Of a stretch of 64,000 bases of DNA, positions 1-64,000 are shown in pieces. How positions within the stretch are numbered: position 1 is the stretch's first letter; each line of letters opens with the position of its first letter. The notes under the pieces were generated by a model. It was given only the letters and a program-made list of their open reading frames with translations, had not been told where the DNA came from and did not search any database. The position numbers and the translations under genes were made by a program. The stretch is from Lachnospiraceae bacterium (GTDB lineage: Bacteria; Bacillota; Clostridia; Lachnospirales; Lachnospiraceae), in NCBI GenBank assembly GCA_022845955.1, contig AP025576.1:1736001-1800000 (forward strand). The letters are read 5' to 3'.

Positions 1-190
1 CTTGTTGCAGCAGCCGGCAAATACCCAGATTTCCCAGATCCTTGACACGTATGTTATCCAGACAGGTATCAAGTACGGTAAATTTGAGTATGCCACGGCA
101 ATCGGGGTGTTTAAGTCGGTATTTTCCCTGCTTTTGGTAACAACGACAAATCATCTGACGAAGAAATACGCAGAAGTGGGTCTGTGGTAA
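1..190 (+). CDS. Sugar ABC transporter permease, LplB type (C-terminal part)
   Basis: This is the last 62 or so residues of an integral membrane permease whose start lies before the window. The tail reads ...TYVIQTGIKYGKFEYATAIG... and ends YAEVGLW. That matches the end of LplB/YtcP-type permeases of oligosaccharide importers, including the final transmembrane helix and the aromatic C-terminus seen in two other permeases of this window. It is followed after 12 bases by the partner permease, so the two form one operon with the receptor gene downstream. It would form half of the membrane channel. The assignment rests on similarity to the complete paralogues at 27392-28303 and 50726-51703. Confidence 0.85.
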   Translation, partial: LLQQPANTQISQILDTYVIQTGIKYGKFEYATAIGVFKSVFSLLLVTTTNHLTKKYAEVGLW

Positions 191-202
191 AGGAGGGGGA
201 AA

Positions 203-1087
203 ATGAAAGAAACAAAGGGACAAAAAATATTTAAGGTTTTTAATTATACCATATTGTGTCTGCTTGGCCTTGTAACGTTTTATCCGTTCTGGTACGTGCT
301 GGTGGCATCCTTCAATACCGGACGGGATTTCCTGAAGGGCGGGGTCTGGCTTTATCCCAGGCAGTTCACCCTGGAAAATTATGTTATGGCGTTTAAGGAC
401 GAAAGAATCTACCAGTCTTTGTCCATATCGGTGGGTGCGACGATTCTGAGCGTGGTGGCCGGACTGCTTTTTACGGCGCTGATCGCCTATGCGTTAAGTA
501 TCCGCACGTTGCCGGGAAGGACTTTTCTTAACTTTTTCTGGTATTTTACAACCATTTTCAGCGGCGGAATGATTCCTCTTTATATGGTGCTGCGTTCTCT
601 CGGTCTTACCGGCAGCTTCTGGCTATACGTTATTCCGTCTGTTTACAGCTTTTATAACTTCGTGCTGCTTCGCACCAATTTTGCGAACATACCGTATGAA
701 CTGAGGGAATCGGCCCAGCTGGATGGGGCGAAGGAAACCACGATCCTCATGCGGATTTATATCCCTTTGTCCAAACCGATACTGGCAACGCTGGCTCTGT
801 TTATCGGCGTGGGCAAATGGAACGACTGGTTCACGGGGGCCTATTATCAGAGTAAGGCCGCGCTTTATCCGGCAGCGACCGTATTGCAGAAGATTCTGAG
901 CGAAGCGACCGCAAGCTCCCAGGTGAAGGTGGGGCAGGAAACGGCGCTGGGTTCCATGACCAGCTATACCTCCCAATCCCTGCAGATGGCATTTGTTATG
1001 ATTCTGACGATGCCTATTGTCATAATCTATCCTTTTTTGCAAAAGTATTATGTAAAAGGGGTTATGGTTGGTTCTGTGAAAGGTTAG
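203..1087 (+). CDS. Carbohydrate ABC transporter permease, LplC/YtcP type
   Basis: Integral membrane subunit of a CUT1-type oligosaccharide importer, 294 residues, the usual size. Six hydrophobic segments are visible, starting at about residue 15. The EAA loop that docks the ATPase reads ESAQLDGAKETT, and the end has the family pattern YYVKGVMVGSVKG. A strong AGGAGG precedes the ATG. It pairs with the LplB-type permease just upstream and with the lipoprotein receptor at 1160. No ATPase gene is nearby, so an ATPase encoded elsewhere (MsmX type in related Firmicutes) must energise it. Substrate is not readable from sequence; the downstream alpha-mannosidase suggests a mannose-containing glycan. 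Confidence 0.92.
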   Translation: MKETKGQKIFKVFNYTILCLLGLVTFYPFWYVLVASFNTGRDFLKGGVWLYPRQFTLENYVMAFKDERIYQSLSISVGATILSVVAGLLFTALIAYALSIRTLPGRTFLNFFWYFTTIFSGGMIPLYMVLRSLGLTGSFWLYVIPSVYSFYNFVLLRTNFANIPYELRESAQLDGAKETTILMRIYIPLSKPILATLALFIGVGKWNDWFTGAYYQSKAALYPAATVLQKILSEATASSQVKVGQETALGSMTSYTSQSLQMAFVMILTMPIVIIYPFLQKYYVKGVMVGSVKG

Positions 1088-1120
1088 ACTGCGCCCCAAA
1101 TGGCGCCAGGCGCAGTTTTA
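1088..1120 (+). terminator. Hairpin with short T tail between permease and receptor genes
   Basis: An 8-bp perfect stem (actgcgcc / ggcgcagt) with a 13-base loop is followed by TTTTA. It starts at the permease stop codon. In importer operons such hairpins act as partial terminators or protect RNA ends so that the receptor is made at a different level; that role is inferred. Confidence 0.5.
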
Positions 1121-1159
1121 TCCGGTATATATGATTCGTAAAAAAGGAGGATTTAGCGT

Positions 1160-2959
1160 ATGAGAAAGAAAAAAGCATTGGCGTTATTGCTCACGGCGGC
1201 AATGACGGCTGGGATGCTGGCAGGGTGCGGCGGTTCGAAGGAAAGCGCATCCACGGCAGGTAATGCGGGAACGGCGGACACGGCGGATACGGCCGGCAGC
1301 ACAGCCGCGGCGGCCGGAGAAACTGCGGATGACGGCGATTATTATGTGGATGAGGACGGAAATAAGTACAAAAAATTTGATGATGTCCAATTGAAAATGC
1401 TCATCTGCTGGAACGGCGGCTTCAAGACGGCCCAGGATCAGTATAACAATGATGTGGCGGCGGCAATCCGGGAAAAAATCGGTGTGACCGTGGAATTTGA
1501 AGGCATCATGATGAGCGAGGCTGAAAAACTGAATATGATGTTTGCTTCCGGAGATATGCCGGATATGGTGAATGCCCCTTACTGGGGCGGTACTGCCGGG
1601 GAAACGGCGATCATTAAGAAAGCGGGCGTGGAAGGCCGGCTGATCGATATCAAGGATATGGTGCCCAATTACCCGAATATTGCCGATGCCTACGATATAG
1701 GCGTTATCGGGCAGAAATACCTGGAAACGGACATTGATACCCCGGAAAACAACGGGGCCAGATATGTGCTTCCCACGGAAGTGGCGGGAGATGATGCCGA
1801 CATCGCACAGTGGGGGTACGGCGTATTCGTCCGCGGCGACGTTCCCGAAGCCCTTGGCATCGATCCCACTTCTATCAAGACTTCGGAGGAGCTTTATGAT
1901 TTTATGGTGAAGGCAAGGGATTACGGCTTTAAGGATGTGAACGGCAATGACTGTATCGTGGCGACAACCTACCATGACGGCTGGTCCTATGACGATTTTA
2001 TCCAAAGCTTCCAGACGAAGAAACTGACCAAATTTGAACTGGATGCCGACGGAAATGTTACTTATGACAGGCTGACCCAGGATTATATTGATAAATACCT
2101 GTTCATCTGGAAGCTCGTCAAAGAGGGGATCCTGGATAAGGAATGTTTTAAAACCTCGGACGACAGGGCAAAAGAAAAGGTGGGGAACGGTACCGCACTT
2201 TTTACCTGTGCACAGTACGGCGTAACCGTTGACGCCACCAAGCTCACCGGCCTGTATGATTCCAACCCGGAAATGCGGTATACATGGGTGGGGCCTCTGA
2301 ATTATAAGGACGGATCCCCGCTGAAGCAGATTGAACCGGACGGAAGAAACGGTTCCCCGGTTATCTTTTTCCCGAATACCTGTTCCAATATTGATGCGGC
2401 GCTCACCTGGCTTGACTATATTAACAGCAAAGAAGGGACAAAGCTGATATGCTACGGTATAGAAGGGGATACCTATGAACTGAATGCAGACGGACAGCCG
2501 AGAATGAATGCGGAATTAACCGAGAAGTATAAGGTGGATACGGAAGGTGTCAATGAAGAGCTTCGGGAAAGAGGGATTAATTACATGGCGGCCAGGACCT
2601 ATGTAGCCAAGAAAAATATGGCGTGGTTCGGCGAATCCGGCCCCTTCATGGCAGACGCGGAAAATGAGTATGTAAAACAATACAAGGAGCTGCGGCCGGT
2701 GGAGAAGATACCCGGCTATTCCATAGAAGCATTCGCTCCCGGATTTGAAGGCTACCAGGAATTTGCGGAATGGGCGTTTGACGATACAACGGAAAAAGAA
2801 TATAAGGAAAGGGCATTCTTTGCCGATACGGAAGAAGAGGCAAGAAAGATTCTGGAAGATTACCAGAACTACCTGCTTACTGGCGACGGAGGCAAGATGC
2901 AGGAATTCCTTGATTATCTGACGGAACAGTCCAAAACAAGGGACGATATCGCTTACTAG
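1160..2959 (+). CDS. Extracellular sugar-binding lipoprotein of ABC importer (LplA/YtcQ-like)
   Basis: A 599-residue secreted receptor. The N-terminus is a lipoprotein signal peptide: KKK, a hydrophobic stretch and the lipobox LAGC with the lipidated Cys at residue 23. A low-complexity Ala/Gly/Thr/Asp linker follows to about residue 55, then a large two-lobed binding domain. Its length (500-600) fits the LplA-type family rather than the roughly 420-residue MalE type. It has its own AGGAGG and a leader of about 70 bases after the permease. It would deliver an oligosaccharide to the two permeases upstream. The substrate is not known; the operon's GH38 enzyme suggests a mannoside or N-glycan piece, by inference only. 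Confidence 0.9.
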   Translation: MRKKKALALLLTAAMTAGMLAGCGGSKESASTAGNAGTADTADTAGSTAAAAGETADDGDYYVDEDGNKYKKFDDVQLKMLICWNGGFKTAQDQYNNDVAAAIREKIGVTVEFEGIMMSEAEKLNMMFASGDMPDMVNAPYWGGTAGETAIIKKAGVEGRLIDIKDMVPNYPNIADAYDIGVIGQKYLETDIDTPENNGARYVLPTEVAGDDADIAQWGYGVFVRGDVPEALGIDPTSIKTSEELYDFMVKARDYGFKDVNGNDCIVATTYHDGWSYDDFIQSFQTKKLTKFELDADGNVTYDRLTQDYIDKYLFIWKLVKEGILDKECFKTSDDRAKEKVGNGTALFTCAQYGVTVDATKLTGLYDSNPEMRYTWVGPLNYKDGSPLKQIEPDGRNGSPVIFFPNTCSNIDAALTWLDYINSKEGTKLICYGIEGDTYELNADGQPRMNAELTEKYKVDTEGVNEELRERGINYMAARTYVAKKNMAWFGESGPFMADAENEYVKQYKELRPVEKIPGYSIEAFAPGFEGYQEFAEWAFDDTTEKEYKERAFFADTEEEARKILEDYQNYLLTGDGGKMQEFLDYLTEQSKTRDDIAY

Positions 2960-2982
2960 GAACGGACAATACTTTGAGAATT

Positions 2983-3059
2983 GAGAGGGAACTTATTGGG
3001 AACAGGTTTTCCGGGGTTTGGCACGGCGCCTGGGACTATAGTAAGTTACCTCTCTTTTT
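2983..3059 (+). terminator. Branched hairpin followed by T5, after the receptor gene
   Basis: Arms at 2983-2995 and 3042-3054 pair over 13 positions with one mismatch, and five T follow directly. The 46 bases between them contain further pairing (ggaa/ttcc and a ggc...gcc stem), so the RNA would branch. It ends 24 bases before the next gene. It may be a terminator or an attenuator controlling the enzymes downstream. I do not recognise a known riboswitch. Confidence 0.5.
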
Positions 3060-3083
3060 GTCCGGCGGGGGAAAGGATGAAGA

Positions 3084-5357
3084 ATGGCATATATCAGGAA
3101 TAAAAAAGAAGAACTGACAGGGTATCAGGCAAGCGGGGATTTCCGTCCGTCCGTGGATCTGCAGTGTGATTTTGTTATGGTGTACGGAATTGACGATACG
3201 ATGCCGGACCGGATCAGGCAGTACCGGGAAAAAGGTTATGTAATCCATCTGATGACAGGGATTGCATGGGGGGAGTATCAGGATTATCTGGACGGCGGAT
3301 GGGACGGACGCAAGCACTGGGATGAGGGCCAGGTGGAACGAAGCGGCAAAGGGGTGATTCATAATCCCACCGTGCCCTATATGGTGCCTACGGTTTCCTT
3401 TTCGGAGTATCTGACCGAACGCATGAAGATTGCCGTGGACATGGGCGTGGAGGCCATCCATGTGGAAGAACCGGAATTCTGGGACAGAAACGGTTATTCG
3501 GAGGCGTTTCAGAGGGAATATGAAATCTACTACAAGGAGCCGTGGAGGCCCCAGCATGAGGATTTGGATGTGCGCTATAAATCGGCGCGGCTGAAAGCCT
3601 ATCTCTATGGCAGGGCCATAGACCGTGTGAGCGCGGCGCTGAAGGAATATGCTAAGGTAACCTATAACCGGGATCTGCGGTTTTATGTGCCCACACACAG
3701 TCTGCTGAATTATACCCAGTGGAAGATCATGAGCCCGGAGGCGGCGCTTATCAATATCCCCACGGTGGACGGCTACATTGCCCAGATTTGGACGGGAACG
3801 AGCAGGGAAGCCAATGTATATGAGGGGGTATACAAGGAACGTACCTTTGAAACCGCCTATCTGGAATACGGGGTCATGCAGGAGCTGGTGAAGGGGACCG
3901 GACGCAGGATGTGGTTCCTGAATGATCCCATAGAGGATCTGCCCTCCTATACCTGGGAAAACTACGAGTACAATTACAGAAAGACGGCGGCTGCGTCCCT
4001 GCTGCATCCCCATATCTGGCATTACGAGATCTGCCCCTGGCCCCACCGGGTATTTGACGGCAGATATCCCCGGTTCCAGCCCCATATTGCACAGAAGGAT
4101 GAGACCAGCTACGAAACGGATCAATCCAGGCCGATACCCGGCAGCTATTCCACGCTGCTTTCCGGTATGTTCCAGCTGTTCGGCGATATGGAGCAGAAGG
4201 AATTTTGGTTTGAAGGCGCCGGGGACTGCGTGGGAATTGCTATGTCGGACAGCGGCCTGTTCCAGCGTACGTTCCCGGACGGCATAGTGAACGGCAGAAG
4301 GCTGGGGGAGCGGTTTGCCATGGCAAAACATAAGAATACGGGGAATCCGGTGGATGAAGAGGCGGCCGAAGCACTGATGAAGGAGATCTCCGGGGAGGAA
4401 TCACTGCTGCTTGATTTCATCCAGAGCGATGCGTTTCCCCAGTTTTACGGCATGTCCCTGCCGCTGCTGAAATACGGCCTGCCGGTAAGGCCGGTACAGC
4501 TTGACAATGTACGGCGGTTTGCAGGTTACCTGGATGCCCTGAAGGTCCTGGTCCTCAGCTACGAGTATATGAAGCCGGAGGCCCCGGATGTAAATACCGC
4601 AGTGCTCTCCTGGGTAATGGACGGCGGAACGCTTTTGTATATCGGCGACGGGAGCGATCCCTTCCACCGAATCGATTCCTGGTGGAGAAGCTCCGGCTTT
4701 GCCGATCCTGCCCGGCATCTGTTCCGCCTGGCCGGTCTGGGGGAGACGCCGGCGGACGGCGTATACCAGGCAGGAAGGGGAAAAATCGTGGTATGGAATA
4801 TGGTGCCTGCCAAACTCTGCCTTACCAGGGAGCTGGCGCAGGAATACCGGGATAAGGTGAAAACGGCGCTGGAAGGCCTGGGACTGGCATGGGAATACCG
4901 CAGTGACCTGACCCTGCACAGAGGCCCGTATATCATATCCGCCGTCATGGATGAAAGCGTTACGGAGGAGAAAAAGTCATGGGAAGGCTTGTTTGCCGAT
5001 CTGGGCGAGAATGACTATCCCGTTATCACTCACAAGGAAATCGGGCCGGATGAAACGGCGCTGCTGTTTGATTTCGATACCATCCGGGACGACACGTTCC
5101 GTATAATCGGCAGCTCCGCCAGGGTGCTGGCGGCGCAGGCGGATGACGGCGGCTTCCGGCTGAAGCTGAAAACCGCGGACAAAATCAAGGCATTTACCCG
5201 GGTGCGTCTGCCCGGAAAGGCATCCGCCGTATGTGCGGCAATGGAGAACGGCGGGGAAATCCCCATGGAAGCGAAGTGGGATGACGCCTCCCGGACGCTG
5301 CTGCTGTGTTACGACAGCCATGGGGAAGAGGTGACGGTGACGGGCAAATGGGAGTGA
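3084..5357 (+). CDS. Putative glycoside hydrolase-like protein of unknown specificity (TIM barrel, GATase-like, beta domain)
   Basis: A 757-residue protein with no signal peptide, so it is probably cytoplasmic. The first 400 or so residues look like a TIM barrel: a strand ending VDMGVEAIHVEEPEFW offers acidic residues where a retaining glycosidase would have them, and later strands carry WFLNDPIEDL and HIWHYEICPWPHR. Residues of about 470-560 (LKVLVLSYEYMKPE, GGTLLYIGDGSDPF) resemble the class I GATase-like domain of GH42 enzymes. The end looks like a beta sandwich. This order recalls GH42 but the catalytic signature is not one I can assign. It sits between the importer receptor and the glycyl radical genes, 18 bases before the activase, so it probably acts on the imported glycan. 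Confidence 0.6.
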   Translation: MAYIRNKKEELTGYQASGDFRPSVDLQCDFVMVYGIDDTMPDRIRQYREKGYVIHLMTGIAWGEYQDYLDGGWDGRKHWDEGQVERSGKGVIHNPTVPYMVPTVSFSEYLTERMKIAVDMGVEAIHVEEPEFWDRNGYSEAFQREYEIYYKEPWRPQHEDLDVRYKSARLKAYLYGRAIDRVSAALKEYAKVTYNRDLRFYVPTHSLLNYTQWKIMSPEAALINIPTVDGYIAQIWTGTSREANVYEGVYKERTFETAYLEYGVMQELVKGTGRRMWFLNDPIEDLPSYTWENYEYNYRKTAAASLLHPHIWHYEICPWPHRVFDGRYPRFQPHIAQKDETSYETDQSRPIPGSYSTLLSGMFQLFGDMEQKEFWFEGAGDCVGIAMSDSGLFQRTFPDGIVNGRRLGERFAMAKHKNTGNPVDEEAAEALMKEISGEESLLLDFIQSDAFPQFYGMSLPLLKYGLPVRPVQLDNVRRFAGYLDALKVLVLSYEYMKPEAPDVNTAVLSWVMDGGTLLYIGDGSDPFHRIDSWWRSSGFADPARHLFRLAGLGETPADGVYQAGRGKIVVWNMVPAKLCLTRELAQEYRDKVKTALEGLGLAWEYRSDLTLHRGPYIISAVMDESVTEEKKSWEGLFADLGENDYPVITHKEIGPDETALLFDFDTIRDDTFRIIGSSARVLAAQADDGGFRLKLKTADKIKAFTRVRLPGKASAVCAAMENGGEIPMEAKWDDASRTLLLCYDSHGEEVTVTGKWE

Positions 5358-5375
5358 GAAAGACAGGAGCAAAGG

Positions 5376-6242
5376 ATGCAGACAGTACGTATTTTTAACA
5401 TACAGCATTTTTCCGTGCACGATGGGCCGGGCGTGAGGACGGTGGTATTTTTCAAGGGCTGTAACCTGCACTGCCGGTGGTGCCACAACCCGGAGTCTAT
5501 CCGCGGGGAAAAAGAAATCTTGTTGTATCCGGATCGGTGCATCGGCTGCGGGGCATGTGTACAACAGTGCCCCGCAGGGGCACACAGCTTTCCGGAGGGA
5601 AAACACAGGGTGGACAGGAAAAGGTGCATCCGCTGTTTCCGGTGCTGTGAGGAATGCTATGCCGATGCCCTGGTGTGCGTGGGGGAAGAAACGGACACGG
5701 AAACCGTGATGGATGAAATACGCCGCAATAAAGGGTACTTCGCCCATTCGGGAGGCGGTGTCACATTCTCCGGGGGAGAGTGCATGCTTCAGACAAAACC
5801 ACTCACACAGCTTTTGGAGTGCTGCAGGAGAGAAGGGATCCATACGGCGGTGGATACCGCGGGAAATGTGCCCTGGGATTCCTTCGAAGAAGTGCTTCCC
5901 CTGACCGATTTGTTTTTATATGATATCAAGGCATTTGACCCGATCGTGCATCAAAGCTGTACCGGCGTCACCAATGAAAGGATTCTTGAGAATTTCCGGA
6001 GACTGGCGGACTGCGGTGCGGCGGTTACGGTGAGGATTCCCTATGTGCCCGAATTAAACGGGACACAGCTGGAAGGGATTGCCTCATTTCTGTCCGCATA
6101 TCCGCAGATAAGGGCTGAACTGCTGCCTTACCACAGCATGGGGAATTCCAAGTACCAGGCACTGGAGGAAACGTTTTATACCGGCACGGTACCGGATAAA
6201 ACAACGGTGGAACGATTGAAAAAGAAATATCATTTTTATTGA
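5376..6242 (+). CDS. Glycyl radical enzyme activase (radical SAM, PflA family)
   Basis: A 288-residue radical SAM enzyme that would use S-adenosylmethionine to place the glycyl radical on the next gene's product. The CxxxCxxC cluster motif is C29, C33, C36 (FFKGCNLHCRWC). Two extra ferredoxin-type clusters follow: CIGCGACVQQCP at about 55-66 and CIRCFRCCEEC at about 84-94. Such a ferredoxin insert is typical of activases of dehydratase and lyase glycyl radical enzymes and is absent from the pyruvate formate-lyase activase itself. SGGGVTFSGGE is the conserved SAM-binding glycine stretch. It is 8 bases from its partner, which indicates translational coupling. Activity would need anaerobic conditions. 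Confidence 0.95.
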   Translation: MQTVRIFNIQHFSVHDGPGVRTVVFFKGCNLHCRWCHNPESIRGEKEILLYPDRCIGCGACVQQCPAGAHSFPEGKHRVDRKRCIRCFRCCEECYADALVCVGEETDTETVMDEIRRNKGYFAHSGGGVTFSGGECMLQTKPLTQLLECCRREGIHTAVDTAGNVPWDSFEEVLPLTDLFLYDIKAFDPIVHQSCTGVTNERILENFRRLADCGAAVTVRIPYVPELNGTQLEGIASFLSAYPQIRAELLPYHSMGNSKYQALEETFYTGTVPDKTTVERLKKKYHFY

Positions 6243-6250
6243 GGAGATAA

Positions 6251-8440
6251 ATGGTGAATACGGAAAAAGTAAAAATGTCCCCTTTATACCTGACCCTAAT
6301 CAGGGAACTGCATCAGGATAAGGTGGAGATAAACGACAGGAAAATTGCACGGCACGGCCCGATTGACATCGATGACCACGGATTCATCGATTTCCCGGAT
6401 TTTTCCTTTGAACCGGATCTGTGCGGGGACGGACTGGTTCACGGCTGCACGGTAATAGGAAAGAATTTCCGCAGATTCCTGCAGGAGATGCCCAGGTATG
6501 TGAACAGAAGCAGCGCTCTTGCCTGCTGCTGGGTGGGGACGCTGGACCGGTTCCTGCCTCTTGGGCTGGCGGAAGAGGAACGGCCGGCCTATCTTGCGGA
6601 CACCATCCGTAAATACAGGATCACCCAGGCGGGCTTCGGAGGTATGAACCATTTGTGCCCCGACATGGAAATCGGCCTGCGGCTGGGCTGGACGGGGCTT
6701 CTGGAAAAAATAAGGTACTGCCGGAAGAGAAACCGGCCGGCGGATCCCGATTTTTATGAAGGGGAGGAACAGCTGGTGCTGGGGATCCTGGAATGGGTGA
6801 AGGCGCATCAGCGTCTGGCACAGCAGCTGGCGGAAAAGGAAACGGATCCCTTCCGGAAAGAAAATTACGAGGCTATCGCTGCCGTAAACGGGGCGTTGTG
6901 CTGCAGGGCACCTGGTTCGTTCCGGGAGGCGGTCCAGTTCCTTGCCCATTTCCAGTCCGTGGACAGAACCTATTGCGGAGGCGGCGCCCTGGGTGCCCTG
7001 GATACGCTTCTGGAAGAATATTTTGAACGGGATATTGCCAAAGGGATCCTGACGGAGGAAGAGGCCGTGTGGATCCTTGCCAGCCTGTTTTTTAACGATA
7101 CCCATTATGCCCAGATCGGCGGACTCACCCCGTCGGGGGACCGGGAAGTGACAAGCCGGCTGTCCTTTGTGATTCTGGATGCCATGCATCTGCTCGGCAT
7201 CCCCACCAATCTGGCCGTCCGTGTCCATGCGCCGGTACCGGGACAGACGGAAGAAGCGGATATCCTTTTGAAACGCGCTGTGGAGTATACGCTGGAGGAC
7301 GGCTGCGGGGTCTGCTATTCTCTGGAAAAAGGGATCAGCGAAGGCTTTGCCAGGAACGGTTTCCCGCTGGAGCTGGGGCGGATGCGGGTGAAATGCGGCT
7401 GTAACTGGGTCGCCATTCCCGGCAGGGAATATCCGCTGCAGGATGTGACGAGAGTCAACATGGCTACGGCGCTGCACTATGCGCTGGAGGATCTGGAAGA
7501 GGCGGGGAATTATACGATGGCGCATCTGTGGGAGCTTTTCTGCACCCATCTGGGCATTATGGTGGACTGTATCAAAAAAGGCTACGACAGACATTATGAG
7601 GTGATGCAGAAGGGAATGCCCGAAATCGTGCTGAACCTGTTTATGCACGGCCCGCTGGAACGGGGGCTGAACTGTGCCAACGGCGGGGTGGATATCCTGG
7701 ATTTGAATATCGACGGTATTGCCCTGGCCACCACCGCGGATTCCTTTGCGGCGATAGAACAGAGGGTGGTGCAGGAAGGGAAGCTGACGTGGGAAAGGCT
7801 TTTTGCACTGCTGCACACCAATTATGAAGGGGCCGAAAGAGAACGCCTGATGCTGAAAAATATCAGACGGTATGGTTCGCCGCAGTCTCCGGCGGAAGCC
7901 TGGGCAGTGCGGATCCGGGATCATTATGTGAAAATCTGCAGACAGACGCCGACGCCCAAGCACCATCTGCCGATTGTTCCCGGCATGTTTTCCCATGGAG
8001 ATGTATATGCGTATGGATCGGTGCTGGAAGCCACACCCAACGGCAGGTTTGCAGGGGATCCCATCTCCCATTCCTCCGAACCGGATCCGGGTTTTGCGAG
8101 AGGGCTGGATACCTTTTCGCCCGCATTGAAGGCCAACGCGGTGGCGGTAACACAGCCCGGGTACGGAAATTCCGCGCCGCTGCATCTGGACATTGATACC
8201 GGGCTTGTGGAAAGCGAAGGAGGGGCGGAAGCGCTTGTGGCCCTGATTCATGCCCATGAGCAGGCGGGGGGAACCTTAATCAACATGAACTGTATTTCCA
8301 GAGAGAAGCTGCTAAAGGCCCACGAGGATCCCGGGGCTTATCCGGATTTGGTGGTACGGGTGACGGGATATTCCGCGTTTTTCGCGTCGCTGTCTAAGGA
8401 ATACAGACAGCAGATTGTGGATCGTTTCCTGGCACAATAA
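6251..8440 (+). CDS. Glycyl radical enzyme of unassigned class (PFL-like family)
   Basis: A 729-residue member of the pyruvate formate-lyase superfamily. The radical-bearing loop near the C-terminus reads VVRVTGYSAFF with Gly706 as the radical site. The thiyl-radical loop reads KCGCNW with Cys382 and Cys384; Cys384 aligns with the catalytic Cys. Known dehydratases and lyases (glycerol, propanediol, choline, hydroxyproline, isethionate) have GC-x-E here, and PFL has CCVSP. This protein has Trp386 at the Glu position, so its reaction is probably not one of those. The family hallmark ATPNGRFAGDP is present at about 598-608. It is coupled to the activase and sits in a sugar importer and glycosidase operon. 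The substrate is unknown; a sugar or sugar acid derived from the glycan is a reasonable guess. Confidence 0.9.
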   Translation: MVNTEKVKMSPLYLTLIRELHQDKVEINDRKIARHGPIDIDDHGFIDFPDFSFEPDLCGDGLVHGCTVIGKNFRRFLQEMPRYVNRSSALACCWVGTLDRFLPLGLAEEERPAYLADTIRKYRITQAGFGGMNHLCPDMEIGLRLGWTGLLEKIRYCRKRNRPADPDFYEGEEQLVLGILEWVKAHQRLAQQLAEKETDPFRKENYEAIAAVNGALCCRAPGSFREAVQFLAHFQSVDRTYCGGGALGALDTLLEEYFERDIAKGILTEEEAVWILASLFFNDTHYAQIGGLTPSGDREVTSRLSFVILDAMHLLGIPTNLAVRVHAPVPGQTEEADILLKRAVEYTLEDGCGVCYSLEKGISEGFARNGFPLELGRMRVKCGCNWVAIPGREYPLQDVTRVNMATALHYALEDLEEAGNYTMAHLWELFCTHLGIMVDCIKKGYDRHYEVMQKGMPEIVLNLFMHGPLERGLNCANGGVDILDLNIDGIALATTADSFAAIEQRVVQEGKLTWERLFALLHTNYEGAERERLMLKNIRRYGSPQSPAEAWAVRIRDHYVKICRQTPTPKHHLPIVPGMFSHGDVYAYGSVLEATPNGRFAGDPISHSSEPDPGFARGLDTFSPALKANAVAVTQPGYGNSAPLHLDIDTGLVESEGGAEALVALIHAHEQAGGTLINMNCISREKLLKAHEDPGAYPDLVVRVTGYSAFFASLSKEYRQQIVDRFLAQ

Positions 8441-8464
8441 ACCGAGCGGAAACGATCAAAAATC

Positions 8465-8494
8465 GTAACCGTTCAGACTTGTCTGAACGGTTAC
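8465..8494. repeat. Perfect 14-bp palindrome (GTAACCGTTCA family)
   Basis: Arms gtaaccgttcagac and gtctgaacggttac separated by TT, between the glycyl radical gene and the mannosidase. No T run follows on the + strand; ATTTTT follows on the - strand. The half-site gtaac-n-gttca recurs at 14094-14134 and 30985-31005. It could be an operator or a dispersed repeat with terminator activity. Confidence 0.6.
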
Positions 8495-8505
8495 CAAAAA
8501 TCAGG

Positions 8506-8534
8506 TAGCACAAACAGTATACCGGCCTTATAAT
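8506..8534 (+). promoter_or_regulatory. Candidate sigma-A promoter for the alpha-mannosidase gene
   Basis: A perfect -10 TATAAT at 8529-8534 lies 17 bases after a weak -35 TAGCAC at 8506-8511, about 87 bases before the GH38 start. It suggests the mannosidase can be expressed apart from the upstream operon, probably with activator help because the -35 is poor. Confidence 0.4.
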
Positions 8535-8620
8535 GAAGGAGATCCCTTTCCGTTTCCTGTGGAGAGGGTAAGAACGGTTACATAGGGAAGGCAATAGATA
8601 ACCTCAGGGAGGGAAACGAA

Positions 8621-11464
8621 ATGAGCCAACTGGTCTCAAAATTTATCAGACTGAAAACGATGATTGGCGGCAACCGGGAAAAATACGGCTATGAAGACAC
8701 CTTCGGCATGCCGAAGGAGGAGCAGGCGCATATCACGCGTCCGAGCAGAGCCAACACACGCATTCTCAGCGAGCTGGAATTTGCCCTGCATCTGTCGGAA
8801 GGGGAAAACGGCCGCTTTGACGGCGTGCTGGAAGAGGCGCTGGATTATCTGCTTGCGTGTATGCAGGAGCAGGGGGTGCTGACGGACCAGGCCTGTGAAA
8901 AGGCGGAGGAAATCCTTTCGCCCATGGAAGCCGCGGCAAAAGAATATAAGCTGATTCTGGCGTCCCATGCCCATATTGACATGAACTGGATGTGGAGCTT
9001 CGATGAAACCGTAGCGGTGACACTGGCTACCTTCCGTTCAATCCTGCATATTATGGACCAGTACCCGGACTTCTGTTTTTCCCAGTCCCAGGCTGCCGTA
9101 TATAAAATTGTGGAAGAATACGATCCGGGTCTGATGGAGGAAATTAAGAAAAGAATAGCCCAGGGGCGGTGGGAAGTGACCGCAGCAGCCTGGGTGGAAA
9201 CCGATAAGAACATGCCGGACGGGGAATCCCTGCTCCGCCATATCCGGTATACAAAAGAATATCTGTCCCAGGTCTGGGGCGTAAAGGATTTTGACATTGA
9301 TTTCTCTCCCGACACCTTCGGGCACAGCGCCAATGTGCCGGAAATCGATCATTTCGGCGGGGTGAAATACTATTACCACTGCCGCGGGAATCAAAGAAAG
9401 GATATTCTGTACCGCTACCAGGCCCCGTCCGGAAACGAAGTGCTCGCATACCGGGAACCGAACTGGTACAACGGGGCCGTCACACCCCATATAGCCGCCG
9501 GGCTGCCTGAGATTTCCCGCCGGTCGGCCGGACTGAAAACCGGCCTTGTCATCTATGGAGTGGGCGATCATGGCGGCGGCCCCACAAGGCGGGATGTGGA
9601 ACGCGCCATAGACATGATGGACTGGAAAATATATCCCGTAATCCGGTTCGGGACACTGCGGGACTATTTCCGGGAGGCGGAGGCCGTACGGGACAAGGTG
9701 CCGGTGGTCAGAGAAGAACTGAATTACTTTGCGCCGGGCTGCTATACCACCCAGAGCCGTATCAAGAGAGGGAACAGACGCCTGGAGGCGGCCCTGCTGG
9801 ATGCGGAATCCATGGCGGCCCTTGCGGGAAAAACAGCCGGCTTCCGGTTCGAAAAAAAGCGCATGGAAAAGGCGTGGCAGGACGTTTTGTTCACCCATTT
9901 TCACGACATTCTCACCGGTTCCTGCGTGCAGGAGTCCAGAGAACATGCCATGGGACTGTTCCAGACGTCCATGGCGTGTGCAGACACCCAGCGGCAGAAT
10001 GCCATGCGGGTAATCGGGGAGCAGATTGACACCTCCGCAATCCTTGTGGATATCGATGCGTTCAACAGCCAGTCCGAAGGGGCAGGGGCCGGATATGGCA
10101 TTGAGAATTTCACAGGGGTTCCCAGTACGGAACGGGGGAGCGGCCGCACAAGGATCTTCCATATCTTTAATACCCGTACAAGGAAACGCAGCGAGGTGGT
10201 GGAGCTGACCGTATGGGACTGGACCGGGGATTTGCGCCGTCTGCAGCTGAAGGATTATACGGGAAAAGAAATCACCTTCCAGCTGCTGGATAAGGAGCTT
10301 CAGACTTATTGGGATCATAAATATATCCGGGTGCTGGCGGATGTGACGGTGCCCGCCCTGGGTTATACCACGGTGGTGCTGTCCCAAAAGGAAGCGGATA
10401 CTTATCCCGTATACCTGCAGGAAAGAGAACAGGTCTCTTCGGTTTTTGATAATTACGTGCTCTCCAACGATCAGATCACCGTTGAAATCGAAGCGGGATC
10501 CGGAAGAATCCGTTCGCTGAAAAGCAACGGAACGAAGGAAGAGCTGATTGCGGAGGGAAAAACGGCGGGACTGCATTTCATCGAGACGGAAACCGTCACC
10601 TCCAGCGCCTGGAACATAGGCCGCCCCCTGAAGACGACGCCTGTGGATCGCTGTGTGAAGCTGGAACGCGCCGCACAAGGCCCCTTACGGGAAAGCATCC
10701 GGGCGGTATACCGGGTAGCGGATTCTACAGCGGAGGTGCTCTACATCCTGGATAAGCACCAGCCGGCGGTACGGATGGAACTGAACATCGACTGGCATGA
10801 AAGCGGATCGGAAATCATTCCGGTATTGGATTATAAAATCCCGGTTGCATACCGTACTTCGGAATACCGGTATGATATACCTGCCGGTACGGTAGTCAGA
10901 AAAGAACGAAACAATGATGTGCCGGCGCTCCGGTATGGGATGGCGCTCCGGGAGGACGGGGACTGTGCGGTCCTGATAAGTGACTGTAAATACGGATACA
11001 GAGGTACGGACAATACACTGGCACTGACCCTGATCAACAGCTCCACCAGCCCGGATCCTTATCCGGAAAGAGGGATACATACGATCAACCTGTGGCTTGG
11101 AATCAGCTGCGGGGATCCCAGGATAACCGAAGAACTGGCGGATTCCTGTAATCACGGTATGTTTTACCAGCCGTCCAATTCCCATCACGGAACACTCCCC
11201 ATGGAAGAGAGCCTGCTGGAAACGGCTTCGGACAGTGTTGTGATTTCGGCCGTCCAGCCTTCGGCGGACGGGGCGCTGCTGCTGCGCGGGTATGAGACAG
11301 CGGGCAGCAGGTCGGTACTTGCTGTTACCTGTAAGGAAGAGCCGTCTTCGGCAGTCCTGACAGATTTGTTTGAGCAGGAAATATCCGGAGAGGTGGTAAC
11401 GGACGGCTGTACGGTTCAGGTTTCCGTGGAACCTTATTCCCTGTTCCAGCTTAAGATACGGTAG
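8621..11464 (+). CDS. Alpha-mannosidase, glycoside hydrolase family 38
   Basis: A 947-residue GH38 enzyme that removes alpha-linked mannose with retention of configuration, using zinc. The N-terminal catalytic domain shows the zinc ligands in SHAHIDMNWMW (His118, Asp120) and the nucleophile in SPDTFGHS (Asp231). The remaining ligand loop is in the stretch LFTHFHDILTG at about 424-434. The C-terminal half is the expected helical bundle and beta-sandwich region. There is no signal peptide, so it would act in the cytoplasm on imported oligosaccharides. It follows a 180-base gap with a palindrome and a possible promoter. A good GGGAGG precedes the ATG. Anomeric linkage preference cannot be read from sequence. 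Confidence 0.93.
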   Translation: MSQLVSKFIRLKTMIGGNREKYGYEDTFGMPKEEQAHITRPSRANTRILSELEFALHLSEGENGRFDGVLEEALDYLLACMQEQGVLTDQACEKAEEILSPMEAAAKEYKLILASHAHIDMNWMWSFDETVAVTLATFRSILHIMDQYPDFCFSQSQAAVYKIVEEYDPGLMEEIKKRIAQGRWEVTAAAWVETDKNMPDGESLLRHIRYTKEYLSQVWGVKDFDIDFSPDTFGHSANVPEIDHFGGVKYYYHCRGNQRKDILYRYQAPSGNEVLAYREPNWYNGAVTPHIAAGLPEISRRSAGLKTGLVIYGVGDHGGGPTRRDVERAIDMMDWKIYPVIRFGTLRDYFREAEAVRDKVPVVREELNYFAPGCYTTQSRIKRGNRRLEAALLDAESMAALAGKTAGFRFEKKRMEKAWQDVLFTHFHDILTGSCVQESREHAMGLFQTSMACADTQRQNAMRVIGEQIDTSAILVDIDAFNSQSEGAGAGYGIENFTGVPSTERGSGRTRIFHIFNTRTRKRSEVVELTVWDWTGDLRRLQLKDYTGKEITFQLLDKELQTYWDHKYIRVLADVTVPALGYTTVVLSQKEADTYPVYLQEREQVSSVFDNYVLSNDQITVEIEAGSGRIRSLKSNGTKEELIAEGKTAGLHFIETETVTSSAWNIGRPLKTTPVDRCVKLERAAQGPLRESIRAVYRVADSTAEVLYILDKHQPAVRMELNIDWHESGSEIIPVLDYKIPVAYRTSEYRYDIPAGTVVRKERNNDVPALRYGMALREDGDCAVLISDCKYGYRGTDNTLALTLINSSTSPDPYPERGIHTINLWLGISCGDPRITEELADSCNHGMFYQPSNSHHGTLPMEESLLETASDSVVISAVQPSADGALLLRGYETAGSRSVLAVTCKEEPSSAVLTDLFEQEISGEVVTDGCTVQVSVEPYSLFQLKIR

Positions 11465-11493
11465 TATTCCTGTTTGCACTCTTGAATCATTTT

Positions 11494-11526
11494 CTCAGTA
11501 CTGTGCAGTATATGCACAGTACTGAG
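11494..11526. repeat. Perfect palindrome with CAGTACTGTGCA core
   Basis: Arms ctcagtactgtgca and tgcacagtactgag around a 5-base loop, just after the mannosidase gene. The 14-base left arm is found again inside 14094-14134. No long T run follows, so a terminator role is only possible. Confidence 0.6.
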
Positions 11527-11673
11527 TGAATAGTAAGGTTTGCTTTTTCTGCCTCTCCGATTGGCGCAGACAGGGTTCTGTGCTATACTGTCAGAAGAAA
11601 CCGAAGAGCTCCGGATACGGAAGACGGTCCGCGGGCGGCTTCCCTTTTCAGAAACGGCGGAACGGAGGCAGAT

Positions 11674-12912
11674 ATGCTGCGTAATACGAAAAAAGACATG
11701 ACCCCTTTTGCTATGGAGAAAAAACCCGTGAAGCAGTATCCTTTTCTGCTTCCCCTCATCTGGGGAGGCGCCTGGCTGATGACCAGACGTTACGGACTCA
11801 AAATTAAAAAGGTAAACATGGAGCACCTCAGGCCACCCTACCTGGTGCTGTCCACCCATCAGGGTTTTTCCGACTATTATATCGCCCCGCTGGCCCTGTT
11901 TCCCCACAGGGCCAATTATGTATCCGATATGGAAGGCTTTGCCGCTTTTGGGGAATGGCTGTACAGAGGGATTGGCTGTATCGGAAAAAGAAGATATGTC
12001 TCCGATATCAAGGTGGTAAAAAACATCTCCTATGCCCTGCATAAAAACAGGCAGATCGTGGCGGTATTCCCCGAATCCAGGCATTCCAACGCGGGTACTA
12101 CCGCATATATCCCCAAAAATATGGGTAAGCTGGCAAAACTCATGGATGTGCCGGTGGTGATGCTCACCGTTCACGGGAGCTATCTCGCCGGCCCGTTTTG
12201 GGACGAAGAGCATCCCAGGAAGGTTCCCATGCGGGCGAAGCTGGAATGCATCTACACAAAGGAAGAACTGGACAGAGCGGAGGAAGAAGAGATCCAGCGG
12301 AAAATAGAAGCCTGCCTGCAGTACGATGAGTACCGGTGGCAGCGGGAGGAGAAGATAGCTGTCCGCTATCCCCGGCGGGCGGAAGGCCTGCATATGGCCT
12401 TGTATCAATGCCGGGCCTGCCATACGCCCTTCCGCATGAACAGCAAAGGCTGCCGCCTGTTCTGTGAATCCTGCGGCGCGGAGTGGGAAATGGATGAATA
12501 CGGCCGGCTGCTGGGAGAAAAGAACGCGCCCGCCGCCATACCGGACTGGTATGAGTGGGAGCGCGGCCAGGTGGAAAAAGAAATCACAAGCGGAACCTAC
12601 CGCTGTGAACTGCCTGTGCGGGTGGAAGCCCTTCCCAATGCCAAAGGCTTCTTTAGCCTGGGAGAAGGGCGGCTTATACAGGAAGAGAAGGGATTTACCC
12701 TTTCGGTACAGGACAGGGAGTTGTTCTTTGATCATCGTTCCAGGGAATCCGTCCAGACGGAGTATAATTACCGGGGCAGAGGCCCCTGCATTGTCCTGTC
12801 GGATAAAGACTGCTGTTACTACATATACTCCGACAGCCCGGAATTTAATCCCACCAGGATACAGTTTGCAGGGGAATATTATTACCGGGGCGGGAATGGG
12901 GTATCTGTATAA
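11674..12912 (+). CDS. PlsC-like acyltransferase with C-terminal zinc ribbon
   Basis: A 412-residue protein. Residues of about 45-200 are a lysophospholipid acyltransferase domain: the catalytic HX4D motif is HQGFSDYY, and the substrate loop AVFPESRHS replaces the usual FPEG-T. It would transfer an acyl group to a lysophospholipid or glycerol phosphate at the membrane. After about residue 245 comes a four-Cys zinc ribbon (CRAC then CESC, preceded by an extra Cys), followed by an acidic region and a beta-rich tail with no family I know. PlsC proteins are usually about 240 residues, so the extra 170 are unusual. GGAGG lies 8 bases before the ATG. The gene stands alone. Confidence 0.75.
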   Translation: MLRNTKKDMTPFAMEKKPVKQYPFLLPLIWGGAWLMTRRYGLKIKKVNMEHLRPPYLVLSTHQGFSDYYIAPLALFPHRANYVSDMEGFAAFGEWLYRGIGCIGKRRYVSDIKVVKNISYALHKNRQIVAVFPESRHSNAGTTAYIPKNMGKLAKLMDVPVVMLTVHGSYLAGPFWDEEHPRKVPMRAKLECIYTKEELDRAEEEEIQRKIEACLQYDEYRWQREEKIAVRYPRRAEGLHMALYQCRACHTPFRMNSKGCRLFCESCGAEWEMDEYGRLLGEKNAPAAIPDWYEWERGQVEKEITSGTYRCELPVRVEALPNAKGFFSLGEGRLIQEEKGFTLSVQDRELFFDHRSRESVQTEYNYRGRGPCIVLSDKDCCYYIYSDSPEFNPTRIQFAGEYYYRGGNGVSV

Positions 12913-13023
12913 TCAGAAGGGGCAGTTTTTTATTGCAAAGCTGTCGGGCAGGCACAGCGTGGGATATTGATGTGAAGCAGTGTACAGCCACTTGGGAAAA
13001 GAAAAGAGGTGTTATGGTAAAAA

Positions 13024-13938
13024 ATGAGAGGAAAAAAATTTGCTTTACTCATGGCTGCCGGTGCGCTTTTTCTTTCCGCATGTGCAGGAAACCACTCTGA
13101 TAAAGCTGGGCCGGTTAGTACAGAGGAAGCAGTCCATGTTAAACCAAATGAATATATTACGGAGATTAATTACTGGGGGAATCACTTTTATATTGAAGAT
13201 GGTATTTTGTATGGAAGCGGTGGAAATTCCTATGGACAGTTGGGGCTGGGAAAGATAGATGAACTTGAAGTAAGCTATGAAGAACAGGAAATCGCAAGGG
13301 ATGTAAAGCATATAGATTTTAATGGATTTACCTTGCTGTATATTACGGAGGATGCGCAGTTATATGGTATCGGGCTGAACCACAGAGGCCAGTTGGGACG
13401 GGAAATTACAATCAACAATAACTCCTATGTGGCGGATAATTGCCTGAGCAGACCGGTATTAATTACAGAGGATGTCCGGTTTGCTTCTATCGGACTTGCC
13501 CATATACTGATCTTAAAAGAGGATGGTTCCCTGTGGGGGATCGGAGACAACCTGAATGGGCAGCTTGGAATAAAAAAGGAACGGGTCAATAATTACTCTT
13601 CACCGGAGTCTTATTCCACAGTCCCTGTATTTATTATGGATAAAGTGGTGGCAATTGCTGCGCAAAGCTATAATTCGGCAGCAATAACGGAAATAGGAAG
13701 CCTTTATTTGTGGGGGGACAACAGCAGCGGGCAGATAGGAAATGGTAAATTCGGCAATGGATTCCCTACCATTTCAGACTGCGTATCTACACTTCCTGAA
13801 ATGATTCTGGAGCATATGACGGAATTTTATTTTACTTATGAAGATACGCGGGGTGTCATATGCCATGCCAGAAGCGAATGGACAGGACAAGAATATTGGT
13901 GGAGAAACAGTCCGCCTAAATTAGTGGAAGAGAGGTAG
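13024..13938 (+). CDS. RCC1-repeat lipoprotein
   Basis: A 304-residue secreted lipoprotein: signal peptide RGKKFALLMAAGALF with lipobox LSAC, Cys20. The mature part carries RCC1-type (regulator of chromosome condensation) beta-propeller repeats, recognised by GGNSYGQLGLG, GLNHRGQLG, GDNLNGQLGI and GDNSSGQIGNG. About five repeats fit, which is fewer than the seven blades of a closed RCC1 propeller. The last blade seems atypical. Its DNA is visibly richer in A and T than the genes before it. Function is unknown; such proteins are probably protein-binding surface modules. A GAGGTG lies 12 bases before the chosen ATG. Confidence 0.75.
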   Translation: MRGKKFALLMAAGALFLSACAGNHSDKAGPVSTEEAVHVKPNEYITEINYWGNHFYIEDGILYGSGGNSYGQLGLGKIDELEVSYEEQEIARDVKHIDFNGFTLLYITEDAQLYGIGLNHRGQLGREITINNNSYVADNCLSRPVLITEDVRFASIGLAHILILKEDGSLWGIGDNLNGQLGIKKERVNNYSSPESYSTVPVFIMDKVVAIAAQSYNSAAITEIGSLYLWGDNSSGQIGNGKFGNGFPTISDCVSTLPEMILEHMTEFYFTYEDTRGVICHARSEWTGQEYWWRNSPPKLVEER

Positions 13939-14093
13939 CGTTTTCCGGTATTTCTCTGGGATATTTTCTTTTAGCGGAATAGAAATTATCTGAGGAAAAC
14001 AGATATAGAATAAATTAAAAAAGCAGTAGATTAAAGGGGAGGAACACCAGAGTTAGGAACTGCAGCAGCGTAGAGAGGTCTGTTGAGACAAAT

Positions 14094-14134
14094 GTTACCG
14101 TTCACTCAGTACTGTGCATTTACTGAACAGTAAC
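14094..14134. repeat. 41-base imperfect palindrome of the dispersed repeat family
   Basis: Outer arms gttaccgttcact and actgaacagtaac... pair with mismatches; the middle holds ctcagtactgtgca, identical to one arm of the palindrome at 11494. The stretch ctgtgcatttactg is repeated exactly at 38169-38182. It therefore links several palindromes of the window into one family. Confidence 0.65.
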
Positions 14135-14173
14135 AGGCAAACCGCGGAACGCTGGGAAAATATTCTAATACCG

Positions 14174-14202
14174 TTGATTTTATGGGAAGAGAAGCTTATA
14201 CT
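14174..14202 (+). promoter_or_regulatory. Sigma-A promoter for the GH127 gene
   Basis: -35 TTGATT at 14174-14179, a 17-base spacer, and -10 TATACT at 14197-14202. It implies a leader of about 120 bases and supports translation from 14329 and not from 14182. Confidence 0.6.
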
Positions 14203-14328
14203 GCAATTGGAGATACGGCGGCGGATTCTTTGAACCTGTTCCTGAGCGCAAAAGCTTCCGCCAACACCTTTACTATCATTAAGGATGCAGTATCGCAGAC
14301 AGACCTGCGATATGCAGAGGGTATCATC

Positions 14329-16620
14329 ATGAATCGACAGAGAAAAGCAGAACCTTTTTGTATACAGGATTACCGGCTGGTACCCGGGACGGAAATTTAC
14401 CGCAAAACGCTCCTGAACGCCAAAGTGCTGATGGACACGGATACGGACAGACTTTTGTATACCTTCCGGGAAAATGCGGGCCTGGACACCAGGCAGGCTG
14501 TGCCGCTGGGGGGATGGGAGTCTCCCCGCCTGCATTTCAGAGGACATTATATGGGACATTTCCTGACAGCCTGTGCCAGGAGCAGCCTGATACTAAAAAG
14601 TACGGATCCGGAAATTGCCGCCGCCCTCGGAAAAAAAGCGGGTGTGATCGTGCAGGGGCTGGCGGAATGCCAGCAGGCTCTTGGGAAAAAAGAAAGCCAT
14701 CCCGGGTATCTCGCGGCCATAGAATCCTCCATGCTGGATGATTTGGAAGCGCTGCATTTTACCGGTATATATACGGTGGTCTATTATAATCTGCATAAGA
14801 TAATGGCCGGCCTGCTGGATACCTGGCTTCTTCTGCAGGATAAGCCGGCCCTATCCGTGCTTGAAAACATGGCGGGCTACATAGAATGGCGTCTGGAACG
14901 CCTCACGCCGGAACGTATGGAGGCCATGACAGAAACGCGGTGGTACCGGGAAAACAGCGATACCTTCCATATGGAATTCGGCGGGATGCATGAGGTGCTG
15001 CTTCGGCTGTATGAGGCGACCAAAGAGAAGAGGTATCTGGATCTGGCGCAGAAGTTCGACCGCGGCTGGTTCCGGGATATGCTTTCCGGGAAAAAAGATC
15101 TTCTCGGCCATTATGCCCTGCACGCCAATACGGAAATCCCCTGCGTCATCGGGCTTGCGGAATACGCCGATATTTGCGGGGACGAGGCATCCAGAGAATG
15201 TGTGACCCATTTTATGGAGTGGCTAAAGGTTGGGCATATGCTTCCCACAGGAGGCGTCAGCGGACGTCCGGCTTATCCCTCCCCGGCGGATTACGGCGGG
15301 GAACTGTTCGAATTTCCCCATATGTACTATAAGCATACCAACTTCAAAAACGGCGAAAGCTGCTGCAGCCACAACCTGAATATTCTTTCCAGAAAAGAAT
15401 TTTCCTGGACGGCTGACTGCCGGTGGGCGCAGGAGCATGAGAGACGCTATGTGAATGCCGTGCTGGCCCAGCAGCATCCGGAAACAGGCGGTTTTGTCTA
15501 TAACCTGTGCATGACGCAGGGAAGCCATAAAAACCATTCAGCGGACGGGTTTTTCTGCTGTAACGGTACCGGCGCGGAAAGCCATGCCTACCTTACGGAG
15601 GGCAGCTTTTTCCATAAAGGGGATACGCTGTGGCTCACCAATTATGTTCCCTGCGACTTATACTGGGGAGAGCAGGAAACAACGGTGGAAGCAAGGACCG
15701 GCTTCCCCATGGACGGGAAACTGGACTGGACCCTTCGGCTGAAGGAAAAAAAGAAGCTTACCCTGAATGTGCGGATCCCGGAATGGGCCGGTGCAGATGC
15801 ACGGCTGCTGGTGAACGGAACCGAGGTACAGCTCCGGCCGGGAAGTTTTGCCGCCTTGGAACGGATTTGGGAGGACGGGGATACTATCCATGCCGAGTTC
15901 CCATTTCATCTGTCCGCCGGAAGGATGGAGGATCGGCCGGAATATGTGGCCGTGTTCTACGGCCCTCATCTGCTTACCGCATGTGCGCAGGGCTTTGCGC
16001 AGTTTGAAGGGACGCAGCGTGAGCTGATGGATTCCCTGGTACCGGGGGAGAAGCCCTGTGAATTTATCACGCAGCTGACCTGCGGGACAACGGTTTTCCG
16101 TCCGATCTGCAATGTGGTGGAGGAGGAATACAACGGCTATACAATCGTCACCGAACCGGCGGAGTTTATTGTGGCGGATCAGGTGCTTTTGGGAGAGGAA
16201 GCGTCGGAGAAAGCCCACAGCCTGGAAAGCCAATGCGGCAGAACGGGCGAAAACACCCAAGGGACCTTCCTTCTTGCCCAATACCCCGGATCGATCTCCT
16301 GCCGTTTCCGGACGGTACCCGGAAAGAAGCTGTGGCTGCGCTGCTTTTACGCGGATAAAGGTGTCCTGCGGCGTATCCCCGGACAGGAGGCGGCCTTTAA
16401 CCGGTGCTTCCGCCTGGAGGTTTCCGACGGAGAAGGCACGGAGGAAATTGCCGTCCAGTCGCTGTATGAGGAAGAAGGCGTTCCTCTGACCGAAGTATAT
16501 TACCCGGTGATGGAAAGGCAGGGGGACATCTGCCTGAAAGTCTCCGGCTGTCCTTACGAAGGGGAAAGCAAAGGGACTGCGGGCTTTTATAATAAAATTG
16601 AGATCGGCTATTTTGAATAA
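14329..16620 (+). CDS. Beta-L-arabinofuranosidase-like glycoside hydrolase, GH127 (DUF1680) type
   Basis: A 763-residue enzyme from the chosen start. The first two thirds form an (alpha/alpha)6 barrel and the rest beta sandwiches. Family signatures are GRPAYPSPADYGGELFEF, then GESCCSHNLN and FFCCNGTGAESH: these supply the acidic residue and the Cys ligands that bind zinc and include the Cys nucleophile of GH127/GH146 enzymes. Known members release L-arabinofuranose from plant glycans or hydroxyproline-linked arabinans. There is no signal peptide, so it is intracellular. The start is placed at 14329 because AGAGGG lies 7 bases upstream and a promoter overlaps the longer frame (14182). It is a lone gene, without a neighbouring importer. 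Confidence 0.85.
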   Translation: MNRQRKAEPFCIQDYRLVPGTEIYRKTLLNAKVLMDTDTDRLLYTFRENAGLDTRQAVPLGGWESPRLHFRGHYMGHFLTACARSSLILKSTDPEIAAALGKKAGVIVQGLAECQQALGKKESHPGYLAAIESSMLDDLEALHFTGIYTVVYYNLHKIMAGLLDTWLLLQDKPALSVLENMAGYIEWRLERLTPERMEAMTETRWYRENSDTFHMEFGGMHEVLLRLYEATKEKRYLDLAQKFDRGWFRDMLSGKKDLLGHYALHANTEIPCVIGLAEYADICGDEASRECVTHFMEWLKVGHMLPTGGVSGRPAYPSPADYGGELFEFPHMYYKHTNFKNGESCCSHNLNILSRKEFSWTADCRWAQEHERRYVNAVLAQQHPETGGFVYNLCMTQGSHKNHSADGFFCCNGTGAESHAYLTEGSFFHKGDTLWLTNYVPCDLYWGEQETTVEARTGFPMDGKLDWTLRLKEKKKLTLNVRIPEWAGADARLLVNGTEVQLRPGSFAALERIWEDGDTIHAEFPFHLSAGRMEDRPEYVAVFYGPHLLTACAQGFAQFEGTQRELMDSLVPGEKPCEFITQLTCGTTVFRPICNVVEEEYNGYTIVTEPAEFIVADQVLLGEEASEKAHSLESQCGRTGENTQGTFLLAQYPGSISCRFRTVPGKKLWLRCFYADKGVLRRIPGQEAAFNRCFRLEVSDGEGTEEIAVQSLYEEEGVPLTEVYYPVMERQGDICLKVSGCPYEGESKGTAGFYNKIEIGYFE

Positions 16621-16821
16621 AAAGAAAACATATAATCCGGAAAACTGTCCCTTTGTATAATTCCATTCTTATCTCCATATACTGACAAAGATTCTTTCAT
16701 CTTGCGTAAACAGCACGAACCGGACCGGTGAACCGCGAAAGCGGGGATGCACATGGTATGGGACGCCGATCCCCGGGCTGCGGCTGCCGTGCGCGGATGA
16801 CAACAGAAAGGAATGTCGGCT
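16621..16821. other. Intergenic region before spoVAC
   Basis: About 200 bases. A stem ggggat (16743-16748) with atcccc (16769-16774) sits in a GC-rich stretch. I could not pick out a convincing sigma-G promoter by eye. Confidence 0.4.
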
Positions 16822-17280
16822 ATGGATGAGAAACAGAAAAAAGAATACCAGGAGTACGTAAAACAGGTGACTCCTACCCATAATTTATGGCTGCAGATGC
16901 TCAAGGCCTTCCTGGTAGGCGGAATTATCTGCGTGATAGGGCAGGCGATTTTAAATACCTGCGCGGGAATGGGGCTGGATAAGGATGCTTCGGGCGGCTG
17001 GTCCGCACTTTTGCTTGTTTTAATCAGCGTGGTGCTCACCGGATTCAATATTTACCCTGCCATTGTAAAATGGGGCGGTGCGGGAGCGCTCGTGCCGATT
17101 ACCGGATTTGCCAACTCTGTGGCGGCACCGGCAATTGAATTCAAAAAAGAAGGACAGGTTTTCGGCGTGGGATGTAAAATATTTACCATAGCCGGGCCGG
17201 TTATCCTCTATGGGATATTTACCAGCTGGGTGCTGGGGATTATTTATTGGATATTGAAGATGATGGGGATTGTCGGCTGA
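16822..17280 (+). CDS. spoVAC: Stage V sporulation protein AC
   Basis: A 152-residue membrane protein of the SpoVA system, which moves dipicolinic acid into the forespore and out at germination. Conserved stretches include LKAFLVGGIICVIGQ, KWGGAGALVPITGFANS and the EGQVFGVG...FTIAGPVILYG region, with about four hydrophobic segments. The start is placed at the second ATG because AAAGGA lies directly against the first (16813) but 9 bases before 16822. SpoVAC normally sits in an operon with spoVAD and spoVAE; here it is alone, with a terminator right after it. It may be an extra copy or a SpoVA2mob-like paralogue, although the other markers of that mobile element are absent. Confidence 0.9.
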   Translation: MDEKQKKEYQEYVKQVTPTHNLWLQMLKAFLVGGIICVIGQAILNTCAGMGLDKDASGGWSALLLVLISVVLTGFNIYPAIVKWGGAGALVPITGFANSVAAPAIEFKKEGQVFGVGCKIFTIAGPVILYGIFTSWVLGIIYWILKMMGIVG

Positions 17281-17341
17281 AATACAGCAAAATGGAGCAG
17301 TAAGAAAAATTGAATATAGTAACAACATAAAAATTATAAAG

Positions 17342-17368
17342 GTGGGTATTGTAAGGGTACCCACTTTT
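17342..17368 (+). terminator. Rho-independent terminator after spoVAC
   Basis: A 7-bp stem gtgggta / tacccac with a 9-base loop is followed by TTTT, 62 bases past the spoVAC stop. Confidence 0.7.
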
Positions 17369-17371
17369 ATA

Positions 17372-17465
17372 TATAAAATGCAAACTTTGCAGTTGCCAAA
17401 CGTCCCTCCACCACGCAGACAGCGGGCGGAGGGATGTTTGGCAACTGCGAAGTTTGCATATAAAA
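17372..17465. mobile_element. 80-bp palindromic MITE-like element with 7-bp direct repeats
   Basis: The element 17379-17458 has near-perfect 31-base inverted arms with two mismatches (outer ends tgcaaact and agtttgca) around an 18-base centre (17410-17427). It is flanked on both sides by tataaaa (17372-17378 and 17459-17465), which looks like a target-site duplication. It has no coding capacity. It lies between the spoVAC terminator and the AT-rich toxin-antitoxin pair. Its arms would also form a very stable hairpin in RNA. Confidence 0.65.
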
Positions 17466-17514
17466 CAAATATCTGGACTGATTTTCAATAAAAGAAAGTA
17501 ATATAACACAATTA

Positions 17515-17543
17515 TTTACAATATAACAAAGTCATGTTATATT
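17515..17543 (+). promoter_or_regulatory. Promoter with overlapping operator for the AbiE-like pair
   Basis: -35 TTTACA (17515-17520), 17-base spacer, -10 TATATT (17538-17543). An inverted repeat aatataac-8-gttatatt (17520-17543) covers the spacer and -10, as expected for autorepression by an antitoxin. A second copy of aatataaca lies about 20 bases upstream. Confidence 0.55.
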
Positions 17544-17596
17544 ATTAGAAGAAATATTTTTATATTCAATCACAAAAGGATTATAGCGGTGTTCGT

Positions 17597-18589
17597 ATGG
17601 GAATAGGCATTGAGATGGATATAGTATTAGATTATTTGAAATGCAATATAGATGCGGAAGCATCTATATATGAATGGAATGCAAAGGAGATTTTGCGCCT
17701 GCAAATAGCAGGAAATTATGACTTTTATTTCGTGTCTGTTTTGGATAGTAATTTTCTGTTAATAAAACCAAAAGAGAATATGACAATTCGAATAATCAAA
17801 ATTCAAATAGAATACATCAAAGAGAAAACAGGATATGATCTTGCATTACTTTTGGAAAATAGTACTCCTTATCGAACAAAGAAAATATTGGAGGAAAGAA
17901 TTCCATTTATTTCTGTAAATAGGCAGATGTATCTCCCGTTTATGGCCCTGCAAATAAGAAGCCGACAGGAGAAGAAGCAAGAAACAGAAGTCCATGATAA
18001 ATTTACTGCGGCAACACAGCTAATGTATCTATACATGTTGTATCAGGATACCTGTATTTTTGGTGCTGAGGAATTGGCCAAAGATCTTAAAGTATCAGTA
18101 ATGACCATTCTGCGTGGAATGAATGAATTAGAACAGATAGGGCTAGTTTATCATGATATTGCAGGGCAGACAAAAAGAAAGAAAATATTTAAATGTATTT
18201 ACAAGAAAGATTATTATCGTTTGGGTAAGTTATATTTGCAAAATCCTGTAAGAAATAGTATTTATGTAAAATATATTCCCCAATCAATAGAAGTGTATAA
18301 GGGGGGACTATTTGCGCTTTCTGAACAGACCATGCTTGGCGAACCGGAACATGAGATATATGCAGTGGATGGGAAACAGGGATTGAGATTTCAGGACCTT
18401 ATAGTTACAAAAGAGCAGGCGTTGGAGGAAGGACTTCCAGAAGTTCAACTTATGAAGTACAATATCGGACTATTAGCAAAACAGGGATGTGTAGATCCCA
18501 TAACACTGATTAAAAGTTTGAACAAAAAGGATGAAAGAATAGAGATTGCGATAGTGGAAATGGTGGGGGATAGAGAATGGTTCTTGTGA
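17597..18589 (+). CDS. AbiEi-like winged-helix antitoxin (putative)
   Basis: A 330-residue protein with a helix-turn-helix around 150-190 (GAEELAKDLKVSVMTILRGM, then ELEQIGLVYH). The region after it (GGLFALSEQTMLGEPEHEIYAV) resembles the C-terminal antitoxin domain of type IV AbiEi proteins. Such antitoxins repress their own promoter and counteract a nucleotidyltransferase toxin, and the next gene encodes such a fold. The DNA is much richer in A and T than the surroundings, a sign of transfer. The N-terminal 150 residues are not recognised. The C-terminus (ERIEIAIVEMVGDREWFL) may include coding sequence once belonging to the toxin; see the damaged junction downstream. The RBS is weak at 17597. 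Confidence 0.55.
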   Translation: MGIGIEMDIVLDYLKCNIDAEASIYEWNAKEILRLQIAGNYDFYFVSVLDSNFLLIKPKENMTIRIIKIQIEYIKEKTGYDLALLLENSTPYRTKKILEERIPFISVNRQMYLPFMALQIRSRQEKKQETEVHDKFTAATQLMYLYMLYQDTCIFGAEELAKDLKVSVMTILRGMNELEQIGLVYHDIAGQTKRKKIFKCIYKKDYYRLGKLYLQNPVRNSIYVKYIPQSIEVYKGGLFALSEQTMLGEPEHEIYAVDGKQGLRFQDLIVTKEQALEEGLPEVQLMKYNIGLLAKQGCVDPITLIKSLNKKDERIEIAIVEMVGDREWFL

Positions 18590-19268
18590 TATCATTTTAG
18601 GAAGATTAGGAATAGATTTTAGGGTTACTAAAGATTTGGATATGGTTTTGCTGATAGAAGCTTTGGATGGCAAATTTGTTGAAGATTTTATAAGTTTTAT
18701 AGAAGAAGGCGGATACCAGCATGTGAAGAAGGGAACGAGTCAGAATCAGTTTTACCGGTTCGAGAAACCTAAATTCTCACAGTTCCCTTATATGATAGAA
18801 CTTTTTAGCCGTAAACCGGATTCTCTATTGGAGTTTGACATTAGGCTTGCCCCGGTTTATGTTAGTGAAAATGTTGTAAGCTTATCTGCAATATTGTTGG
18901 ATGAAGAGTATTATATACTTTTAAAAGATGGAATTGTGGAAATTGATGAGGTATCGGTACTTGATCTGGAATATATTGTGTTGTTCAAGATGAAAGCGTG
19001 GCTGGATCTATCTGCTAGAAAAGCAGCGGGTGAGGAGATTGATAGTAAAAATATAAAAAAGCACAAGAATGATGTGCTTAGATTGGCGGCAAATATAGAT
19101 AATGATGTGAGGGTGCCAATTGCTGATACCGTTAAAAAAGATGCGAAATTATTTATGGAAGAAGCGGAAAAAACGCCTGTGGATTTGAAAAGCCTTGGTA
19201 TAAAAAATGCGACATATGAGGAAATTTTGCGAGTGATTTATAGATGTTATGAAATTGAGGGTGAGTAA
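18555..19268 (+). pseudogene. Nucleotidyltransferase-fold toxin of AbiE-like system, start damaged
   Basis: The frame encodes a nucleotidyltransferase-fold protein: GSCDIILGRLG, FRVTKDLDMVL (the D-x-D metal site), GGYQHVKKG, then MIELFSR and a helical tail with VLDLEYIVLFKMKAWLDL. The conserved GS...D stretch lies before the first usable start, TTG 18636, and the frame is closed by TAG at 18552. No ATG, GTG or TTG lies between. So the gene as read cannot make its full N-terminus. A small deletion or a one-base change in the G5 run at 18565-18569 could join it to the upstream frame. The partner is the AbiEi-like gene. It may be inactive, or translated by frameshifting; I favour damage. Confidence 0.6.
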
Positions 19269-19338
19269 AATATAAGACTCAGTTACATAGAGATATTGTG
19301 TAAAGAAGAATTAGCAGAATGCGGAAAGCAGTGGTAAA

Positions 19339-20355
19339 ATGGAACCCTATTATTACACCCAGATGAACAAGGTACAGCAGAGCGCATACTATGACATGAA
19401 AGCGGGACTCCGGTCAATGGCCCCGCTTTTTACGGTTCCCAAACTGGAAAACCGGGAACTGGGCGACCTGTTTTTCCGGCTCCGCCTGGACTGCCCGGAC
19501 ATTTTTTATGCCTCCGGCTTTCATTACCGATTTTATCCGGAATCCAATAAGGTGGAAATGATTCCGGAATATCTGTTTGAGAAAGCAAAGATTACAGAGC
19601 ACCAAAAGGCGCTGGAATCCCGGATAGCAAAGCTGGTGCGGCCCGCTCTGAATATGACGGAATGGGAGAAGGAGCTTTATATCCACGATTTTATCTGTTC
19701 GTCAGTCCGTTATGATAAGCTGAAAAAAGCCTATTCCCATGAAATCATCGGTCCGCTGGGTCAGGGTGTGGGCGTATGTGAAGGGATAGCCAAGACCGTA
19801 AAGGTGCTGTGCGATGCCCTCGGGATCTGGTGTATGATCGCCGTTTCCGAAGCAAATCCGGAGAAAAGTATCAAGTACCGCCATGCCTGGAATGTCGTCA
19901 GAATCGGAGGAACCTATTATCATCTGGACGCCACCTTCGACAATACGCTGGGTGACAGGGACGCTGTACGGTATGATTATTTTAATCTGGATGATACCCG
20001 GCTTTTCCGGGATCACGAACCTGTCATGTATAAGACACCGTCCTGTACAGACAATGGTTCTTCTTACTACATAACCAAAAAGCTTTCCTTTACGAAAATA
20101 GAAGATGTGGAAAAACGGGCCATACAAGCCGCCAAAAAGAATAAAATGCTTACCTTTCATTGGCGGGGCGGGTACCTTACCCGGGAGAAGCTTTCCGGGC
20201 TTCTGCAGATGCTGGAACACACGGCGCAGGAAAAAGGGAAGTATGCCAGGATCCATGTGAACATGGCCCAGGCCGTCCTGTCCGTCCGGTTTGCAGGGGA
20301 GGTGACGGACGAAGAGCTGGTGATGGAAGATGCCAATGAAGGGGAGCGGCAATAA
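19339..20355 (+). CDS. Transglutaminase-like domain protein
   Basis: A 338-residue protein with no signal peptide. The central part (about 110-240) is a transglutaminase/peptidase-like domain. The catalytic triad is visible as Cys in GQGVGVCEGIAKT, His in KYRHAWNVV and Asp in YYHLDATFDN. Bacterial members act as cysteine proteases or are structural; the target is unknown. N- and C-terminal flanks are not recognised. It is a single gene, convergent with the MATE exporter and separated from it by a terminator. GC content returns to the normal value after the AT-rich toxin-antitoxin region. Confidence 0.8.
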   Translation: MEPYYYTQMNKVQQSAYYDMKAGLRSMAPLFTVPKLENRELGDLFFRLRLDCPDIFYASGFHYRFYPESNKVEMIPEYLFEKAKITEHQKALESRIAKLVRPALNMTEWEKELYIHDFICSSVRYDKLKKAYSHEIIGPLGQGVGVCEGIAKTVKVLCDALGIWCMIAVSEANPEKSIKYRHAWNVVRIGGTYYHLDATFDNTLGDRDAVRYDYFNLDDTRLFRDHEPVMYKTPSCTDNGSSYYITKKLSFTKIEDVEKRAIQAAKKNKMLTFHWRGGYLTREKLSGLLQMLEHTAQEKGKYARIHVNMAQAVLSVRFAGEVTDEELVMEDANEGERQ

Positions 20356-20393
20356 AAAAACGCATGGCCCGAGAAAGAACCTCTGCGGGCCAT
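20354..20393 (-). terminator. Terminator for the MATE gene, probably bidirectional
   Basis: Stem atggcccg / cgggccat with a 14-base loop; read on the - strand it is followed by GCGTTTTTTATT. It lies between two converging genes. Confidence 0.7.
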
Positions 20394-20401
20394 ACGCTCT
20401 G

Positions 20402-21796
20402 TTACTGGCAGTCCTGAACCGTATTTTCAGAAAACAGGTTATCCCTTGTAATATTATTCAGCCATTTCCCGCTCTTGTAATGCCTGAACACCCACGGCCA
20501 TTTCACGAATTCGTCCGTACACAGCAGGAAATAGACCCACATGACGGGAAGCTTGAACACAAAGGCCGCAATAAAGCCAAGGGGAACGGCATAACACCAC
20601 ATATCGATGGTATCGCAGAAAAAGCCGAACCGGCTGTCCCCTCCCGCCCGGAAAACGCCGGCTATCAGGGTGGTGTTGACGGCGGCGCCCATGACATAAT
20701 AGGTATTGATGAGCAGCATATATTTCAGATAATGCATGGCTGTTTCGGAAAGAGAAGCATATTTCAGCACAAAGGGAGTGATGGCAAGAATCAGAAGGCC
20801 GCCCAGCGCGCCGCTTATGACAGTAAGCTTCATGAGTTTTTTGGCGTCCTCTTTGGCATCCTCCAGCCGGTTTTCCCCGATTACCTTTCCCAGAAGAATC
20901 CCGCCCGCGCTGGCTATGCCGAAGCAGAGGATGGTACCGAAGTTACGGACCACGATGACAAAGGAGTTGGCGGCCACCGCATCGGTGCCAAGATGGCCGA
21001 TGATGATGGAATAAGTGGAAAACGCCACGCCCCAGATAACATCATTGCCCAGGGCCGGCAGGGAAAGCCGGACAAAATCCTGGAACAGCAGTTTGTTCCG
21101 TAGGAACATATAACGGAAATTAAGCTTGATATCTTTGCTGAAAAAGGAAACAAAGAAACAGCAGATCAATTCGATGACACGGGAGGCGGCGGTTGCCAGG
21201 GCCACCCCTGTGACGCCCAGCTTCGGCGCGCCGAACAGGCCGAAGATAAAAACGGCGTTTAAGATAATATTCAGGGAAAAGGCAAGCACATTGAGCGCCA
21301 TACTGACCGTAACCCTTCCGATGCTCCGCAGCACAGCCAGGTATACCTCGGTGATGCCCCAGCACAGATAGGTCACACTCATGAAACGCAGATAAGAAGC
21401 CCCCAGCGTAATGAGTTCCGTATCATTGGTGAAAATCTTCATCATAAGCTCCGGAATCAGCAGGGCGGCGGAAGAAAAGGCGAGGGAAATTACGAGGGAA
21501 AAACGCAGGGCAATCCCTTCCACCACCTGGATGGCGCGCATATCCCCTTTCCCGAAATACTGGGCGCACAGCATGGTGGCGCCTGTGCCGAGGCCGTAAT
21601 AAACCATGAACAGGATATTGGCGTACTGGGACGCCAGGGAAACTGCGGATATGGATGACTGTCCCACATAGTTGAGCATGACAATATCTGCGGAACTGAC
21701 GGCGGCGCTCAGCAGGTTCTGGATAACAATAGGAAGAACCAGTTTGAAAATCTGCCTGTAGAAGCCGGTACTGTCCGCAAAAAGTTTCTTATGCAT
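20402..21796 (-). CDS. MATE family efflux transporter
   Basis: A 464-residue membrane protein with about twelve hydrophobic segments in two similar halves. Family features include LPIVIQNLLSAAVSSADIVM at the first helix and QYFGKGDMRAIQ after the third. MATE proteins expel cationic drugs or metabolites in exchange for sodium or protons. The start is the second possible ATG (21796), because AAGGGGG lies 9 bases before it; the ATG 30 bases further upstream has no ribosome binding site. The substrate is unknown and no regulator gene adjoins it. Confidence 0.9.
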   Translation of the reverse strand: MHKKLFADSTGFYRQIFKLVLPIVIQNLLSAAVSSADIVMLNYVGQSSISAVSLASQYANILFMVYYGLGTGATMLCAQYFGKGDMRAIQVVEGIALRFSLVISLAFSSAALLIPELMMKIFTNDTELITLGASYLRFMSVTYLCWGITEVYLAVLRSIGRVTVSMALNVLAFSLNIILNAVFIFGLFGAPKLGVTGVALATAASRVIELICCFFVSFFSKDIKLNFRYMFLRNKLLFQDFVRLSLPALGNDVIWGVAFSTYSIIIGHLGTDAVAANSFVIVVRNFGTILCFGIASAGGILLGKVIGENRLEDAKEDAKKLMKLTVISGALGGLLILAITPFVLKYASLSETAMHYLKYMLLINTYYVMGAAVNTTLIAGVFRAGGDSRFGFFCDTIDMWCYAVPLGFIAAFVFKLPVMWVYFLLCTDEFVKWPWVFRHYKSGKWLNNITRDNLFSENTVQDCQ

Positions 21797-21887
21797 ATGT
21801 AAAATCCCCCTTCGTATAAGAAGCACCCTGCCTGCGGCAGAATGCTTCTTTCATTATACAACGAAAGGGATGGATATGCTATATCAT

Positions 21888-23894
21888 TCACAAAGGAATC
21901 TCTGTCACTTTATCATATAATTCAAAGGGACCGCTTACCGGTGTGGGACGTCTGTGTTTTCCGGAATAATCGGTGTCGAATATAATCGGGGAACCGTCAG
22001 GGTTCTCGAATAGTTCCTCAGGTTCAAACGCTTTCCCCAGTAAGGCGGTGGAAATCATTTCCTTTCCTGCCGCAGGCATATAATGGTACAGATTGGTGTG
22101 AAGAAGGAGCGTATCCTCTTTTTCCGCAAGCTCCAAATCGATATGGTTTACGGTATCTTCGTAGTAATTGCTTTCACCGTTATAAGGTTTGGCTCCGTTG
22201 AAATAAAGGTTGCCGCCCGAATACACAGGTAAATGGTCATAATATTTATCTCTTTCTTCCCGGATTTTGTAATTATCCTCCTGGAATTTAGCAAAGTATT
22301 CTTCCGCGTCCGGATATCCGTCATACGGTTTTGTACCTACGAGATAGTTCATCAAATCCAGCCGATCGGTTTTCCTGTCTTTCGCGTAATCCGTTAACAG
22401 CTTTCGGACAGGCTGCTGAACAAAAATATTGTTGTAAAACCTGGCGTCGCCATGAAGAATGGTCATAAAACCGTTGATTTCCGTTCTGTGGGGAACATGA
22501 TAAGGGGTGTAGCGCGGAGAGGGAAATACCTTGCTGCCGTTATCCGTACCATTTCCCACGTATACGAAGGAACCTGCGATCAGGTTATGGACAAAAGCGA
22601 TTCCCTGCGTACAGAGGCGGCCCGCAACCTCTGATAAGAAAAGGTTATTATCGATCAGGGTTGGCCCATGGGATACTTCCACAAAGAGGTCTTCGGCAAC
22701 GGATAAATGCTCTGTGAGTTCGGTGCCGTCCGGCGGTGTATTTTTATAAAAAACATTTTGCGTTACGCGCGTTCCCTGTGCCTGCCAGTCGAGCCATAAG
22801 CCTCTGGTGCAATGATGGAATTTATTTCTTCGGATGATGACATCGATAGCGGCGTGCATTTTAATCCCGCCGATTTCCGCACCGGCAAGATCCTGCTTGT
22901 TATTGACATGGTGGATATCATTATCTTCAATAATAGAAAACACGCCGCCCAGGTGTCCCACAATACCTGTCTGTCCGCAGTCATGGATATTGCAGCGCCT
23001 TATTATATGGGAACCAATGGCTTCTTTTGTCCAGCCCTCGCGCTGCGCCTGGCAAACGGCATCGCGTTCTGTCTGTGTTCCGGTCTTGGTATGCCTGATG
23101 GCCCATTTGTTGTCATTTTCAGGCTGCAGATATTTGCCCAGAGAGATGCCGCTGCATCGGGAATGGGAGATATCGCAGTCCTCAATAATCCATCCTTTGG
23201 ACCAGTGGGGGCCTACCATGCCTTCCTGATAAGCTGTCGGCGGGGCCCACTGCGTTGCAGCTTTGGTAATGGTGAAGCCGGATAGCGTAAGGTAGCCGAT
23301 CCCTTCCCTGGAAGGATAAAAGCAATTCCTTCTGACATTAATTTCCACGTTCTCCCTGTTCGGATCCCACTCCCGGAAATTTGCGTAAATCACAGTCTCG
23401 TTGTTCTCCTGTGCCGCATACCATTTATACAGGGAACCGCCGGGTTCCCATGATCCCTTGTATGCGGCCGGATTTAAGACATCCTCCAGCGTATCGGTCT
23501 CATATAAGGCTTTATCATTTAGATAAACCTCTCCGGTATGCATCGGCTTCACCGCATCATACCAGTCTCCGAAGATTTTGACGGTGTAAGGGTTGTATGT
23601 ACCAAATATGCCGTTCGGGATTCTTGCCGTCCATACGCTGCCTTTATACCTTTCCCAGTTTTTTACTTCCTCCGCCCCGGTAATAACCGCGCCGTATTTG
23701 ACTTCAGAACGATAAGTGATTCGGTTTTCAGGTGTGCCGGCACAGGCGGGATTCACATATTCTCTGTATATTCCCGGTGCAACAATCACTTCGTCTCCCG
23801 GTTCGGCAATCGCTGCGGCCCGGGCCAGTGAGGCCAGCGGGTACTCTTTTGTCCCATCCCCGCCCCGGGACTCTTTTGATACATATAGTTTCAT
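21888..23894 (-). CDS. Beta-xylosidase, glycoside hydrolase family 120
   Basis: A 668-residue right-handed parallel beta-helix enzyme. It resembles the Thermoanaerobacterium GH120 xylosidase XylC along most of its length: WAPPTAYQEGMVGPHWSKGW, GSHIIRRCNIHDCGQTGIVG, LWLDWQAQGTRV and FVEVSHGP. By that comparison Asp369 (in LWLDW) is the nucleophile and Glu406 (in FVEVS) the acid/base. It would release xylose from xylo-oligosaccharides. There is no signal peptide, so it is intracellular, fed by the importer at 24849-28303. The start at 23894 has GGAGG 7 bases upstream; the ATG 15 bases earlier overlaps that site. The segment between the two catalytic residues is about 14 residues longer than in XylC as I recall it. 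Confidence 0.9.
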   Translation of the reverse strand: MKLYVSKESRGGDGTKEYPLASLARAAAIAEPGDEVIVAPGIYREYVNPACAGTPENRITYRSEVKYGAVITGAEEVKNWERYKGSVWTARIPNGIFGTYNPYTVKIFGDWYDAVKPMHTGEVYLNDKALYETDTLEDVLNPAAYKGSWEPGGSLYKWYAAQENNETVIYANFREWDPNRENVEINVRRNCFYPSREGIGYLTLSGFTITKAATQWAPPTAYQEGMVGPHWSKGWIIEDCDISHSRCSGISLGKYLQPENDNKWAIRHTKTGTQTERDAVCQAQREGWTKEAIGSHIIRRCNIHDCGQTGIVGHLGGVFSIIEDNDIHHVNNKQDLAGAEIGGIKMHAAIDVIIRRNKFHHCTRGLWLDWQAQGTRVTQNVFYKNTPPDGTELTEHLSVAEDLFVEVSHGPTLIDNNLFLSEVAGRLCTQGIAFVHNLIAGSFVYVGNGTDNGSKVFPSPRYTPYHVPHRTEINGFMTILHGDARFYNNIFVQQPVRKLLTDYAKDRKTDRLDLMNYLVGTKPYDGYPDAEEYFAKFQEDNYKIREERDKYYDHLPVYSGGNLYFNGAKPYNGESNYYEDTVNHIDLELAEKEDTLLLHTNLYHYMPAAGKEMISTALLGKAFEPEELFENPDGSPIIFDTDYSGKHRRPTPVSGPFELYDKVTEIPL

Positions 23895-23945
23895 AACCTT
23901 CCTCCACATAAAATGATCCGTAACCGTCCGGATTTGCCCGGTGTG

Positions 23946-24830
23946 TTACAAGGATTGCTGTCCGGGCATATTCCAGTGATACCCGTCTGCAGATGACAGG
24001 AGGCCAAATGTTGTATGGCCGTTTTCCGCTTCTCCCATCAGTATCATCATCCAGTTTTCATCCTCTTTCCAGACAAACGGCGCCCCATATCTGACTGCCA
24101 GCCAGCTTTGTCCGGGAATGTCTATTTTTCTCCGGTTTCCCCAGTGGATTAAGTCGGAAGAAACGATAGATGCCAGATGCTGGTTGATCAATCCTTCGCT
24201 GTATATCATGATCCATTCTTTTCCGTTATGAAAGACTGTAACATTTTCTGCACCGTCAGGGGCCTCTTCGCAGGCACCGATCAGCGGGCTGTCAACGGTG
24301 GTAAGGATCCATTTTTGCAGCTGCGGATCGTCCGTATATGCATGGCCTACCAGATTTATGGGGCTTTGGTAATGGATTCTGTCGGTACCTACAAAGAAGC
24401 AATGAAGCCTTTCTCCGTCAGCGACAAAGGTGGGATCGATAACCCGGTTGGCCTGGTTCCAGGGAAGCGATGCGGCCTCCTGCAGAAAGAAAACGGGTTC
24501 CGTCCAGCTTTTCAAATCCGCAGAAGTGCTGTAGCACAGAAGCGTTGGGGAATCCGGATAGGACTGATAGGGTAAAAGGTACTTTCCGTTCCAGGAGATC
24601 ACATCTCCCGGGGAGGCAAAGCCTTTGGCCGATATGTCCCGATCCTTTTCAAAATGGATAAAATCTTTGGTAAAAGTACAGGCAACAGACCAGTTTTCCG
24701 GTTTGGTCCAGTCGTTGTTGGAATAACGCGAGTAGAACAGATAGTAGCCATCGGGAGTTTTAAAAACGGAAGGATCCCGTAAATTGTCCGAACGACTCCA
24801 AATGGGGTTGTGCAGCTGTTGGTAATCCAT
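23946..24830 (-). CDS. GH43-like five-bladed beta-propeller glycosidase
   Basis: A 294-residue single-domain propeller of the GH43/GH32 type. The blade motifs are LRDPSVFKTPDGYYLFYS (Asp that would be the catalytic base), VIDPTFVADG, and EEAPDGAENVTVF, whose Glu is a candidate general acid. Members remove arabinose, xylose or fructose residues. It has no signal peptide. It lies 51 bases before the GH120 gene and 18 bases after the receptor gene stop, so it is in the same operon. The pairing with a beta-xylosidase suggests removal of side groups from arabinoxylo-oligosaccharides, which is inference. AAGGAG precedes the ATG. Confidence 0.75.
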   Translation of the reverse strand: MDYQQLHNPIWSRSDNLRDPSVFKTPDGYYLFYSRYSNNDWTKPENWSVACTFTKDFIHFEKDRDISAKGFASPGDVISWNGKYLLPYQSYPDSPTLLCYSTSADLKSWTEPVFFLQEAASLPWNQANRVIDPTFVADGERLHCFFVGTDRIHYQSPINLVGHAYTDDPQLQKWILTTVDSPLIGACEEAPDGAENVTVFHNGKEWIMIYSEGLINQHLASIVSSDLIHWGNRRKIDIPGQSWLAVRYGAPFVWKEDENWMMILMGEAENGHTTFGLLSSADGYHWNMPGQQSL

Positions 24831-24848
24831 AAGATTCTCCTTTCGGCA

Positions 24849-26450
24849 TCATTTCATATAACGGTCATAGGCCGCCTGTTCCACCGCAAGGACATCATCT
24901 ATTCCCATATCCTTCAGGGTCTGGACAAACTTATCAAAATTATCCAGAGGCTCCTTTCCCATTATGAACTTGTTAATCATCTCATCCTTGTAAGTCTGGA
25001 TTTCCGTATACGTACTGTTGATTACTTCTCTTTCATCTTCCGTCAGGGAAAGGGCGGGAATGGTGGGACGGATATACTGCTCCATTTCATTTCTGTAATT
25101 AACATAGGTTTCATCAAGCATGGCATCTTCATAACCGATATCCTGCCTGTATGCCCATTCTCTGTGTCCGTAAATGTTCAGCATGGAAAGAATGGATCTG
25201 CCCTGGGGATCCTTTGCAATAACATCCATGTAGACTGGTTTTCCGTTTTCCATCGTGTAGGTTTCACCTTCTATACCGAAATTCATCAAAAGGTTGCCTT
25301 TTTCGCTGTAGAAATAATCAAATAACTGAACAATCTCTTTAATATAAGGGGAATCCGCACTGATTGCCGTAAAACCTCTGATAGGCTGCATCTGGCTGGT
25401 GGTCATCCGGGTGCCGTCCGGTCCCTGGGGAGGGGCGACTACAGTGAAATAAGCGTCGGAACCTTCATTTGCCGCCTGTACCTGCGTTCCCAGAGCATAA
25501 GCACGGGCTGTGGTATCCTGGCATGCGCCTGAGACTTCATTGGTCAGTCTGGAAAGCCAGACATTGGTATCATTGGTTGCATATTCGGGGTCAATTAATC
25601 CTTCGCTGTAAAGCTTATTGATAAACTCCAGAGCCTGTTTGCAGCGCGGATCGGTATAGGCATATTTCACCTTGCCGTCTTCAATAAAAAACTGTTCATT
25701 AGCTTCAAAACCGCTGATTCCAAAAGCTTCCATAAATGCGAGTACACCGGCCTGCGTATTTCTTGTGGTATATGGTATTTCATCGGCTTCCCCGTTGCCG
25801 TTAGGATCCTGTTCCTTGAAGGCTTTTAATACGGTATACCAGTCATCCAGGGTTACGGGCACATCCAGCCCCAGCTTTTCCAGCCAGTCCCCGCGCAGCA
25901 TCCATACCTTAAAGGTTCTTACGGCCCCGATAAAAGGCATAAAATAAATATTACCGTCGCTTGCACGTATGTCACGGATATAGTCCGGATTTTCATCCAG
26001 GATTTTCTTTAAATTAGGCGCATATTCATCGATATAATCATTTAATACGGCAAATGCCCCCTGTTCGGCAACCTTCATCATATCATCACGATAGGTGCTT
26101 ACCATAATATCCGGGATGTCGCCGGATGCAACCGTGACATTGAATTTTTCCCGGAACTGATCTTCGGTATTGGGAGCGGGTACGAATTCAAAGCGGATGC
26201 CGGTCCGCTTTGTGATCTCCTTAATAAAAGGCAAATCGGTGCTGATTGCCTGATCCGCCGAATCCTGAAGGAACATGCTTACCGTGATGTTTTCCTTACT
26301 TTCTTCCCCGGCCTCCCCGGATGCTGCCGGAGCCTGCGTAGTTTCTGCAGCCTGCGGCGTGCTGCCGGATGCGGAATTTCCGCAGCCTGCCAATGCTGAG
26401 ACAGAAACAGCAGCTGTTAATACGAGTGCGATTACTTTTTTTCTTACCAT
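24849..26450 (-). CDS. Extracellular sugar-binding lipoprotein of ABC importer (LplA/YtcQ-like)
   Basis: A 533-residue receptor with signal peptide and lipobox LAGC (Cys23), a linker rich in Ala, Thr and Glu to about residue 50, then the binding domain beginning ENITVSMFLQDSADQA. Features such as FREKFNVTVASGDIPDIMVS and NGEADEIPYTT are shared by this receptor class. It stands between the permease genes upstream (26511-28303) and the GH43-like and GH120 genes downstream, so xylo- or arabinoxylo-oligosaccharides are likely ligands by context. AGGAGG precedes the ATG. Confidence 0.9.
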   Translation of the reverse strand: MVRKKVIALVLTAAVSVSALAGCGNSASGSTPQAAETTQAPAASGEAGEESKENITVSMFLQDSADQAISTDLPFIKEITKRTGIRFEFVPAPNTEDQFREKFNVTVASGDIPDIMVSTYRDDMMKVAEQGAFAVLNDYIDEYAPNLKKILDENPDYIRDIRASDGNIYFMPFIGAVRTFKVWMLRGDWLEKLGLDVPVTLDDWYTVLKAFKEQDPNGNGEADEIPYTTRNTQAGVLAFMEAFGISGFEANEQFFIEDGKVKYAYTDPRCKQALEFINKLYSEGLIDPEYATNDTNVWLSRLTNEVSGACQDTTARAYALGTQVQAANEGSDAYFTVVAPPQGPDGTRMTTSQMQPIRGFTAISADSPYIKEIVQLFDYFYSEKGNLLMNFGIEGETYTMENGKPVYMDVIAKDPQGRSILSMLNIYGHREWAYRQDIGYEDAMLDETYVNYRNEMEQYIRPTIPALSLTEDEREVINSTYTEIQTYKDEMINKFIMGKEPLDNFDKFVQTLKDMGIDDVLAVEQAAYDRYMK

Positions 26451-26510
26451 AACTTCCTCCTACTTGTTATAAATTGATTTTTTGTTATCTGTATAGTAAA
26501 AAGGCTGCCG

Positions 26511-27380
26511 TCAGCCTTTTACAGAACCGACCATGATACCTTTAACGAAATATTTTTGGATAAATGGGTAAACCATCATTATAGGGATGGTGGCTACCAT
26601 AATTGTGGCATATTTTACGGACTCACTAATCTGGTCGGAACCGTTTACCAGATCGATGGACAGTTCATTTGTCTGATTCTGGATAACGATATCGCGGAGA
26701 ATGATCTGCATTGGTACAAGCTCCCGATCCCGTAAATACAGCATGGCCGGGAAATAGCTGTTCCACTGGGCCACAGCATAGAATAAACCTACGGTTACCA
26801 TACCCGGCAGGGAAAGGGGAAAGATAATTTTAAATAATATTTTTAACTGGCTGCATCCGTCCAGGGCGGCGGATTCCTCTAGTTCATAAGGAATCTGCTG
26901 AAAGAAATTCTTAAGAAGGATTACATTAAACGAAGAAACGGATGTAGGCAGCAGGATGGACCATACCGTATTGTACATATTTAGTTTGGTGACGATTAAA
27001 AAGGTGGGAATCATTCCCGCACTGAAGAGCATGGCGACCACAACGACGCCGGACATAAATTTCTGTCCCGGAAAAGGACGCCTTGACAAAGGATACGCAG
27101 CAAGAGAGGATAACAGCAGGCTGATGGCTGTCCCCGCCACCGTATAAAAAATGGTATTCAGATAGGCCCTCCCGATCATGGGGTAGGATAATATCCTCTT
27201 GTAGGCATCGGTGGTAAATCCCATGGGAAGGATTCCCACCTTTCCCTGGGCAAGGAATTCAAAACTGCTTAAGGAAGCTGCCAAAACATAGAGCACCGGG
27301 TATAACGCAGCGGCCATCAGCAGGAACAGGACAGTATAGTTAATGCATTGAAATATAATGCGGCCTTTACTTACTTTCAT
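26511..27380 (-). CDS. Carbohydrate ABC transporter permease, LplC/YtcP type
   Basis: A 289-residue permease with six hydrophobic segments, EAA loop LEESAALDGCSQLK and the family end KYFVKGIMVGSVKG. The start is the ATG at 27380, preceded by TAAGGGAG at a good distance; a TTG 18 bases earlier also reads through but lacks a site. It starts 11 bases after the stop of the LplB-type permease. It works with that permease and the receptor at 24849 in the xyloside locus. Confidence 0.92.
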   Translation of the reverse strand: MKVSKGRIIFQCINYTVLFLLMAAALYPVLYVLAASLSSFEFLAQGKVGILPMGFTTDAYKRILSYPMIGRAYLNTIFYTVAGTAISLLLSSLAAYPLSRRPFPGQKFMSGVVVVAMLFSAGMIPTFLIVTKLNMYNTVWSILLPTSVSSFNVILLKNFFQQIPYELEESAALDGCSQLKILFKIIFPLSLPGMVTVGLFYAVAQWNSYFPAMLYLRDRELVPMQIILRDIVIQNQTNELSIDLVNGSDQISESVKYATIMVATIPIMMVYPFIQKYFVKGIMVGSVKG

Positions 27381-27391
27381 TTTAATCTCCC

Positions 27392-28303
27392 TTACCAAAG
27401 ACTTGTTTCCGAAGTTTTTTTAGCTGCCAGATTAGCGAATAATACAAGAATCAGTCCGATAACCGACTGGAAAAATCCCACTGCGGAAGCAAAACTGTAT
27501 TCCCCGTTCAGGATTCCCCTGCGGTATACATAAGTACCGATTACATCTGCCGTGGAATATATACTTGGATTATACATAAGCACAATCGTTTCATAACCTA
27601 CGTCAAGAACCCTGCCGATTTTCATCAGGAATAAAAGAACGATGGTGGGGGTTAAACCGGGCAGGGTTATATGAAATAACTGGGCCCACCTCCCTGCACC
27701 GTCAATTCTTGCCGCCTCATATAATTCAGAGCTTATGCCTGTTAAGGAGGCTAAATAAATAATTGCGCTGTAACCGGCGGTCTGCCATATGGTCATAATG
27801 GTGTATATGCCCCAAAAATACGAAGGCTCCGTGAGAAAATTAACCCGTTCCAGCCCTAAATGGGCAAGAACGTTATTGATCAGGCCCGTGCTTGGAGACA
27901 GGAACGTAACCACCATACCCACCACCACAACACTGGAGATGAAATTGGGAAGATAGGTGACGGTCTGTACCAGTTTTTTATAACGCATCCTGCCCACTTC
28001 ATTTAATAGGAGAGCTAATATGACAGGAGCCGCAAAGCCGATTGTTAACTGCAGAAAATTAATTCCCAGGGTATTCCGCAGTAACCGCCAGAAAAAAACA
28101 GAATCAATAAACTGTCTGTAATAATCCAGCCCAACCCATTTGCTGTTAAAAATACCCTTGGCCGGCTGGTATTTTTGAATGGATATAATAAGGGATAATA
28201 GCAAAGGGACATATCTGAAAACCACAAAATAAATGAATACGGGAATGAACATAATGTAAAAAGGCATATTTTTTTTGATGCTGTTTGAAGAATTTTTAAC
28301 CAT
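27392..28303 (-). CDS. Sugar ABC transporter permease, LplB type
   Basis: A 303-residue permease, first gene of the transporter operon. It has the LplB-type opening (MPFYIMFIPVFIYFVVFRYVP), six membrane spans and EAA loop LYEAARIDGAGRWAQ. The ATG at 28303 has AAGAGG 8 bases before it; the GTG nine bases upstream does not. The gene is preceded by a gap of about 220 bases that must hold the operon promoter, beside the gene of a membrane AraC regulator transcribed in the same direction. Confidence 0.92.
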   Translation of the reverse strand: MVKNSSNSIKKNMPFYIMFIPVFIYFVVFRYVPLLLSLIISIQKYQPAKGIFNSKWVGLDYYRQFIDSVFFWRLLRNTLGINFLQLTIGFAAPVILALLLNEVGRMRYKKLVQTVTYLPNFISSVVVVGMVVTFLSPSTGLINNVLAHLGLERVNFLTEPSYFWGIYTIMTIWQTAGYSAIIYLASLTGISSELYEAARIDGAGRWAQLFHITLPGLTPTIVLLFLMKIGRVLDVGYETIVLMYNPSIYSTADVIGTYVYRRGILNGEYSFASAVGFFQSVIGLILVLFANLAAKKTSETSLW

Positions 28304-28477
28304 TGACTGCACCTCTTTCTTTGTCCGGCTGCGTTTTTGCTTGCTGTTTTTTGTGCGTGCATTAAGAGTAGCATTGATGCCGGTGGGTGTAAATCTTCCG
28401 ATTTTTAGTATTTATGGAAAAATTATAGAATATAAGGGTTAATTCTTTTGATTTTGTGCACCGTGTTTTTGGCACAT

Positions 28478-28515
28478 AAAAAAGCCCTTTTCTCATAACC
28501 GGAGAAAAGGGCTTT
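28478..28515 (-). terminator. Rho-independent terminator of the AraC-type regulator gene
   Basis: On the - strand a 14-bp stem (aaagcccttttctc / gagaaaagggcttt) is followed by TTTTATG. It ends the regulator transcript and separates it from the importer operon. Confidence 0.85.
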
Positions 28516-28525
28516 GGACAGGGAA

Positions 28526-30868
28526 TCAGAGCTTTCTGTACTGACCTGGCGAAATGCCGTTATATTTTTTGAATACCTTACTGAAACTGTTGGCGCTGCT
28601 GTAACCGGACAATTCGGCAATTTGTGAAATATTATAGGAACTGTTTTCCAATAGCTCCTTAGCCTTTTTCAGCCGGAACTGGTTCACATAATCCACAAAA
28701 TTCAGACCGGAATTCTCTTTGAAAATAAAGCTTAAATAAGAGGTGGACAGATTTACAACCTCCGCTACCGTATCAAGCGATATTTCGTTCCGGTAGTTTT
28801 CTTCCAGGTACTGATTTATTTTATCCAGAATATGGTTTTGATGTCCGTGATTCTTTTCGGAAGCGAACAGGGCAATTGCTGTAAATACCTGGATTATGTA
28901 TTCTTTCTTTTCCTCGATACTTTTTCTATGCTCCATTTCTTTATAGACATTTTGATTATCGGGCAAAACCTGTTCATTCGTCAGTCTCATTTCAAAAATG
29001 GTTCTTACCGCCGTACTTGCCAGTGCATGGAATAAATTGTCAACCATTTCAGGGGAAAGTTCTTTTTCACTCAGGTTTTCCTCCAATATACCCTCTAATA
29101 TTTCCAAAACCGATTTACAGTTACCTGATTTGGTTATCGTAATGAGGCGCGTTTCCTGCTCTATCGGATAGGTAATTACGGTGCCGGTACTGTTCCTTAC
29201 CTCATCAATGTAGATTACAGAGTTCTGGCCTTTGACAATTTGGTATTTTATCGTTTCAAGCGCATCGATATACGACTGATAACAGTTCCTGATACCCTGA
29301 TAGCTTTGGCCTATACCGATAACATAAGGCAAATCGCTTTTTTCCATAAAGTATTTCTGTATTTTTTCAAGATAGTCATTTATCCCGCTGCGTTCATAGA
29401 AGGATTTTGGAGCATTGAGTAAGGAGACGATTGTCTGGTCGTCTTTATCAAGAAAATAATAACAGCATTGTCCGTATAAAGTCTGCCTTGCGATTTCCAT
29501 CATATTCCTGGTATCCTCTTTAAACAAACGCTTATACTTTTTCAGGCTGTGGGGAGTTTCTTCCCCGATATCATAGACAATAACCTGATAATAAGGGTGG
29601 GGGAGATCGATTCCTATCTCCAGCCCGACCTTTTCATAATCGCTGCTGACTTTTCCGTTAATGATATCGTATATATATTTGTCCTGCAGCATAGGCTTGT
29701 TTTTTTCAAAATTATCCTGCAGCACCTGGTTTTCTTTATATACATAATCGATAATACTGTTAATCAGAGTAAATTCATTGCTGTTTCCGCTCCGGGTTAG
29801 AGCCGTTTTTTTATCCCCGATGATATTTATATAGCTCAATATTTTGTTCATGGGTTTATATAAACCATTGATTATATATAGTGTTAATACGATGGAAAGG
29901 ACAATGCTTATTGAAGCAACCAGAATCGTAACATTACGGATTTGATTGACGCTTTCCTTAATATAACCGGTAGGTATAACCGATATATATTTCCAATGAA
30001 GAGAGTCGGACTGTATGTATTGAATCGTAAACGGACTGCCCTCCACCACCAGCTCCGCCGTATTTTGCGCATCGGTCATAGTTGCCAGCTGTGAGCGGAC
30101 GGCGGTTTGGATGAACGGCAGATCTTCAAATTCAGCATAGTAGTCTTCATTTGTATAAACGATATTACCCAGGCTATCCACAACATAATTAAAAACAATG
30201 GTTTCATTGTTATAGTTGGACATTTCTTTGTCAAACAGGGATTTACTCATATTAACGACAAGCATTCCCTTTGGGGAACGGTCGATGAAAGGCAGCGATT
30301 CCGTAAAAACAGCTACCGGAATTTCATAGGTGCCTCGATACAGTTTTTTTCTGCCGATATAATGAAAGCCGCTGGTGGCGAACAGCCGGTTCCAGTCGAT
30401 ATCCTCTTTATATTTGCAGACATCCGAAAAGAAAAGGGAACGCTGATATTTTCCTTCGGTTCCCAATACAATATCCGTTTTCTTTATATAAAGCCATATA
30501 TCCGAAATGTTGTTATTGTTTGCCTTAAGTGCGCTTAAATAAGCCATAGAATCCTGAATCAGTTCAAAATTATCATAGGTATTCTGGCCGGACATATACA
30601 GGACTTCATTCAGGCTTCGGTTCAGGGCGGCCTGCATAATATTAGCCTGCAAAGAGTTAATTTCCTGATCAATACTTTTTTGTGCCTGCTTCAGGATGAG
30701 CATATTGCTGTTCTGCACTTCATGGATCATCATGCCGGAAGATTTCCGGTACGAAAAAAAAGACACCAATACGATGGAAATAAGGACCAGTGCCATTATA
30801 TACAGGAATATTCTTACAAATATACTGTTTAATCTGAATTCTTTGATGCTTCTTGAAAAAATGCCCAT
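28526..30868 (-). CDS. Membrane-anchored AraC family regulator with extracytoplasmic sensor
   Basis: A 780-residue one-component regulator. A membrane segment at about 15-38 (FVRIFLYIMALVLISIVLVS) and another near 300 (VTILVASISIVLSIVLTLYI) bracket an outside Cache-type sensor domain. A middle cytoplasmic region follows, then an AraC DNA-binding domain with two helix-turn-helix motifs at the end (ISLDTVAEVVNLSTSYLSFI and ISQIAELSGYSSANSFSKVF). Such proteins (YesN/YtdP type) sense sugars outside the cell and activate the neighbouring importer genes, here the xyloside locus just downstream. The start at 30868 has AAGGGGA in front; an ATG 48 bases earlier is less likely. Confidence 0.88.
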   Translation of the reverse strand: MGIFSRSIKEFRLNSIFVRIFLYIMALVLISIVLVSFFSYRKSSGMMIHEVQNSNMLILKQAQKSIDQEINSLQANIMQAALNRSLNEVLYMSGQNTYDNFELIQDSMAYLSALKANNNNISDIWLYIKKTDIVLGTEGKYQRSLFFSDVCKYKEDIDWNRLFATSGFHYIGRKKLYRGTYEIPVAVFTESLPFIDRSPKGMLVVNMSKSLFDKEMSNYNNETIVFNYVVDSLGNIVYTNEDYYAEFEDLPFIQTAVRSQLATMTDAQNTAELVVEGSPFTIQYIQSDSLHWKYISVIPTGYIKESVNQIRNVTILVASISIVLSIVLTLYIINGLYKPMNKILSYINIIGDKKTALTRSGNSNEFTLINSIIDYVYKENQVLQDNFEKNKPMLQDKYIYDIINGKVSSDYEKVGLEIGIDLPHPYYQVIVYDIGEETPHSLKKYKRLFKEDTRNMMEIARQTLYGQCCYYFLDKDDQTIVSLLNAPKSFYERSGINDYLEKIQKYFMEKSDLPYVIGIGQSYQGIRNCYQSYIDALETIKYQIVKGQNSVIYIDEVRNSTGTVITYPIEQETRLITITKSGNCKSVLEILEGILEENLSEKELSPEMVDNLFHALASTAVRTIFEMRLTNEQVLPDNQNVYKEMEHRKSIEEKKEYIIQVFTAIALFASEKNHGHQNHILDKINQYLEENYRNEISLDTVAEVVNLSTSYLSFIFKENSGLNFVDYVNQFRLKKAKELLENSSYNISQIAELSGYSSANSFSKVFKKYNGISPGQYRKL

Positions 30869-31252
30869 AATAATCCCCTTATAACTGTTCAGTCCCTTCA
30901 AGTTATTAATAAACATATATTATTTTTGCGCTTTTGTAAAGCAAACCTCCATACCCGGTATACCGGACGGCACCATGCATGAGGTAACAGTTCATTGAAC
31001 TGTTATGAGCTATATGGTTAGGGAATATAAAGACATAAAATATTATTGTTTTCCAGACGGTATTATGTTAGTATAAAAATAAGCATAAATTTCTATGAAT
31101 CTGGGCGTTACGCCATCTTACTTCTATCTTTATTCAGAGACTCTATGCTTACAATCCATTTAAACAGGCAGGGAGTCAGATGGAAGAAAAGGTGCGGGAC
31201 ATTTTCTTTAAACTGCTTCCTGCGTACAATTGCAGAAAGAAAGGAGCAGTTT
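30869..31252. other. AT-rich intergenic region between divergent genes
   Basis: About 380 bases holding promoters for the AraC regulator (-) and the Rpn gene (+). It contains the palindrome at 30985-31005. A weak promoter-like pair TTGTTT-17-TAGTAT (31046-31074) faces the Rpn gene. The open frame running from 31046 into the Rpn gene has no sign of being coding. Confidence 0.5.
30985..31005. repeat. Palindrome taacagttca / tgaactgtta
   Basis: Perfect 10-bp arms around a single T. The half-site gtaac-n-gttca matches those at 8465-8494 and, with one change, 14094-14134. Confidence 0.55.
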
Positions 31253-32227
31253 ATGGGAGAAACGGAAAAAGAACTGCATGTGGTTAGAAACCACAAAGAC
31301 ACTGTGTTCCGATTGCTTTACAAGGACAAGGGGAATCTTCTTGAGCTTTACAATGCTTTAAACGGGACGGATTACAGGCAAGCGGAGGAACTGGAAATCT
31401 GTACGCTGGAAAATGCCATCTATATGGGGATCAAAAACGATGTTTCGTTTTTGTTTGATTCAGAAATGAACCTTTATGAACATCAGGCGTCATTTAATCC
31501 GAATATGCCGCTGCGGGATCTCATTTATGTGGCAAAACAGCTGGAAAAGTATATGGCTATGGACACTTTGTATTCCAGTAAATTGCTGAAAATACCGGTT
31601 CCTCGTTTTGTAGTGTTTTATAACGGGACGGATAAACACCCGGAGCGCAAGCTGTTAAAGCTGTCAGATGCCTATGAAAAAGAAGTTACGGTTCCGGAGC
31701 TGGAGTTAAAGGTGCTGATGCTTAACATCAACCTGGGGAATAACCGGGAGTTGATGCAGAAATGCAAAACGCTGAAGGAATACTGTATGTTTGTGGAAAC
31801 CATACGGAAATATGCTGCCAGCATGAAAATTGAGGATGCGGTGGAAACGGCGGTCAGGGAATGTATTCAGAAAGATATTCTGGCGGAATTTTTAACCGTA
31901 CAGAAGGCGGAGGTTATAGCTATGTCTATTTTTGAATATAACGAAGCAGAGGAAATGAAAAAAATACGTGCTGCTGAATTCGATGTCGGATGGGATGCGG
32001 GGATGGCAAAAGGAAAAGAAGCGGGATTAGAAGCGGGATTAGCAGCAGGAAAAGCAGCAGGAAAAGCAGAGGATGTTCTGGTATTGTTGGAAGAACTGGG
32101 CGAAGTCCCGGAGAATCTGCGTGCTGTAATCCTTAAGGAATCTGATTTGGAGCTTCTGAAAAAATGGCTCAGGGAGGCTGCAAAAGCGGATACAATACAG
32201 CGTTTTCTGGATGAGACAGGTCTGTAA
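31253..32227 (+). CDS. Rpn family (PD-(D/E)XK) recombination-promoting nuclease/putative transposase
   Basis: A 324-residue protein. The N-terminal region has the Rpn-type nuclease pattern: HKDTVFRLLYKDKGNLLELYNALNGT, then DVSFLFDSEMNLYEHQAS, where an Asp and a Glu-x-Gln form the PD-(D/E)XK active site. MNPDNPLR-like text (NPNMPLRDLIYVAKQLEKY) follows. The C-terminus has a repeat-rich Ala/Gly/Lys helix (GLEAGLAAGKAAGKAE). Rpn proteins cut DNA in vitro and have been linked to recombination and phage defence. The start is 31253 because AAGGAG lies just before it. It is a solitary gene, as is common in Clostridia. Confidence 0.85.
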   Translation: MGETEKELHVVRNHKDTVFRLLYKDKGNLLELYNALNGTDYRQAEELEICTLENAIYMGIKNDVSFLFDSEMNLYEHQASFNPNMPLRDLIYVAKQLEKYMAMDTLYSSKLLKIPVPRFVVFYNGTDKHPERKLLKLSDAYEKEVTVPELELKVLMLNINLGNNRELMQKCKTLKEYCMFVETIRKYAASMKIEDAVETAVRECIQKDILAEFLTVQKAEVIAMSIFEYNEAEEMKKIRAAEFDVGWDAGMAKGKEAGLEAGLAAGKAAGKAEDVLVLLEELGEVPENLRAVILKESDLELLKKWLREAAKADTIQRFLDETGL

Positions 32228-32277
32228 TGACTTCCGGGGACCGGGGCATCCTGCGGGTTTGGGCGGATATGTGCAGG

Positions 32278-32970
32278 CTAATTGGGCCTGTTCTTAATTA
32301 TCAGCTCCAACAGATGAAGATCCTCTGCGCTGGTAATGATCTCGGATATGGATTTCTTTTTAAACTTATGCAGGATACTATGTATCTGTGATTTGACGGT
32401 TGACATTTCCACATGTCGTATCGCGCAGATATCTGCCCGGGTATGGCCGGAGGAGAGCAGATACAGGGTATCCAGTTCCGTTACGGTGAGAGAGGAAAGC
32501 AGATTCAGCATATAAAGAAAGCTGGTTTCGTAGGTCTTTACCCGTTTGAATTCACTGCGGATTTTACCTGCAATTTCGGGACGGATGGGGGATCGGCCTT
32601 CATAGGCGGCTTTCACGCCGGCGATGATTTCCTCGTTGGAGGAATTTTTGAGCATATAGTCACATACACCCAGCTGAAATGCGGAAAAAATCAGTTCATC
32701 GTCTTCATAAACCGTAAGGATTATGATTCTGATATCAGGTAGGGTGGCGAGGATTTCCCGGGAGGCGCGGATTCCTGCATCTTTTGTTTCCATTTCAATA
32801 TCCATGAGTATGATATCCGGAGGGGAAGCCAGGGCGGCGGCGACAGCCTGTGTCCCGCTGCTTACGCTGCCAACGAGTGCAATCTCAGGGCACCGGCCCA
32901 GATAATACGCATATTTTTCCCGGATTGGCTGCAAGTCCTCTGCAATGAGGACTTTTATTTTATTTTCCAT
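32278..32970 (-). CDS. Response regulator, NarL/LuxR type
   Basis: A 230-residue regulator. The receiver domain (1-125) has the acidic pair ED at 11-12, the phosphorylated Asp57 in DIILMDIEME, and Lys108 or so in YMLKNSS. The end (about 155-205, SLTVTELDTLYLLSSGHTRA then MSTVKSQIHSILHKF) is a LuxR-type helix-turn-helix that binds DNA. Its start overlaps the end of the histidine kinase gene by 11 bases, so the pair is coupled. No target operon is obvious next to it. Confidence 0.9.
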   Translation of the reverse strand: MENKIKVLIAEDLQPIREKYAYYLGRCPEIALVGSVSSGTQAVAAALASPPDIILMDIEMETKDAGIRASREILATLPDIRIIILTVYEDDELIFSAFQLGVCDYMLKNSSNEEIIAGVKAAYEGRSPIRPEIAGKIRSEFKRVKTYETSFLYMLNLLSSLTVTELDTLYLLSSGHTRADICAIRHVEMSTVKSQIHSILHKFKKKSISEIITSAEDLHLLELIIKNRPN

Positions 32971-34507
32971 TTATTTTCCTCTTTTCGGTGAAAATCTGTG
33001 TGATTTTAGGAAGGAGTATCTGGAAAGCGGTTCCTTTTCCCAGCGTGCTGCGCACTTCGATTTTTCCTTCATGTGCCTGGATAATACGGTAGGTCAGTGA
33101 CAGGCCGATGCCCCAGTGCCTGGCGGTGGGTTTGGAGGAAAAGAAGGGGGTGAATATCTTTTTTATGTTATTTTCCGATATCCCGGTCCCCGTATCCTGT
33201 ATTTCCAGAAGAATCCAGTCATCCGTATAGCGCAGATTGACGGTGAGGGTACGTTCCGCCGGGATTCCGGCGCTTTCCTCTTTTGCTGCCATGGCATCCA
33301 TGGCGTTTCCTATGATGTTTGTGAGTGCCTGCTCCAGATAGACCGGATCGGCCAGCGCAAGCACAGGGTATTCGGCGAAATTCTTCCTGATTTCAATCCC
33401 GGCGGTTTCCGCGCAGAAAGGCGAGAGGACCTTCTCCAGCAAATCCTTCAAATCAATATCAATCAAATGCAGTTCGCTTGTTTTCGTGTTTTTATGGATT
33501 TCATCGATGCGGGAATACAGTTTTTCACAACGGTCCTTTGCTTCCTGTAATGCTTTCTCCGGATTTACAGCGGCAGGAAGAAGTTCCAGTCCGGACTGAA
33601 TGGCAAGCAGTTCGTTTTTTATGTAATGACAGAATACTTTGGAGGTAGTTTCCGTTGCATCAATCTGCTTTGAAATTTCAAAGGCTTCCGCGTTGATTTG
33701 ATGGCTGATATGGGTGAGCCGGTACAGGCTATAGCATATCAGCAGCAAAAAAACGATAAAAATAAAAGGAAATATGTTGTAAAAAACAATGCTGTTTCCC
33801 AGATTAATATACCAGAAATAATAGGACTGCGCAATTTTGGAGATACGCAGCAGAAAAGAGGGAGTCCGGGAAATAAAGGTGAAATACAGGGTGCTCAGGG
33901 TGAAAAAGCAGACGGTCATAAGAAGGAAATTATACCGGATCAGCTGGATGCGCGGCGAGTGGTAAAAAGAAACCAACAGCATAAGCACACTGAGCAGGAC
34001 CAGCAGGTTGTTGCCGGAACGGGTGAGGATATAGATGATATTTTCAGCATCATAAAACTGTCTGGAACCTAGAAAGGCGGGATACAAAAAATAGTAGCAG
34101 CGTATATTGAAGGCAGGATCGTAGATAAGAAGCTGAAGCAGGAGGTAAATCCAGATGGCGGTTTTGGCGCGCCGTATGGTTTTTACCGTAAAAGGGGTAT
34201 GGAAGTTCAGGGCGAAACAGACGCTGGCAAGCACGATGCTGAGACTGGCAACGTTAATGAGCCTGATTACATTAAAGCGGGAGATGGGGAGGAAAAACAG
34301 ATAACGCCATAACGGATCCGGCAGATAAAAGTAATTTTTTATCACATTATAGTAATACGCATCCCTGGAATAATAAATCATCATACTGAAAATGGCAAAA
34401 AAGTAGGCGACCAGGACAAGGGTGAACGGAATGGTATGCCTTTCCCTGTGATGCTGGTACAGCATGAAAATAATGATAAAAAGCAGAATGAAAAGTACGT
34501 AAAACAT
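32960..34507 (-). CDS. Membrane sensor histidine kinase
   Basis: A 515-residue kinase. The first 265 residues carry about seven hydrophobic segments, with no large outside domain. Then comes the phosphoacceptor region VFCHYIKNELLAIQSG with the His, the N box LTNIIGNAMDAM, the G1 box EIQDTGTGISENN and G2 WGIGLSLTYRIIQAH. It would phosphorylate the NarL-type regulator encoded directly after it. The signal is unknown; multi-span sensors of this sort often sense membrane or peptide signals, which is only a family-level remark. Confidence 0.88.
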   Translation of the reverse strand: MFYVLFILLFIIIFMLYQHHRERHTIPFTLVLVAYFFAIFSMMIYYSRDAYYYNVIKNYFYLPDPLWRYLFFLPISRFNVIRLINVASLSIVLASVCFALNFHTPFTVKTIRRAKTAIWIYLLLQLLIYDPAFNIRCYYFLYPAFLGSRQFYDAENIIYILTRSGNNLLVLLSVLMLLVSFYHSPRIQLIRYNFLLMTVCFFTLSTLYFTFISRTPSFLLRISKIAQSYYFWYINLGNSIVFYNIFPFIFIVFLLLICYSLYRLTHISHQINAEAFEISKQIDATETTSKVFCHYIKNELLAIQSGLELLPAAVNPEKALQEAKDRCEKLYSRIDEIHKNTKTSELHLIDIDLKDLLEKVLSPFCAETAGIEIRKNFAEYPVLALADPVYLEQALTNIIGNAMDAMAAKEESAGIPAERTLTVNLRYTDDWILLEIQDTGTGISENNIKKIFTPFFSSKPTARHWGIGLSLTYRIIQAHEGKIEVRSTLGKGTAFQILLPKITQIFTEKRKINGK

Positions 34508-34616
34508 AGTGCCTTCCCCTCTATAAAGGCCGGTGAGATACCGGCTGTCTGCAGCGGCGTATCCGGATATTTCCGCATACCAGCCCCTCCTGCCTGTTGG
34601 ATGAAAACATCCGGGT

Positions 34617-35471
34617 TCACCGGGTTTTGGCCCGCAGGCGCCTGCGGTAGGCCGTGGGTGTTTCGCCCGTCTGCTCCCGGAACAGACGGGTGAAATAGTT
34701 ATAATCCGGGATCCCGACTTGGCCGGCCAGCGTACCGACCGGTAAATCGGTGCGTTCCAGAAGCTGCCGGGCTTTCTCCATGCGGGCCTTCCGGATCAGA
34801 TCGCCTGCCGTACAGCCATATTGCTTTTTAACCTGGGAACAGAGCGTGGTTTTCCCCACATCCAGAGCGTCGCACATCCGTTCCAGGGAAAGCGGCTCCT
34901 CCAGGTGTGCCGCAATATACTGCCTGGCCCGGCGGGGAAGGCTTTCGCATTGCAGCCGGATACTGTCCTCCAGCCAGACGGAAACGGCGCAGGCCTGCAG
35001 TACCCGGGCGCAGGCCAGAATATGCGCTTCCTCCGCCAGGGGAAGGCAGTCATAAGCCGACTGAAGAATTTCCGGGCGGATTCCCTTCTCTGTGAGTGCG
35101 TGGACTACCTTGCGGCATGGCCCCTGGGGGTCTGCCGTGCGGCGCATCTGCCCGAACATCAGGAAACCAAGGATTTCCCCGCCGTTGCAGATGGGGGCGG
35201 CGGCCTCCGTAAGACCTGCATGGCATGAATAGATATGAATTTCTCCGGGATTCTTTTCCCTGGATTGTTCCAGTGCGGTACGGTCACAGGCCAGGCAGCG
35301 TTCCAGCCCTTTCGGAAGGGAACGGATAAGCTTGCAGAAACCGCTGAGGTTGACCGGGTATGCGGCCACTTCTCTGCAGGCTAGATCAAACACTCCCACC
35401 CGCAGGCCGGAAATGGTGTGGAAATCCCGGAGAAGCGGGAGCAGCCGCTTTTTATCAAAGACAATTTCCAT
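34617..35471 (-). CDS. PocR-domain AraC family transcription regulator
   Basis: A 284-residue regulator. Residues 1-165 form a PocR-type ligand domain with its conserved Cys pattern: FCKLIR, RCLACDRTAL and YSCHAGLTEAAAPI. The end is an AraC DNA-binding domain (SLERMCDALDVGKTTLCSQV and VGTLAGQVGIPDYNYFTRLF). PocR domains bind small hydroxylated or hydrocarbon-like ligands, as in propanediol control. It is divergent from the UroD-like gene (35622), with 150 bases between them, and probably controls that gene and the importer after it. No membrane segments, so it senses a cytoplasmic ligand. Confidence 0.88.
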   Translation of the reverse strand: MEIVFDKKRLLPLLRDFHTISGLRVGVFDLACREVAAYPVNLSGFCKLIRSLPKGLERCLACDRTALEQSREKNPGEIHIYSCHAGLTEAAAPICNGGEILGFLMFGQMRRTADPQGPCRKVVHALTEKGIRPEILQSAYDCLPLAEEAHILACARVLQACAVSVWLEDSIRLQCESLPRRARQYIAAHLEEPLSLERMCDALDVGKTTLCSQVKKQYGCTAGDLIRKARMEKARQLLERTDLPVGTLAGQVGIPDYNYFTRLFREQTGETPTAYRRRLRAKTR

Positions 35472-35621
35472 GATGCCCTCCCCATATATGGTGGTAAAAT
35501 AGTCCGCTGTTGAACGATTATGCTAATAATAGCACAATTGCCTCTATTATGCAAAAAATGGCTCTGGTAGAATAAAAAAACACAGGCAAAAACACGGCAT
35601 ACAGAAGGGAGCAGCTATAAC

Positions 35622-36641
35622 ATGACACAAAGAGAATTAGTTATCGCAGCATTGAACCATGAAGAAACCACACCGGTTCCCTATCATATTGATTTTACAG
35701 GGCAGTCGCTGGAGCAGCTGATTGCTTATACGGGGAACCCGGATATTGAAGCGCAGCTGGGCGTGTGTATGAATTATATCCAGTATTGGGGCTGGCCTGC
35801 GGAGATCGACGGGCGTCCCGGCTATTTCCGGGATGAATTCGGCGTTGTGTGGAACCGGAACGGGGCCGATAAGGATATCGGCGTGGTGGAGAAGCCGCAG
35901 ATAGAGGATCTGGAGGAATGTGATTATACCTTCCCTGTATGTGATGAGGCGAGGCTGCGGCGGGAATATGAGGAGCTTGTGGCGGGCAGGGGAGAGCGGT
36001 TCACGATGGCCGGCTTCGGGTTTTCCATGTTTGAGAGATCCTGGTCTCTGATGGGGATGGAAAATGTGCTTATGAGCATGATTACCTGCCCCAAGGAACT
36101 GGAAACGCTGTATGATCAAATCTGTGATTATTTTTGCCGCCTTGTGGATATTGCGCTGGAATACGATATCGACGGTGTATATTTCGGAGATGACTGGGGC
36201 CAGCAGAAGGGGCTTATCATGGGGCCGGATCACTGGCGCCGTTTCATCAAGCCCAGAATGGCCCGTCTGTATGATCGTGTCAAAAAGAAGGGCAAGTATA
36301 TTGTGCAGCATTCCTGCGGGGATTGTCATGAAATTTTTCCGGATTTAATCGAAATCGGACTGGACTGTTATCAGACGTTCCAGCCGGAAATTTATGATAT
36401 TGGGAAAATGAAGGCCCTGTACGGCGGAAAGCTGGCCTTCTGGGGCGGTGTGTCCACTCAGCAGTGCCTTCCCTATGCGTCGCCGGAGGGTGTCAGGGCG
36501 GAGGCCGTGCGCATTATTAAGACGCTGCGAAGCAACGGCGGCCTGATTATTGCACCCACCCATGCGCTGCCTTTTGACGTACCTCCGGAAAATATCCTGG
36601 CTCTGCTGGATGTATTCCGGAATCAGGAGCAGTATTTATAA
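35622..36641 (+). CDS. Uroporphyrinogen decarboxylase-like (UroD/MtaA family) protein
   Basis: A 339-residue TIM-barrel protein of the UroD superfamily. It begins MTQRELVIAALNHEETTPVPY, the usual opening of the methyltransferase-type branch. A zinc site is suggested by HSCGDC (His230, Cys232) and a further Cys in GGVSTQQCLPY, as in MtaA/MtbA corrinoid methyltransferases. True HemE lacks this Cys pattern and has a PxWxMRQ-type N-terminus that is not present. It would be expected to handle a methyl group or act on a small acid, but no corrinoid protein is encoded nearby. It sits between a PocR regulator and a sugar importer and ends at a terminator. Confidence 0.8.
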   Translation: MTQRELVIAALNHEETTPVPYHIDFTGQSLEQLIAYTGNPDIEAQLGVCMNYIQYWGWPAEIDGRPGYFRDEFGVVWNRNGADKDIGVVEKPQIEDLEECDYTFPVCDEARLRREYEELVAGRGERFTMAGFGFSMFERSWSLMGMENVLMSMITCPKELETLYDQICDYFCRLVDIALEYDIDGVYFGDDWGQQKGLIMGPDHWRRFIKPRMARLYDRVKKKGKYIVQHSCGDCHEIFPDLIEIGLDCYQTFQPEIYDIGKMKALYGGKLAFWGGVSTQQCLPYASPEGVRAEAVRIIKTLRSNGGLIIAPTHALPFDVPPENILALLDVFRNQEQYL

Positions 36642-36668
36642 AAAATGCAAACCTCGCATCCCAAAGCA

Positions 36669-36709
36669 GAAAAGGTCCCGGGAATTACATCCGGTACCTT
36701 TTCTTTTTT
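36669..36709 (+). terminator. Rho-independent terminator after the UroD-like gene
   Basis: Stem gaaaaggtcccgg (36669-36681) and ccggtaccttttc (36691-36703) with one mismatch, followed by six T. Confidence 0.85.
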
Positions 36710-36745
36710 GTGCAATCCTCCTAAAAGTTTATGAAATTTCAACCT

Positions 36746-36773
36746 TTGCACTGGTTGGGTATACATATATACT
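36746..36773 (+). promoter_or_regulatory. Sigma-A promoter for the UgpB-type importer operon
   Basis: -35 TTGCAC (36746-36751), 16-base spacer, -10 TATACT (36768-36773), about 55 bases before the receptor gene. With the terminator upstream, it makes the importer an independent transcription unit. Confidence 0.5.
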
Positions 36774-36827
36774 AAGACATGTCAGCGAAATCTACGACAA
36801 ATAAGTAGTGATAAGGGAGGAAAAAGT

Positions 36828-38150
36828 ATGAAATGTAAACGTGTATTGGCGATGGCTGTAACGGCGGTGATGACCTGCAGCCTTTTGGCAGGATGCGGCA
36901 GCAGCACAGCGGGGGCCGGAGGATCCGAACCTGCCGGGAATACCGGAGACGGCACCAAGCAGAGCGCGGCGGCAGATACCGGCAGCGGGGAAAAGATAAA
37001 TCTGAAATTCTATATCTGGAGCGATGAGGAAAATTATATTTCCAAGGTGGTGGAGCAGTATAATGCGCAGAGTGACAGCGTACATGTGGAAATGCTCAGC
37101 ATTGCTAACGACAGCTATGACGATAAGCTTAAGGTTATGATGGCGGCAGGGGATGAAGCGGATATCGTGGATATCAGGGGGCTTGCCCAGGTAACCCAGT
37201 ACCGTGAAACCGGTTCGCTGCTCGATTTAACAGATTTGGTGAAAAACAGTGAGCTGGATATCAGCAAATACGGAGCTATGTGGGATTCCAGCTATCCGGA
37301 CGGACAGATTTTCGCGCTGCCCACAAGAACCACCTGCTGGATGCTGTTCTATAATCCGGATCTGCTGGAAGAAGCAGGCGTTAAGATGCCGGAGCAGCTC
37401 ACCTGGACCGAATATGCCCAAATGGCAAAGAAACTGACTAAAGGCGACGGCCCGGACAAGCAGTGGGGCGGTTACTGGGTGGACTGGCATACCCAGTTCA
37501 TTGCCACACAGCAGGGAGTATATGTAAACGCGGATGATGTTTCCGCCGTACAGGAATCCCTGGAGATGCTGAACCAGCTGTATAATGTGGATAAAACCCA
37601 TATGAGCCTTGGGGAGATGAAGGCCACCGATACCCAGTATCTGGCGGATTTTGAAAATAAAAGAGCGGCGCTGATGCCTCAGGGCGAATGGATGATCAAT
37701 ATGCTTTTAAACGATACCAGCGCAGGTAAAACAGATGTGAATTGGGAAATTGCGCCTATGCCTATTCCGGACGGCGTGGAACCCGGCACCACCTGGGGAC
37801 AGTTCCAGTTTGCGGGCATCACTTCCACCACAAAGCATCCCGGGGAATCCTTCGACTTCCTGAAATATCTGTGCGGACCGGAAGGCGCGGCAATTTATGC
37901 GAGCACCGGCATGGTACATGCGTATACGGATGAAGGCGCGGAAGCGGCATATAAGGAAGCGGTGGGCAAAGATTCCGTATCCGTTATTTTTAATGCGAAG
38001 AAAGTGCAGGAATCCCCTGCATCCAGCAATTTTGACCAGATTCTGAACATCTACAAGGAAAATTCCGAGCTTTATCTGTTAGGGGAAAAGACCATCGAAG
38101 AGACCATGGACAATTTCCTGAAACAAAGGGAAGAATTGATGAAGCAATAG
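36828..38150 (+). CDS. Extracellular sugar-binding lipoprotein, UgpB/MalE family
   Basis: A 440-residue receptor with lipoprotein signal (MKCKRVLAMAVTAVM, lipobox LAGC, Cys23), a Gly/Ser/Thr linker, and a family 1 binding domain: INLKFYIWSDEENYI, then KVMMAAGDEADIVDI, ALPTRTTCWMLFYNPDLLEEAG and PQGEWMINMLL. It is the shorter MalE-type receptor, unlike the other three systems of the window. It starts an operon with two permeases. GGGAGG precedes the ATG. The ligand is unknown; the PocR regulator and UroD-like neighbour hint at an unusual small sugar or polyol. Confidence 0.92.
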   Translation: MKCKRVLAMAVTAVMTCSLLAGCGSSTAGAGGSEPAGNTGDGTKQSAAADTGSGEKINLKFYIWSDEENYISKVVEQYNAQSDSVHVEMLSIANDSYDDKLKVMMAAGDEADIVDIRGLAQVTQYRETGSLLDLTDLVKNSELDISKYGAMWDSSYPDGQIFALPTRTTCWMLFYNPDLLEEAGVKMPEQLTWTEYAQMAKKLTKGDGPDKQWGGYWVDWHTQFIATQQGVYVNADDVSAVQESLEMLNQLYNVDKTHMSLGEMKATDTQYLADFENKRAALMPQGEWMINMLLNDTSAGKTDVNWEIAPMPIPDGVEPGTTWGQFQFAGITSTTKHPGESFDFLKYLCGPEGAAIYASTGMVHAYTDEGAEAAYKEAVGKDSVSVIFNAKKVQESPASSNFDQILNIYKENSELYLLGEKTIEETMDNFLKQREELMKQ

Positions 38151-38165
38151 TGTGACTGTTCAGCA

Positions 38166-38190
38166 GGTCTGTGCATTTACTGTACAGACC
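38166..38190. repeat. Palindrome ggtctgtgca / tgtacagacc
   Basis: Ten-base arms with one mismatch. It contains ctgtgcatttactg, identical to the centre of the repeat at 14094-14134, and is preceded by gactgttcag, so it belongs to the same family. It lies just after the receptor stop codon. Confidence 0.6.
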
Positions 38191-38244
38191 GTAAGGGAAC
38201 CGGGAAGGAACATAACGGGTATCAATAAAGACGGATTAGGGAAA

Positions 38245-38284
38245 GGGAGCGGGAAACCGTATAGGCGGGAGACGCTCCCTTTTT
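38245..38284 (+). terminator. Attenuator-like terminator between receptor and permeases
   Basis: Stem gggagcg / cgctccc with a 21-base loop, followed by TTTTT. It ends 17 bases before the permease ATG. Partial read-through would yield more receptor than permease. Confidence 0.7.
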
Positions 38285-38301
38285 CAGGAAAGGGTGAGAA
38301 T

Positions 38302-39207
38302 ATGGCAAAAAATGCGGCTTTGCCGAAACGTAAATTTAAAAAAGAATGGCTGAAGGGTTATCTTTTCATTCTGCCCAACTTTGCGGGTTTCCTCATTTTT
38401 ATGGGGATCCCTATTATTATGGGGCTTGTCATTTCCTTTACCAATTATGACGGCTTCAAAACCTTTGATTTCGTGGGCTTGAGCAACTATATCAAGATGT
38501 TTAAGGATGAATATTTCCGGGTTTCCCTGGTTAATAACCTGATATATACCGGCGTTACGGTGCCGTGCACCATCGTGATTGCCCTGCTTCTGGCGGTGGC
38601 GCTGAATGTGGGGATCAAGGGAACGGGACTGTTTCGGACTTTTATTTTTTTCCCCAATATCAGCTCCATGGTTGCGGTGGGAATCGTATGGTCCATGATT
38701 TTCCATCCCACCAGGGGGCCTCTGAATCTGTTCCTTTCCCATATCGGCGTGAGCAATCCTCCCCAGTGGCTGGTGTCCTCAAGCACAGCTCTTTTGTCGG
38801 TCATGATCGTCGCTGTCTGGAAGCAGGCGGGCTATTACATGGTAATCATTCTTGCCGGGCTGCAGTCCATTCCGAAGCAGCTGTATGAAGCGGCGGAAAT
38901 CGACGGGGCGAACGGGCTGAAACGGTTTTTCCATATAACCCTTCCCATGCTTTCCCCCACGATGTTTATGGTGACGATACTTTCCCTGATCAGTTCCTTC
39001 CAGGTGTTTGACCTGATATCCATCATGACGGAGGGCGGGCCGGGGCGCGCCACAAACGTGCTGGTTTACCGGATTTATCAGGAGGGCTTTAAATACCTGA
39101 ACTTCGGGTACGCATCGGCGATGGCTTATTTCCTGTTCCTAATCATCTTGATCATTACACTGATCCAGTTCCGGGGGCAGAAGAAATGGGTTACCTATAT
39201 GCAGTAA
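38302..39207 (+). CDS. Sugar ABC transporter permease, UgpA/MalF type
   Basis: A 301-residue permease with six hydrophobic segments, starting WLKGYLFILPNFAGFLIFMG, and EAA loop LYEAAEIDGANGLKRF. The ATG at 38302 follows AAGGGTGAG; the frame is open 150 bases further upstream but that stretch holds the palindrome and attenuator, so it is not coding. It pairs with the permease at 39224 and the receptor at 36828. Confidence 0.92.
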   Translation: MAKNAALPKRKFKKEWLKGYLFILPNFAGFLIFMGIPIIMGLVISFTNYDGFKTFDFVGLSNYIKMFKDEYFRVSLVNNLIYTGVTVPCTIVIALLLAVALNVGIKGTGLFRTFIFFPNISSMVAVGIVWSMIFHPTRGPLNLFLSHIGVSNPPQWLVSSSTALLSVMIVAVWKQAGYYMVIILAGLQSIPKQLYEAAEIDGANGLKRFFHITLPMLSPTMFMVTILSLISSFQVFDLISIMTEGGPGRATNVLVYRIYQEGFKYLNFGYASAMAYFLFLIILIITLIQFRGQKKWVTYMQ

Positions 39208-39223
39208 ATGGGAGGAGCAAACA

Positions 39224-40066
39224 ATGCTAACGAAATCATATAAAACAAAAATACGCATCCAGCATTCCGTTTTATTCGCGGTACTGCTGGTGATCGGCCT
39301 GACGATGCTGGTGCCGTTCTTCTGGACCCTGTCCTCATCCCTGAAATATGACAGGGAAATCTTTGAGTATCCCATCAAATGGATACCTGAGGTGCTCCGC
39401 TGGTCCAATTACGAGGAGGTATGGACCAGAGTGAATTTCCTCACCTATTATCTGAATACCATCAAGCTGTCGCTGATAGTTACCACGGGGCAGGTGGTTA
39501 CCTGCTCCCTGGCCGCCTATTCCTTTGCCAAAATGGACTATCCGGGAAGGGATAAAATTTTCCTCTGTTATCTGGCTACCATGATGGTACCCTGGCATGC
39601 CATCATGATCCCCCAGTTTATTATCATTAAAAATCTGGGCTTCTATGACAGCCATTGGTCCATTATTTTAATGAACCTGTTCAGTGCCTTCGGCGTGTTC
39701 CTGCTTCGGCAGTTCATGCTGGGAATCCCCATGGAGCTGTCCGAAGCGGCGCGGATCGACGGCTGCGGGGAACTGAAAATTTATTCCCAAATCATACTCC
39801 CCATGTGCAAGCCCGGCCTGGCTACGCTGGTGGTATTTACCTTTAATTTCATGTGGAATGATTACATGGGGCCTATGATCTACCTGAATACGGATAAATT
39901 AAAAACAATCCAAATCGGGCTGGCCGCCTTCCGGACGGAATACGGAGCGGAATACGGGCTGATTATGGCGGGCACGGTCTGTTCGCTGCTGCCTATGGTA
40001 CTGATTTATTGTGTGGCACAGAAATATCTGATAGAAGGCATCGCATTCTCCGGTTTGAAGGGGTAA
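39224..40066 (+). CDS. Carbohydrate ABC transporter permease, UgpE/MalG type
   Basis: A 280-residue permease, six hydrophobic segments, EAA loop LSEAARIDGCGELKIYSQ, and the family tail KYLIEGIAFSGLKG. It starts 16 bases after its partner with GGGAGG in front. It completes the importer, which like the others has no ATPase gene beside it. Confidence 0.93.
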   Translation: MLTKSYKTKIRIQHSVLFAVLLVIGLTMLVPFFWTLSSSLKYDREIFEYPIKWIPEVLRWSNYEEVWTRVNFLTYYLNTIKLSLIVTTGQVVTCSLAAYSFAKMDYPGRDKIFLCYLATMMVPWHAIMIPQFIIIKNLGFYDSHWSIILMNLFSAFGVFLLRQFMLGIPMELSEAARIDGCGELKIYSQIILPMCKPGLATLVVFTFNFMWNDYMGPMIYLNTDKLKTIQIGLAAFRTEYGAEYGLIMAGTVCSLLPMVLIYCVAQKYLIEGIAFSGLKG

Positions 40067-40232
40067 ATTTTCTCAAGGTGTCAATCTGCCCGAGATACCT
40101 TTGACCAGACTCACTTTGTTTCTTTGCCTGAAAAGTGATCGTATTTGCAGACTTATAATCTTTCTCAAAGAAGAATGTACTTTTGATAAAATGCTTTACA
40201 ATATCAATACCTTTCTCAAGAGGCCTGAACAA
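40067..40232 (-). pseudogene. Possible gene remnant of unknown family
   Basis: On the - strand about 55 codons read in a protein-like way (LEKGIDIVKHFIKSTFFFEK, then ANTITFQAKKQSESGQRYLG). The frame continues upstream past its first start codon and runs into the end of the permease gene. The DNA is AT-rich. It may be the tail of a lost accessory gene next to the toxin-antitoxin remnant. I do not recognise the family. Confidence 0.3.
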
Positions 40233-40334
40233 TCGATCAACAATGTTTATCTTTTTGAAAATTGTTCATTACAAGGCTGATAAATTTAGAGTACTGTGGA
40301 TAAAACTGCGGAAATTCAAGAAAACAGGTATGGA

Positions 40335-40363
40335 TTGAATAAAAGTAAAAAATACGGTACAAT
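40335..40363 (+). promoter_or_regulatory. Sigma-A promoter of the MNT/HEPN pair
   Basis: -35 TTGAAT (40335-40340), 17-base spacer, -10 TACAAT (40358-40363), 34 bases before the GTG start. The rest of 40233-40334 holds nothing I recognise. Confidence 0.6.
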
Positions 40364-40397
40364 ATCCATATAAATGATAAGACAGGAGGAAAACAGC

Positions 40398-40727
40398 GTG
40401 GAGGATAACCGGGAAATGTTTGATAAGCTGGTGAAGGGCCTGCGGGATATTTATGGGGATATGCTGGTAAGCGTTCTGCTATATGGTTCATTTGCCCGTG
40501 GAACTAATACGCGGGAATCAGATATTGATATAGCAATCCTGGTGGACGGCAGGGAAACAGAGGAAATGCGTAATCAAATGGTTGAACTGGCGGTCGATAT
40601 GGATTTGGAGTATGACCAAGTGTTTTCCGTGTTGAATATTGATTATAAAAATTTTCTGGAGTGGGCAGATATTCTGCCATTTTACAAAAACGTGAGAGAG
40701 GAAGGGGTGGTGCTATGGGCAGCGTAG
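40398..40727 (+). CDS. mntA: MNT-type nucleotidyltransferase antitoxin
   Basis: A 109-residue minimal nucleotidyltransferase. LLYGSFARGTNTRESDIDIAI has the GSF-x(9)-DxD active-site pattern. In HEPN-MNT systems MntA adds AMP groups to the HEPN RNase and so silences it. The start is taken as GTG 40398 because AGGAGG lies 8 bases before it; the ATG at 40374 precedes that site. Its stop overlaps the start of the HEPN frame, the usual arrangement. The HEPN partner is broken, so the antitoxin no longer has a working target here. Confidence 0.85.
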   Translation: MEDNREMFDKLVKGLRDIYGDMLVSVLLYGSFARGTNTRESDIDIAILVDGRETEEMRNQMVELAVDMDLEYDQVFSVLNIDYKNFLEWADILPFYKNVREEGVVLWAA

Positions 40728-40883
40728 AGACATTAGCAAAATACCGCTTCCATCATGCGGGAACAGTCGGATTATTCGGACTTCTTCATCGCCTCAAAGC
40801 AGGACGCAGAGGAACAGATCGAGAGGGCTAAAGAGTTTATTGAAGTGGTCGAAAAGTATTTGAAAGATAAAAAGGTTCTTTAA
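40715..40883 (+). pseudogene. HEPN toxin gene with internal deletion
   Basis: The frame starting at 40715 opens as MGSVETLAKYR, the normal start of such HEPN proteins, then shifts into nonsense and stops at 40828. In another frame the typical C-terminus continues: REQSDYSDFFIASKQDAEEQ, then IERAKEFIEVVEKYLKDKKVL ending at 40883. A HEPN toxin is about 130 residues, so roughly 80 residues including the R-x4-6-H RNase motif are missing, with a frame change at about 40747. The toxin is dead. Confidence 0.8.
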
Positions 40884-40905
40884 AAATCATAAATATATAA
40901 CAGGG

Positions 40906-40936
40906 GAAAAGCAGTTACCGGAAGTAACTGCTTTTC
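40906..40936. terminator. Hairpin terminator after the HEPN remnant
   Basis: Perfect 13-bp stem gaaaagcagttac / gtaactgcttttc with a 5-base loop; the closing arm itself carries TTTT. A second small hairpin (aagcggg / cccgctt, 41075-41092) lies between here and the end of the converging exporter gene. Confidence 0.65.
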
Positions 40937-41163
40937 TCGTAGAATAAAGAGGGCATTTTCCTTTGGCCAGCGAGACGAAGGGATTGATTAATCAGGATAC
41001 GATCGCAAAAGATATTCAAAAGCGGAAAGATAGCAGGGGCGGCCTCTGATGTATTTGAAACAGAACCGTCTTTGAAGCGGGAGCACCCGCTTTTAAACTG
41101 TCCGAACATGATCGTACTCCCCATATGGGTCAAACACCCGCGAACTTTAGTTCGTTGCGCTCG

Positions 41164-41925
41164 CTACGGGGTATTTGCCTCAGCCTCCCACCGGAAAAAT
41201 TTGACCGCGATCACGCTGCAGCAAAGCAGCAGGATTCCGAGAATGCACACCGGCAGGAGGACATTTTCCAGGGGCAGCCCTAAAGATGCGGCCTTCAGCA
41301 GCTTAATCCCCTGGGTCAGCGGCATAATATCCGCTATACGACGCAGGGCATCCGGCAGGATCTCGTAGGGCAGCGTGGCCCCGGACAAAAGCAGCATGGG
41401 AAAATATAAAAGGCTTGCCGCAATGCCGGCCGTTTTCGTATCCCGTGCGATTCCGCCCACCATCATTCCTATGCTGAACATGGAAAGCATCACCAGAAAA
41501 TAGCAGGGGAGAAAGACAGCCGGGCTGCCGGGCATGCGGCAGCCGAATACAAGGGTGGCACATGCATAGACCAGAATCAGGGAAACCAGGGCGTAAGCGG
41601 CGTAAATAGCTACATGCACGGCAAGGAGCATGACCGGGCTTACAGGCGTTACCTGGAAACGTTTCAGCACCTTTTTCTGCCGGTAGTCGGAGACCAGCAG
41701 GGGGAGTCCCATAACGCCGCCGGCACAGATGGCAATGGTGGTCAAAGCCCCAAAGGATTGCTCCAGAAAGGAATAGGAGGAACCGGGAAAAGCAGGTTCC
41801 CCTCCATAAATCATGCCAAGGATACATACCATGACCACCGGAAGGCAGACGGCAAAAATAAACATGTCCATTCCCCGCAGGGAAAGCTTTGCTTCTATTT
41901 TAAAAAGAGTTCCGAATGTTTTCAT
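41164..41925 (-). CDS. ABC-2 type exporter permease
   Basis: A 253-residue membrane protein with six hydrophobic segments of the ABC-2 class. It has MDMFIFAVCLPVVMVCILGM near the start, and MPLTQGIKLLKAAS in the last loop, which is typical of these drug or bacteriocin exporters. It works with the ATPase encoded upstream (41985) under the MerR-type regulator. AAGGAG precedes the ATG. The cargo is unknown. Confidence 0.88.
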   Translation of the reverse strand: MKTFGTLFKIEAKLSLRGMDMFIFAVCLPVVMVCILGMIYGGEPAFPGSSYSFLEQSFGALTTIAICAGGVMGLPLLVSDYRQKKVLKRFQVTPVSPVMLLAVHVAIYAAYALVSLILVYACATLVFGCRMPGSPAVFLPCYFLVMLSMFSIGMMVGGIARDTKTAGIAASLLYFPMLLLSGATLPYEILPDALRRIADIMPLTQGIKLLKAASLGLPLENVLLPVCILGILLLCCSVIAVKFFRWEAEANTP

Positions 41926-41938
41926 AATTATACTCCTT

Positions 41939-41989
41939 GTCCGCTTCAGCGGACATTAATTCAATATTTGAAACGTACTTTGTTTCAAA
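41939..41989. promoter_or_regulatory. Hairpin and tttgaaac palindrome between exporter genes
   Basis: gtccgc-ttca-gcggac (41939-41954) is a tight hairpin just before the permease ribosome binding site. tttgaaac-7-gtttcaaa (41967-41989) is a perfect inverted repeat at the end of the ATPase gene. Its core gaaacgta recurs at 42725-42732 before the ATPase, so it may be an operator of the twin-MerR protein. Confidence 0.4.
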
Positions 41990-42704
41990 CTTCCTCCTGT
42001 TCCATAAACCAAAGATAAGCGTCCTCCAATGTATCGTGGGGACTGCGTTTTACAGCGCCTTCCACTGTGCCTTCAAAAATAATCCGGCCGTTTTTTAACA
42101 TGGCGATTCTGTCGCAGAGAACCGAAACCTCATCCATAAAATGAGAGGTCAGCAGAATGGTGAGTCCCTTTTCCCTGAGATCCGACAGATGCTTCCAGAC
42201 TGCCCTTCTTGCTTTGGCATCCAGCCCTGTGGTAAGTTCATCCAGAAAAACCACCTGAGGGCCGGGGATCAGGGCAAGCACAATAAAAAGGCGCTGTTTC
42301 TGCCCGCCGGACAGGGCGCTGACCATACTGTCTGCTTTATCCGCCAGTCCGAACTGTTCCAGAAGCTTTTCATAATTTTCCGCCTTTTGATACAAAGAAG
42401 CGGTTTCTTCACATAATTCGTTTACCCGTATCCGATCCGGATAATAGGGTTCCTGAAACTGTACGCCTGTTTTCTGAAAGAGTCTTTTGCGTTCCCGCAG
42501 CGGATCCATGCCGAGGATTTCCGCGCTGCCGGCATCCGGCCTGCGGGTTCCCAACAGACATTCAAGGATGGTGCTCTTTCCCGCGCCGTTTTCTCCCAAC
42601 AGCCCATAAATCTCTCCGGACTTTACGGAAAACGAAATATCCCGGACGGCGGGTACTCCGTGGTAGGCCTTGCACAGCCCGTTTACGTTGATTGTTTTTT
42701 CCAT
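41985..42704 (-). CDS. ABC exporter ATP-binding protein
   Basis: A 239-residue ATPase. Walker A is GENGAGKST, the signature LSGGQKQR, Walker B VVFLDELTTGLD (a Leu where DEP is usual), and the switch His is in LLTSHFMDE. It drives the ABC-2 permease encoded after it. The operon order is merR, ATPase, permease. The 91-base gap before it holds gaaacgtaac and ggttacg half-sites that could bind the MerR-type regulator. Role is probably drug or peptide export. Confidence 0.92.
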   Translation of the reverse strand: MEKTINVNGLCKAYHGVPAVRDISFSVKSGEIYGLLGENGAGKSTILECLLGTRRPDAGSAEILGMDPLRERKRLFQKTGVQFQEPYYPDRIRVNELCEETASLYQKAENYEKLLEQFGLADKADSMVSALSGGQKQRLFIVLALIPGPQVVFLDELTTGLDAKARRAVWKHLSDLREKGLTILLTSHFMDEVSVLCDRIAMLKNGRIIFEGTVEGAVKRSPHDTLEDAYLWFMEQEEV

Positions 42705-42795
42705 TGTTCTCCTCCTGGTATGTTTTGAAACGTAACTTTGAAGATACGAAACGGTTACGTCAGAACAAAGAATAACACCAGCGCAAAGTCTGGTG

Positions 42796-43560
42796 TTAAA
42801 GTGGAGGGTAGGTTTTCTGTTCTTTTTCCAATTCTTTTAATTCCGCAAGAATCCGGCGGAAATTGGCAGCGGCATGGGACAGGGAGGAGAGCAGGCTGTC
42901 GCAGGCGCTGAAAATATCTTCCTGTTCTTCCGGTGTATTGATGACGGCGCGGATATCCGCGGCAGGGTTGACGGTCAGGGCCTGGAGCATGCGCAGGATC
43001 GCGGCCAGGGAATAGTTTGCACAGCGCAGGGAGCGGATGATTTTCAGACGCCGGATATCATTTTCCGTATAGACGCGGTAACCGTTGCATTTCCTTTTTA
43101 CCTGGAGCAGGCCGTTAAGCTCCCAATTGCGCAGGGTATCAATGGTTACCCCCAGACAATCGGCAGTTTCCTTTCGGGTAAGCGGACAGAAGCCGGAGGA
43201 AGGGGGAATCTCCTCCATCAGATTCCGGGCGATGCGGACGGCCTCTTCCGCATGCTCCGTTTCCACGGCAGTCTGGCGCAGGTAGCTTTCCGTCAGCCGG
43301 ACGGCTTCTGTAAAATCGCACTTCGCGGCTGTTTTGATGATATCCACTGCCTGCTTTCGCAAGCCGTTCTGAAGGACTTCAACCCGGAGGGCCAGCCGGG
43401 CGATACGGAACTGGCGGATATGGAGATCCGTAAAGATACGGTAACCGTTGGCTTTGCGTTCCGGCGGGGTGATGAGCTGCAGTTCTTCATATAACCGCAC
43501 GGTATTGGGATGGATCCCGATTATTTGGGCAACCTGTGAGGTTGTATACGTATTCTTCAT
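42796..43560 (-). CDS. Twin MerR-type transcription regulator
   Basis: A 254-residue regulator with two MerR helix-turn-helix modules in one chain. The first is TSQVAQIIGIHPNTVRLYEE at about 5-70; the second is RKETADCLGVTIDTLRNWEL at about 128-195. Each is followed by the wing pattern NGYRIF/NGYRVY. MerR proteins normally have one module and dimerise, so this could bind DNA as a pseudo-dimer. The ATG at 43560 has GGAGG at a good distance; the frame open upstream runs through the palindromic element and is not coding. It heads the exporter operon and probably senses that exporter's cargo. Confidence 0.85.
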   Translation of the reverse strand: MKNTYTTSQVAQIIGIHPNTVRLYEELQLITPPERKANGYRIFTDLHIRQFRIARLALRVEVLQNGLRKQAVDIIKTAAKCDFTEAVRLTESYLRQTAVETEHAEEAVRIARNLMEEIPPSSGFCPLTRKETADCLGVTIDTLRNWELNGLLQVKRKCNGYRVYTENDIRRLKIIRSLRCANYSLAAILRMLQALTVNPAADIRAVINTPEEQEDIFSACDSLLSSLSHAAANFRRILAELKELEKEQKTYPPL

Positions 43561-43628
43561 TTTGTACCTCCATAACTCTTTATTATAGCATAAGCGGACA
43601 GCCTGGTGGTATACTGAAGAGTTTTTCC

Positions 43629-43735
43629 AAGTATGAGGGTGCAGATAAAAAAGTTTGGCGTCACCTGCCCCATCTTCCCTGTGCGGCCAGCTGGGGCAGG
43701 TGACGCCAAACTTTTTTATCTGCACCCTAAGTATG
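43629..43735. mobile_element. 93-bp perfect palindromic MITE-like element with 7-bp direct repeats
   Basis: Perfect 37-base inverted arms (43636-43672 and 43692-43728; outer ends agggtgcag and ctgcaccct) around a 19-base centre. It is flanked by aagtatg on both sides (43629-43635 and 43729-43735), as expected of a target-site duplication. It lies between the divergent merR and gntR genes, close to both promoters, and would form an extremely stable hairpin that blocks read-through both ways. Confidence 0.75.
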
Positions 43736-43743
43736 ATTTCGGG

Positions 43744-43802
43744 TTGACAAACAGGAGGGGAAAGTATATATTGTATATATGACGATATATACAATATATA
43801 CT
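43744..43802 (+). promoter_or_regulatory. Promoter with perfect GntR-type operator
   Basis: -35 TTGACA (43744-43749), 17-base spacer, -10 TATATT (43767-43772). Covering the -10 is a perfect 18-base inverted repeat (43763-43780 and 43785-43802) with spacer gacg, rich in tat. It is placed to let the YtrA-like repressor block its own operon. Confidence 0.75.
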
Positions 43803-43816
43803 CCGGAGGTACCATA

Positions 43817-44185
43817 TTGAATATCACAATCAGCAATTCCAGCGGGAAACCCATCTATGAACAGATAACTTCCCAGATAAAAAATTGTATTATTACCGGC
43901 GAACTAAAACCGGGAGACGCGCTTCCCAGCATGAGGCTGCTTGCCAAAGAGCTGCGGATCAGCGTCATTACCACCAAGCGTTCCTATAATGATCTGGAGC
44001 AGGAAGGCTTTATTGAAACCATTACAGGAAAAGGAAGCTTCGTGGCGGACAGGGATATTTCCATAATCAGGGAAGGAAGCCTGCGGATGGCGGAGGAGCA
44101 TCTGTCCAGAGCCGTGGAAATCGCCAGGGAAAATGGGATCGCCCTGGAGGAATTGACGGAAGTTTTAAAGGTCCTGTACGAATAG
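43817..44185 (+). CDS. GntR family repressor, YtrA type
   Basis: A 122-residue short GntR protein: winged helix (GKPIYEQITSQIKNCIITGE, LPSMRLLAKELRISVITTKR, then YNDLEQEGFI) and a small helical tail, the YtrA layout. It begins with TTG at 43817, supported by GGAGGT 6 bases before it; no ATG is available in frame nearby. It is followed by an ABC ATPase and a permease, the YtrABC-type arrangement that responds to cell-wall antibiotics in Bacillus. A perfect palindrome overlaps its promoter. Confidence 0.9.
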   Translation: MNITISNSSGKPIYEQITSQIKNCIITGELKPGDALPSMRLLAKELRISVITTKRSYNDLEQEGFIETITGKGSFVADRDISIIREGSLRMAEEHLSRAVEIARENGIALEELTEVLKVLYE

Positions 44186-44246
44186 GGCGGGTTAAATATT
44201 CGTATCCTTCAATTGGGTCCGGTCAGCGGACAGAAAGGTATCAGAT

Positions 44247-45119
44247 ATGGAAACAGAGAATGCATTGGTAATCGAAAACCTTTCCAAGACCTATCCGGGC
44301 TTTGCGCTCAGGGAGGTTTCCATGACGCTGCCCCGGGGAAGCATCATGGGTTTTATCGGGGAAAATGGTGCGGGAAAGACCACAACAATCAAGCTGATTC
44401 TGAATATGCTTCACAGGGACAGCGGCCGTATCCTGGTTCTGGGAAAGGATAACCGGAAAGAAGAAAAAGCGGTCAAGGAATGCCTCGGAGTGGTTCTGGG
44501 TGACTTGAACCTGCCGGAAACCATGAACGGTATTAAAATAAACAGTATGATGTCGGGCATTTATTCCCATTGGGAAGAGGCGGCCTTTTTTTCCAACATG
44601 GACCGGTTCGGCCTGAAAAAAGAGATGAAAATCAAGGCATATTCCCGCGGGATGAAAATGAAGCTGTCCATAGCAATCGCCCTTTCCCATGGTGCGCAGT
44701 TTCTGGTGCTGGACGAACCGACAAGCGGTTTGGATCCGATTGTAAGAGATGAAATACTGGATATTTTCCTGGATTTTATCCAGGACGAAACGCACAGCAT
44801 TTTCGTCTCCACCCATATCGTAGAGGATTTGGAAAAAATTGCGGATTATATCACCTTTATCCATAAAGGCAGAATCCTTCTGTCGGAAGACAAGGACAGC
44901 CTGCTGGAACGTTTTGTAATTCTGAGGGGCCCCAGGGAATGTTTCGCGGCATTTGAACCCTCCGAGCTTATCGGGTATAAGGAAAACCGTTTCGGGGCGG
45001 AAGCGATGACGGAAACCCGGACCTGGAGACAAAAGAGGGCGGAAGGGGAAGGGTTGGCCGCAGATCCTGCCCGTATCCAGGATATTATGCTTTATTTCGT
45101 GAAGGGAGAACGAATATGA
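44247..45119 (+). CDS. ABC transporter ATP-binding protein, YtrB type
   Basis: A 290-residue ATPase. Walker A GENGAGKTT, a degenerate signature YSRGMKMKLS, Walker B LVLDEPTSGLDP and switch His in VSTHIVEDLEKI. The unusual signature with SRGM is typical of the YtrB branch. The C-terminal 60 residues form the regulatory extension. It overlaps the permease gene by 4 bases. Together with the GntR gene it forms an inducible ABC system, by analogy for cell-envelope stress. Confidence 0.9.
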   Translation: METENALVIENLSKTYPGFALREVSMTLPRGSIMGFIGENGAGKTTTIKLILNMLHRDSGRILVLGKDNRKEEKAVKECLGVVLGDLNLPETMNGIKINSMMSGIYSHWEEAAFFSNMDRFGLKKEMKIKAYSRGMKMKLSIAIALSHGAQFLVLDEPTSGLDPIVRDEILDIFLDFIQDETHSIFVSTHIVEDLEKIADYITFIHKGRILLSEDKDSLLERFVILRGPRECFAAFEPSELIGYKENRFGAEAMTETRTWRQKRAEGEGLAADPARIQDIMLYFVKGERI

Positions 45120-45763
45120 CCGGATTGCTGAAAAAGGAATTTTATCTTCTGGAAAGTCAGATGAAAAGCTGGCTGATTGTTATGTTTTTCATGTTTCTTT
45201 ATTCCTGCCTCATGAAAGGAAACAGTTTTTTGTATATGCTCATTGCCCTGATCGGTATCATGAGCACTATGACGGTGTTCAGCCTGGATAAAGCCTGCGG
45301 CTTTGATACCTACGCCATAAGCCTTCCTTTGACCAGAAAAGAAATAGTGAGAGCCAGATATCTGTTTGCTTTTCTGATCGATATCGGCATCAGTTTCCTC
45401 TGCTGTCTGCTTATTCTTCTGCGTTATCTTTTAATGAAGGATGGAAGTATGGGGGAAAATATACATTCCCTGCTTCAGATACTGCTGGTCACCATATGGA
45501 TGCAGTTGCTTCTGTTTCCGGTAATTTATAAGGTGGGCGTTGAAAAGGCGAGATTTGTGTATATGGCCGTTTTCCTTTGTCTGAGTATGGCGCTGATCGG
45601 CCTTAGCCAGCTGGACGGCAAGGAAGCGGTGTTATCAAAAATTCAGCTGGATGTGGAAAAAGTCGTATATTTGGGTGAAGGGGCCGCCCTCCTCCTTCTT
45701 GCGGCGGGTTCGTTCCTTTCCCTGCGGCTGTCCGTCCGGATTTATGAAAAAAAAGAATTTTAA
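45116..45763 (+). CDS. ABC-2 transporter permease subunit
   Basis: A 215-residue membrane protein with six hydrophobic segments. The loop TVFSLDKACGFDTYAISLPL, then TRKEIVRARY, is characteristic of the ABC2_membrane_5 type found with YtrB-like ATPases. It overlaps the ATPase gene by 4 bases (ATGA), so the two are coupled. Its stop is followed by a bidirectional palindrome. Confidence 0.88.
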   Translation: MTGLLKKEFYLLESQMKSWLIVMFFMFLYSCLMKGNSFLYMLIALIGIMSTMTVFSLDKACGFDTYAISLPLTRKEIVRARYLFAFLIDIGISFLCCLLILLRYLLMKDGSMGENIHSLLQILLVTIWMQLLLFPVIYKVGVEKARFVYMAVFLCLSMALIGLSQLDGKEAVLSKIQLDVEKVVYLGEGAALLLLAAGSFLSLRLSVRIYEKKEF

Positions 45764-45768
45764 GATCC

Positions 45769-45784
45769 CGGAACCCGGGTTCCG
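45769..45784. terminator. Short palindrome between converging genes
   Basis: cggaacccgggttccg, a perfect 16-bp palindrome in the 21-base gap between the permease (+) and the DUF1801 gene (-). There is no T run on the + side; a role in ending both transcripts is likely but not proven. Confidence 0.4.
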
Positions 45785-46222
45785 TCATTCTTGGCTCTCA
45801 TCGGAAAACTTGCTGCCATAACTTGCTGCTGCGCGGATCATCTCCGTTAAAACGGCGGTATCTATGTCGGCAAGTTTGTTGATGTACACACAGCTCTTGC
45901 CCGAGGTGGTTTTACCGAGCTTCTGTAAATAGTTTTGCAGCTGCGGCTCATCCAAAGAAAGGTGCAGTGTGATCTTCCTCTTTGTCACAGAAAAGCCGGC
46001 GGCGTAAATTTCCCCGCGGTAACCGGAGGCGCAGCGGTACTTATAGGTTCCGTAGCCGATAAACTTTTCGCCCCACACAACCGGAGGCTTTCCCATGGCT
46101 TTGCCGAATATTTCTAATAAAGCTTTCGCGTCGGCCCGTTTTTTTTCGTCAGGGACTGCGGCAATCACTTGCAAGGGATCTTTATCGGTGGGCTGTGTTT
46201 TTAACGTATATTTGTTTTTCAT
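45785..46222 (-). CDS. DUF1801 domain protein
   Basis: A 145-residue cytoplasmic protein of the DUF1801 family: LLEIFGKAMGKPPVVWGEKF, then IGYGTYKYRC and a strand-rich middle (FSVTKRKITLHLSL), ending with a helix (LTEMIRAAASYGSKF). Relatives such as YdhG have been called iron chaperones without firm proof, and the biochemical role is unknown. It stands alone and converges with the GntR operon. Confidence 0.75.
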   Translation of the reverse strand: MKNKYTLKTQPTDKDPLQVIAAVPDEKKRADAKALLEIFGKAMGKPPVVWGEKFIGYGTYKYRCASGYRGEIYAAGFSVTKRKITLHLSLDEPQLQNYLQKLGKTTSGKSCVYINKLADIDTAVLTEMIRAAASYGSKFSDESQE

Positions 46223-46543
46223 TCCGAACTCCTCTGCTTATACCATCCTTGCGTTTACTTATACTGTTAACTACGCAATGGGTGAGATGTTTGCAAGATA
46301 TATGCAAAAAATAATATCTTTATAAAATTATAGCAAAACAAGTATAAGCATTTTGCTGAGAAAGTATACCGGAGAGGAAGTCTGTAACTTTATCGCTGCC
46401 GTACTGGTGATATTTATCCGTATCAGGAAGGGATTACATGATTTTGACGCGGTCATGCAGCTGAACAATGGCACACCGGGAGTCCCGTGTAAGAAAGAGG
46501 ACCGGCGGGGGGGGGCTGGGAAGGCCGCGGCAGAGACAACTTC
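46223..46543. other. Intergenic region without recognised gene
   Basis: 320 bases. The left part is AT-rich and must contain the promoter of the DUF1801 gene. A run of nine G lies at 46507-46515. A 73-codon frame on the + strand from 46353 runs into the hydrolase gene on the other strand and shows no ribosome binding site. I see nothing else. Confidence 0.5.
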
Positions 46544-48400
46544 TTATCGTTTGGCTTCGGATATAGTAACATAATCCTGTGCGGGAATTGTCATTCCTTC
46601 ATATTCGTAATCCTTACTGCCGAAGTTCACAATAACACTTTTTCCGGAAGAAAAAGAGGTTTTCTGGACCACATGATCCTCCGAAAGGAAGAGGTGATCT
46701 GTCATTTCATCCAGACATACCTGCTGCACCCAGAGAATGACCTTTTGATAGCTTGCGACAAAAGTTGTTTTAAAGGATGTAAAACGCTGCTGATCGAATG
46801 ACCAAATCGGTGCGTTACCGTAAAGGACATTGAAAAGATCTTTTTTCCACCAGATCTCAGGATAGTGGTGGTTGCAGTCCTCCCAGCGCCAGGAGGTGAC
46901 TACGGCATCGTGATATACCAGTTCATATAAGGGAACACGGGTATATTCATTCAGGGCGTATTTGTGATAAGCGGGGGTGGCGGTGCGGCTGCCGAGCATA
47001 ATGGTGGGACGCCGCCCGTTTTTCCAGTCCCCGATATAATAGATGCTGCCGGGGACTGTTGCAAGGGAATCAAACCAGGTGCGCTGGAGTGTCATCATAC
47101 CATATACATAAGCCCCATGGCCTGCACCGTAATCCGCGCCGAATTCACTGCCGACGAACATGCCATAGGTATCTTCAATAAACTTCATGTTGTCCACAAT
47201 GTTCTTTGCGTAGCCCTCTCTTGTTAAGGGATGCCGTTCATCATAACACTCATAAAGGCCGTTAGCCTGATAAACGTCAAGAAAAAGGGTTTCCTGGGGA
47301 TAGTCTGCCAGCGTCTGATTAATGCGTTTTATCATTTCATTGCGGATGGCAGCGGGACATACATAGGTACCGAACTGGTTGGAATATGTGCCGCCATCCT
47401 TTGTTTTTGCGGTGAGAAATTCAAATTTACCCGGATAACAGTTCAGAAGAAGCGGCATTTCTTTTTTCCGTTCCAGGCGTTCCTGAGTATCAGGGTGGAT
47501 ATCTGTGAAAAGCTCCTGATTTCCCACGCCGTATCCGAGATCCTTCGCGGCAGGGGTAAAGTCCCTGTCAGGATAAGGATGGTGATTGGGATTCCATAAA
47601 ATAAGGGCTTTTTCGATGCCGCTGTCCTTCATTTCCTGCAGAAACTCTTTATTTCTGGCGTCGTCCCAGACATAGATATGGACAGCCCCCAGAATTTTGC
47701 GGAGATTTGGGAACCGATCCAGTCTGGAACGCAGGGAAGCCACATTATTTTTCTTCCATGCATAAGGGCGGTAACGCTTGCATTGTGCCACATATCCGCC
47801 GCGATCAAAAAAGACGAACCGTATTTTACGATCGTATGAAAATCTGCCGAGGCTGCTCAGCCATACAATGGAGAAGTCAATAAGGCCATCTGTTTTGGAG
47901 AGGTTGATTTCCGCATCAAAAGGTGTTTCATATATACACATATACCCGCTTTCCAATTCAGAGTCTGTCATGCCCAGCCAGGCCATGCCCGGTCCGCCCG
48001 AACAGCGGAAAATCGGCTGCTGTTCCAGCGGATAACCGCAGTCATCAACCGGCAGCAGCAGTCCTTCGCTGTCGGTCTGCAAAATAAAGTGATTTGAATC
48101 AGGCGCAGGGATGGCGGGGGGAAATGCCAGCGCTTCCATCGGACAGCCGGCATCGGAACTCAGGGTATAAAGTAAATCAGCTTCCTGTTCCAGGGCTATT
48201 GTCATAGTGAAGGGTATTTTTCCTGCAAAAGTAAAAAAGAGGCTGTTTTCCCCCGGAATGTCCCTGGAATCAACAAGCGGAATTGTCTCCGGAAACGGCT
48301 TCTGTTTCCATACTTTACCGATCCGTTTATCTGTGATGGACAACTGCCGTGTGCTCTCCCGGAATACCACGGATACGTATTTGTTCTCTATAGTAATCAT
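46544..48400 (-). CDS. Putative TIM-barrel glycoside hydrolase of unassigned family
   Basis: A 618-residue protein without signal peptide. The N-terminal 220 residues are a beta-sandwich (ENKYVSVVFRESTRQLSITD...). Then comes a barrel: GAVHIYVWDDAR, KALILWNPNHHPYPDRD, LFLDVYQANGLYECYDERHP (a possible nucleophile Asp), MFVGSEFGADYGAGHGAYVY (a possible acid/base Glu). A beta domain ends it. The layout recalls GH101/GH129-type enzymes that cut N-acetylgalactosamine linkages, but I cannot confirm this. The ATG at 48400 has AAAGGAG before it. It follows the heparinase-like lyase gene in one operon, suggesting joint breakdown of an amino sugar or uronic acid glycan. Confidence 0.6.
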   Translation of the reverse strand: MITIENKYVSVVFRESTRQLSITDKRIGKVWKQKPFPETIPLVDSRDIPGENSLFFTFAGKIPFTMTIALEQEADLLYTLSSDAGCPMEALAFPPAIPAPDSNHFILQTDSEGLLLPVDDCGYPLEQQPIFRCSGGPGMAWLGMTDSELESGYMCIYETPFDAEINLSKTDGLIDFSIVWLSSLGRFSYDRKIRFVFFDRGGYVAQCKRYRPYAWKKNNVASLRSRLDRFPNLRKILGAVHIYVWDDARNKEFLQEMKDSGIEKALILWNPNHHPYPDRDFTPAAKDLGYGVGNQELFTDIHPDTQERLERKKEMPLLLNCYPGKFEFLTAKTKDGGTYSNQFGTYVCPAAIRNEMIKRINQTLADYPQETLFLDVYQANGLYECYDERHPLTREGYAKNIVDNMKFIEDTYGMFVGSEFGADYGAGHGAYVYGMMTLQRTWFDSLATVPGSIYYIGDWKNGRRPTIMLGSRTATPAYHKYALNEYTRVPLYELVYHDAVVTSWRWEDCNHHYPEIWWKKDLFNVLYGNAPIWSFDQQRFTSFKTTFVASYQKVILWVQQVCLDEMTDHLFLSEDHVVQKTSFSSGKSVIVNFGSKDYEYEGMTIPAQDYVTISEAKR

Positions 48401-48454
48401 ACAAACTCCTTTCTGCATCTATCTTAAAAGGCAATGATGAACCATGCTGTAAAC

Positions 48455-50392
48455 TTATATTATAAATATCCCATCCTTATAAACAAGGCGATAGCTTTCA
48501 CCGCCGCAGATAAACGAAATAATGCCATTTTCACATACAAAATCCTTCAGATTATCCTGGGCGGCATCCCTGAAGGGAACGCAGACAAAAAACAGAGTCT
48601 CCGTATCCCCGGAGGCGATACGGCTGTATACGCCGCGCCGGGAAGGATAGTCATGATAAAATACATCGGATAGTCTTCCATCCAGAATTTCGGTTTGTAT
48701 CTCCCCTTCCGGTAAATTTGAATGAATGCGGAGATTTGTACCAGGATCCCTGGTAACAAAGGAGGTTCCTTCCCTTTCTACCTTGGCGCTGTTGAAATGG
48801 AAAAAAACCTTCATGCCCTGGCCCCTGATGTTTTGGAAGGTATCGGCGATCAGAAGCAGCTTTTTATCAAGAAGGGCGGCACTTCGGGAGATGGTTACCG
48901 GATGGTAATTGTTATGATAGCCATAAGCGCCTGTGATGCGCTCAGAATTCATAATGGCTGTAAGGGAGCCGTCTTCCTGCGGCCCATAAGCAAAAGTCCC
49001 CAAATAGGCAAAGGCGTCGCGGCCGTCCACTGTGGGAACATTGTGGACCTGTGAAGATTTGTACAGATGTCTGTCTTCGCAGTCTTTGTAGGTGTAGCGC
49101 CCCGGATCCTGTAAAAGGATCTTCCCATAAGCGCCGTATATGATTCCCAGCTGATCCATATGCGCATGATTGCTGCCGGGATGTATGGGACTGTTGCTGG
49201 AGAAGAACAGGCATGCGGCATTTTTGCTCCAATCGCTTCTTATTATATATTGATCCATTTGACGCTGATACGTAATGGTTGGAAGCAGTTCACAGTCGGC
49301 AGGCGGTATTGGTGCCTTCAGCGTATCATATAGTTGGGGAATGCCGGGAAAGCCCCAGGGGAAACGCTCGGAAAGCTGTTGAAAAATAAATTTTACATCT
49401 ATAAACTGACGAAGCGTAACCAGCTGCTTTGTGTCGTTAAATAATAAATAGCTTAGTATTGCAGCATCAACCGGTGTATAGAGCAAGGCATCGGAGTCGC
49501 CAAAGGGAAGCATATTGCCGTCCGGACCTAAGGTATGGATGGAAAAGTCAATGGCTTTTTTTACTCTGGATACAAAATCGGAGGAAAATATCCTGCCGCA
49601 TTTCTTTGCCAAAAAGATGCTGTGGCAGAAATTAATGGTCACTGCGCTGTGATATTCGCCCGAACCTTCCGTCTGCGAGCCGTCTTCCGTAATCTGGGAC
49701 GCACAGGCGTGTTCCAGGCCGTCCATAGCCTGTTCAATCCAGGCCGGGGTTCTGGGATCATCAGGAAGCATGGAAGCGGCGGACAACAGGCCGTTGATTT
49801 CCTCGGTATAGTGATTATGATCCTGCCCGGGCCAGAGAAGATGGGAACCGGCGGAGATCCGTTCGGCATGTTCAGCGATGGAAAGACAGATTCTGTCAGC
49901 AAGCTTTTTACTGCTTCCGAAAGTGCGGATTACGCTGAGAAGTATGGGGAAAGTGTATACCATGCGGTATCCAAGCTCCAGCATCCGCCAGTTATGGATA
50001 CCGTGATAATAACAGGCGCTTTCATAATCATGCGGTATGGGAGGAGCGGGTACCGTCTCAAACCAGTTGGCCAGATCGGCTTCTACTTTATCAAGATAGC
50101 GCTGTTCCTTTGTCAGAAGATATGCCTTGCAGAGAGTTACCATGTATGTAAGCCTGCTCATGGTCCAGGTGTAGCCGCCCACGCCGCAGGGGTTGTCCTC
50201 CCAACGGGGAGGGATTCCGACAAAAACAGGTTCGGGGCCGGTTCCGTTCAGGACAAGCATTCCGTTCATGGCTTCCTCTGCGTGTTTTATCAGGGATCCG
50301 GTATCGGTCCCATCCAGGATAAGTAAAAAGTCTTTGATTATTCTGCGATCTTCTTTTTCATTCGTTAAAGGGGATTTTATGTTTGCTGACAT
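48455..50392 (-). CDS. Heparinase II/III-like polysaccharide lyase
   Basis: A 645-residue protein. The first 340 residues are an (alpha/alpha) toroid (HDYESACYYHGIHNWRMLEL, LLWPGQDHNHYTEEINGLLS, TEGSGEYHSAVTI). The C-terminal beta-sandwich part has the heparinase II/III mark NHAHMDQLGIIYGAYGKI, then LLQDPGRYTY. By family, His and Tyr residues in these stretches eliminate across a uronic acid linkage. There is no signal peptide, so it would act on imported oligosaccharides. The start at 50392 has GAAAGG in front; the longer frame has none. It heads the - strand operon, divergent from the importer at 50726. Confidence 0.85.
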   Translation of the reverse strand: MSANIKSPLTNEKEDRRIIKDFLLILDGTDTGSLIKHAEEAMNGMLVLNGTGPEPVFVGIPPRWEDNPCGVGGYTWTMSRLTYMVTLCKAYLLTKEQRYLDKVEADLANWFETVPAPPIPHDYESACYYHGIHNWRMLELGYRMVYTFPILLSVIRTFGSSKKLADRICLSIAEHAERISAGSHLLWPGQDHNHYTEEINGLLSAASMLPDDPRTPAWIEQAMDGLEHACASQITEDGSQTEGSGEYHSAVTINFCHSIFLAKKCGRIFSSDFVSRVKKAIDFSIHTLGPDGNMLPFGDSDALLYTPVDAAILSYLLFNDTKQLVTLRQFIDVKFIFQQLSERFPWGFPGIPQLYDTLKAPIPPADCELLPTITYQRQMDQYIIRSDWSKNAACLFFSSNSPIHPGSNHAHMDQLGIIYGAYGKILLQDPGRYTYKDCEDRHLYKSSQVHNVPTVDGRDAFAYLGTFAYGPQEDGSLTAIMNSERITGAYGYHNNYHPVTISRSAALLDKKLLLIADTFQNIRGQGMKVFFHFNSAKVEREGTSFVTRDPGTNLRIHSNLPEGEIQTEILDGRLSDVFYHDYPSRRGVYSRIASGDTETLFFVCVPFRDAAQDNLKDFVCENGIISFICGGESYRLVYKDGIFII

Positions 50393-50725
50393 AATTTTTC
50401 CTTTCTCTGTTTTTTTTATGAAGCGTTGCTTCTTTATGTACATAGTAAATGGATGACAGGCATAATGCTACTTTAATATGGGGGGTTGGCTGCCATTGCA
50501 TATTTTTAAACTTTTTATGTCTGTAATCTTGCCTTGTGAAATATGACGGCTGCAAGCCGGAATATATAGTCTAAAATTTTAGAAATGACTATAAAAATTA
50601 TACATTTTTAATATTTTTACTATATTTTTTATATTTATCCCCGTGATTTTTGATTTAGTCTTTCGAAATTAATAAAAATTCGCAATAATGAGGGTGAAAT
50701 TAATAGCGGAAAGGGGACAAATAGT
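50393..50725. other. Divergent promoter region
   Basis: 330 AT-rich bases between the lyase (-) and importer (+) operons, so both promoters and any AraC-type binding sites must be here. A perfect palindrome tctaaaattttaga lies at 50570-50583 and a short hairpin (cggc/gccg) at about 50547-50559. No gene is seen. Confidence 0.5.
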
Positions 50726-51703
50726 ATGTTAAAGTCAAAAGGAAAGTCCACATCCTTACCTGTATCGGTTCCAGCCAATCAGCATGGCTGGAAGGGCATA
50801 AAACGTGAATTGTGGAAAAACAGAATCATGTTTCTGATGATATTGCCTGTAATGATTTATGTCATTATATTTAATTATCTTCCGATGGGCGGTATTATTG
50901 TGGCATTTAAAAATTTCAATTACAGGGATGGTATCCTGGGGAGCCCATGGGTTGGGATGGCAAACTTCAAATTCCTGGTACAGGGCGGCGTGCTCTGGAG
51001 GATTACAAGAAATACCGTATTATACAATATTGCATTTATGGTGGTGGATATGGTATGCCAGATAGCCGTTGCAGTCATGCTTAATGAAGTGAGACAGAAA
51101 TGGTTTAAGAAATTCAGCCAGTCGCTTATGTTCCTTCCATATTTCATTTCTTTCGTACTTGTACAGTCCATTTGTTATGGTATTTTCAGTTATGAATATG
51201 GTCTTTTGAATAATATCCTGAAATCCGCAGGCATGGAGGCTGTCAATGTATATACCAATGCAAGCGTCTGGCCGGCCCTGTTGGTATTCTTCCACGAATG
51301 GAAGGGCATTGGTTACGGCGTGGTAGTCTATATGGCGGCAATCACCGGAATCAGCGCGGAATATTATGAAGCGGCCCGTGTGGACGGCGCAACAAAATGG
51401 CAGCAGATCAAATTGATAACGCTGCCGCTCTTAAAGCCTACGGCTATCACGCTGTTCCTGTTTGCAGTGGGTAAGATTATGAAGGGGCAGTTTGAACTGT
51501 TTTTCCAGCTCGTGGGCAAAAACGGCATGCTGTTCGAAGTGACGGATATTATTGATACCTATGTATTCAGGACGATTACCCAGAGCTTTGACCCGGGGAT
51601 GTCCACCGCAGCAGGCTTGTATCAGTCGGCATTTGGATTTATTCTGATAATGACTGTGAATACCATCGTTAAGAAGATTCAGCCTGACTATGCATTATTT
51701 TAA
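50726..51703 (+). CDS. Sugar ABC transporter permease, LplB type
   Basis: A 325-residue permease with a 25-residue polar N-terminal extension, then six hydrophobic segments beginning RIMFLMILPVMIYVIIFNYL, and EAA loop YYEAARVDGATKWQQI. It opens the importer operon, divergent from the lyase genes. It pairs with the LplC-type gene 11 bases downstream. Confidence 0.93.
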   Translation: MLKSKGKSTSLPVSVPANQHGWKGIKRELWKNRIMFLMILPVMIYVIIFNYLPMGGIIVAFKNFNYRDGILGSPWVGMANFKFLVQGGVLWRITRNTVLYNIAFMVVDMVCQIAVAVMLNEVRQKWFKKFSQSLMFLPYFISFVLVQSICYGIFSYEYGLLNNILKSAGMEAVNVYTNASVWPALLVFFHEWKGIGYGVVVYMAAITGISAEYYEAARVDGATKWQQIKLITLPLLKPTAITLFLFAVGKIMKGQFELFFQLVGKNGMLFEVTDIIDTYVFRTITQSFDPGMSTAAGLYQSAFGFILIMTVNTIVKKIQPDYALF

Positions 51704-51714
51704 AGGGGGGCGCT

Positions 51715-52593
51715 ATGAAAAAGAAAAAAATTGATCTGCTTACTGTATTTTTCTACTTTATTGTTCTTCTTGTGGCGTTCATTTGTTTTATTCCCTTCTG
51801 GCTGATTGTAATCGGTTCCCTTTCTTTGGAATCGGATGTTATTTTACGGGGGTATTCCTTATGGCCGGAGCATTTTTCCCTTGATTCCTATAAAATGGTA
51901 TTCCTGATTCCCAAAAGAATCATCCAGGGCTATCAGGTATCCGGGTTCATTACCATTGTGGGTACTTTTATTGCTTTGTTTTTTTCCACAATGGCGGCGT
52001 TTGTACTGATGAGAAAAGATTTCAGGTTCCGAAACAAGATTGCCATGTTTTTATATTTTCCGTCCATATTCAGCGGCGGAATGCTGCCCAGTTATCTGCT
52101 GATTGTTAAATATCTGGGATTAAAGGACAATATCTGGGCGCTTATCCTACCGGGGCTTATCAGTGCATGGAACATTTTCCTATTGCGAAATTTTATGTCG
52201 GATATCCCGGATTCCATAATGGAGTCGGCAAAGCTGGACGGAGCCAATGATTTCCAGATTTTTATAAAACTGTATTTACCGCTGTCCAAAGCAGGGCTTG
52301 CAACTATCGGCCTGTTCACGGCGCTGGGTTACTGGAACAACTGGTCCAACGCAATGCTCTATATTAACAGGGCCGAACTCTTCCCGCTGCAGTATTTGTT
52401 ATATTCCATGCTTTCCAATGTACAGGGGGTTAAGGAAATGGCGGCCGCATCGGGTGTTGCGATGCCGAACCTGCCCAGCGAAACGTATAAGATGGCAATG
52501 GCGGTTGTCACCACCGGCCCAATCATCCTGTTATATCCATTTGTACAGAGATACTTCGTGAAGGGTATTACAGTCGGCGCGGTAAAGGGCTGA
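51715..52593 (+). CDS. Carbohydrate ABC transporter permease, LplC/YtcP type
   Basis: A 292-residue permease, six hydrophobic segments, EAA loop IMESAKLDGANDFQIF and tail RYFVKGITVGAVKG. AAGGGGGG precedes the ATG. It serves with the permease at 50726 and with one or both of the similar receptors at 52684 and 59757. Confidence 0.93.
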   Translation: MKKKKIDLLTVFFYFIVLLVAFICFIPFWLIVIGSLSLESDVILRGYSLWPEHFSLDSYKMVFLIPKRIIQGYQVSGFITIVGTFIALFFSTMAAFVLMRKDFRFRNKIAMFLYFPSIFSGGMLPSYLLIVKYLGLKDNIWALILPGLISAWNIFLLRNFMSDIPDSIMESAKLDGANDFQIFIKLYLPLSKAGLATIGLFTALGYWNNWSNAMLYINRAELFPLQYLLYSMLSNVQGVKEMAAASGVAMPNLPSETYKMAMAVVTTGPIILLYPFVQRYFVKGITVGAVKG

Positions 52594-52683
52594 GTGCCGG
52601 TTATACACTATAAAAGGTTTCTATTATATTTATAATAAGAGAAGCAGTAAATCCGAAAAGGGAGAAAAATAGGAGGAAACACA

Positions 52684-54276
52684 ATGAAATCAAAAAAAAT
52701 CATCGCTTTATTGCTGACGGCATGTATGAGTTTCACACTGCTGGCCGGGTGCGGCAGCAGCAAACCGACGGAATCGCCGGCGGAAAGCAAAGCACCGGCA
52801 TCGGAGGAGACGACATCAGCAGGAACTGCCGGGAGTACGGGGGAAACAACTCCTGCGGTGGATACAAGCGAGCATGTGGTACTTACCATGTATTGCATCG
52901 GTGACGAGGGGGGCATTCATGCGGAAGAACATATAAAGCTTCTGAATGAAATGCTGACAGAAAAGATTAACGCATCCATCGATCCTGTCATGGTTTCCTG
53001 GGGGGACTTCAAAACCAAACTTCCCATGGTGTGGGCAAGCGGTGAAGCGTATGACCTTACCTATACCTCCAACTGGACAAATTATTTCCTGGAAGCGGAC
53101 AGAGGGGCATTTATGGACATAACGGAGCTGTTCCCCGCCTATGCGCCTTTGACCTATGCGGAATTTACGGAAAAGGATCTGCTGGAAACAACAAAGGTGG
53201 ACGGCAAGCTGTATATGGTTCCCAATGATAAGCCCGACTATACAACCTTTATGTATAACTACAGAGAAGATTTAAGAAAGAAATATAATTGTCCTGAAAT
53301 CGTGGATATGGAAACGCTTGAGACTTATCTGCAGGCAATCAAAGATAATGAACCCGGCATGATACCATATTCCAACAACAGTACGGAAACGATGAAAAAT
53401 GCAACATGGTTAAATGAACTGGATTGGTCCAGAGGAGTCGACTCCGCAGGTATTTTCATATATGATCTTAAAAATCCCGGAGAAGTGTTCAATTTTGTGG
53501 AAACGCCGGAATACGAAGAATTTGTAAAGAAGAGCCGCGAATATTATGAAAAGGGCTACTGGTCCCAGAGTATCATGGCAGAAACTACAGCTTCTAAGGA
53601 AAACTTCCTGGCAGGAAAAGCCGCTATATACCTGGCCAATATGTCCAACAGCAACGGCGTTTATCAGCAGGTCGCTTCCGAACACCCTGACTGGGAAATC
53701 GGAATCTTTTCATCCGATATGCTTAGCGGCATGGTGGAACGTGTGGCTCCGGCGAATAATGGGATGGCAATCGGTGCTTATTCCAAGAATCCGGAAAGAG
53801 CCATGATGTTCCTGGAATTATGCAATCAGGACGAAGAAGTATATGATCTTTTAATGAACGGTATTGAAGGGGTAACCTATGAAGCGGATAAGGAAACCAG
53901 AACAAAATGGATTCCTGAAGGTACAGATCCTACGGAAGCGGCTTTGAAAAACCTCGGTATGGGTATGGGTAACCAGAAGTTCGAGCTTGGTTCCCAAAAT
54001 GACAGTCCTCTCGTAAACCAGCTGAAGGAAGAATATGCTGCCATAGAAGTTTTCCCCGGACTGTCTGGGTTTGCCCTGAATCAGGATACGATATCGGCAG
54101 AACTGGCGGCCCTTAAGAGCATCAGTGATGAATACAGGATACCATTGGAAAAAGGGGTTATTGATCCGGAAAAGGGCCTTGCTGAGCTCCGTCAGAAACT
54201 GAAAGATGCCGGGGCCGATAAGGTTAAGGAAGAAATCAACAGGCAGGTTGCGGAATATTTGGCACAGCAGCAATAA
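52684..54276 (+). CDS. Extracellular sugar-binding lipoprotein (LplA-like), copy 1
   Basis: A 530-residue receptor with lipobox LAGC (Cys23) and a Ser/Thr/Glu-rich linker to about residue 60. The mature domain begins SEHVVLTMYCIGDEGG and contains MVSWGDFKTKLPMVWASGEA and the tail REINRQ-like KEEINRQVAEYLAQQQ. It is closely similar throughout to the receptor at 59757, so one of the two is a duplicate. AGGAGG precedes the ATG. The lyase, isomerase and dehydrogenase neighbours suggest a uronic acid or modified sugar oligomer as ligand. Confidence 0.92.
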   Translation: MKSKKIIALLLTACMSFTLLAGCGSSKPTESPAESKAPASEETTSAGTAGSTGETTPAVDTSEHVVLTMYCIGDEGGIHAEEHIKLLNEMLTEKINASIDPVMVSWGDFKTKLPMVWASGEAYDLTYTSNWTNYFLEADRGAFMDITELFPAYAPLTYAEFTEKDLLETTKVDGKLYMVPNDKPDYTTFMYNYREDLRKKYNCPEIVDMETLETYLQAIKDNEPGMIPYSNNSTETMKNATWLNELDWSRGVDSAGIFIYDLKNPGEVFNFVETPEYEEFVKKSREYYEKGYWSQSIMAETTASKENFLAGKAAIYLANMSNSNGVYQQVASEHPDWEIGIFSSDMLSGMVERVAPANNGMAIGAYSKNPERAMMFLELCNQDEEVYDLLMNGIEGVTYEADKETRTKWIPEGTDPTEAALKNLGMGMGNQKFELGSQNDSPLVNQLKEEYAAIEVFPGLSGFALNQDTISAELAALKSISDEYRIPLEKGVIDPEKGLAELRQKLKDAGADKVKEEINRQVAEYLAQQQ

Positions 54277-54302
54277 GGAGTATGTGCTGAGGAGGGTAAA
54301 AG

Positions 54303-55292
54303 GTGAGAATACCGGATACGATGAAAGCGTGGGTTTTATATGAGAAAGAAAAACTGAAACTTGCGCAGATACCGGTGCCTGTACCGGGGCCGGAGCAGGT
54401 TCTGGTGAAAATTGACAGAGGATGTATATGCAACGGATCGGATCCGGGCATTTTTCATGGGCACGAGGCTTATACACCGCCGCTTGTTTTCGGACATGAG
54501 GCCAGCGGCCGGATTGTTGCAAAAGGCGGCTGTGTATCGGATTTTTCTGTAGGGGACCGGGTATGTTGGTGGTTTGAGGGGGGAGCATTTGCACAGTATC
54601 AGACGGTTACGCCCAAAAATGCGGCGATGTTCCGGGTGCCGGACACGATAAGCCTTGATGAGGCACCTGTGCTGGAGCTGGTATTGGCATCCTGCAGGGC
54701 CTTGATGGAAAATAAACCGAAAACGAGGATGACAAGCCTGGCAATCTGCGGGCTTGGCCCCAGCGGGCTTGTTTTAATGCAATATGCCAAAGCGCTTGGT
54801 TATGGACATGTTATCGGCTGGGATTTATACGAATCCAGAAGAAAGCTGGCTCTTGCACTCGGCGCAGATGAGGTATATGATCCCCGGAAACTGACGAAGG
54901 AAATCGTGGAGACAATACCTGGGTCAGATATCGGAGTGCTCATGATGGGGGATGACCTTCTGCCTGAAGAACCAACTGTAACACTGTTTCTCAGGACGAT
55001 CAGACATGGCGGACGGGTGGTTTCCTATGGACATCCGGAAAAAGGATGCCGCTTTTCCCCTTATGTTTTTCAATCCCGGGATCTATGTATGACGGGGCCT
55101 GTTAACGACATGAAGGTAGTGCGGGAAGAAGGAAAACAGGTGATGCAAATGGTGGAAGAGGGGAAAATACGCATCACGCCGCTAATTACTAAAAACATAT
55201 ATTTTGAAGATTTTTATCCGGCATTTGTGCAGCTTCTGGAAAAACCGGAGGAACAAATCAAAGTTATTTTGAAATGGAGAGAGGACATGTAA
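54303..55292 (+). CDS. Zinc-type (MDR) sugar/polyol dehydrogenase
   Basis: A 329-residue medium-chain dehydrogenase. The N-terminal catalytic domain has the zinc Cys in CICNGSDPG and GHE in VFGHEASGRIV. The Rossmann domain has ICGLGPSGLVLMQYAKALGY for NAD(P). The four-Cys structural zinc loop of classical alcohol dehydrogenases is absent. Members oxidise a sugar or sugar alcohol hydroxyl. The start is GTG 54303, with GGAGGG 5 bases before it. It follows the receptor by 26 bases and lies upstream of an isomerase and a second dehydrogenase, so the three may form one pathway. Confidence 0.85.
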   Translation: MRIPDTMKAWVLYEKEKLKLAQIPVPVPGPEQVLVKIDRGCICNGSDPGIFHGHEAYTPPLVFGHEASGRIVAKGGCVSDFSVGDRVCWWFEGGAFAQYQTVTPKNAAMFRVPDTISLDEAPVLELVLASCRALMENKPKTRMTSLAICGLGPSGLVLMQYAKALGYGHVIGWDLYESRRKLALALGADEVYDPRKLTKEIVETIPGSDIGVLMMGDDLLPEEPTVTLFLRTIRHGGRVVSYGHPEKGCRFSPYVFQSRDLCMTGPVNDMKVVREEGKQVMQMVEEGKIRITPLITKNIYFEDFYPAFVQLLEKPEEQIKVILKWREDM

Positions 55293-55350
55293 ACATTGTT
55301 TGCAGCCGCAGCCTGGCAGATGGTCGGGAAGGGATTGGAAGGCAGAAAAT

Positions 55351-56223
55351 ATGGAACTTGGAATATCAGGACAGGCGTTGGGAGAAGTGATGTCCTTCGG
55401 GGATATTGTGGATATCGGAAAAAAATATGGAATCAGGCATTTTGAGCTGTGGCCGTGCAATGTGCCGGGAAGCGGTTTCGGATACCGGGATCGGGATATT
55501 GCCGCCATTCAGAAAATCAGAGATGAAAAAAGTATTAGGATAGACTGTGTGACATTAGAGGCTGCGTTCAGCAGGAAAGCTGTTGAAACACCGGAGTTTT
55601 ACATCGGCCTTCTAAAGGGGGCCATTGATGCGGCAAAGGCGGTTGGAGCCAGGCTTGTCAATCACTATTGTTATTTTATCAACATGGAAGAAGCCCCGGA
55701 TTTTTCCCGTATGGACGCATTCTGGAAACAGCCGCTGGCTTATGCGAAGGAGAAGGGGATCACACTGGTGCTGGAGAACGAGGCGCATGATGCAACCAGA
55801 AGGCCGGAGCTTATGAGGGCAATTATGGAGCATTACGGAGATGAGGCATTTCTCACTAATTTTGATGCCGCCAATTACTTTCAGGCCGGTGCGGAAGCCT
55901 TCCCGGCAGGTTATGAAATCCTGAAGCCCTATATCGGTTATATTCACCTTAAAAATGCATGTCTGCACCGGGAGGGCGCCGGACAGCCAAAGGAGAACAG
56001 GGGCGCACCAATGTCAGGGATATTTGCCCCTGCGTTGGTTCAATATGCTCCGATTCCTGAGGGAAGTGTCAATATTGCCGGTTTTTTGACCGCTGTGGAA
56101 AAGGACGGCCTTTACAAAGGAACTTGTACTCTGGAACCGCATACACAGCCGGAATGTGTGGAAAGTTTTTATGAGAAGGAAAGCGCATGGCTAAGAGAAA
56201 AGGGTTACTTTACCGGTTTGTGA
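55351..56223 (+). CDS. Sugar phosphate isomerase/epimerase-like TIM barrel protein
   Basis: A 290-residue protein of the xylose isomerase-like (AP endonuclease 2) fold. Metal-site residues expected for this fold are seen as Glu in LVLENEAHDATRR, Asp in TNFDAANYFQAG, His in YIHLKNACL and Glu near the end in TLEPHTQPE. It would isomerise or epimerise a sugar, or eliminate from a keto-sugar, in the cytoplasm. The start at 55351 has GGAAGG before it; the longer frame starts with TTG and lacks a site. It lies between the two dehydrogenases of the operon. Confidence 0.85.
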   Translation: MELGISGQALGEVMSFGDIVDIGKKYGIRHFELWPCNVPGSGFGYRDRDIAAIQKIRDEKSIRIDCVTLEAAFSRKAVETPEFYIGLLKGAIDAAKAVGARLVNHYCYFINMEEAPDFSRMDAFWKQPLAYAKEKGITLVLENEAHDATRRPELMRAIMEHYGDEAFLTNFDAANYFQAGAEAFPAGYEILKPYIGYIHLKNACLHREGAGQPKENRGAPMSGIFAPALVQYAPIPEGSVNIAGFLTAVEKDGLYKGTCTLEPHTQPECVESFYEKESAWLREKGYFTGL

Positions 56224-56282
56224 GCTGATGTGTTGTCACAAAACCATTTCACATTTCTATGGAAACGGAGGAAGAAAAAGTA

Positions 56283-57320
56283 ATGTTGGCAGCAGTAGTG
56301 AAGAAGCCGGGAGAGCTTGTAATTGAGCAGGTGGAAAAACCGGAGCCAAAGTCCCGCCAGTTTGTGATAAGAACATTAGCGGCGTCCATATGCAATGCAA
56401 CCGACAATCATATCCTGGAGGGAATATTCGACGGATATCACGACCATTATCCCCAGATACTTGGTCACGAAGTATGTGGGGAGGTTACGGAATTGGGAGA
56501 GAATGTTACCGAGGTCAAAATCGGGGACAGGATCGCCATGTACACGCCTCACGGCGCTTTTGCGGAATATGTGTTGGTGGATGCGGACGGTTACGGTTAT
56601 GCCGTTGTGCCGGATAATGTGCCGGACGAAGTAGCTTCCATCTGTGAGATGTTTGACGGTGCCTTCCGCAGTACGATAGCCTGTGCGGAATTAAAACCGG
56701 GAGAAAAGGTATTGATTATAGGCGCAGGGCCGATGGGGCTGACGGCAGCAGCAGCGGCAGCGGCCTGCGGCGCCAGGGTATGTATCGTGGATTATTATGA
56801 GAACCGTCTGCAGAAGGCGCTGGAAATGGGGGCGGTCAGGGCATACAATAGAAGCCGGATGACCGGGGATGAAATCATACACGCTATCCTGAAGGATATG
56901 GGGCCGGTGGATACCGCCTGCATATGCATTGCGCTGGATGTGTCTGAGGAAAGGGATGCCTTCCATATTCCGGTGGAGGTGTTGAAGAACAATGGCAGAA
57001 TGACCGGCCTGTGCGTGGAAGTCAAGCTGGATAAACATAACCACAGGATGAATCCTTTCCACATGATAAGAAAAAACATAAAATTTAGGCATAATCTGGA
57101 GCGTCCCGGCACAATTGCCGATTTCCAGAGGGGATATGATATGGTTGGGGAAGGGAAAATTCCTATGGAGAAGCTGATTACCCACAGGATAACGCTTGAT
57201 CAGCTGCCCTGGGCGCTGGATATGTGCCATAACCACCCGGACGAATGCATTAAATTTGTGGTGTATCCCAGGATCGGATTATTATGTCCATATTCTGTTG
57301 TTGAGGTTGAAAATCCATGA
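56283..57320 (+). CDS. Zinc-type (MDR) dehydrogenase
   Basis: A 345-residue medium-chain dehydrogenase: SICNATDNHILEG with the zinc Cys, ILGHEVCGEVTELG, and NAD(P) fold IIGAGPMGLTAAAAAAACGA. It again lacks the four-Cys structural zinc loop. Sequence identity with the dehydrogenase at 54303 looks low, so they are not a recent duplication; they may act on successive intermediates. The start at 56283 is chosen because GGAGG lies 11 bases before it inside the longer frame, whose own ATG has no site. Confidence 0.85.
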   Translation: MLAAVVKKPGELVIEQVEKPEPKSRQFVIRTLAASICNATDNHILEGIFDGYHDHYPQILGHEVCGEVTELGENVTEVKIGDRIAMYTPHGAFAEYVLVDADGYGYAVVPDNVPDEVASICEMFDGAFRSTIACAELKPGEKVLIIGAGPMGLTAAAAAAACGARVCIVDYYENRLQKALEMGAVRAYNRSRMTGDEIIHAILKDMGPVDTACICIALDVSEERDAFHIPVEVLKNNGRMTGLCVEVKLDKHNHRMNPFHMIRKNIKFRHNLERPGTIADFQRGYDMVGEGKIPMEKLITHRITLDQLPWALDMCHNHPDECIKFVVYPRIGLLCPYSVVEVENP

Positions 57321-57441
57321 TATGCTAAAAACAGTAGATTTGGCGGTGGTGTTTGTTTGGTATCAGGGCATAGCTGCCGGGTCAGTTACCTGACATGGGG
57401 AAAGAAAATCATGGATTGAGCGGATGGCAGAGGGGCGGAGA

Positions 57442-59706
57442 ATGAAAAAGCTTAGAAAACATATGGTGAATAACAGGATTTTATATCGGATGATCGCCGT
57501 TTACACATTGGTGTGTACCGTAATTATCCTGCTGATGACAACATTAATGTATAATGTGCTCAGTAAAGAGATAAAAAATGAAATTTATCTGTTCCAGGAG
57601 CAGAGTCTGAAGCAGGTTGCAAATACGGTGAGTTTTCGGGCAGAGTATGTAAACTATCTGATGCTTCAGATACAACAGGATAAATTGACGTCCCAATTGT
57701 TCTATACCTCTGAACAGGATGCGGCGGTGAAATCCCTGGAGGCTGTGAAAGAACTGAGGTATAAAGTAAAACAGCTGCATTCTATATACATTTATAATGA
57801 ATACGATAATCTGATTTATTATTCAGGGGAAAACCAGCTGCCGGCCATCAGCAAACGTGATTTTTTTGAAGATCAGGGCTTTGTGGAAATGCTGGATAAC
57901 ATCAGCGCATATTCCAAATACACCCCATTCTTACGGAGGCTGGCGGTGGAAACGCCGGACGGGAAAAAATATGAGACGTATGTGTATACATATCTTCTGT
58001 ATGATACCTATAGTTCGGGAAGCATTAAAAATATTATGGCTTTCAATTTTCATCTCGGCTGGATGCAGGATGCACTGGAGTTTATTACAGACGGGGAAAG
58101 CACAGCGGAACATATCTGGATTGTGGACGGTGAACGCAGGGCTGTGTATACCGAGACAGGAGAAGCGATCGGACAGACCTTTGACAGTACCCTGCTGCCG
58201 GATGTGATTTATGAGAAAGAATCAGGATATCTGATTACGGGAGAGGGCAGCGCGAAAAAGATGATGGTATATGCGAATCCCTCCCACAACGGTTATGAAA
58301 ACTGGACTTTTATATCCTGGACCGACTATTCCTCTCTGATGAGTCCGCTCAACAGCATCAGAAGAATGATTTATATGATATGTTTTTTGGCGTTTTTGTT
58401 CAGCACGGCAGTCATTGTCATGTTATCCAGGGCTCTCTATGCCCCGGTGCGTAAGACAATTGATCGGGTGGTGGTCCTGGAGGAAGAACAGCAGAAGAAA
58501 CGGAAGCTTGAAAAAATGTTGTTTTTCAGAAAGCTGTTTCTTGGAAATGTTGCGGATGATATTAAGGTTATCAGAGAGCAATTCGAAAAACATCAGATTG
58601 TAAGCCAGACAGGCGGCGAGATTCGGGTAGTCCTTCTTTCCGTCGATTATCTGAACAGCTATCTGCGGCAGGTGGAAAATGGCCAGGAGGAACTGGAAGG
58701 CATCATGGACAGACTGATTCATGATCGGTTTGAAAGCATTTACGGATCTGTGATCTATGTAAGAATGCAGGATGGAAGGTGGGCGCTTTGCCTGCCGGCG
58801 GCGGATAAAGAAAATAAGCTGGATGAGATTTTCAAAAGAATAAACGACGATCTGGAGGCGGGTTTTGGTATTACGGTCAGTATGTCGGTAAGCGGTATTG
58901 GCCATTCCGTGAGGGATATTCCCTTTTTATATTCCGAAGCCCTGGATATCCATTCCTATTTATATCTGTGGGGAGAAAAACGCCTGATTACGGATGAAGA
59001 TATAAAGGATCAGGGAAAAGGCAAATTTGATTACCCCCACGAGACGGAAAAGAAGCTGCTGGGGAGCCTGTTTGCGGGAAAATATGAGGAAACTGTAGAA
59101 GCATATAATGAGTTTGTGGAAAAGATACATCTGTATACTGTGGAGGAAATTAAACTTTCCTTTATGCTGCTCGCATATGCGGTCAAAAAGGCCTCCCATA
59201 AATCCATTGCTGAGACATCCACCATACTTTTGGAGTTTGATAAATTTTATAAGAGACTGCAGGGCGCAGGTACGATTGATGAAGTGCATCATTTGTTTTT
59301 GCATCTGTTTGACGAGATAGTGGACAAATTGAAGATTTACTCTAAGGAAAGGCATGATCAGCTGATTGCCCAGATCAAAGCTTTTGTAAATGATAATTTT
59401 GGTGATACCAATCTGTCAATGAACCAGGTATCTGATCATGTAAATATGTCGGCCGCGTATCTGGGCAGGCTTTTCAAGCAGGCTTCCGGCATTACCTTTA
59501 CGGAATATCTGACCAGGTTCCGGCTGGATGCCGCTTGTGATCTTTTGAAAAACACGGATATGACGGTAAATGATATTTCGAATGAAGTAGGATTCACAAA
59601 CAGCTCTTATTTCTATATTATATTCAAAAAGAATTTGGAATGTACGCCCAACCAGTACAGAAAACAGTGCGGAAGAGGCGTTGCGGAAGAAGGAGCAAAT
59701 GAGTAA
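57442..59706 (+). CDS. Membrane-anchored AraC family regulator with extracytoplasmic sensor
   Basis: A 754-residue regulator of the same type as that at 28526. Membrane segments lie at about 15-40 (RMIAVYTLVCTVIILLMTTL) and about 310-330 (MIYMICFLAFLFSTAVIVML), enclosing an outside sensor domain. The C-terminal AraC domain has NLSMNQVSDHVNMSAAYLGR and VNDISNEVGFTNSSYFYIIF. It lies between the metabolic genes and the second receptor and probably switches this locus on when the glycan is sensed outside. The ATG at 57442 has GAGGGG in front; the ATG 18 bases earlier has a poor site. Confidence 0.88.
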   Translation: MKKLRKHMVNNRILYRMIAVYTLVCTVIILLMTTLMYNVLSKEIKNEIYLFQEQSLKQVANTVSFRAEYVNYLMLQIQQDKLTSQLFYTSEQDAAVKSLEAVKELRYKVKQLHSIYIYNEYDNLIYYSGENQLPAISKRDFFEDQGFVEMLDNISAYSKYTPFLRRLAVETPDGKKYETYVYTYLLYDTYSSGSIKNIMAFNFHLGWMQDALEFITDGESTAEHIWIVDGERRAVYTETGEAIGQTFDSTLLPDVIYEKESGYLITGEGSAKKMMVYANPSHNGYENWTFISWTDYSSLMSPLNSIRRMIYMICFLAFLFSTAVIVMLSRALYAPVRKTIDRVVVLEEEQQKKRKLEKMLFFRKLFLGNVADDIKVIREQFEKHQIVSQTGGEIRVVLLSVDYLNSYLRQVENGQEELEGIMDRLIHDRFESIYGSVIYVRMQDGRWALCLPAADKENKLDEIFKRINDDLEAGFGITVSMSVSGIGHSVRDIPFLYSEALDIHSYLYLWGEKRLITDEDIKDQGKGKFDYPHETEKKLLGSLFAGKYEETVEAYNEFVEKIHLYTVEEIKLSFMLLAYAVKKASHKSIAETSTILLEFDKFYKRLQGAGTIDEVHHLFLHLFDEIVDKLKIYSKERHDQLIAQIKAFVNDNFGDTNLSMNQVSDHVNMSAAYLGRLFKQASGITFTEYLTRFRLDAACDLLKNTDMTVNDISNEVGFTNSSYFYIIFKKNLECTPNQYRKQCGRGVAEEGANE

Positions 59707-59756
59707 GAACAGTTTAAGGAAAAAATACTATTTTTTTATTGTGAGAGGATAATTAT

Positions 59757-61358
59757 ATGAAATTTAGAAAATTTACAGCGCTATTGGTAACTGCATGCAT
59801 GGGGGCAGCGCTCCTTTCAGGCTGCGGAAGCGGACAGACCTCTGCCAGCCAGGACGGCTCAAAGGCAGAAAGCGCCGCGCCGGCTGGAAACACTGCGGAT
59901 GAAGCGTCATCGGAGGCAGATACGACAGCTTCTGAGGTGGATATCAGCGAGCATGTTGTTCTGACCATGTACTGCATCGGTGATGAGGGCGGTATTTACG
60001 CAGAGGATCATATAAAGAAGCTTAATGAAGTGCTGACTGAGAAGATCAATGCGTCTATTGAGCCTATCATGGTATCCTGGGGGGATTATTCCACGAAGCT
60101 GCCTATGGTATGGGCGAGCGGCGAGGCTTATGATCTGACTTATACCTCCAATTGGACCGACTATTATCTGGAAGCAGAAAAAGGGGCCTTCATGGACATT
60201 ACGGAACTGTTCCCGAAATATGCCCCGCTGACATATGCGGAATGCGAAGCACGTGACGCCCTGGAATCAACCAAGGTAGACGGCAGGCTGTACATGGTTC
60301 CCAAGGACAGCAAAGAATATACTGCATTCATGTATAACTACAGAGAAGACCTGCGCAAAAAATATAACTGCCCTGAAATCACAGACATGGAATCCTTTGA
60401 GACCTATCTGCAGGCCATCAAGGACAATGAGCCTGGTTTAATGCCTCTGGGCAACAGCGCGACCTTTGAGCTGTTCACACAGAATTTCCTGACGGAACAG
60501 GACTGGTCCAGGCCGGTTGAATTAAATAATGGAGGTATTTTCTGCTATAATCATGAGGATCCGACCAAGGTATTTAACCTGATTGAAACTCCGGAATATG
60601 AAGAATACATAAAAAAATGCAGAGAGTATTATGAATCGGGCTTCTGGTCCCAGAGCGTCATGGCGGAAACCACAGCCCCGAAGGAAAACTTCATCGCCGG
60701 CAAGACTTCCGTATATCTTGGAAACGATGCAAACAGCAACGGTGTTTTCCAGGAGGTTACCGCACAGCATCCCGATTGGGAAATCGGAATTTTCTGCTCC
60801 GAACTGGCCCTGGGAACCAAGGCCGAACGCATTGCCCCTTCCAACAATGGTGTGGCAGTTGGCGCATACAGTAAAAACCCGGAAAGGGCGCTGATGTTTA
60901 TAGAGCTTTGCTACCAGGATGAAGAGGTGTATGATATTTTGATGAACGGCCTGGAAGGGATTACTTACGAGGCTGATAAAACCAATATGACCAAATGGAT
61001 TCCCGAAGGCGTGAATGCAGGTGACACCGCACTGAAGAATTTGGGTATGGGTTTTGGTACTGTTAAATTCGAACTCGGTTCTTTAAATGACAGCCCTCTG
61101 GTAGAAAGCACGGAGGAGGAAATGGACAAAGTTTCTTTCGTACCTGCCCTGGCAGGCTTCTCCGTGGATCAGAGCAATATCTCGGCCGAGCTGGCGGCGT
61201 TGAAGAGCATCAGTGATGAATATAAGGTTCCGCTTGAAAAGGGTGTTATTGATCCGGAAGAAGGTCTGGCAGAGCTGCGCAAGAAGATGACGGATGCGGG
61301 TGCAGACAAAGTTATGGAAGAAATTAACAGGCAAATCGCGGAATATCTGGCCCAATAA
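59757..61358 (+). CDS. Extracellular sugar-binding lipoprotein (LplA-like), copy 2
   Basis: A 533-residue receptor with lipobox LSGC (Cys23) and a linker to about residue 60, then the domain SEHVVLTMYCIGDEGGIYAE. It matches the copy at 52684 along its whole length (TEKINASIEPIMVSWGDYST, PLTYAECEARDALE, then the same tail EEINRQIAEYLAQ). No second permease pair accompanies it, so it probably feeds the same channel with a related ligand, or serves as signal for the regulator. It has a weak GAGAGGA site before the ATG. Confidence 0.92.
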   Translation: MKFRKFTALLVTACMGAALLSGCGSGQTSASQDGSKAESAAPAGNTADEASSEADTTASEVDISEHVVLTMYCIGDEGGIYAEDHIKKLNEVLTEKINASIEPIMVSWGDYSTKLPMVWASGEAYDLTYTSNWTDYYLEAEKGAFMDITELFPKYAPLTYAECEARDALESTKVDGRLYMVPKDSKEYTAFMYNYREDLRKKYNCPEITDMESFETYLQAIKDNEPGLMPLGNSATFELFTQNFLTEQDWSRPVELNNGGIFCYNHEDPTKVFNLIETPEYEEYIKKCREYYESGFWSQSVMAETTAPKENFIAGKTSVYLGNDANSNGVFQEVTAQHPDWEIGIFCSELALGTKAERIAPSNNGVAVGAYSKNPERALMFIELCYQDEEVYDILMNGLEGITYEADKTNMTKWIPEGVNAGDTALKNLGMGFGTVKFELGSLNDSPLVESTEEEMDKVSFVPALAGFSVDQSNISAELAALKSISDEYKVPLEKGVIDPEEGLAELRKKMTDAGADKVMEEINRQIAEYLAQ

Positions 61359-61426
61359 AAAAATCATTGCCTGCATAAAGTGTAAGACCAATATAAGCAA
61401 TGGAACAAAAAATGGGGGTAAGTAAT

Positions 61427-61458
61427 AATGCAGCAGTCCGGCTTCGGACTGCTGCATT
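61427..61458. terminator. Bidirectional hairpin terminator
   Basis: Perfect 14-bp stem aatgcagcagtccg / cggactgctgcatt with loop GCTT between the converging receptor (+) and oxidoreductase (-) genes. Confidence 0.75.
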
Positions 61459-61483
61459 TACTATGAGAAATGATAGGAGGCCT

Positions 61484-63388
61484 TCAGAGCCGGCTGCAAA
61501 AATATTTTTTACCGTTCAGGGCCGCCTGGTAATAGGCGTTGTGCTCCGGTTCCTTTGTTATCCTGCGTATGTAGCTTTCGTCGTCCAGGGCCGCGTGCAG
61601 GGCGGTTCTGATCGGCTCACGGCATTCCTCATGCGCCTGCGCTATCTTCACCAGCGCCGCCACCGCGTGGGAAAAATGCTGATAGTATACGGAATTTTGT
61701 TCTTTTACAATAGAAAATTCATAACACGGCTCCAGAAGCTGGTGGTATATGGGATTTTCAAATTCTTCGGGAAGAAGGATGTTCAGCAGTTCTTCCACAA
61801 TACCTTTATCCTTCATATTTCCGCACAGGCAGATAGCGATTACGCTGCGCATCTGATTGCTTCTGCGGCAGTCACGAAAATAAAAGGGTGTCCTGCGGCG
61901 GATAATTTCGCGGAGAATGGGCAGAGCCCGTTCATCTTCCATGACGCCAAGAGCAATGGCTGCGTTATAGCACAGCATTTCATCATCGGATTTGGTCATT
62001 TCATAAACCTGGTCCCCGATAACCTCCCGGCCCAGCAAATGGCAGGACCATAATGCGACGGAAGGGCGGTCTGTGGACAGAGCGTCCCTGATTTCTTCCG
62101 GCCGGGTCATCCAGGTTACAAAGCGGCGGTCATTTCCGCGGGCGGGGGTCCAGAAGGAAGGTTTCCTTGTTTCCTCCGCTTCCCAAAGTCCGCAGGAGAG
62201 CAGTTTTTCTTTTAGTGCCGGATAAGGGATCTGCATGGGGGATGCGGAACAATCCAGGGCCATGGAAGCCAGTATGCCGCAGGCTTCGCCGATACGGAAG
62301 GCGTCCGTATTCATTCGGACGGCGGAGTTGACATAGCAATCCATGGAGAGGCATCTTCCGGTGGTAATAAAACCTGTCCAGCCCTTCGGGACAACGGAAC
62401 CCACCGGAACCGGAATATATACGGTACAGGTGCTCATGTTGCAGTTTACAAACCAGTTCTGATAAGTCTTTTCATCAAAGGCGAGGTCGCTGCCGTGCTT
62501 ATCGACGTCGGAGAAGCAGCAGTAAAGTATGTTTTCCGGTTTTTCCTTATCTTCCAATACATTTTTTAAGGTAAGGGTCTGCTCGCCTTCAAAGAGCAGA
62601 CCTTCGCGGATGCCGATCAGGGGGGCAAGATAGAGAAATCTCGCCATGGGCGCAAGCGTCTTTAAATGGCTGGCATGGGCGCGGATGATGGCGTCCGTAA
62701 ACTGTTCTTCATCATACTGGTTGACATAACCGTTATCCCGGTATTCATGATATACGCCGTAACGGCCGGATACATTGCCTGCGGTGACGCTTAAGCCCCC
62801 ATCGTATTGACTTTTATCAAGATATACGCTTCTTACGCTGGAAAAGGGCTGTACGCCGTTGTCTGTGGCCCTGCCGATAAAGGTGCGGACAGGGAGAAGC
62901 CGTAGCAAATGCCCGTCGCTGGTGGCGTCCACAAGCATGCTGCATTTTATATCGGTTACCTTTGTCCCAAGACAGGCTCTCACGCCAATTACCCGGCTGG
63001 ATTCCGCATACAGTCCCACAACAATCGAAGACGTGGAAACTTCAATTCCGTTTTCCTCAAGAATTTCTCCAACGACAAGGCGTTTGGCATCCGCCATGTC
63101 ATAGAACAGCTCCCCTGCAAGGGCTGCCGTTTTTTTATCGGTTTCTTCATAGAGTCCGCCGCGGCCGCCGTAATAATAGCCGTTTACCAGCCCCTGGATA
63201 TGCATGCCGCCGCACCAGCGGGTTTTTTCCAGCAGCAGGACATTCCGGCCTTCTTTTGCGGCGGAAAGCGCGCAGTAGGTCCCGGAGGATCCGCTTCCGG
63301 CCACGATAATATCGTAAGACTGTCCCCAGACAGGTTCATCGGTTTCCTGAATACGCAAGTCTCCGTTATAAAGTTCGTAAAATTCCAT
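61484..63388 (-). CDS. FAD-dependent oxidoreductase with C-terminal HEAT-like repeats
   Basis: A 634-residue flavoprotein of the FAD_oxidored type. The dinucleotide motif is YDIIVAGSGSSGTYCALSAA at about 25-45, followed by LLLEKTRWCGGMHIQGLVNG, and a second FAD contact SMLVDATSDGHLLR. From about residue 460 the chain turns into repeated helices (LCYNAAIALGVMEDERALPI, VALWSCHLL, AVAALVKIAQAH) that look like HEAT repeats, an unusual fusion. It would oxidise or reduce a small substrate using FAD. The ATG at 63388 has AGGAG before it. It lies 26 bases after the gene ending at 63415. Confidence 0.8.
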   Translation of the reverse strand: MEFYELYNGDLRIQETDEPVWGQSYDIIVAGSGSSGTYCALSAAKEGRNVLLLEKTRWCGGMHIQGLVNGYYYGGRGGLYEETDKKTAALAGELFYDMADAKRLVVGEILEENGIEVSTSSIVVGLYAESSRVIGVRACLGTKVTDIKCSMLVDATSDGHLLRLLPVRTFIGRATDNGVQPFSSVRSVYLDKSQYDGGLSVTAGNVSGRYGVYHEYRDNGYVNQYDEEQFTDAIIRAHASHLKTLAPMARFLYLAPLIGIREGLLFEGEQTLTLKNVLEDKEKPENILYCCFSDVDKHGSDLAFDEKTYQNWFVNCNMSTCTVYIPVPVGSVVPKGWTGFITTGRCLSMDCYVNSAVRMNTDAFRIGEACGILASMALDCSASPMQIPYPALKEKLLSCGLWEAEETRKPSFWTPARGNDRRFVTWMTRPEEIRDALSTDRPSVALWSCHLLGREVIGDQVYEMTKSDDEMLCYNAAIALGVMEDERALPILREIIRRRTPFYFRDCRRSNQMRSVIAICLCGNMKDKGIVEELLNILLPEEFENPIYHQLLEPCYEFSIVKEQNSVYYQHFSHAVAALVKIAQAHEECREPIRTALHAALDDESYIRRITKEPEHNAYYQAALNGKKYFCSRL

Positions 63389-63414
63389 TATGTTCTTCTC
63401 CTCCCGGTATATGG

Positions 63415-64000
63415 TTACAGCTGATAAGCGGATCCGGCGGCAAATGCGGTGAGCGGATTTGAAAATCTTTTCCCGATCCAGGGACAAATGATCGATTCAC
63501 AGTCGGCTTCCTCACATACATAATCAAAATCCTGTGCGATAAACAAAATTTTTTCTTCCCTGTCAGGGAAAGCCTGTTCCCAGATTCCGGCAGCGATCCT
63601 GTAGGCTTTCAGAAGCTTTTCTTCCGGGGAAAAAGGAATTTTCACCGTCTTTTCCCCGGGATTCATGCCGTCTTCTATGATGCAGCCGGGGACAGAAGTT
63701 TTTAGTTTCTGCTCAAAAGAAGCCTCCAGGCTGACAGTGAAAAGATTCAGCGTTTTGGAAATACATACCGCGCCTGCCGGGCAGGTATCACGCAGTGTTG
63801 TAGTGTCGAGCAGTTGTTCACAGTCTATGCCGTGCACGCCGTCATTGCTTGCGTATTCTATGTGAAAGCCGGCATCTGTCTTTGTGACGGATAGAATTTT
63901 AGCATCCAGCAGCACCTTGATTTCTTTGTGGCGGGCAACATACTCGTGGAGGACTGGGGCTGCCTTCAGGACATCGAAACGGCCGTCCTTCCATACCTGA
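63415..64000 (-). CDS. Probable FAD-dependent oxidoreductase (C-terminal part)
   Basis: The frame is open to the end of the window, so the true start lies beyond 64000 and only the last 195 or so residues are seen. LHEYVARHKEIKVLLDAKIL, then SVTKTDAGFHIEYA, fits the substrate-side part of a flavin oxidoreductase, where a stored FAD strand reads CEQLLDTTTL. The end has YRIAAGIWEQAFPDREEKIL. With the FAD enzyme after it, this forms a two-gene or longer operon. The assignment is by fold feel and context, not by a clear motif. Confidence 0.5.
   Translation of the reverse strand, partial: QVWKDGRFDVLKAAPVLHEYVARHKEIKVLLDAKILSVTKTDAGFHIEYASNDGVHGIDCEQLLDTTTLRDTCPAGAVCISKTLNLFTVSLEASFEQKLKTSVPGCIIEDGMNPGEKTVKIPFSPEEKLLKAYRIAAGIWEQAFPDREEKILFIAQDFDYVCEEADCESIICPWIGKRFSNPLTAFAAGSAYQL

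Follow-up and report, generated by a model that had tools for sequence, protein, structure and literature searches.

What does a glycyl radical enzyme (GRE) do among the genes of a putative importer and of glycosidase-type proteins? GREs are oxygen-sensitive enzymes, and bond cleavages that rank among the most difficult in anaerobic chemistry are their work. The gene in question lies in a stretch of 64,000 nucleotides (the window; contig AP025576.1, positions 1,736,001 to 1,800,000), part of the 7.29-Mb genome of a Lachnospiraceae bacterium. A sequence-only reading of this DNA had proposed that the enzyme performs a radical step on a sugar or sugar acid freed from a mannose-containing glycan. 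According to PMC11574389, many abundant gut GREs are without known function.

Organization of the locus

The features of the locus, in window coordinates, are:

about -814 to 190, + strand: first permease, which begins outside the window (gene map of L014, a locus of the same genome, 10186-11190)
203..1087, + strand: ABC permease, second of the locus (PF00528, E 2e-6; gene map of L014)
1160..2959, + strand: solute-binding-like lipoprotein, 599 aa (lipobox-like N-terminus by eye; no Pfam or NCBIfam match)
3084..5357, + strand: orphan glycoside-hydrolase-like protein, 757 aa (predicted three-domain fold like that of clan GH-A)
5376..6242, + strand: GRE-activating radical SAM enzyme (TIGR02494, 323 bits, cut-off 174)
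6251..8440, + strand: GRE of the GC[NH]W family, 729 aa (PF02901, E 5e-64; PF01228, E 2e-12)
7400..7408, + strand: Cys384 (TGT, predicted catalytic residue), Asn385 and Trp386 (TGG) of the GRE (sequence, alignment)
8366..8368, + strand: Gly706 in RVTGYSAFF of the GRE, predicted glycyl radical site (sequence, alignment)
8465..8494, no strand: 30-bp perfect palindrome between the GRE and GH38 genes (half-site is a dispersed genome repeat)
8621..11464, + strand: GH38-family protein, 947 aa, alpha-mannosidase family (PF01074, E 3e-46; PF09261, PF07748, PF17677)

All genes named in the sequence-only reading were found on the plus strand at the places it had given, and its picture of a coupled activase and GRE between an importer, a GH-like gene and a GH38 gene is confirmed. 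From the second permease through GH38 the intergenic gaps measure 72, 124, 18, 8 and 180 bp; coupling is tightest between activase and GRE (8 bp), and only the last gap is long. This gap contains the palindrome. Its half-site has 186 matches in the genome at no more than one mismatch, as against one for the reversed control, which marks it as a repeat scattered through the genome and not as an operator of this locus. With such a repeat in a 180-bp gap, GH38 need not be transcribed together with the genes before it. Because the first permease begins upstream of the window in the gene map of L014, the operon start appears to lie outside it.

The GH38 protein carries all four GH38 Pfam domains (N-terminal, middle and C-terminal) over cut-off, in common with the alpha-mannosidase family. 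It does not reach the mannosylglycerate-hydrolase equivalog (83 of 1138 bits). Homologues of the lipoprotein stand beside permeases in L020, L021, L025, L048 and L176. The host genome holds 12 GH38 matches and at least 150 BPD_transp_1 matches; given the latter number, permease proximity alone means little here, and we dropped the ABC neighbour as proof of function. What exceeds chance is the conservation of the group formed by the orphan, activase and GRE genes.

Among the records compared, from which those very near the window's own were possibly left out, the nearest relative is Eisenbergiella tayi DSM 26961. Its locus L020 is syntenic, with a GRE 91% identical to that of the window.

A GRE with tryptophan in place of the usual glutamate

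The GRE belongs to the PFL-like superfamily, scoring over cut-off with both PF02901 (217.6 bits) and PF01228 (48.0 bits). Its radical machinery is intact, comprising Cys384 and the glycyl loop with Gly706 (superfamily pattern RVxGY/F), and the activase has CX3CX2C at residues 29-36 and two ferredoxin-type Cys motifs.

Beyond superfamily level, the cut-off was reached for none of the full-length NCBIfam GRE models that the protein matches (cut-offs 678-1150; the best score was 184 bits against 678). The eliminase equivalogs for CutC, HypD and two sulfopropanediol dehydratases gave 135-154 bits against cut-offs of 1000-1100, and the identities CutC (135 of 1050 bits), HypD (146 of 1100) and HpsG (154 of 1000) were accordingly rejected. 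The same holds for the arylacetate decarboxylases (4-hydroxyphenylacetate decarboxylase, HPAD, 105 of 1150; indoleacetate decarboxylase, 81 of 1100). Pyruvate formate-lyase is marked by an adjacent Cys-Cys pair; the window GRE has no such pair in its GCNW motif and scores 54 of 994 bits with TIGR01255, so this identity also falls. The NCBIfam matches of the window GRE include no IslA model. CutC, HypD, isethionate lyase (IslA/IseG) and HpsG nevertheless have superfamily, radical machinery and activase type in common with it.

The enzyme departs from most of its relatives at residue 386. Where eliminase GREs have a Cys-x-Glu motif, the window GRE has GCNW, with Trp386 in the place of the glutamate. 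In alignments with PDB sequences, Glu435 of glycerol/1,2-propanediol dehydratase faces Trp386, which rules out a dehydratase of this kind with its usual Glu. The two enzymes are about 19% identical, and fold and catalytic Cys are common to both; His134 and Asp398 of the window GRE align with two glycerol dehydratase residues that bind substrate. In PMC6453916 the corresponding glutamate of isethionate lyase is described as conserved and required for deprotonation; for CutC, PMC12838924 presents the role of the glutamate as a base as disputed.

A sequence search of the PDB matched 34 sequences, all GREs or GRE spare parts, and the best was PflD (8yjo, E 3e-41). A model of the GRE predicted from 22 family members (pLDDT 88.9) was compared by Foldseek. 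Among the 50 matches listed, ranks 1-44 are eliminase-type or unassigned GREs, led by propanediol dehydratase 5i2g, PflD 8yjo, CutC and PflD with 1,5-anhydromannitol-6-P (8id0), with HypD also present. The X-succinate synthases rank below the eliminases, benzylsuccinate synthase appearing from rank 45, and 4-hydroxyphenylacetate decarboxylase stands at 50. The overall fold, as modelled, is thus nearest to the eliminases.

Of these relatives, PflD bears directly on the sequence-only reading, which knew of no GRE established in glycan breakdown. As a premise that GREs lack an established role on sugars, this is outdated: according to PMC12441222, 1-deoxyfructose-6-phosphate is formed in E. coli from 1,5-anhydroglucitol-6-P and 1,5-anhydromannitol-6-P by YbiW and PflD, by means of a glycyl radical.

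The GC[NH]W family

Relatives were gathered by a contig scan with an alignment of three members, and the best 80 of 99 loci were kept. All 80 have GCNW or GCHW as their active-site motif. Together with L012-L014 and five members that turned up in the control draw they make 88 family rows. These include duplicates (one contig appears as both L013 and L074; L012 and L014 belong to the window's own genome) and come from contigs of very unequal length. For comparison, 40 control places were hand-picked from weaker, mostly non-PFL matches. Twenty-seven of them yielded 31 GRE rows, five the family members just mentioned, and eight no GRE row; these eight may be class III ribonucleotide reductases. 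L015, from the host genome, likewise gave none. The other eight of the 39 control rows comprise four from the own genome, two second GREs of family loci and two from E. coli. GRE frames shorter than 400 aa or below 40 bits were excluded from the rows.

Trp386 is present in 88/88 family rows and in 0/39 other GREs, 33 of which have Glu. Gln288, Arg379, His433, His607, Phe615, Asn678 and Arg719 are also invariant or nearly so in the family and absent from the 39 others. An activase-type gene lies within 3 kb in 74/88 members and in 33/39 other GREs. In a tree of 75 rows, made by a quick search and showing some long branches, a single branch (SH-aLRT 100; stem length 1.22 changes per column) separates the 33 family rows from all others. 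YbiW and PflD are placed outside this clade, and so is L002; the rows contain no X-succinate synthase reference sequence. L002 is a separate GRE of the own genome, with motif GCVEP and likeness to glycerol dehydratase.

By motif and tree, the GC[NH]W GREs are a distinct and sharply defined family, which is not proof of new chemistry. The sequence-only reading had named placement in a known characterised cluster as an outcome that would speak against it. The outcome was different: missing the cut-off of every full-length NCBIfam model it matches and having a clade and motif of its own, the window GRE falls, on sequence comparison, outside every characterised GRE family compared. A literature search, with most subscription journals outside its coverage, found nothing on the family.

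In an even draw of 391 class genomes, the host's among them, members were found in 27 (21/223 genera; 11/317 high-quality genomes), with at most two candidates scored per genome. By the taxonomy of the matched records, they are spread over Bacillota, Verrucomicrobiota, Lentisphaerota, Planctomycetota and Gemmatimonadota. The family is rare in close kin (2/200 genomes of the family to which the window belongs, counting the host's). Further, single genomes can hold several members: the host has two, those of the window and of L012 (60% identical), and E. tayi DSM 26961 has at least three loci (L020, L023, L027).

The orphan glycosidase-like gene as partner

The sequence-only reading had spoken of an unknown GH-like protein upstream of the activase, and the predicted fold agrees with this description. 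The orphan has no match in Pfam, NCBIfam or a sequence search of the PDB, and its predicted model, of modest confidence (pLDDT 63), suggests a three-domain glycosidase fold like that of clan GH-A. In the fold search GH42, GH164, an exo-glucosaminidase and a 1,2-beta-glucosyltransferase were tied. GH164 and GH42 proteins have the predicted three-domain architecture in common with it, with about 8-13% of residues identical where the structures align. Because of these ties among several families, we dropped the assignment as beta-mannosidase. The residues EEP at 128-130 and E315 are invariant in 6/6 orphan sequences.

The most informative partner of the GRE is the orphan gene. It occurs in 6/88 family loci against 0/39 control GREs, and in three of the 391 class genomes (own, G430 and G549; at most two candidates scored per genome), always sharing a locus with a family GRE. 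Orphan, activase and GRE stand together also in L020 of E. tayi, L021, L022, L025, L176 and L048/L175. Between G430/L048 and the window, the GREs are 36% and the orphans 50% identical. The gene order is altered in L025, L048 and L176, so recent inheritance of a single block does not fully account for the common gene content.

Neighbourhoods across the family

The loci nearest to that of the window form a near clade of 22 (window, L012, L020-L037, L176 and L221), set by motif and tree, L176 and L221 by motif only. Within the DNA fetched, a glycosidase-type gene (GH38, orphan or GH106-like) is present in 13/22, and matching ABC permeases in 10/22. The GH106-like gene of L023 is at a distance of about 6 kb, with opposite-strand genes in between. 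Activase, GRE and GH38 are directly consecutive in the window, L020, L022, L024 and L221. No GH38, orphan or GH106-like gene was found in the other nine (L026, L029-L035, L037), three of which are on contigs below 8 kb. Neighbourhoods of relatives that lack glycan genes had been named in the sequence-only reading as counter-evidence; such counter-evidence is present in part, in these nine loci, and the 13 others agree with the reading. GH38 was dropped as a marker of the whole family, as it lies near 8/88 family GREs and 3/39 others, which is no family-wide enrichment.

In the family at large another partner emerges. A same-strand Gfo/Idh/MocA gene lies within 5 kb in 42/88 family rows and 3/39 other GREs (Fisher p 6e-6), by neighbour profiles built from genes of mostly family loci. 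About half of the family rows have none, partly because contigs end. The linkage recurs in 16 of 31 members from the even draw of class genomes, which overlaps the 88 (L175 and L048, for example, are one contig) and is thus no independent replicate. The more distant family branch often lies among such genes, up to eight in one locus (L052). AP_endonuc_2-type genes lie within 10 kb in 22/88 family rows and 2/39 other GREs. Among the Pfam matches of window genes 203-16620 there is no Gfo/Idh/MocA gene, and the near clade has few.

A few members lie near genes of D-lyxose-isomerase, GlcNAc-2-epimerase-family, D-mannonate-dehydratase-family (ManD-like), GH2 mannosidase-type or GH106-like kind. Within 8 kb, the 88 rows have lyxose isomerase in two (one contig counted twice), epimerase in five, ManD-like in four and GH2 mannosidase-type in one; the 39 other GREs have 0, 0, 0 and 2, respectively. 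Being too few, mannose-type sugar genes were dropped as a basis for a reading. Also dropped was a pathway suggested by genes of galactitol/tagatose type that precede the GRE in L176: of five searched (E 1e-20), one has homologues in the loci. This gene, a dehydrogenase, recurs in L057 near a family GRE and in L019 and L131 near other GREs. Judged by gene content, the common thread of the neighbourhoods is carbohydrate metabolism, and mannose is suggested as the sugar involved.

A possible role of the GRE

We propose that the GRE is probably a C-O lyase acting on an unphosphorylated sugar, polyol or anhydro-sugar derived from an imported oligosaccharide. As a whole, this candidate reading has in our estimate a probability of about 0.5; that the enzyme acts on a carbohydrate of some kind is considerably easier to accept, and we think it quite likely. 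As part of the same reading, we infer that the locus serves to take up and cleave an oligosaccharide and has a radical step built in. Import would fall to the binding protein and permeases, and the orphan and GH38 proteins, in which no N-terminal signal peptide is apparent by eye, would cut the oligosaccharide in the cytoplasm. The activase would place the radical on Gly706, from where it would move to Cys384. The resulting thiyl radical would abstract hydrogen from a hydroxyl-bearing carbon, the substrate radical would drive C-O cleavage (dehydration or ring opening), and the hydrogen atom would then be handed back. Trp386 could stack on the sugar ring. As it replaces the glutamate, any proton transfer would have to come from another residue.

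Several observations speak for this proposal: the intact Cys, Gly-loop and activase motifs, the eliminase-type fold, the invariant Trp386 and the linkage to orphan, GH38 and Gfo/Idh/MocA genes. Others weigh against it. The characterised lyases YbiW and PflD and the dehydratases aligned from the PDB keep the glutamate; GH38 is not enriched family-wide and nine near-clade loci are without the glycosidases sought. To these are added the transporter-crowded genome, the rarity in close kin, the palindrome before GH38 and the modest confidence of the orphan's model.

The first alternative is a non-phosphorylated counterpart of YbiW and PflD, in which the GRE would ring-open 1,5-anhydromannitol or 1,5-anhydroglucitol to a 1-deoxyketose, with a Gfo/Idh/MocA enzyme of the anhydrofructose-reductase kind acting upstream in other members. 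A Gfo/Idh/MocA enzyme reduces 1,5-anhydrofructose, and the linkage of the family to such genes fits. PflD is the best PDB sequence match, its structures (8id0 included) are among the top fold matches, sugar-type substrates are suspected for the window GRE too, and the chemistry is documented in PMC12441222. However, YbiW and PflD keep the glutamate (GCIE and GCVE) and are distant in the tree. In E. coli, pflD adjoins a PTS and ybiW a fructose-6-phosphate aldolase, whereas the window GRE has ABC and glycosidase genes, and the Pfam matches of window genes 203-16620 include neither a sugar PTS nor such an aldolase. We hold this alternative to be unlikely.

The richness of distant members in Gfo/Idh/MocA genes (the eight of L052) and in AP_endonuc_2-type genes leads to another, somewhat less likely idea: dehydrogenases of Gfo/Idh/MocA type would supply an oxidised sugar or cyclitol (keto-sugar, inosose, aldonate or uronate), and the GRE would be a radical dehydratase or decarboxylase acting on it. 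The succession of SDR, ManD-like dehydratase and another SDR downstream of the GRE in L023 would suit this scheme. It fits poorly with the near clade, where Gfo/Idh/MocA genes are few, and with their absence from the scanned window genes; decarboxylase GREs, moreover, are far below cut-offs and low in fold rank.

Less probable still, the GRE would be a module of general fermentation or redox metabolism (a diol dehydratase leading to deoxysugar fermentation products, for instance) whose co-regulation with glycan uptake is happenstance. The operon could be loose, and fold and pocket partly resemble propanediol dehydratase, but the Glu base is absent, the equivalog cut-offs are missed, the genome has its glycerol-dehydratase-like GRE in L002, and the pairing of GRE and orphan glycosidase-like gene is recurrent. 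Finally, we consider it very improbable that the GRE is a radical "glycoside lyase". Such an enzyme would accept an unphosphorylated sugar or disaccharide intact, stack Trp386 on it and break its glycosidic (or ring) C-O bond in a redox-neutral reaction: hydrogen would be taken from C2, the C1 substituent would leave and a 1,5-anhydroketose would be released, the Gfo/Idh/MocA reductases being the downstream partners in other members.

Taken together, of these explanations we prefer the C-O lyase acting on an unphosphorylated sugar, polyol or anhydro-sugar. The observation made in the sequence-only reading is confirmed and its interpretation is partly supported. The radical step on a glycan-derived sugar agrees with a GRE outside the tested families and with the glycosidase-type genes of the near clade. 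The "mannose-containing glycan" is not supported as worded there, because its basis is GH38 membership and a GH164-like fold tied with GH42 and others.

Significance

The GC[NH]W GREs are of interest as a sizeable family (27/391 class genomes) whose catalytic motif is altered and whose gene context leans towards carbohydrates, distributed over several phyla and amenable to testing. If they do act on sugars, the part played by radical chemistry in anaerobic glycan breakdown would extend further than the anhydrohexitol-phosphate route.

A dispersed palindromic repeat and genes downstream of the operon

Between the glycyl radical enzyme (GRE) gene and the GH38 gene of the window lies a perfect palindrome, whose half-site has 186 matches genome-wide when at most one mismatch is allowed, as against 1 for the reversed control. 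The palindrome thus belongs to a family of palindromic repeats dispersed over the genome. Further along, downstream of the operon, come an RCC1-repeat protein, which seems unusual for a bacterium, and then a gene of arabinofuranosidase type.

8465-8494, perfect palindrome, 30 bp
13024-13938, RCC1-repeat protein (PF00415), lipoprotein-like
14182-16620, GH127-type beta-L-arabinofuranosidase-like protein

Glycyl radical enzymes in other loci

Family GREs, which carry GCNW or GCHW around the catalytic Cys, were also present in a metagenome-assembled genome of an unplaced bacterium and in others titled Latescibacterota and Gemmatimonadetes (loci L034, L035 and L037). Locus L024 has, on one strand (6214-15419), a tandem of two GRE/activase pairs that belong to different families (motifs ACWEF and GCNW), with GH38 after them. 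One contig of a class member carries seven GRE frames in a stretch of about 47 kb (L177, L178 and L179, G252:C24:20000-79999); the four frames at L149 differ from one another in motif. Immediately upstream of the GRE genes of L176, and on their strand, lie five genes (3-4971), namely those of tagatose-bisphosphate-aldolase type, FGGY kinase, galactitol-phosphate-dehydrogenase type, PfkB and aldo/keto reductase.

Two further unassigned GREs, both with motif GCGEY, are encoded in the genome of the window itself. The one at L018 (G000:C1:1640000-1659000, 2-9919) shares its strand with two GH38 genes and with a gene that falls into one cluster with a GH2 mannosidase-type protein. The other, the third unassigned GRE of this genome, adjoins a Gfo/Idh/MocA gene at L019, with ABC permeases at greater distance. 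Sugar-type loci of this genome repeatedly hold unassigned GREs.
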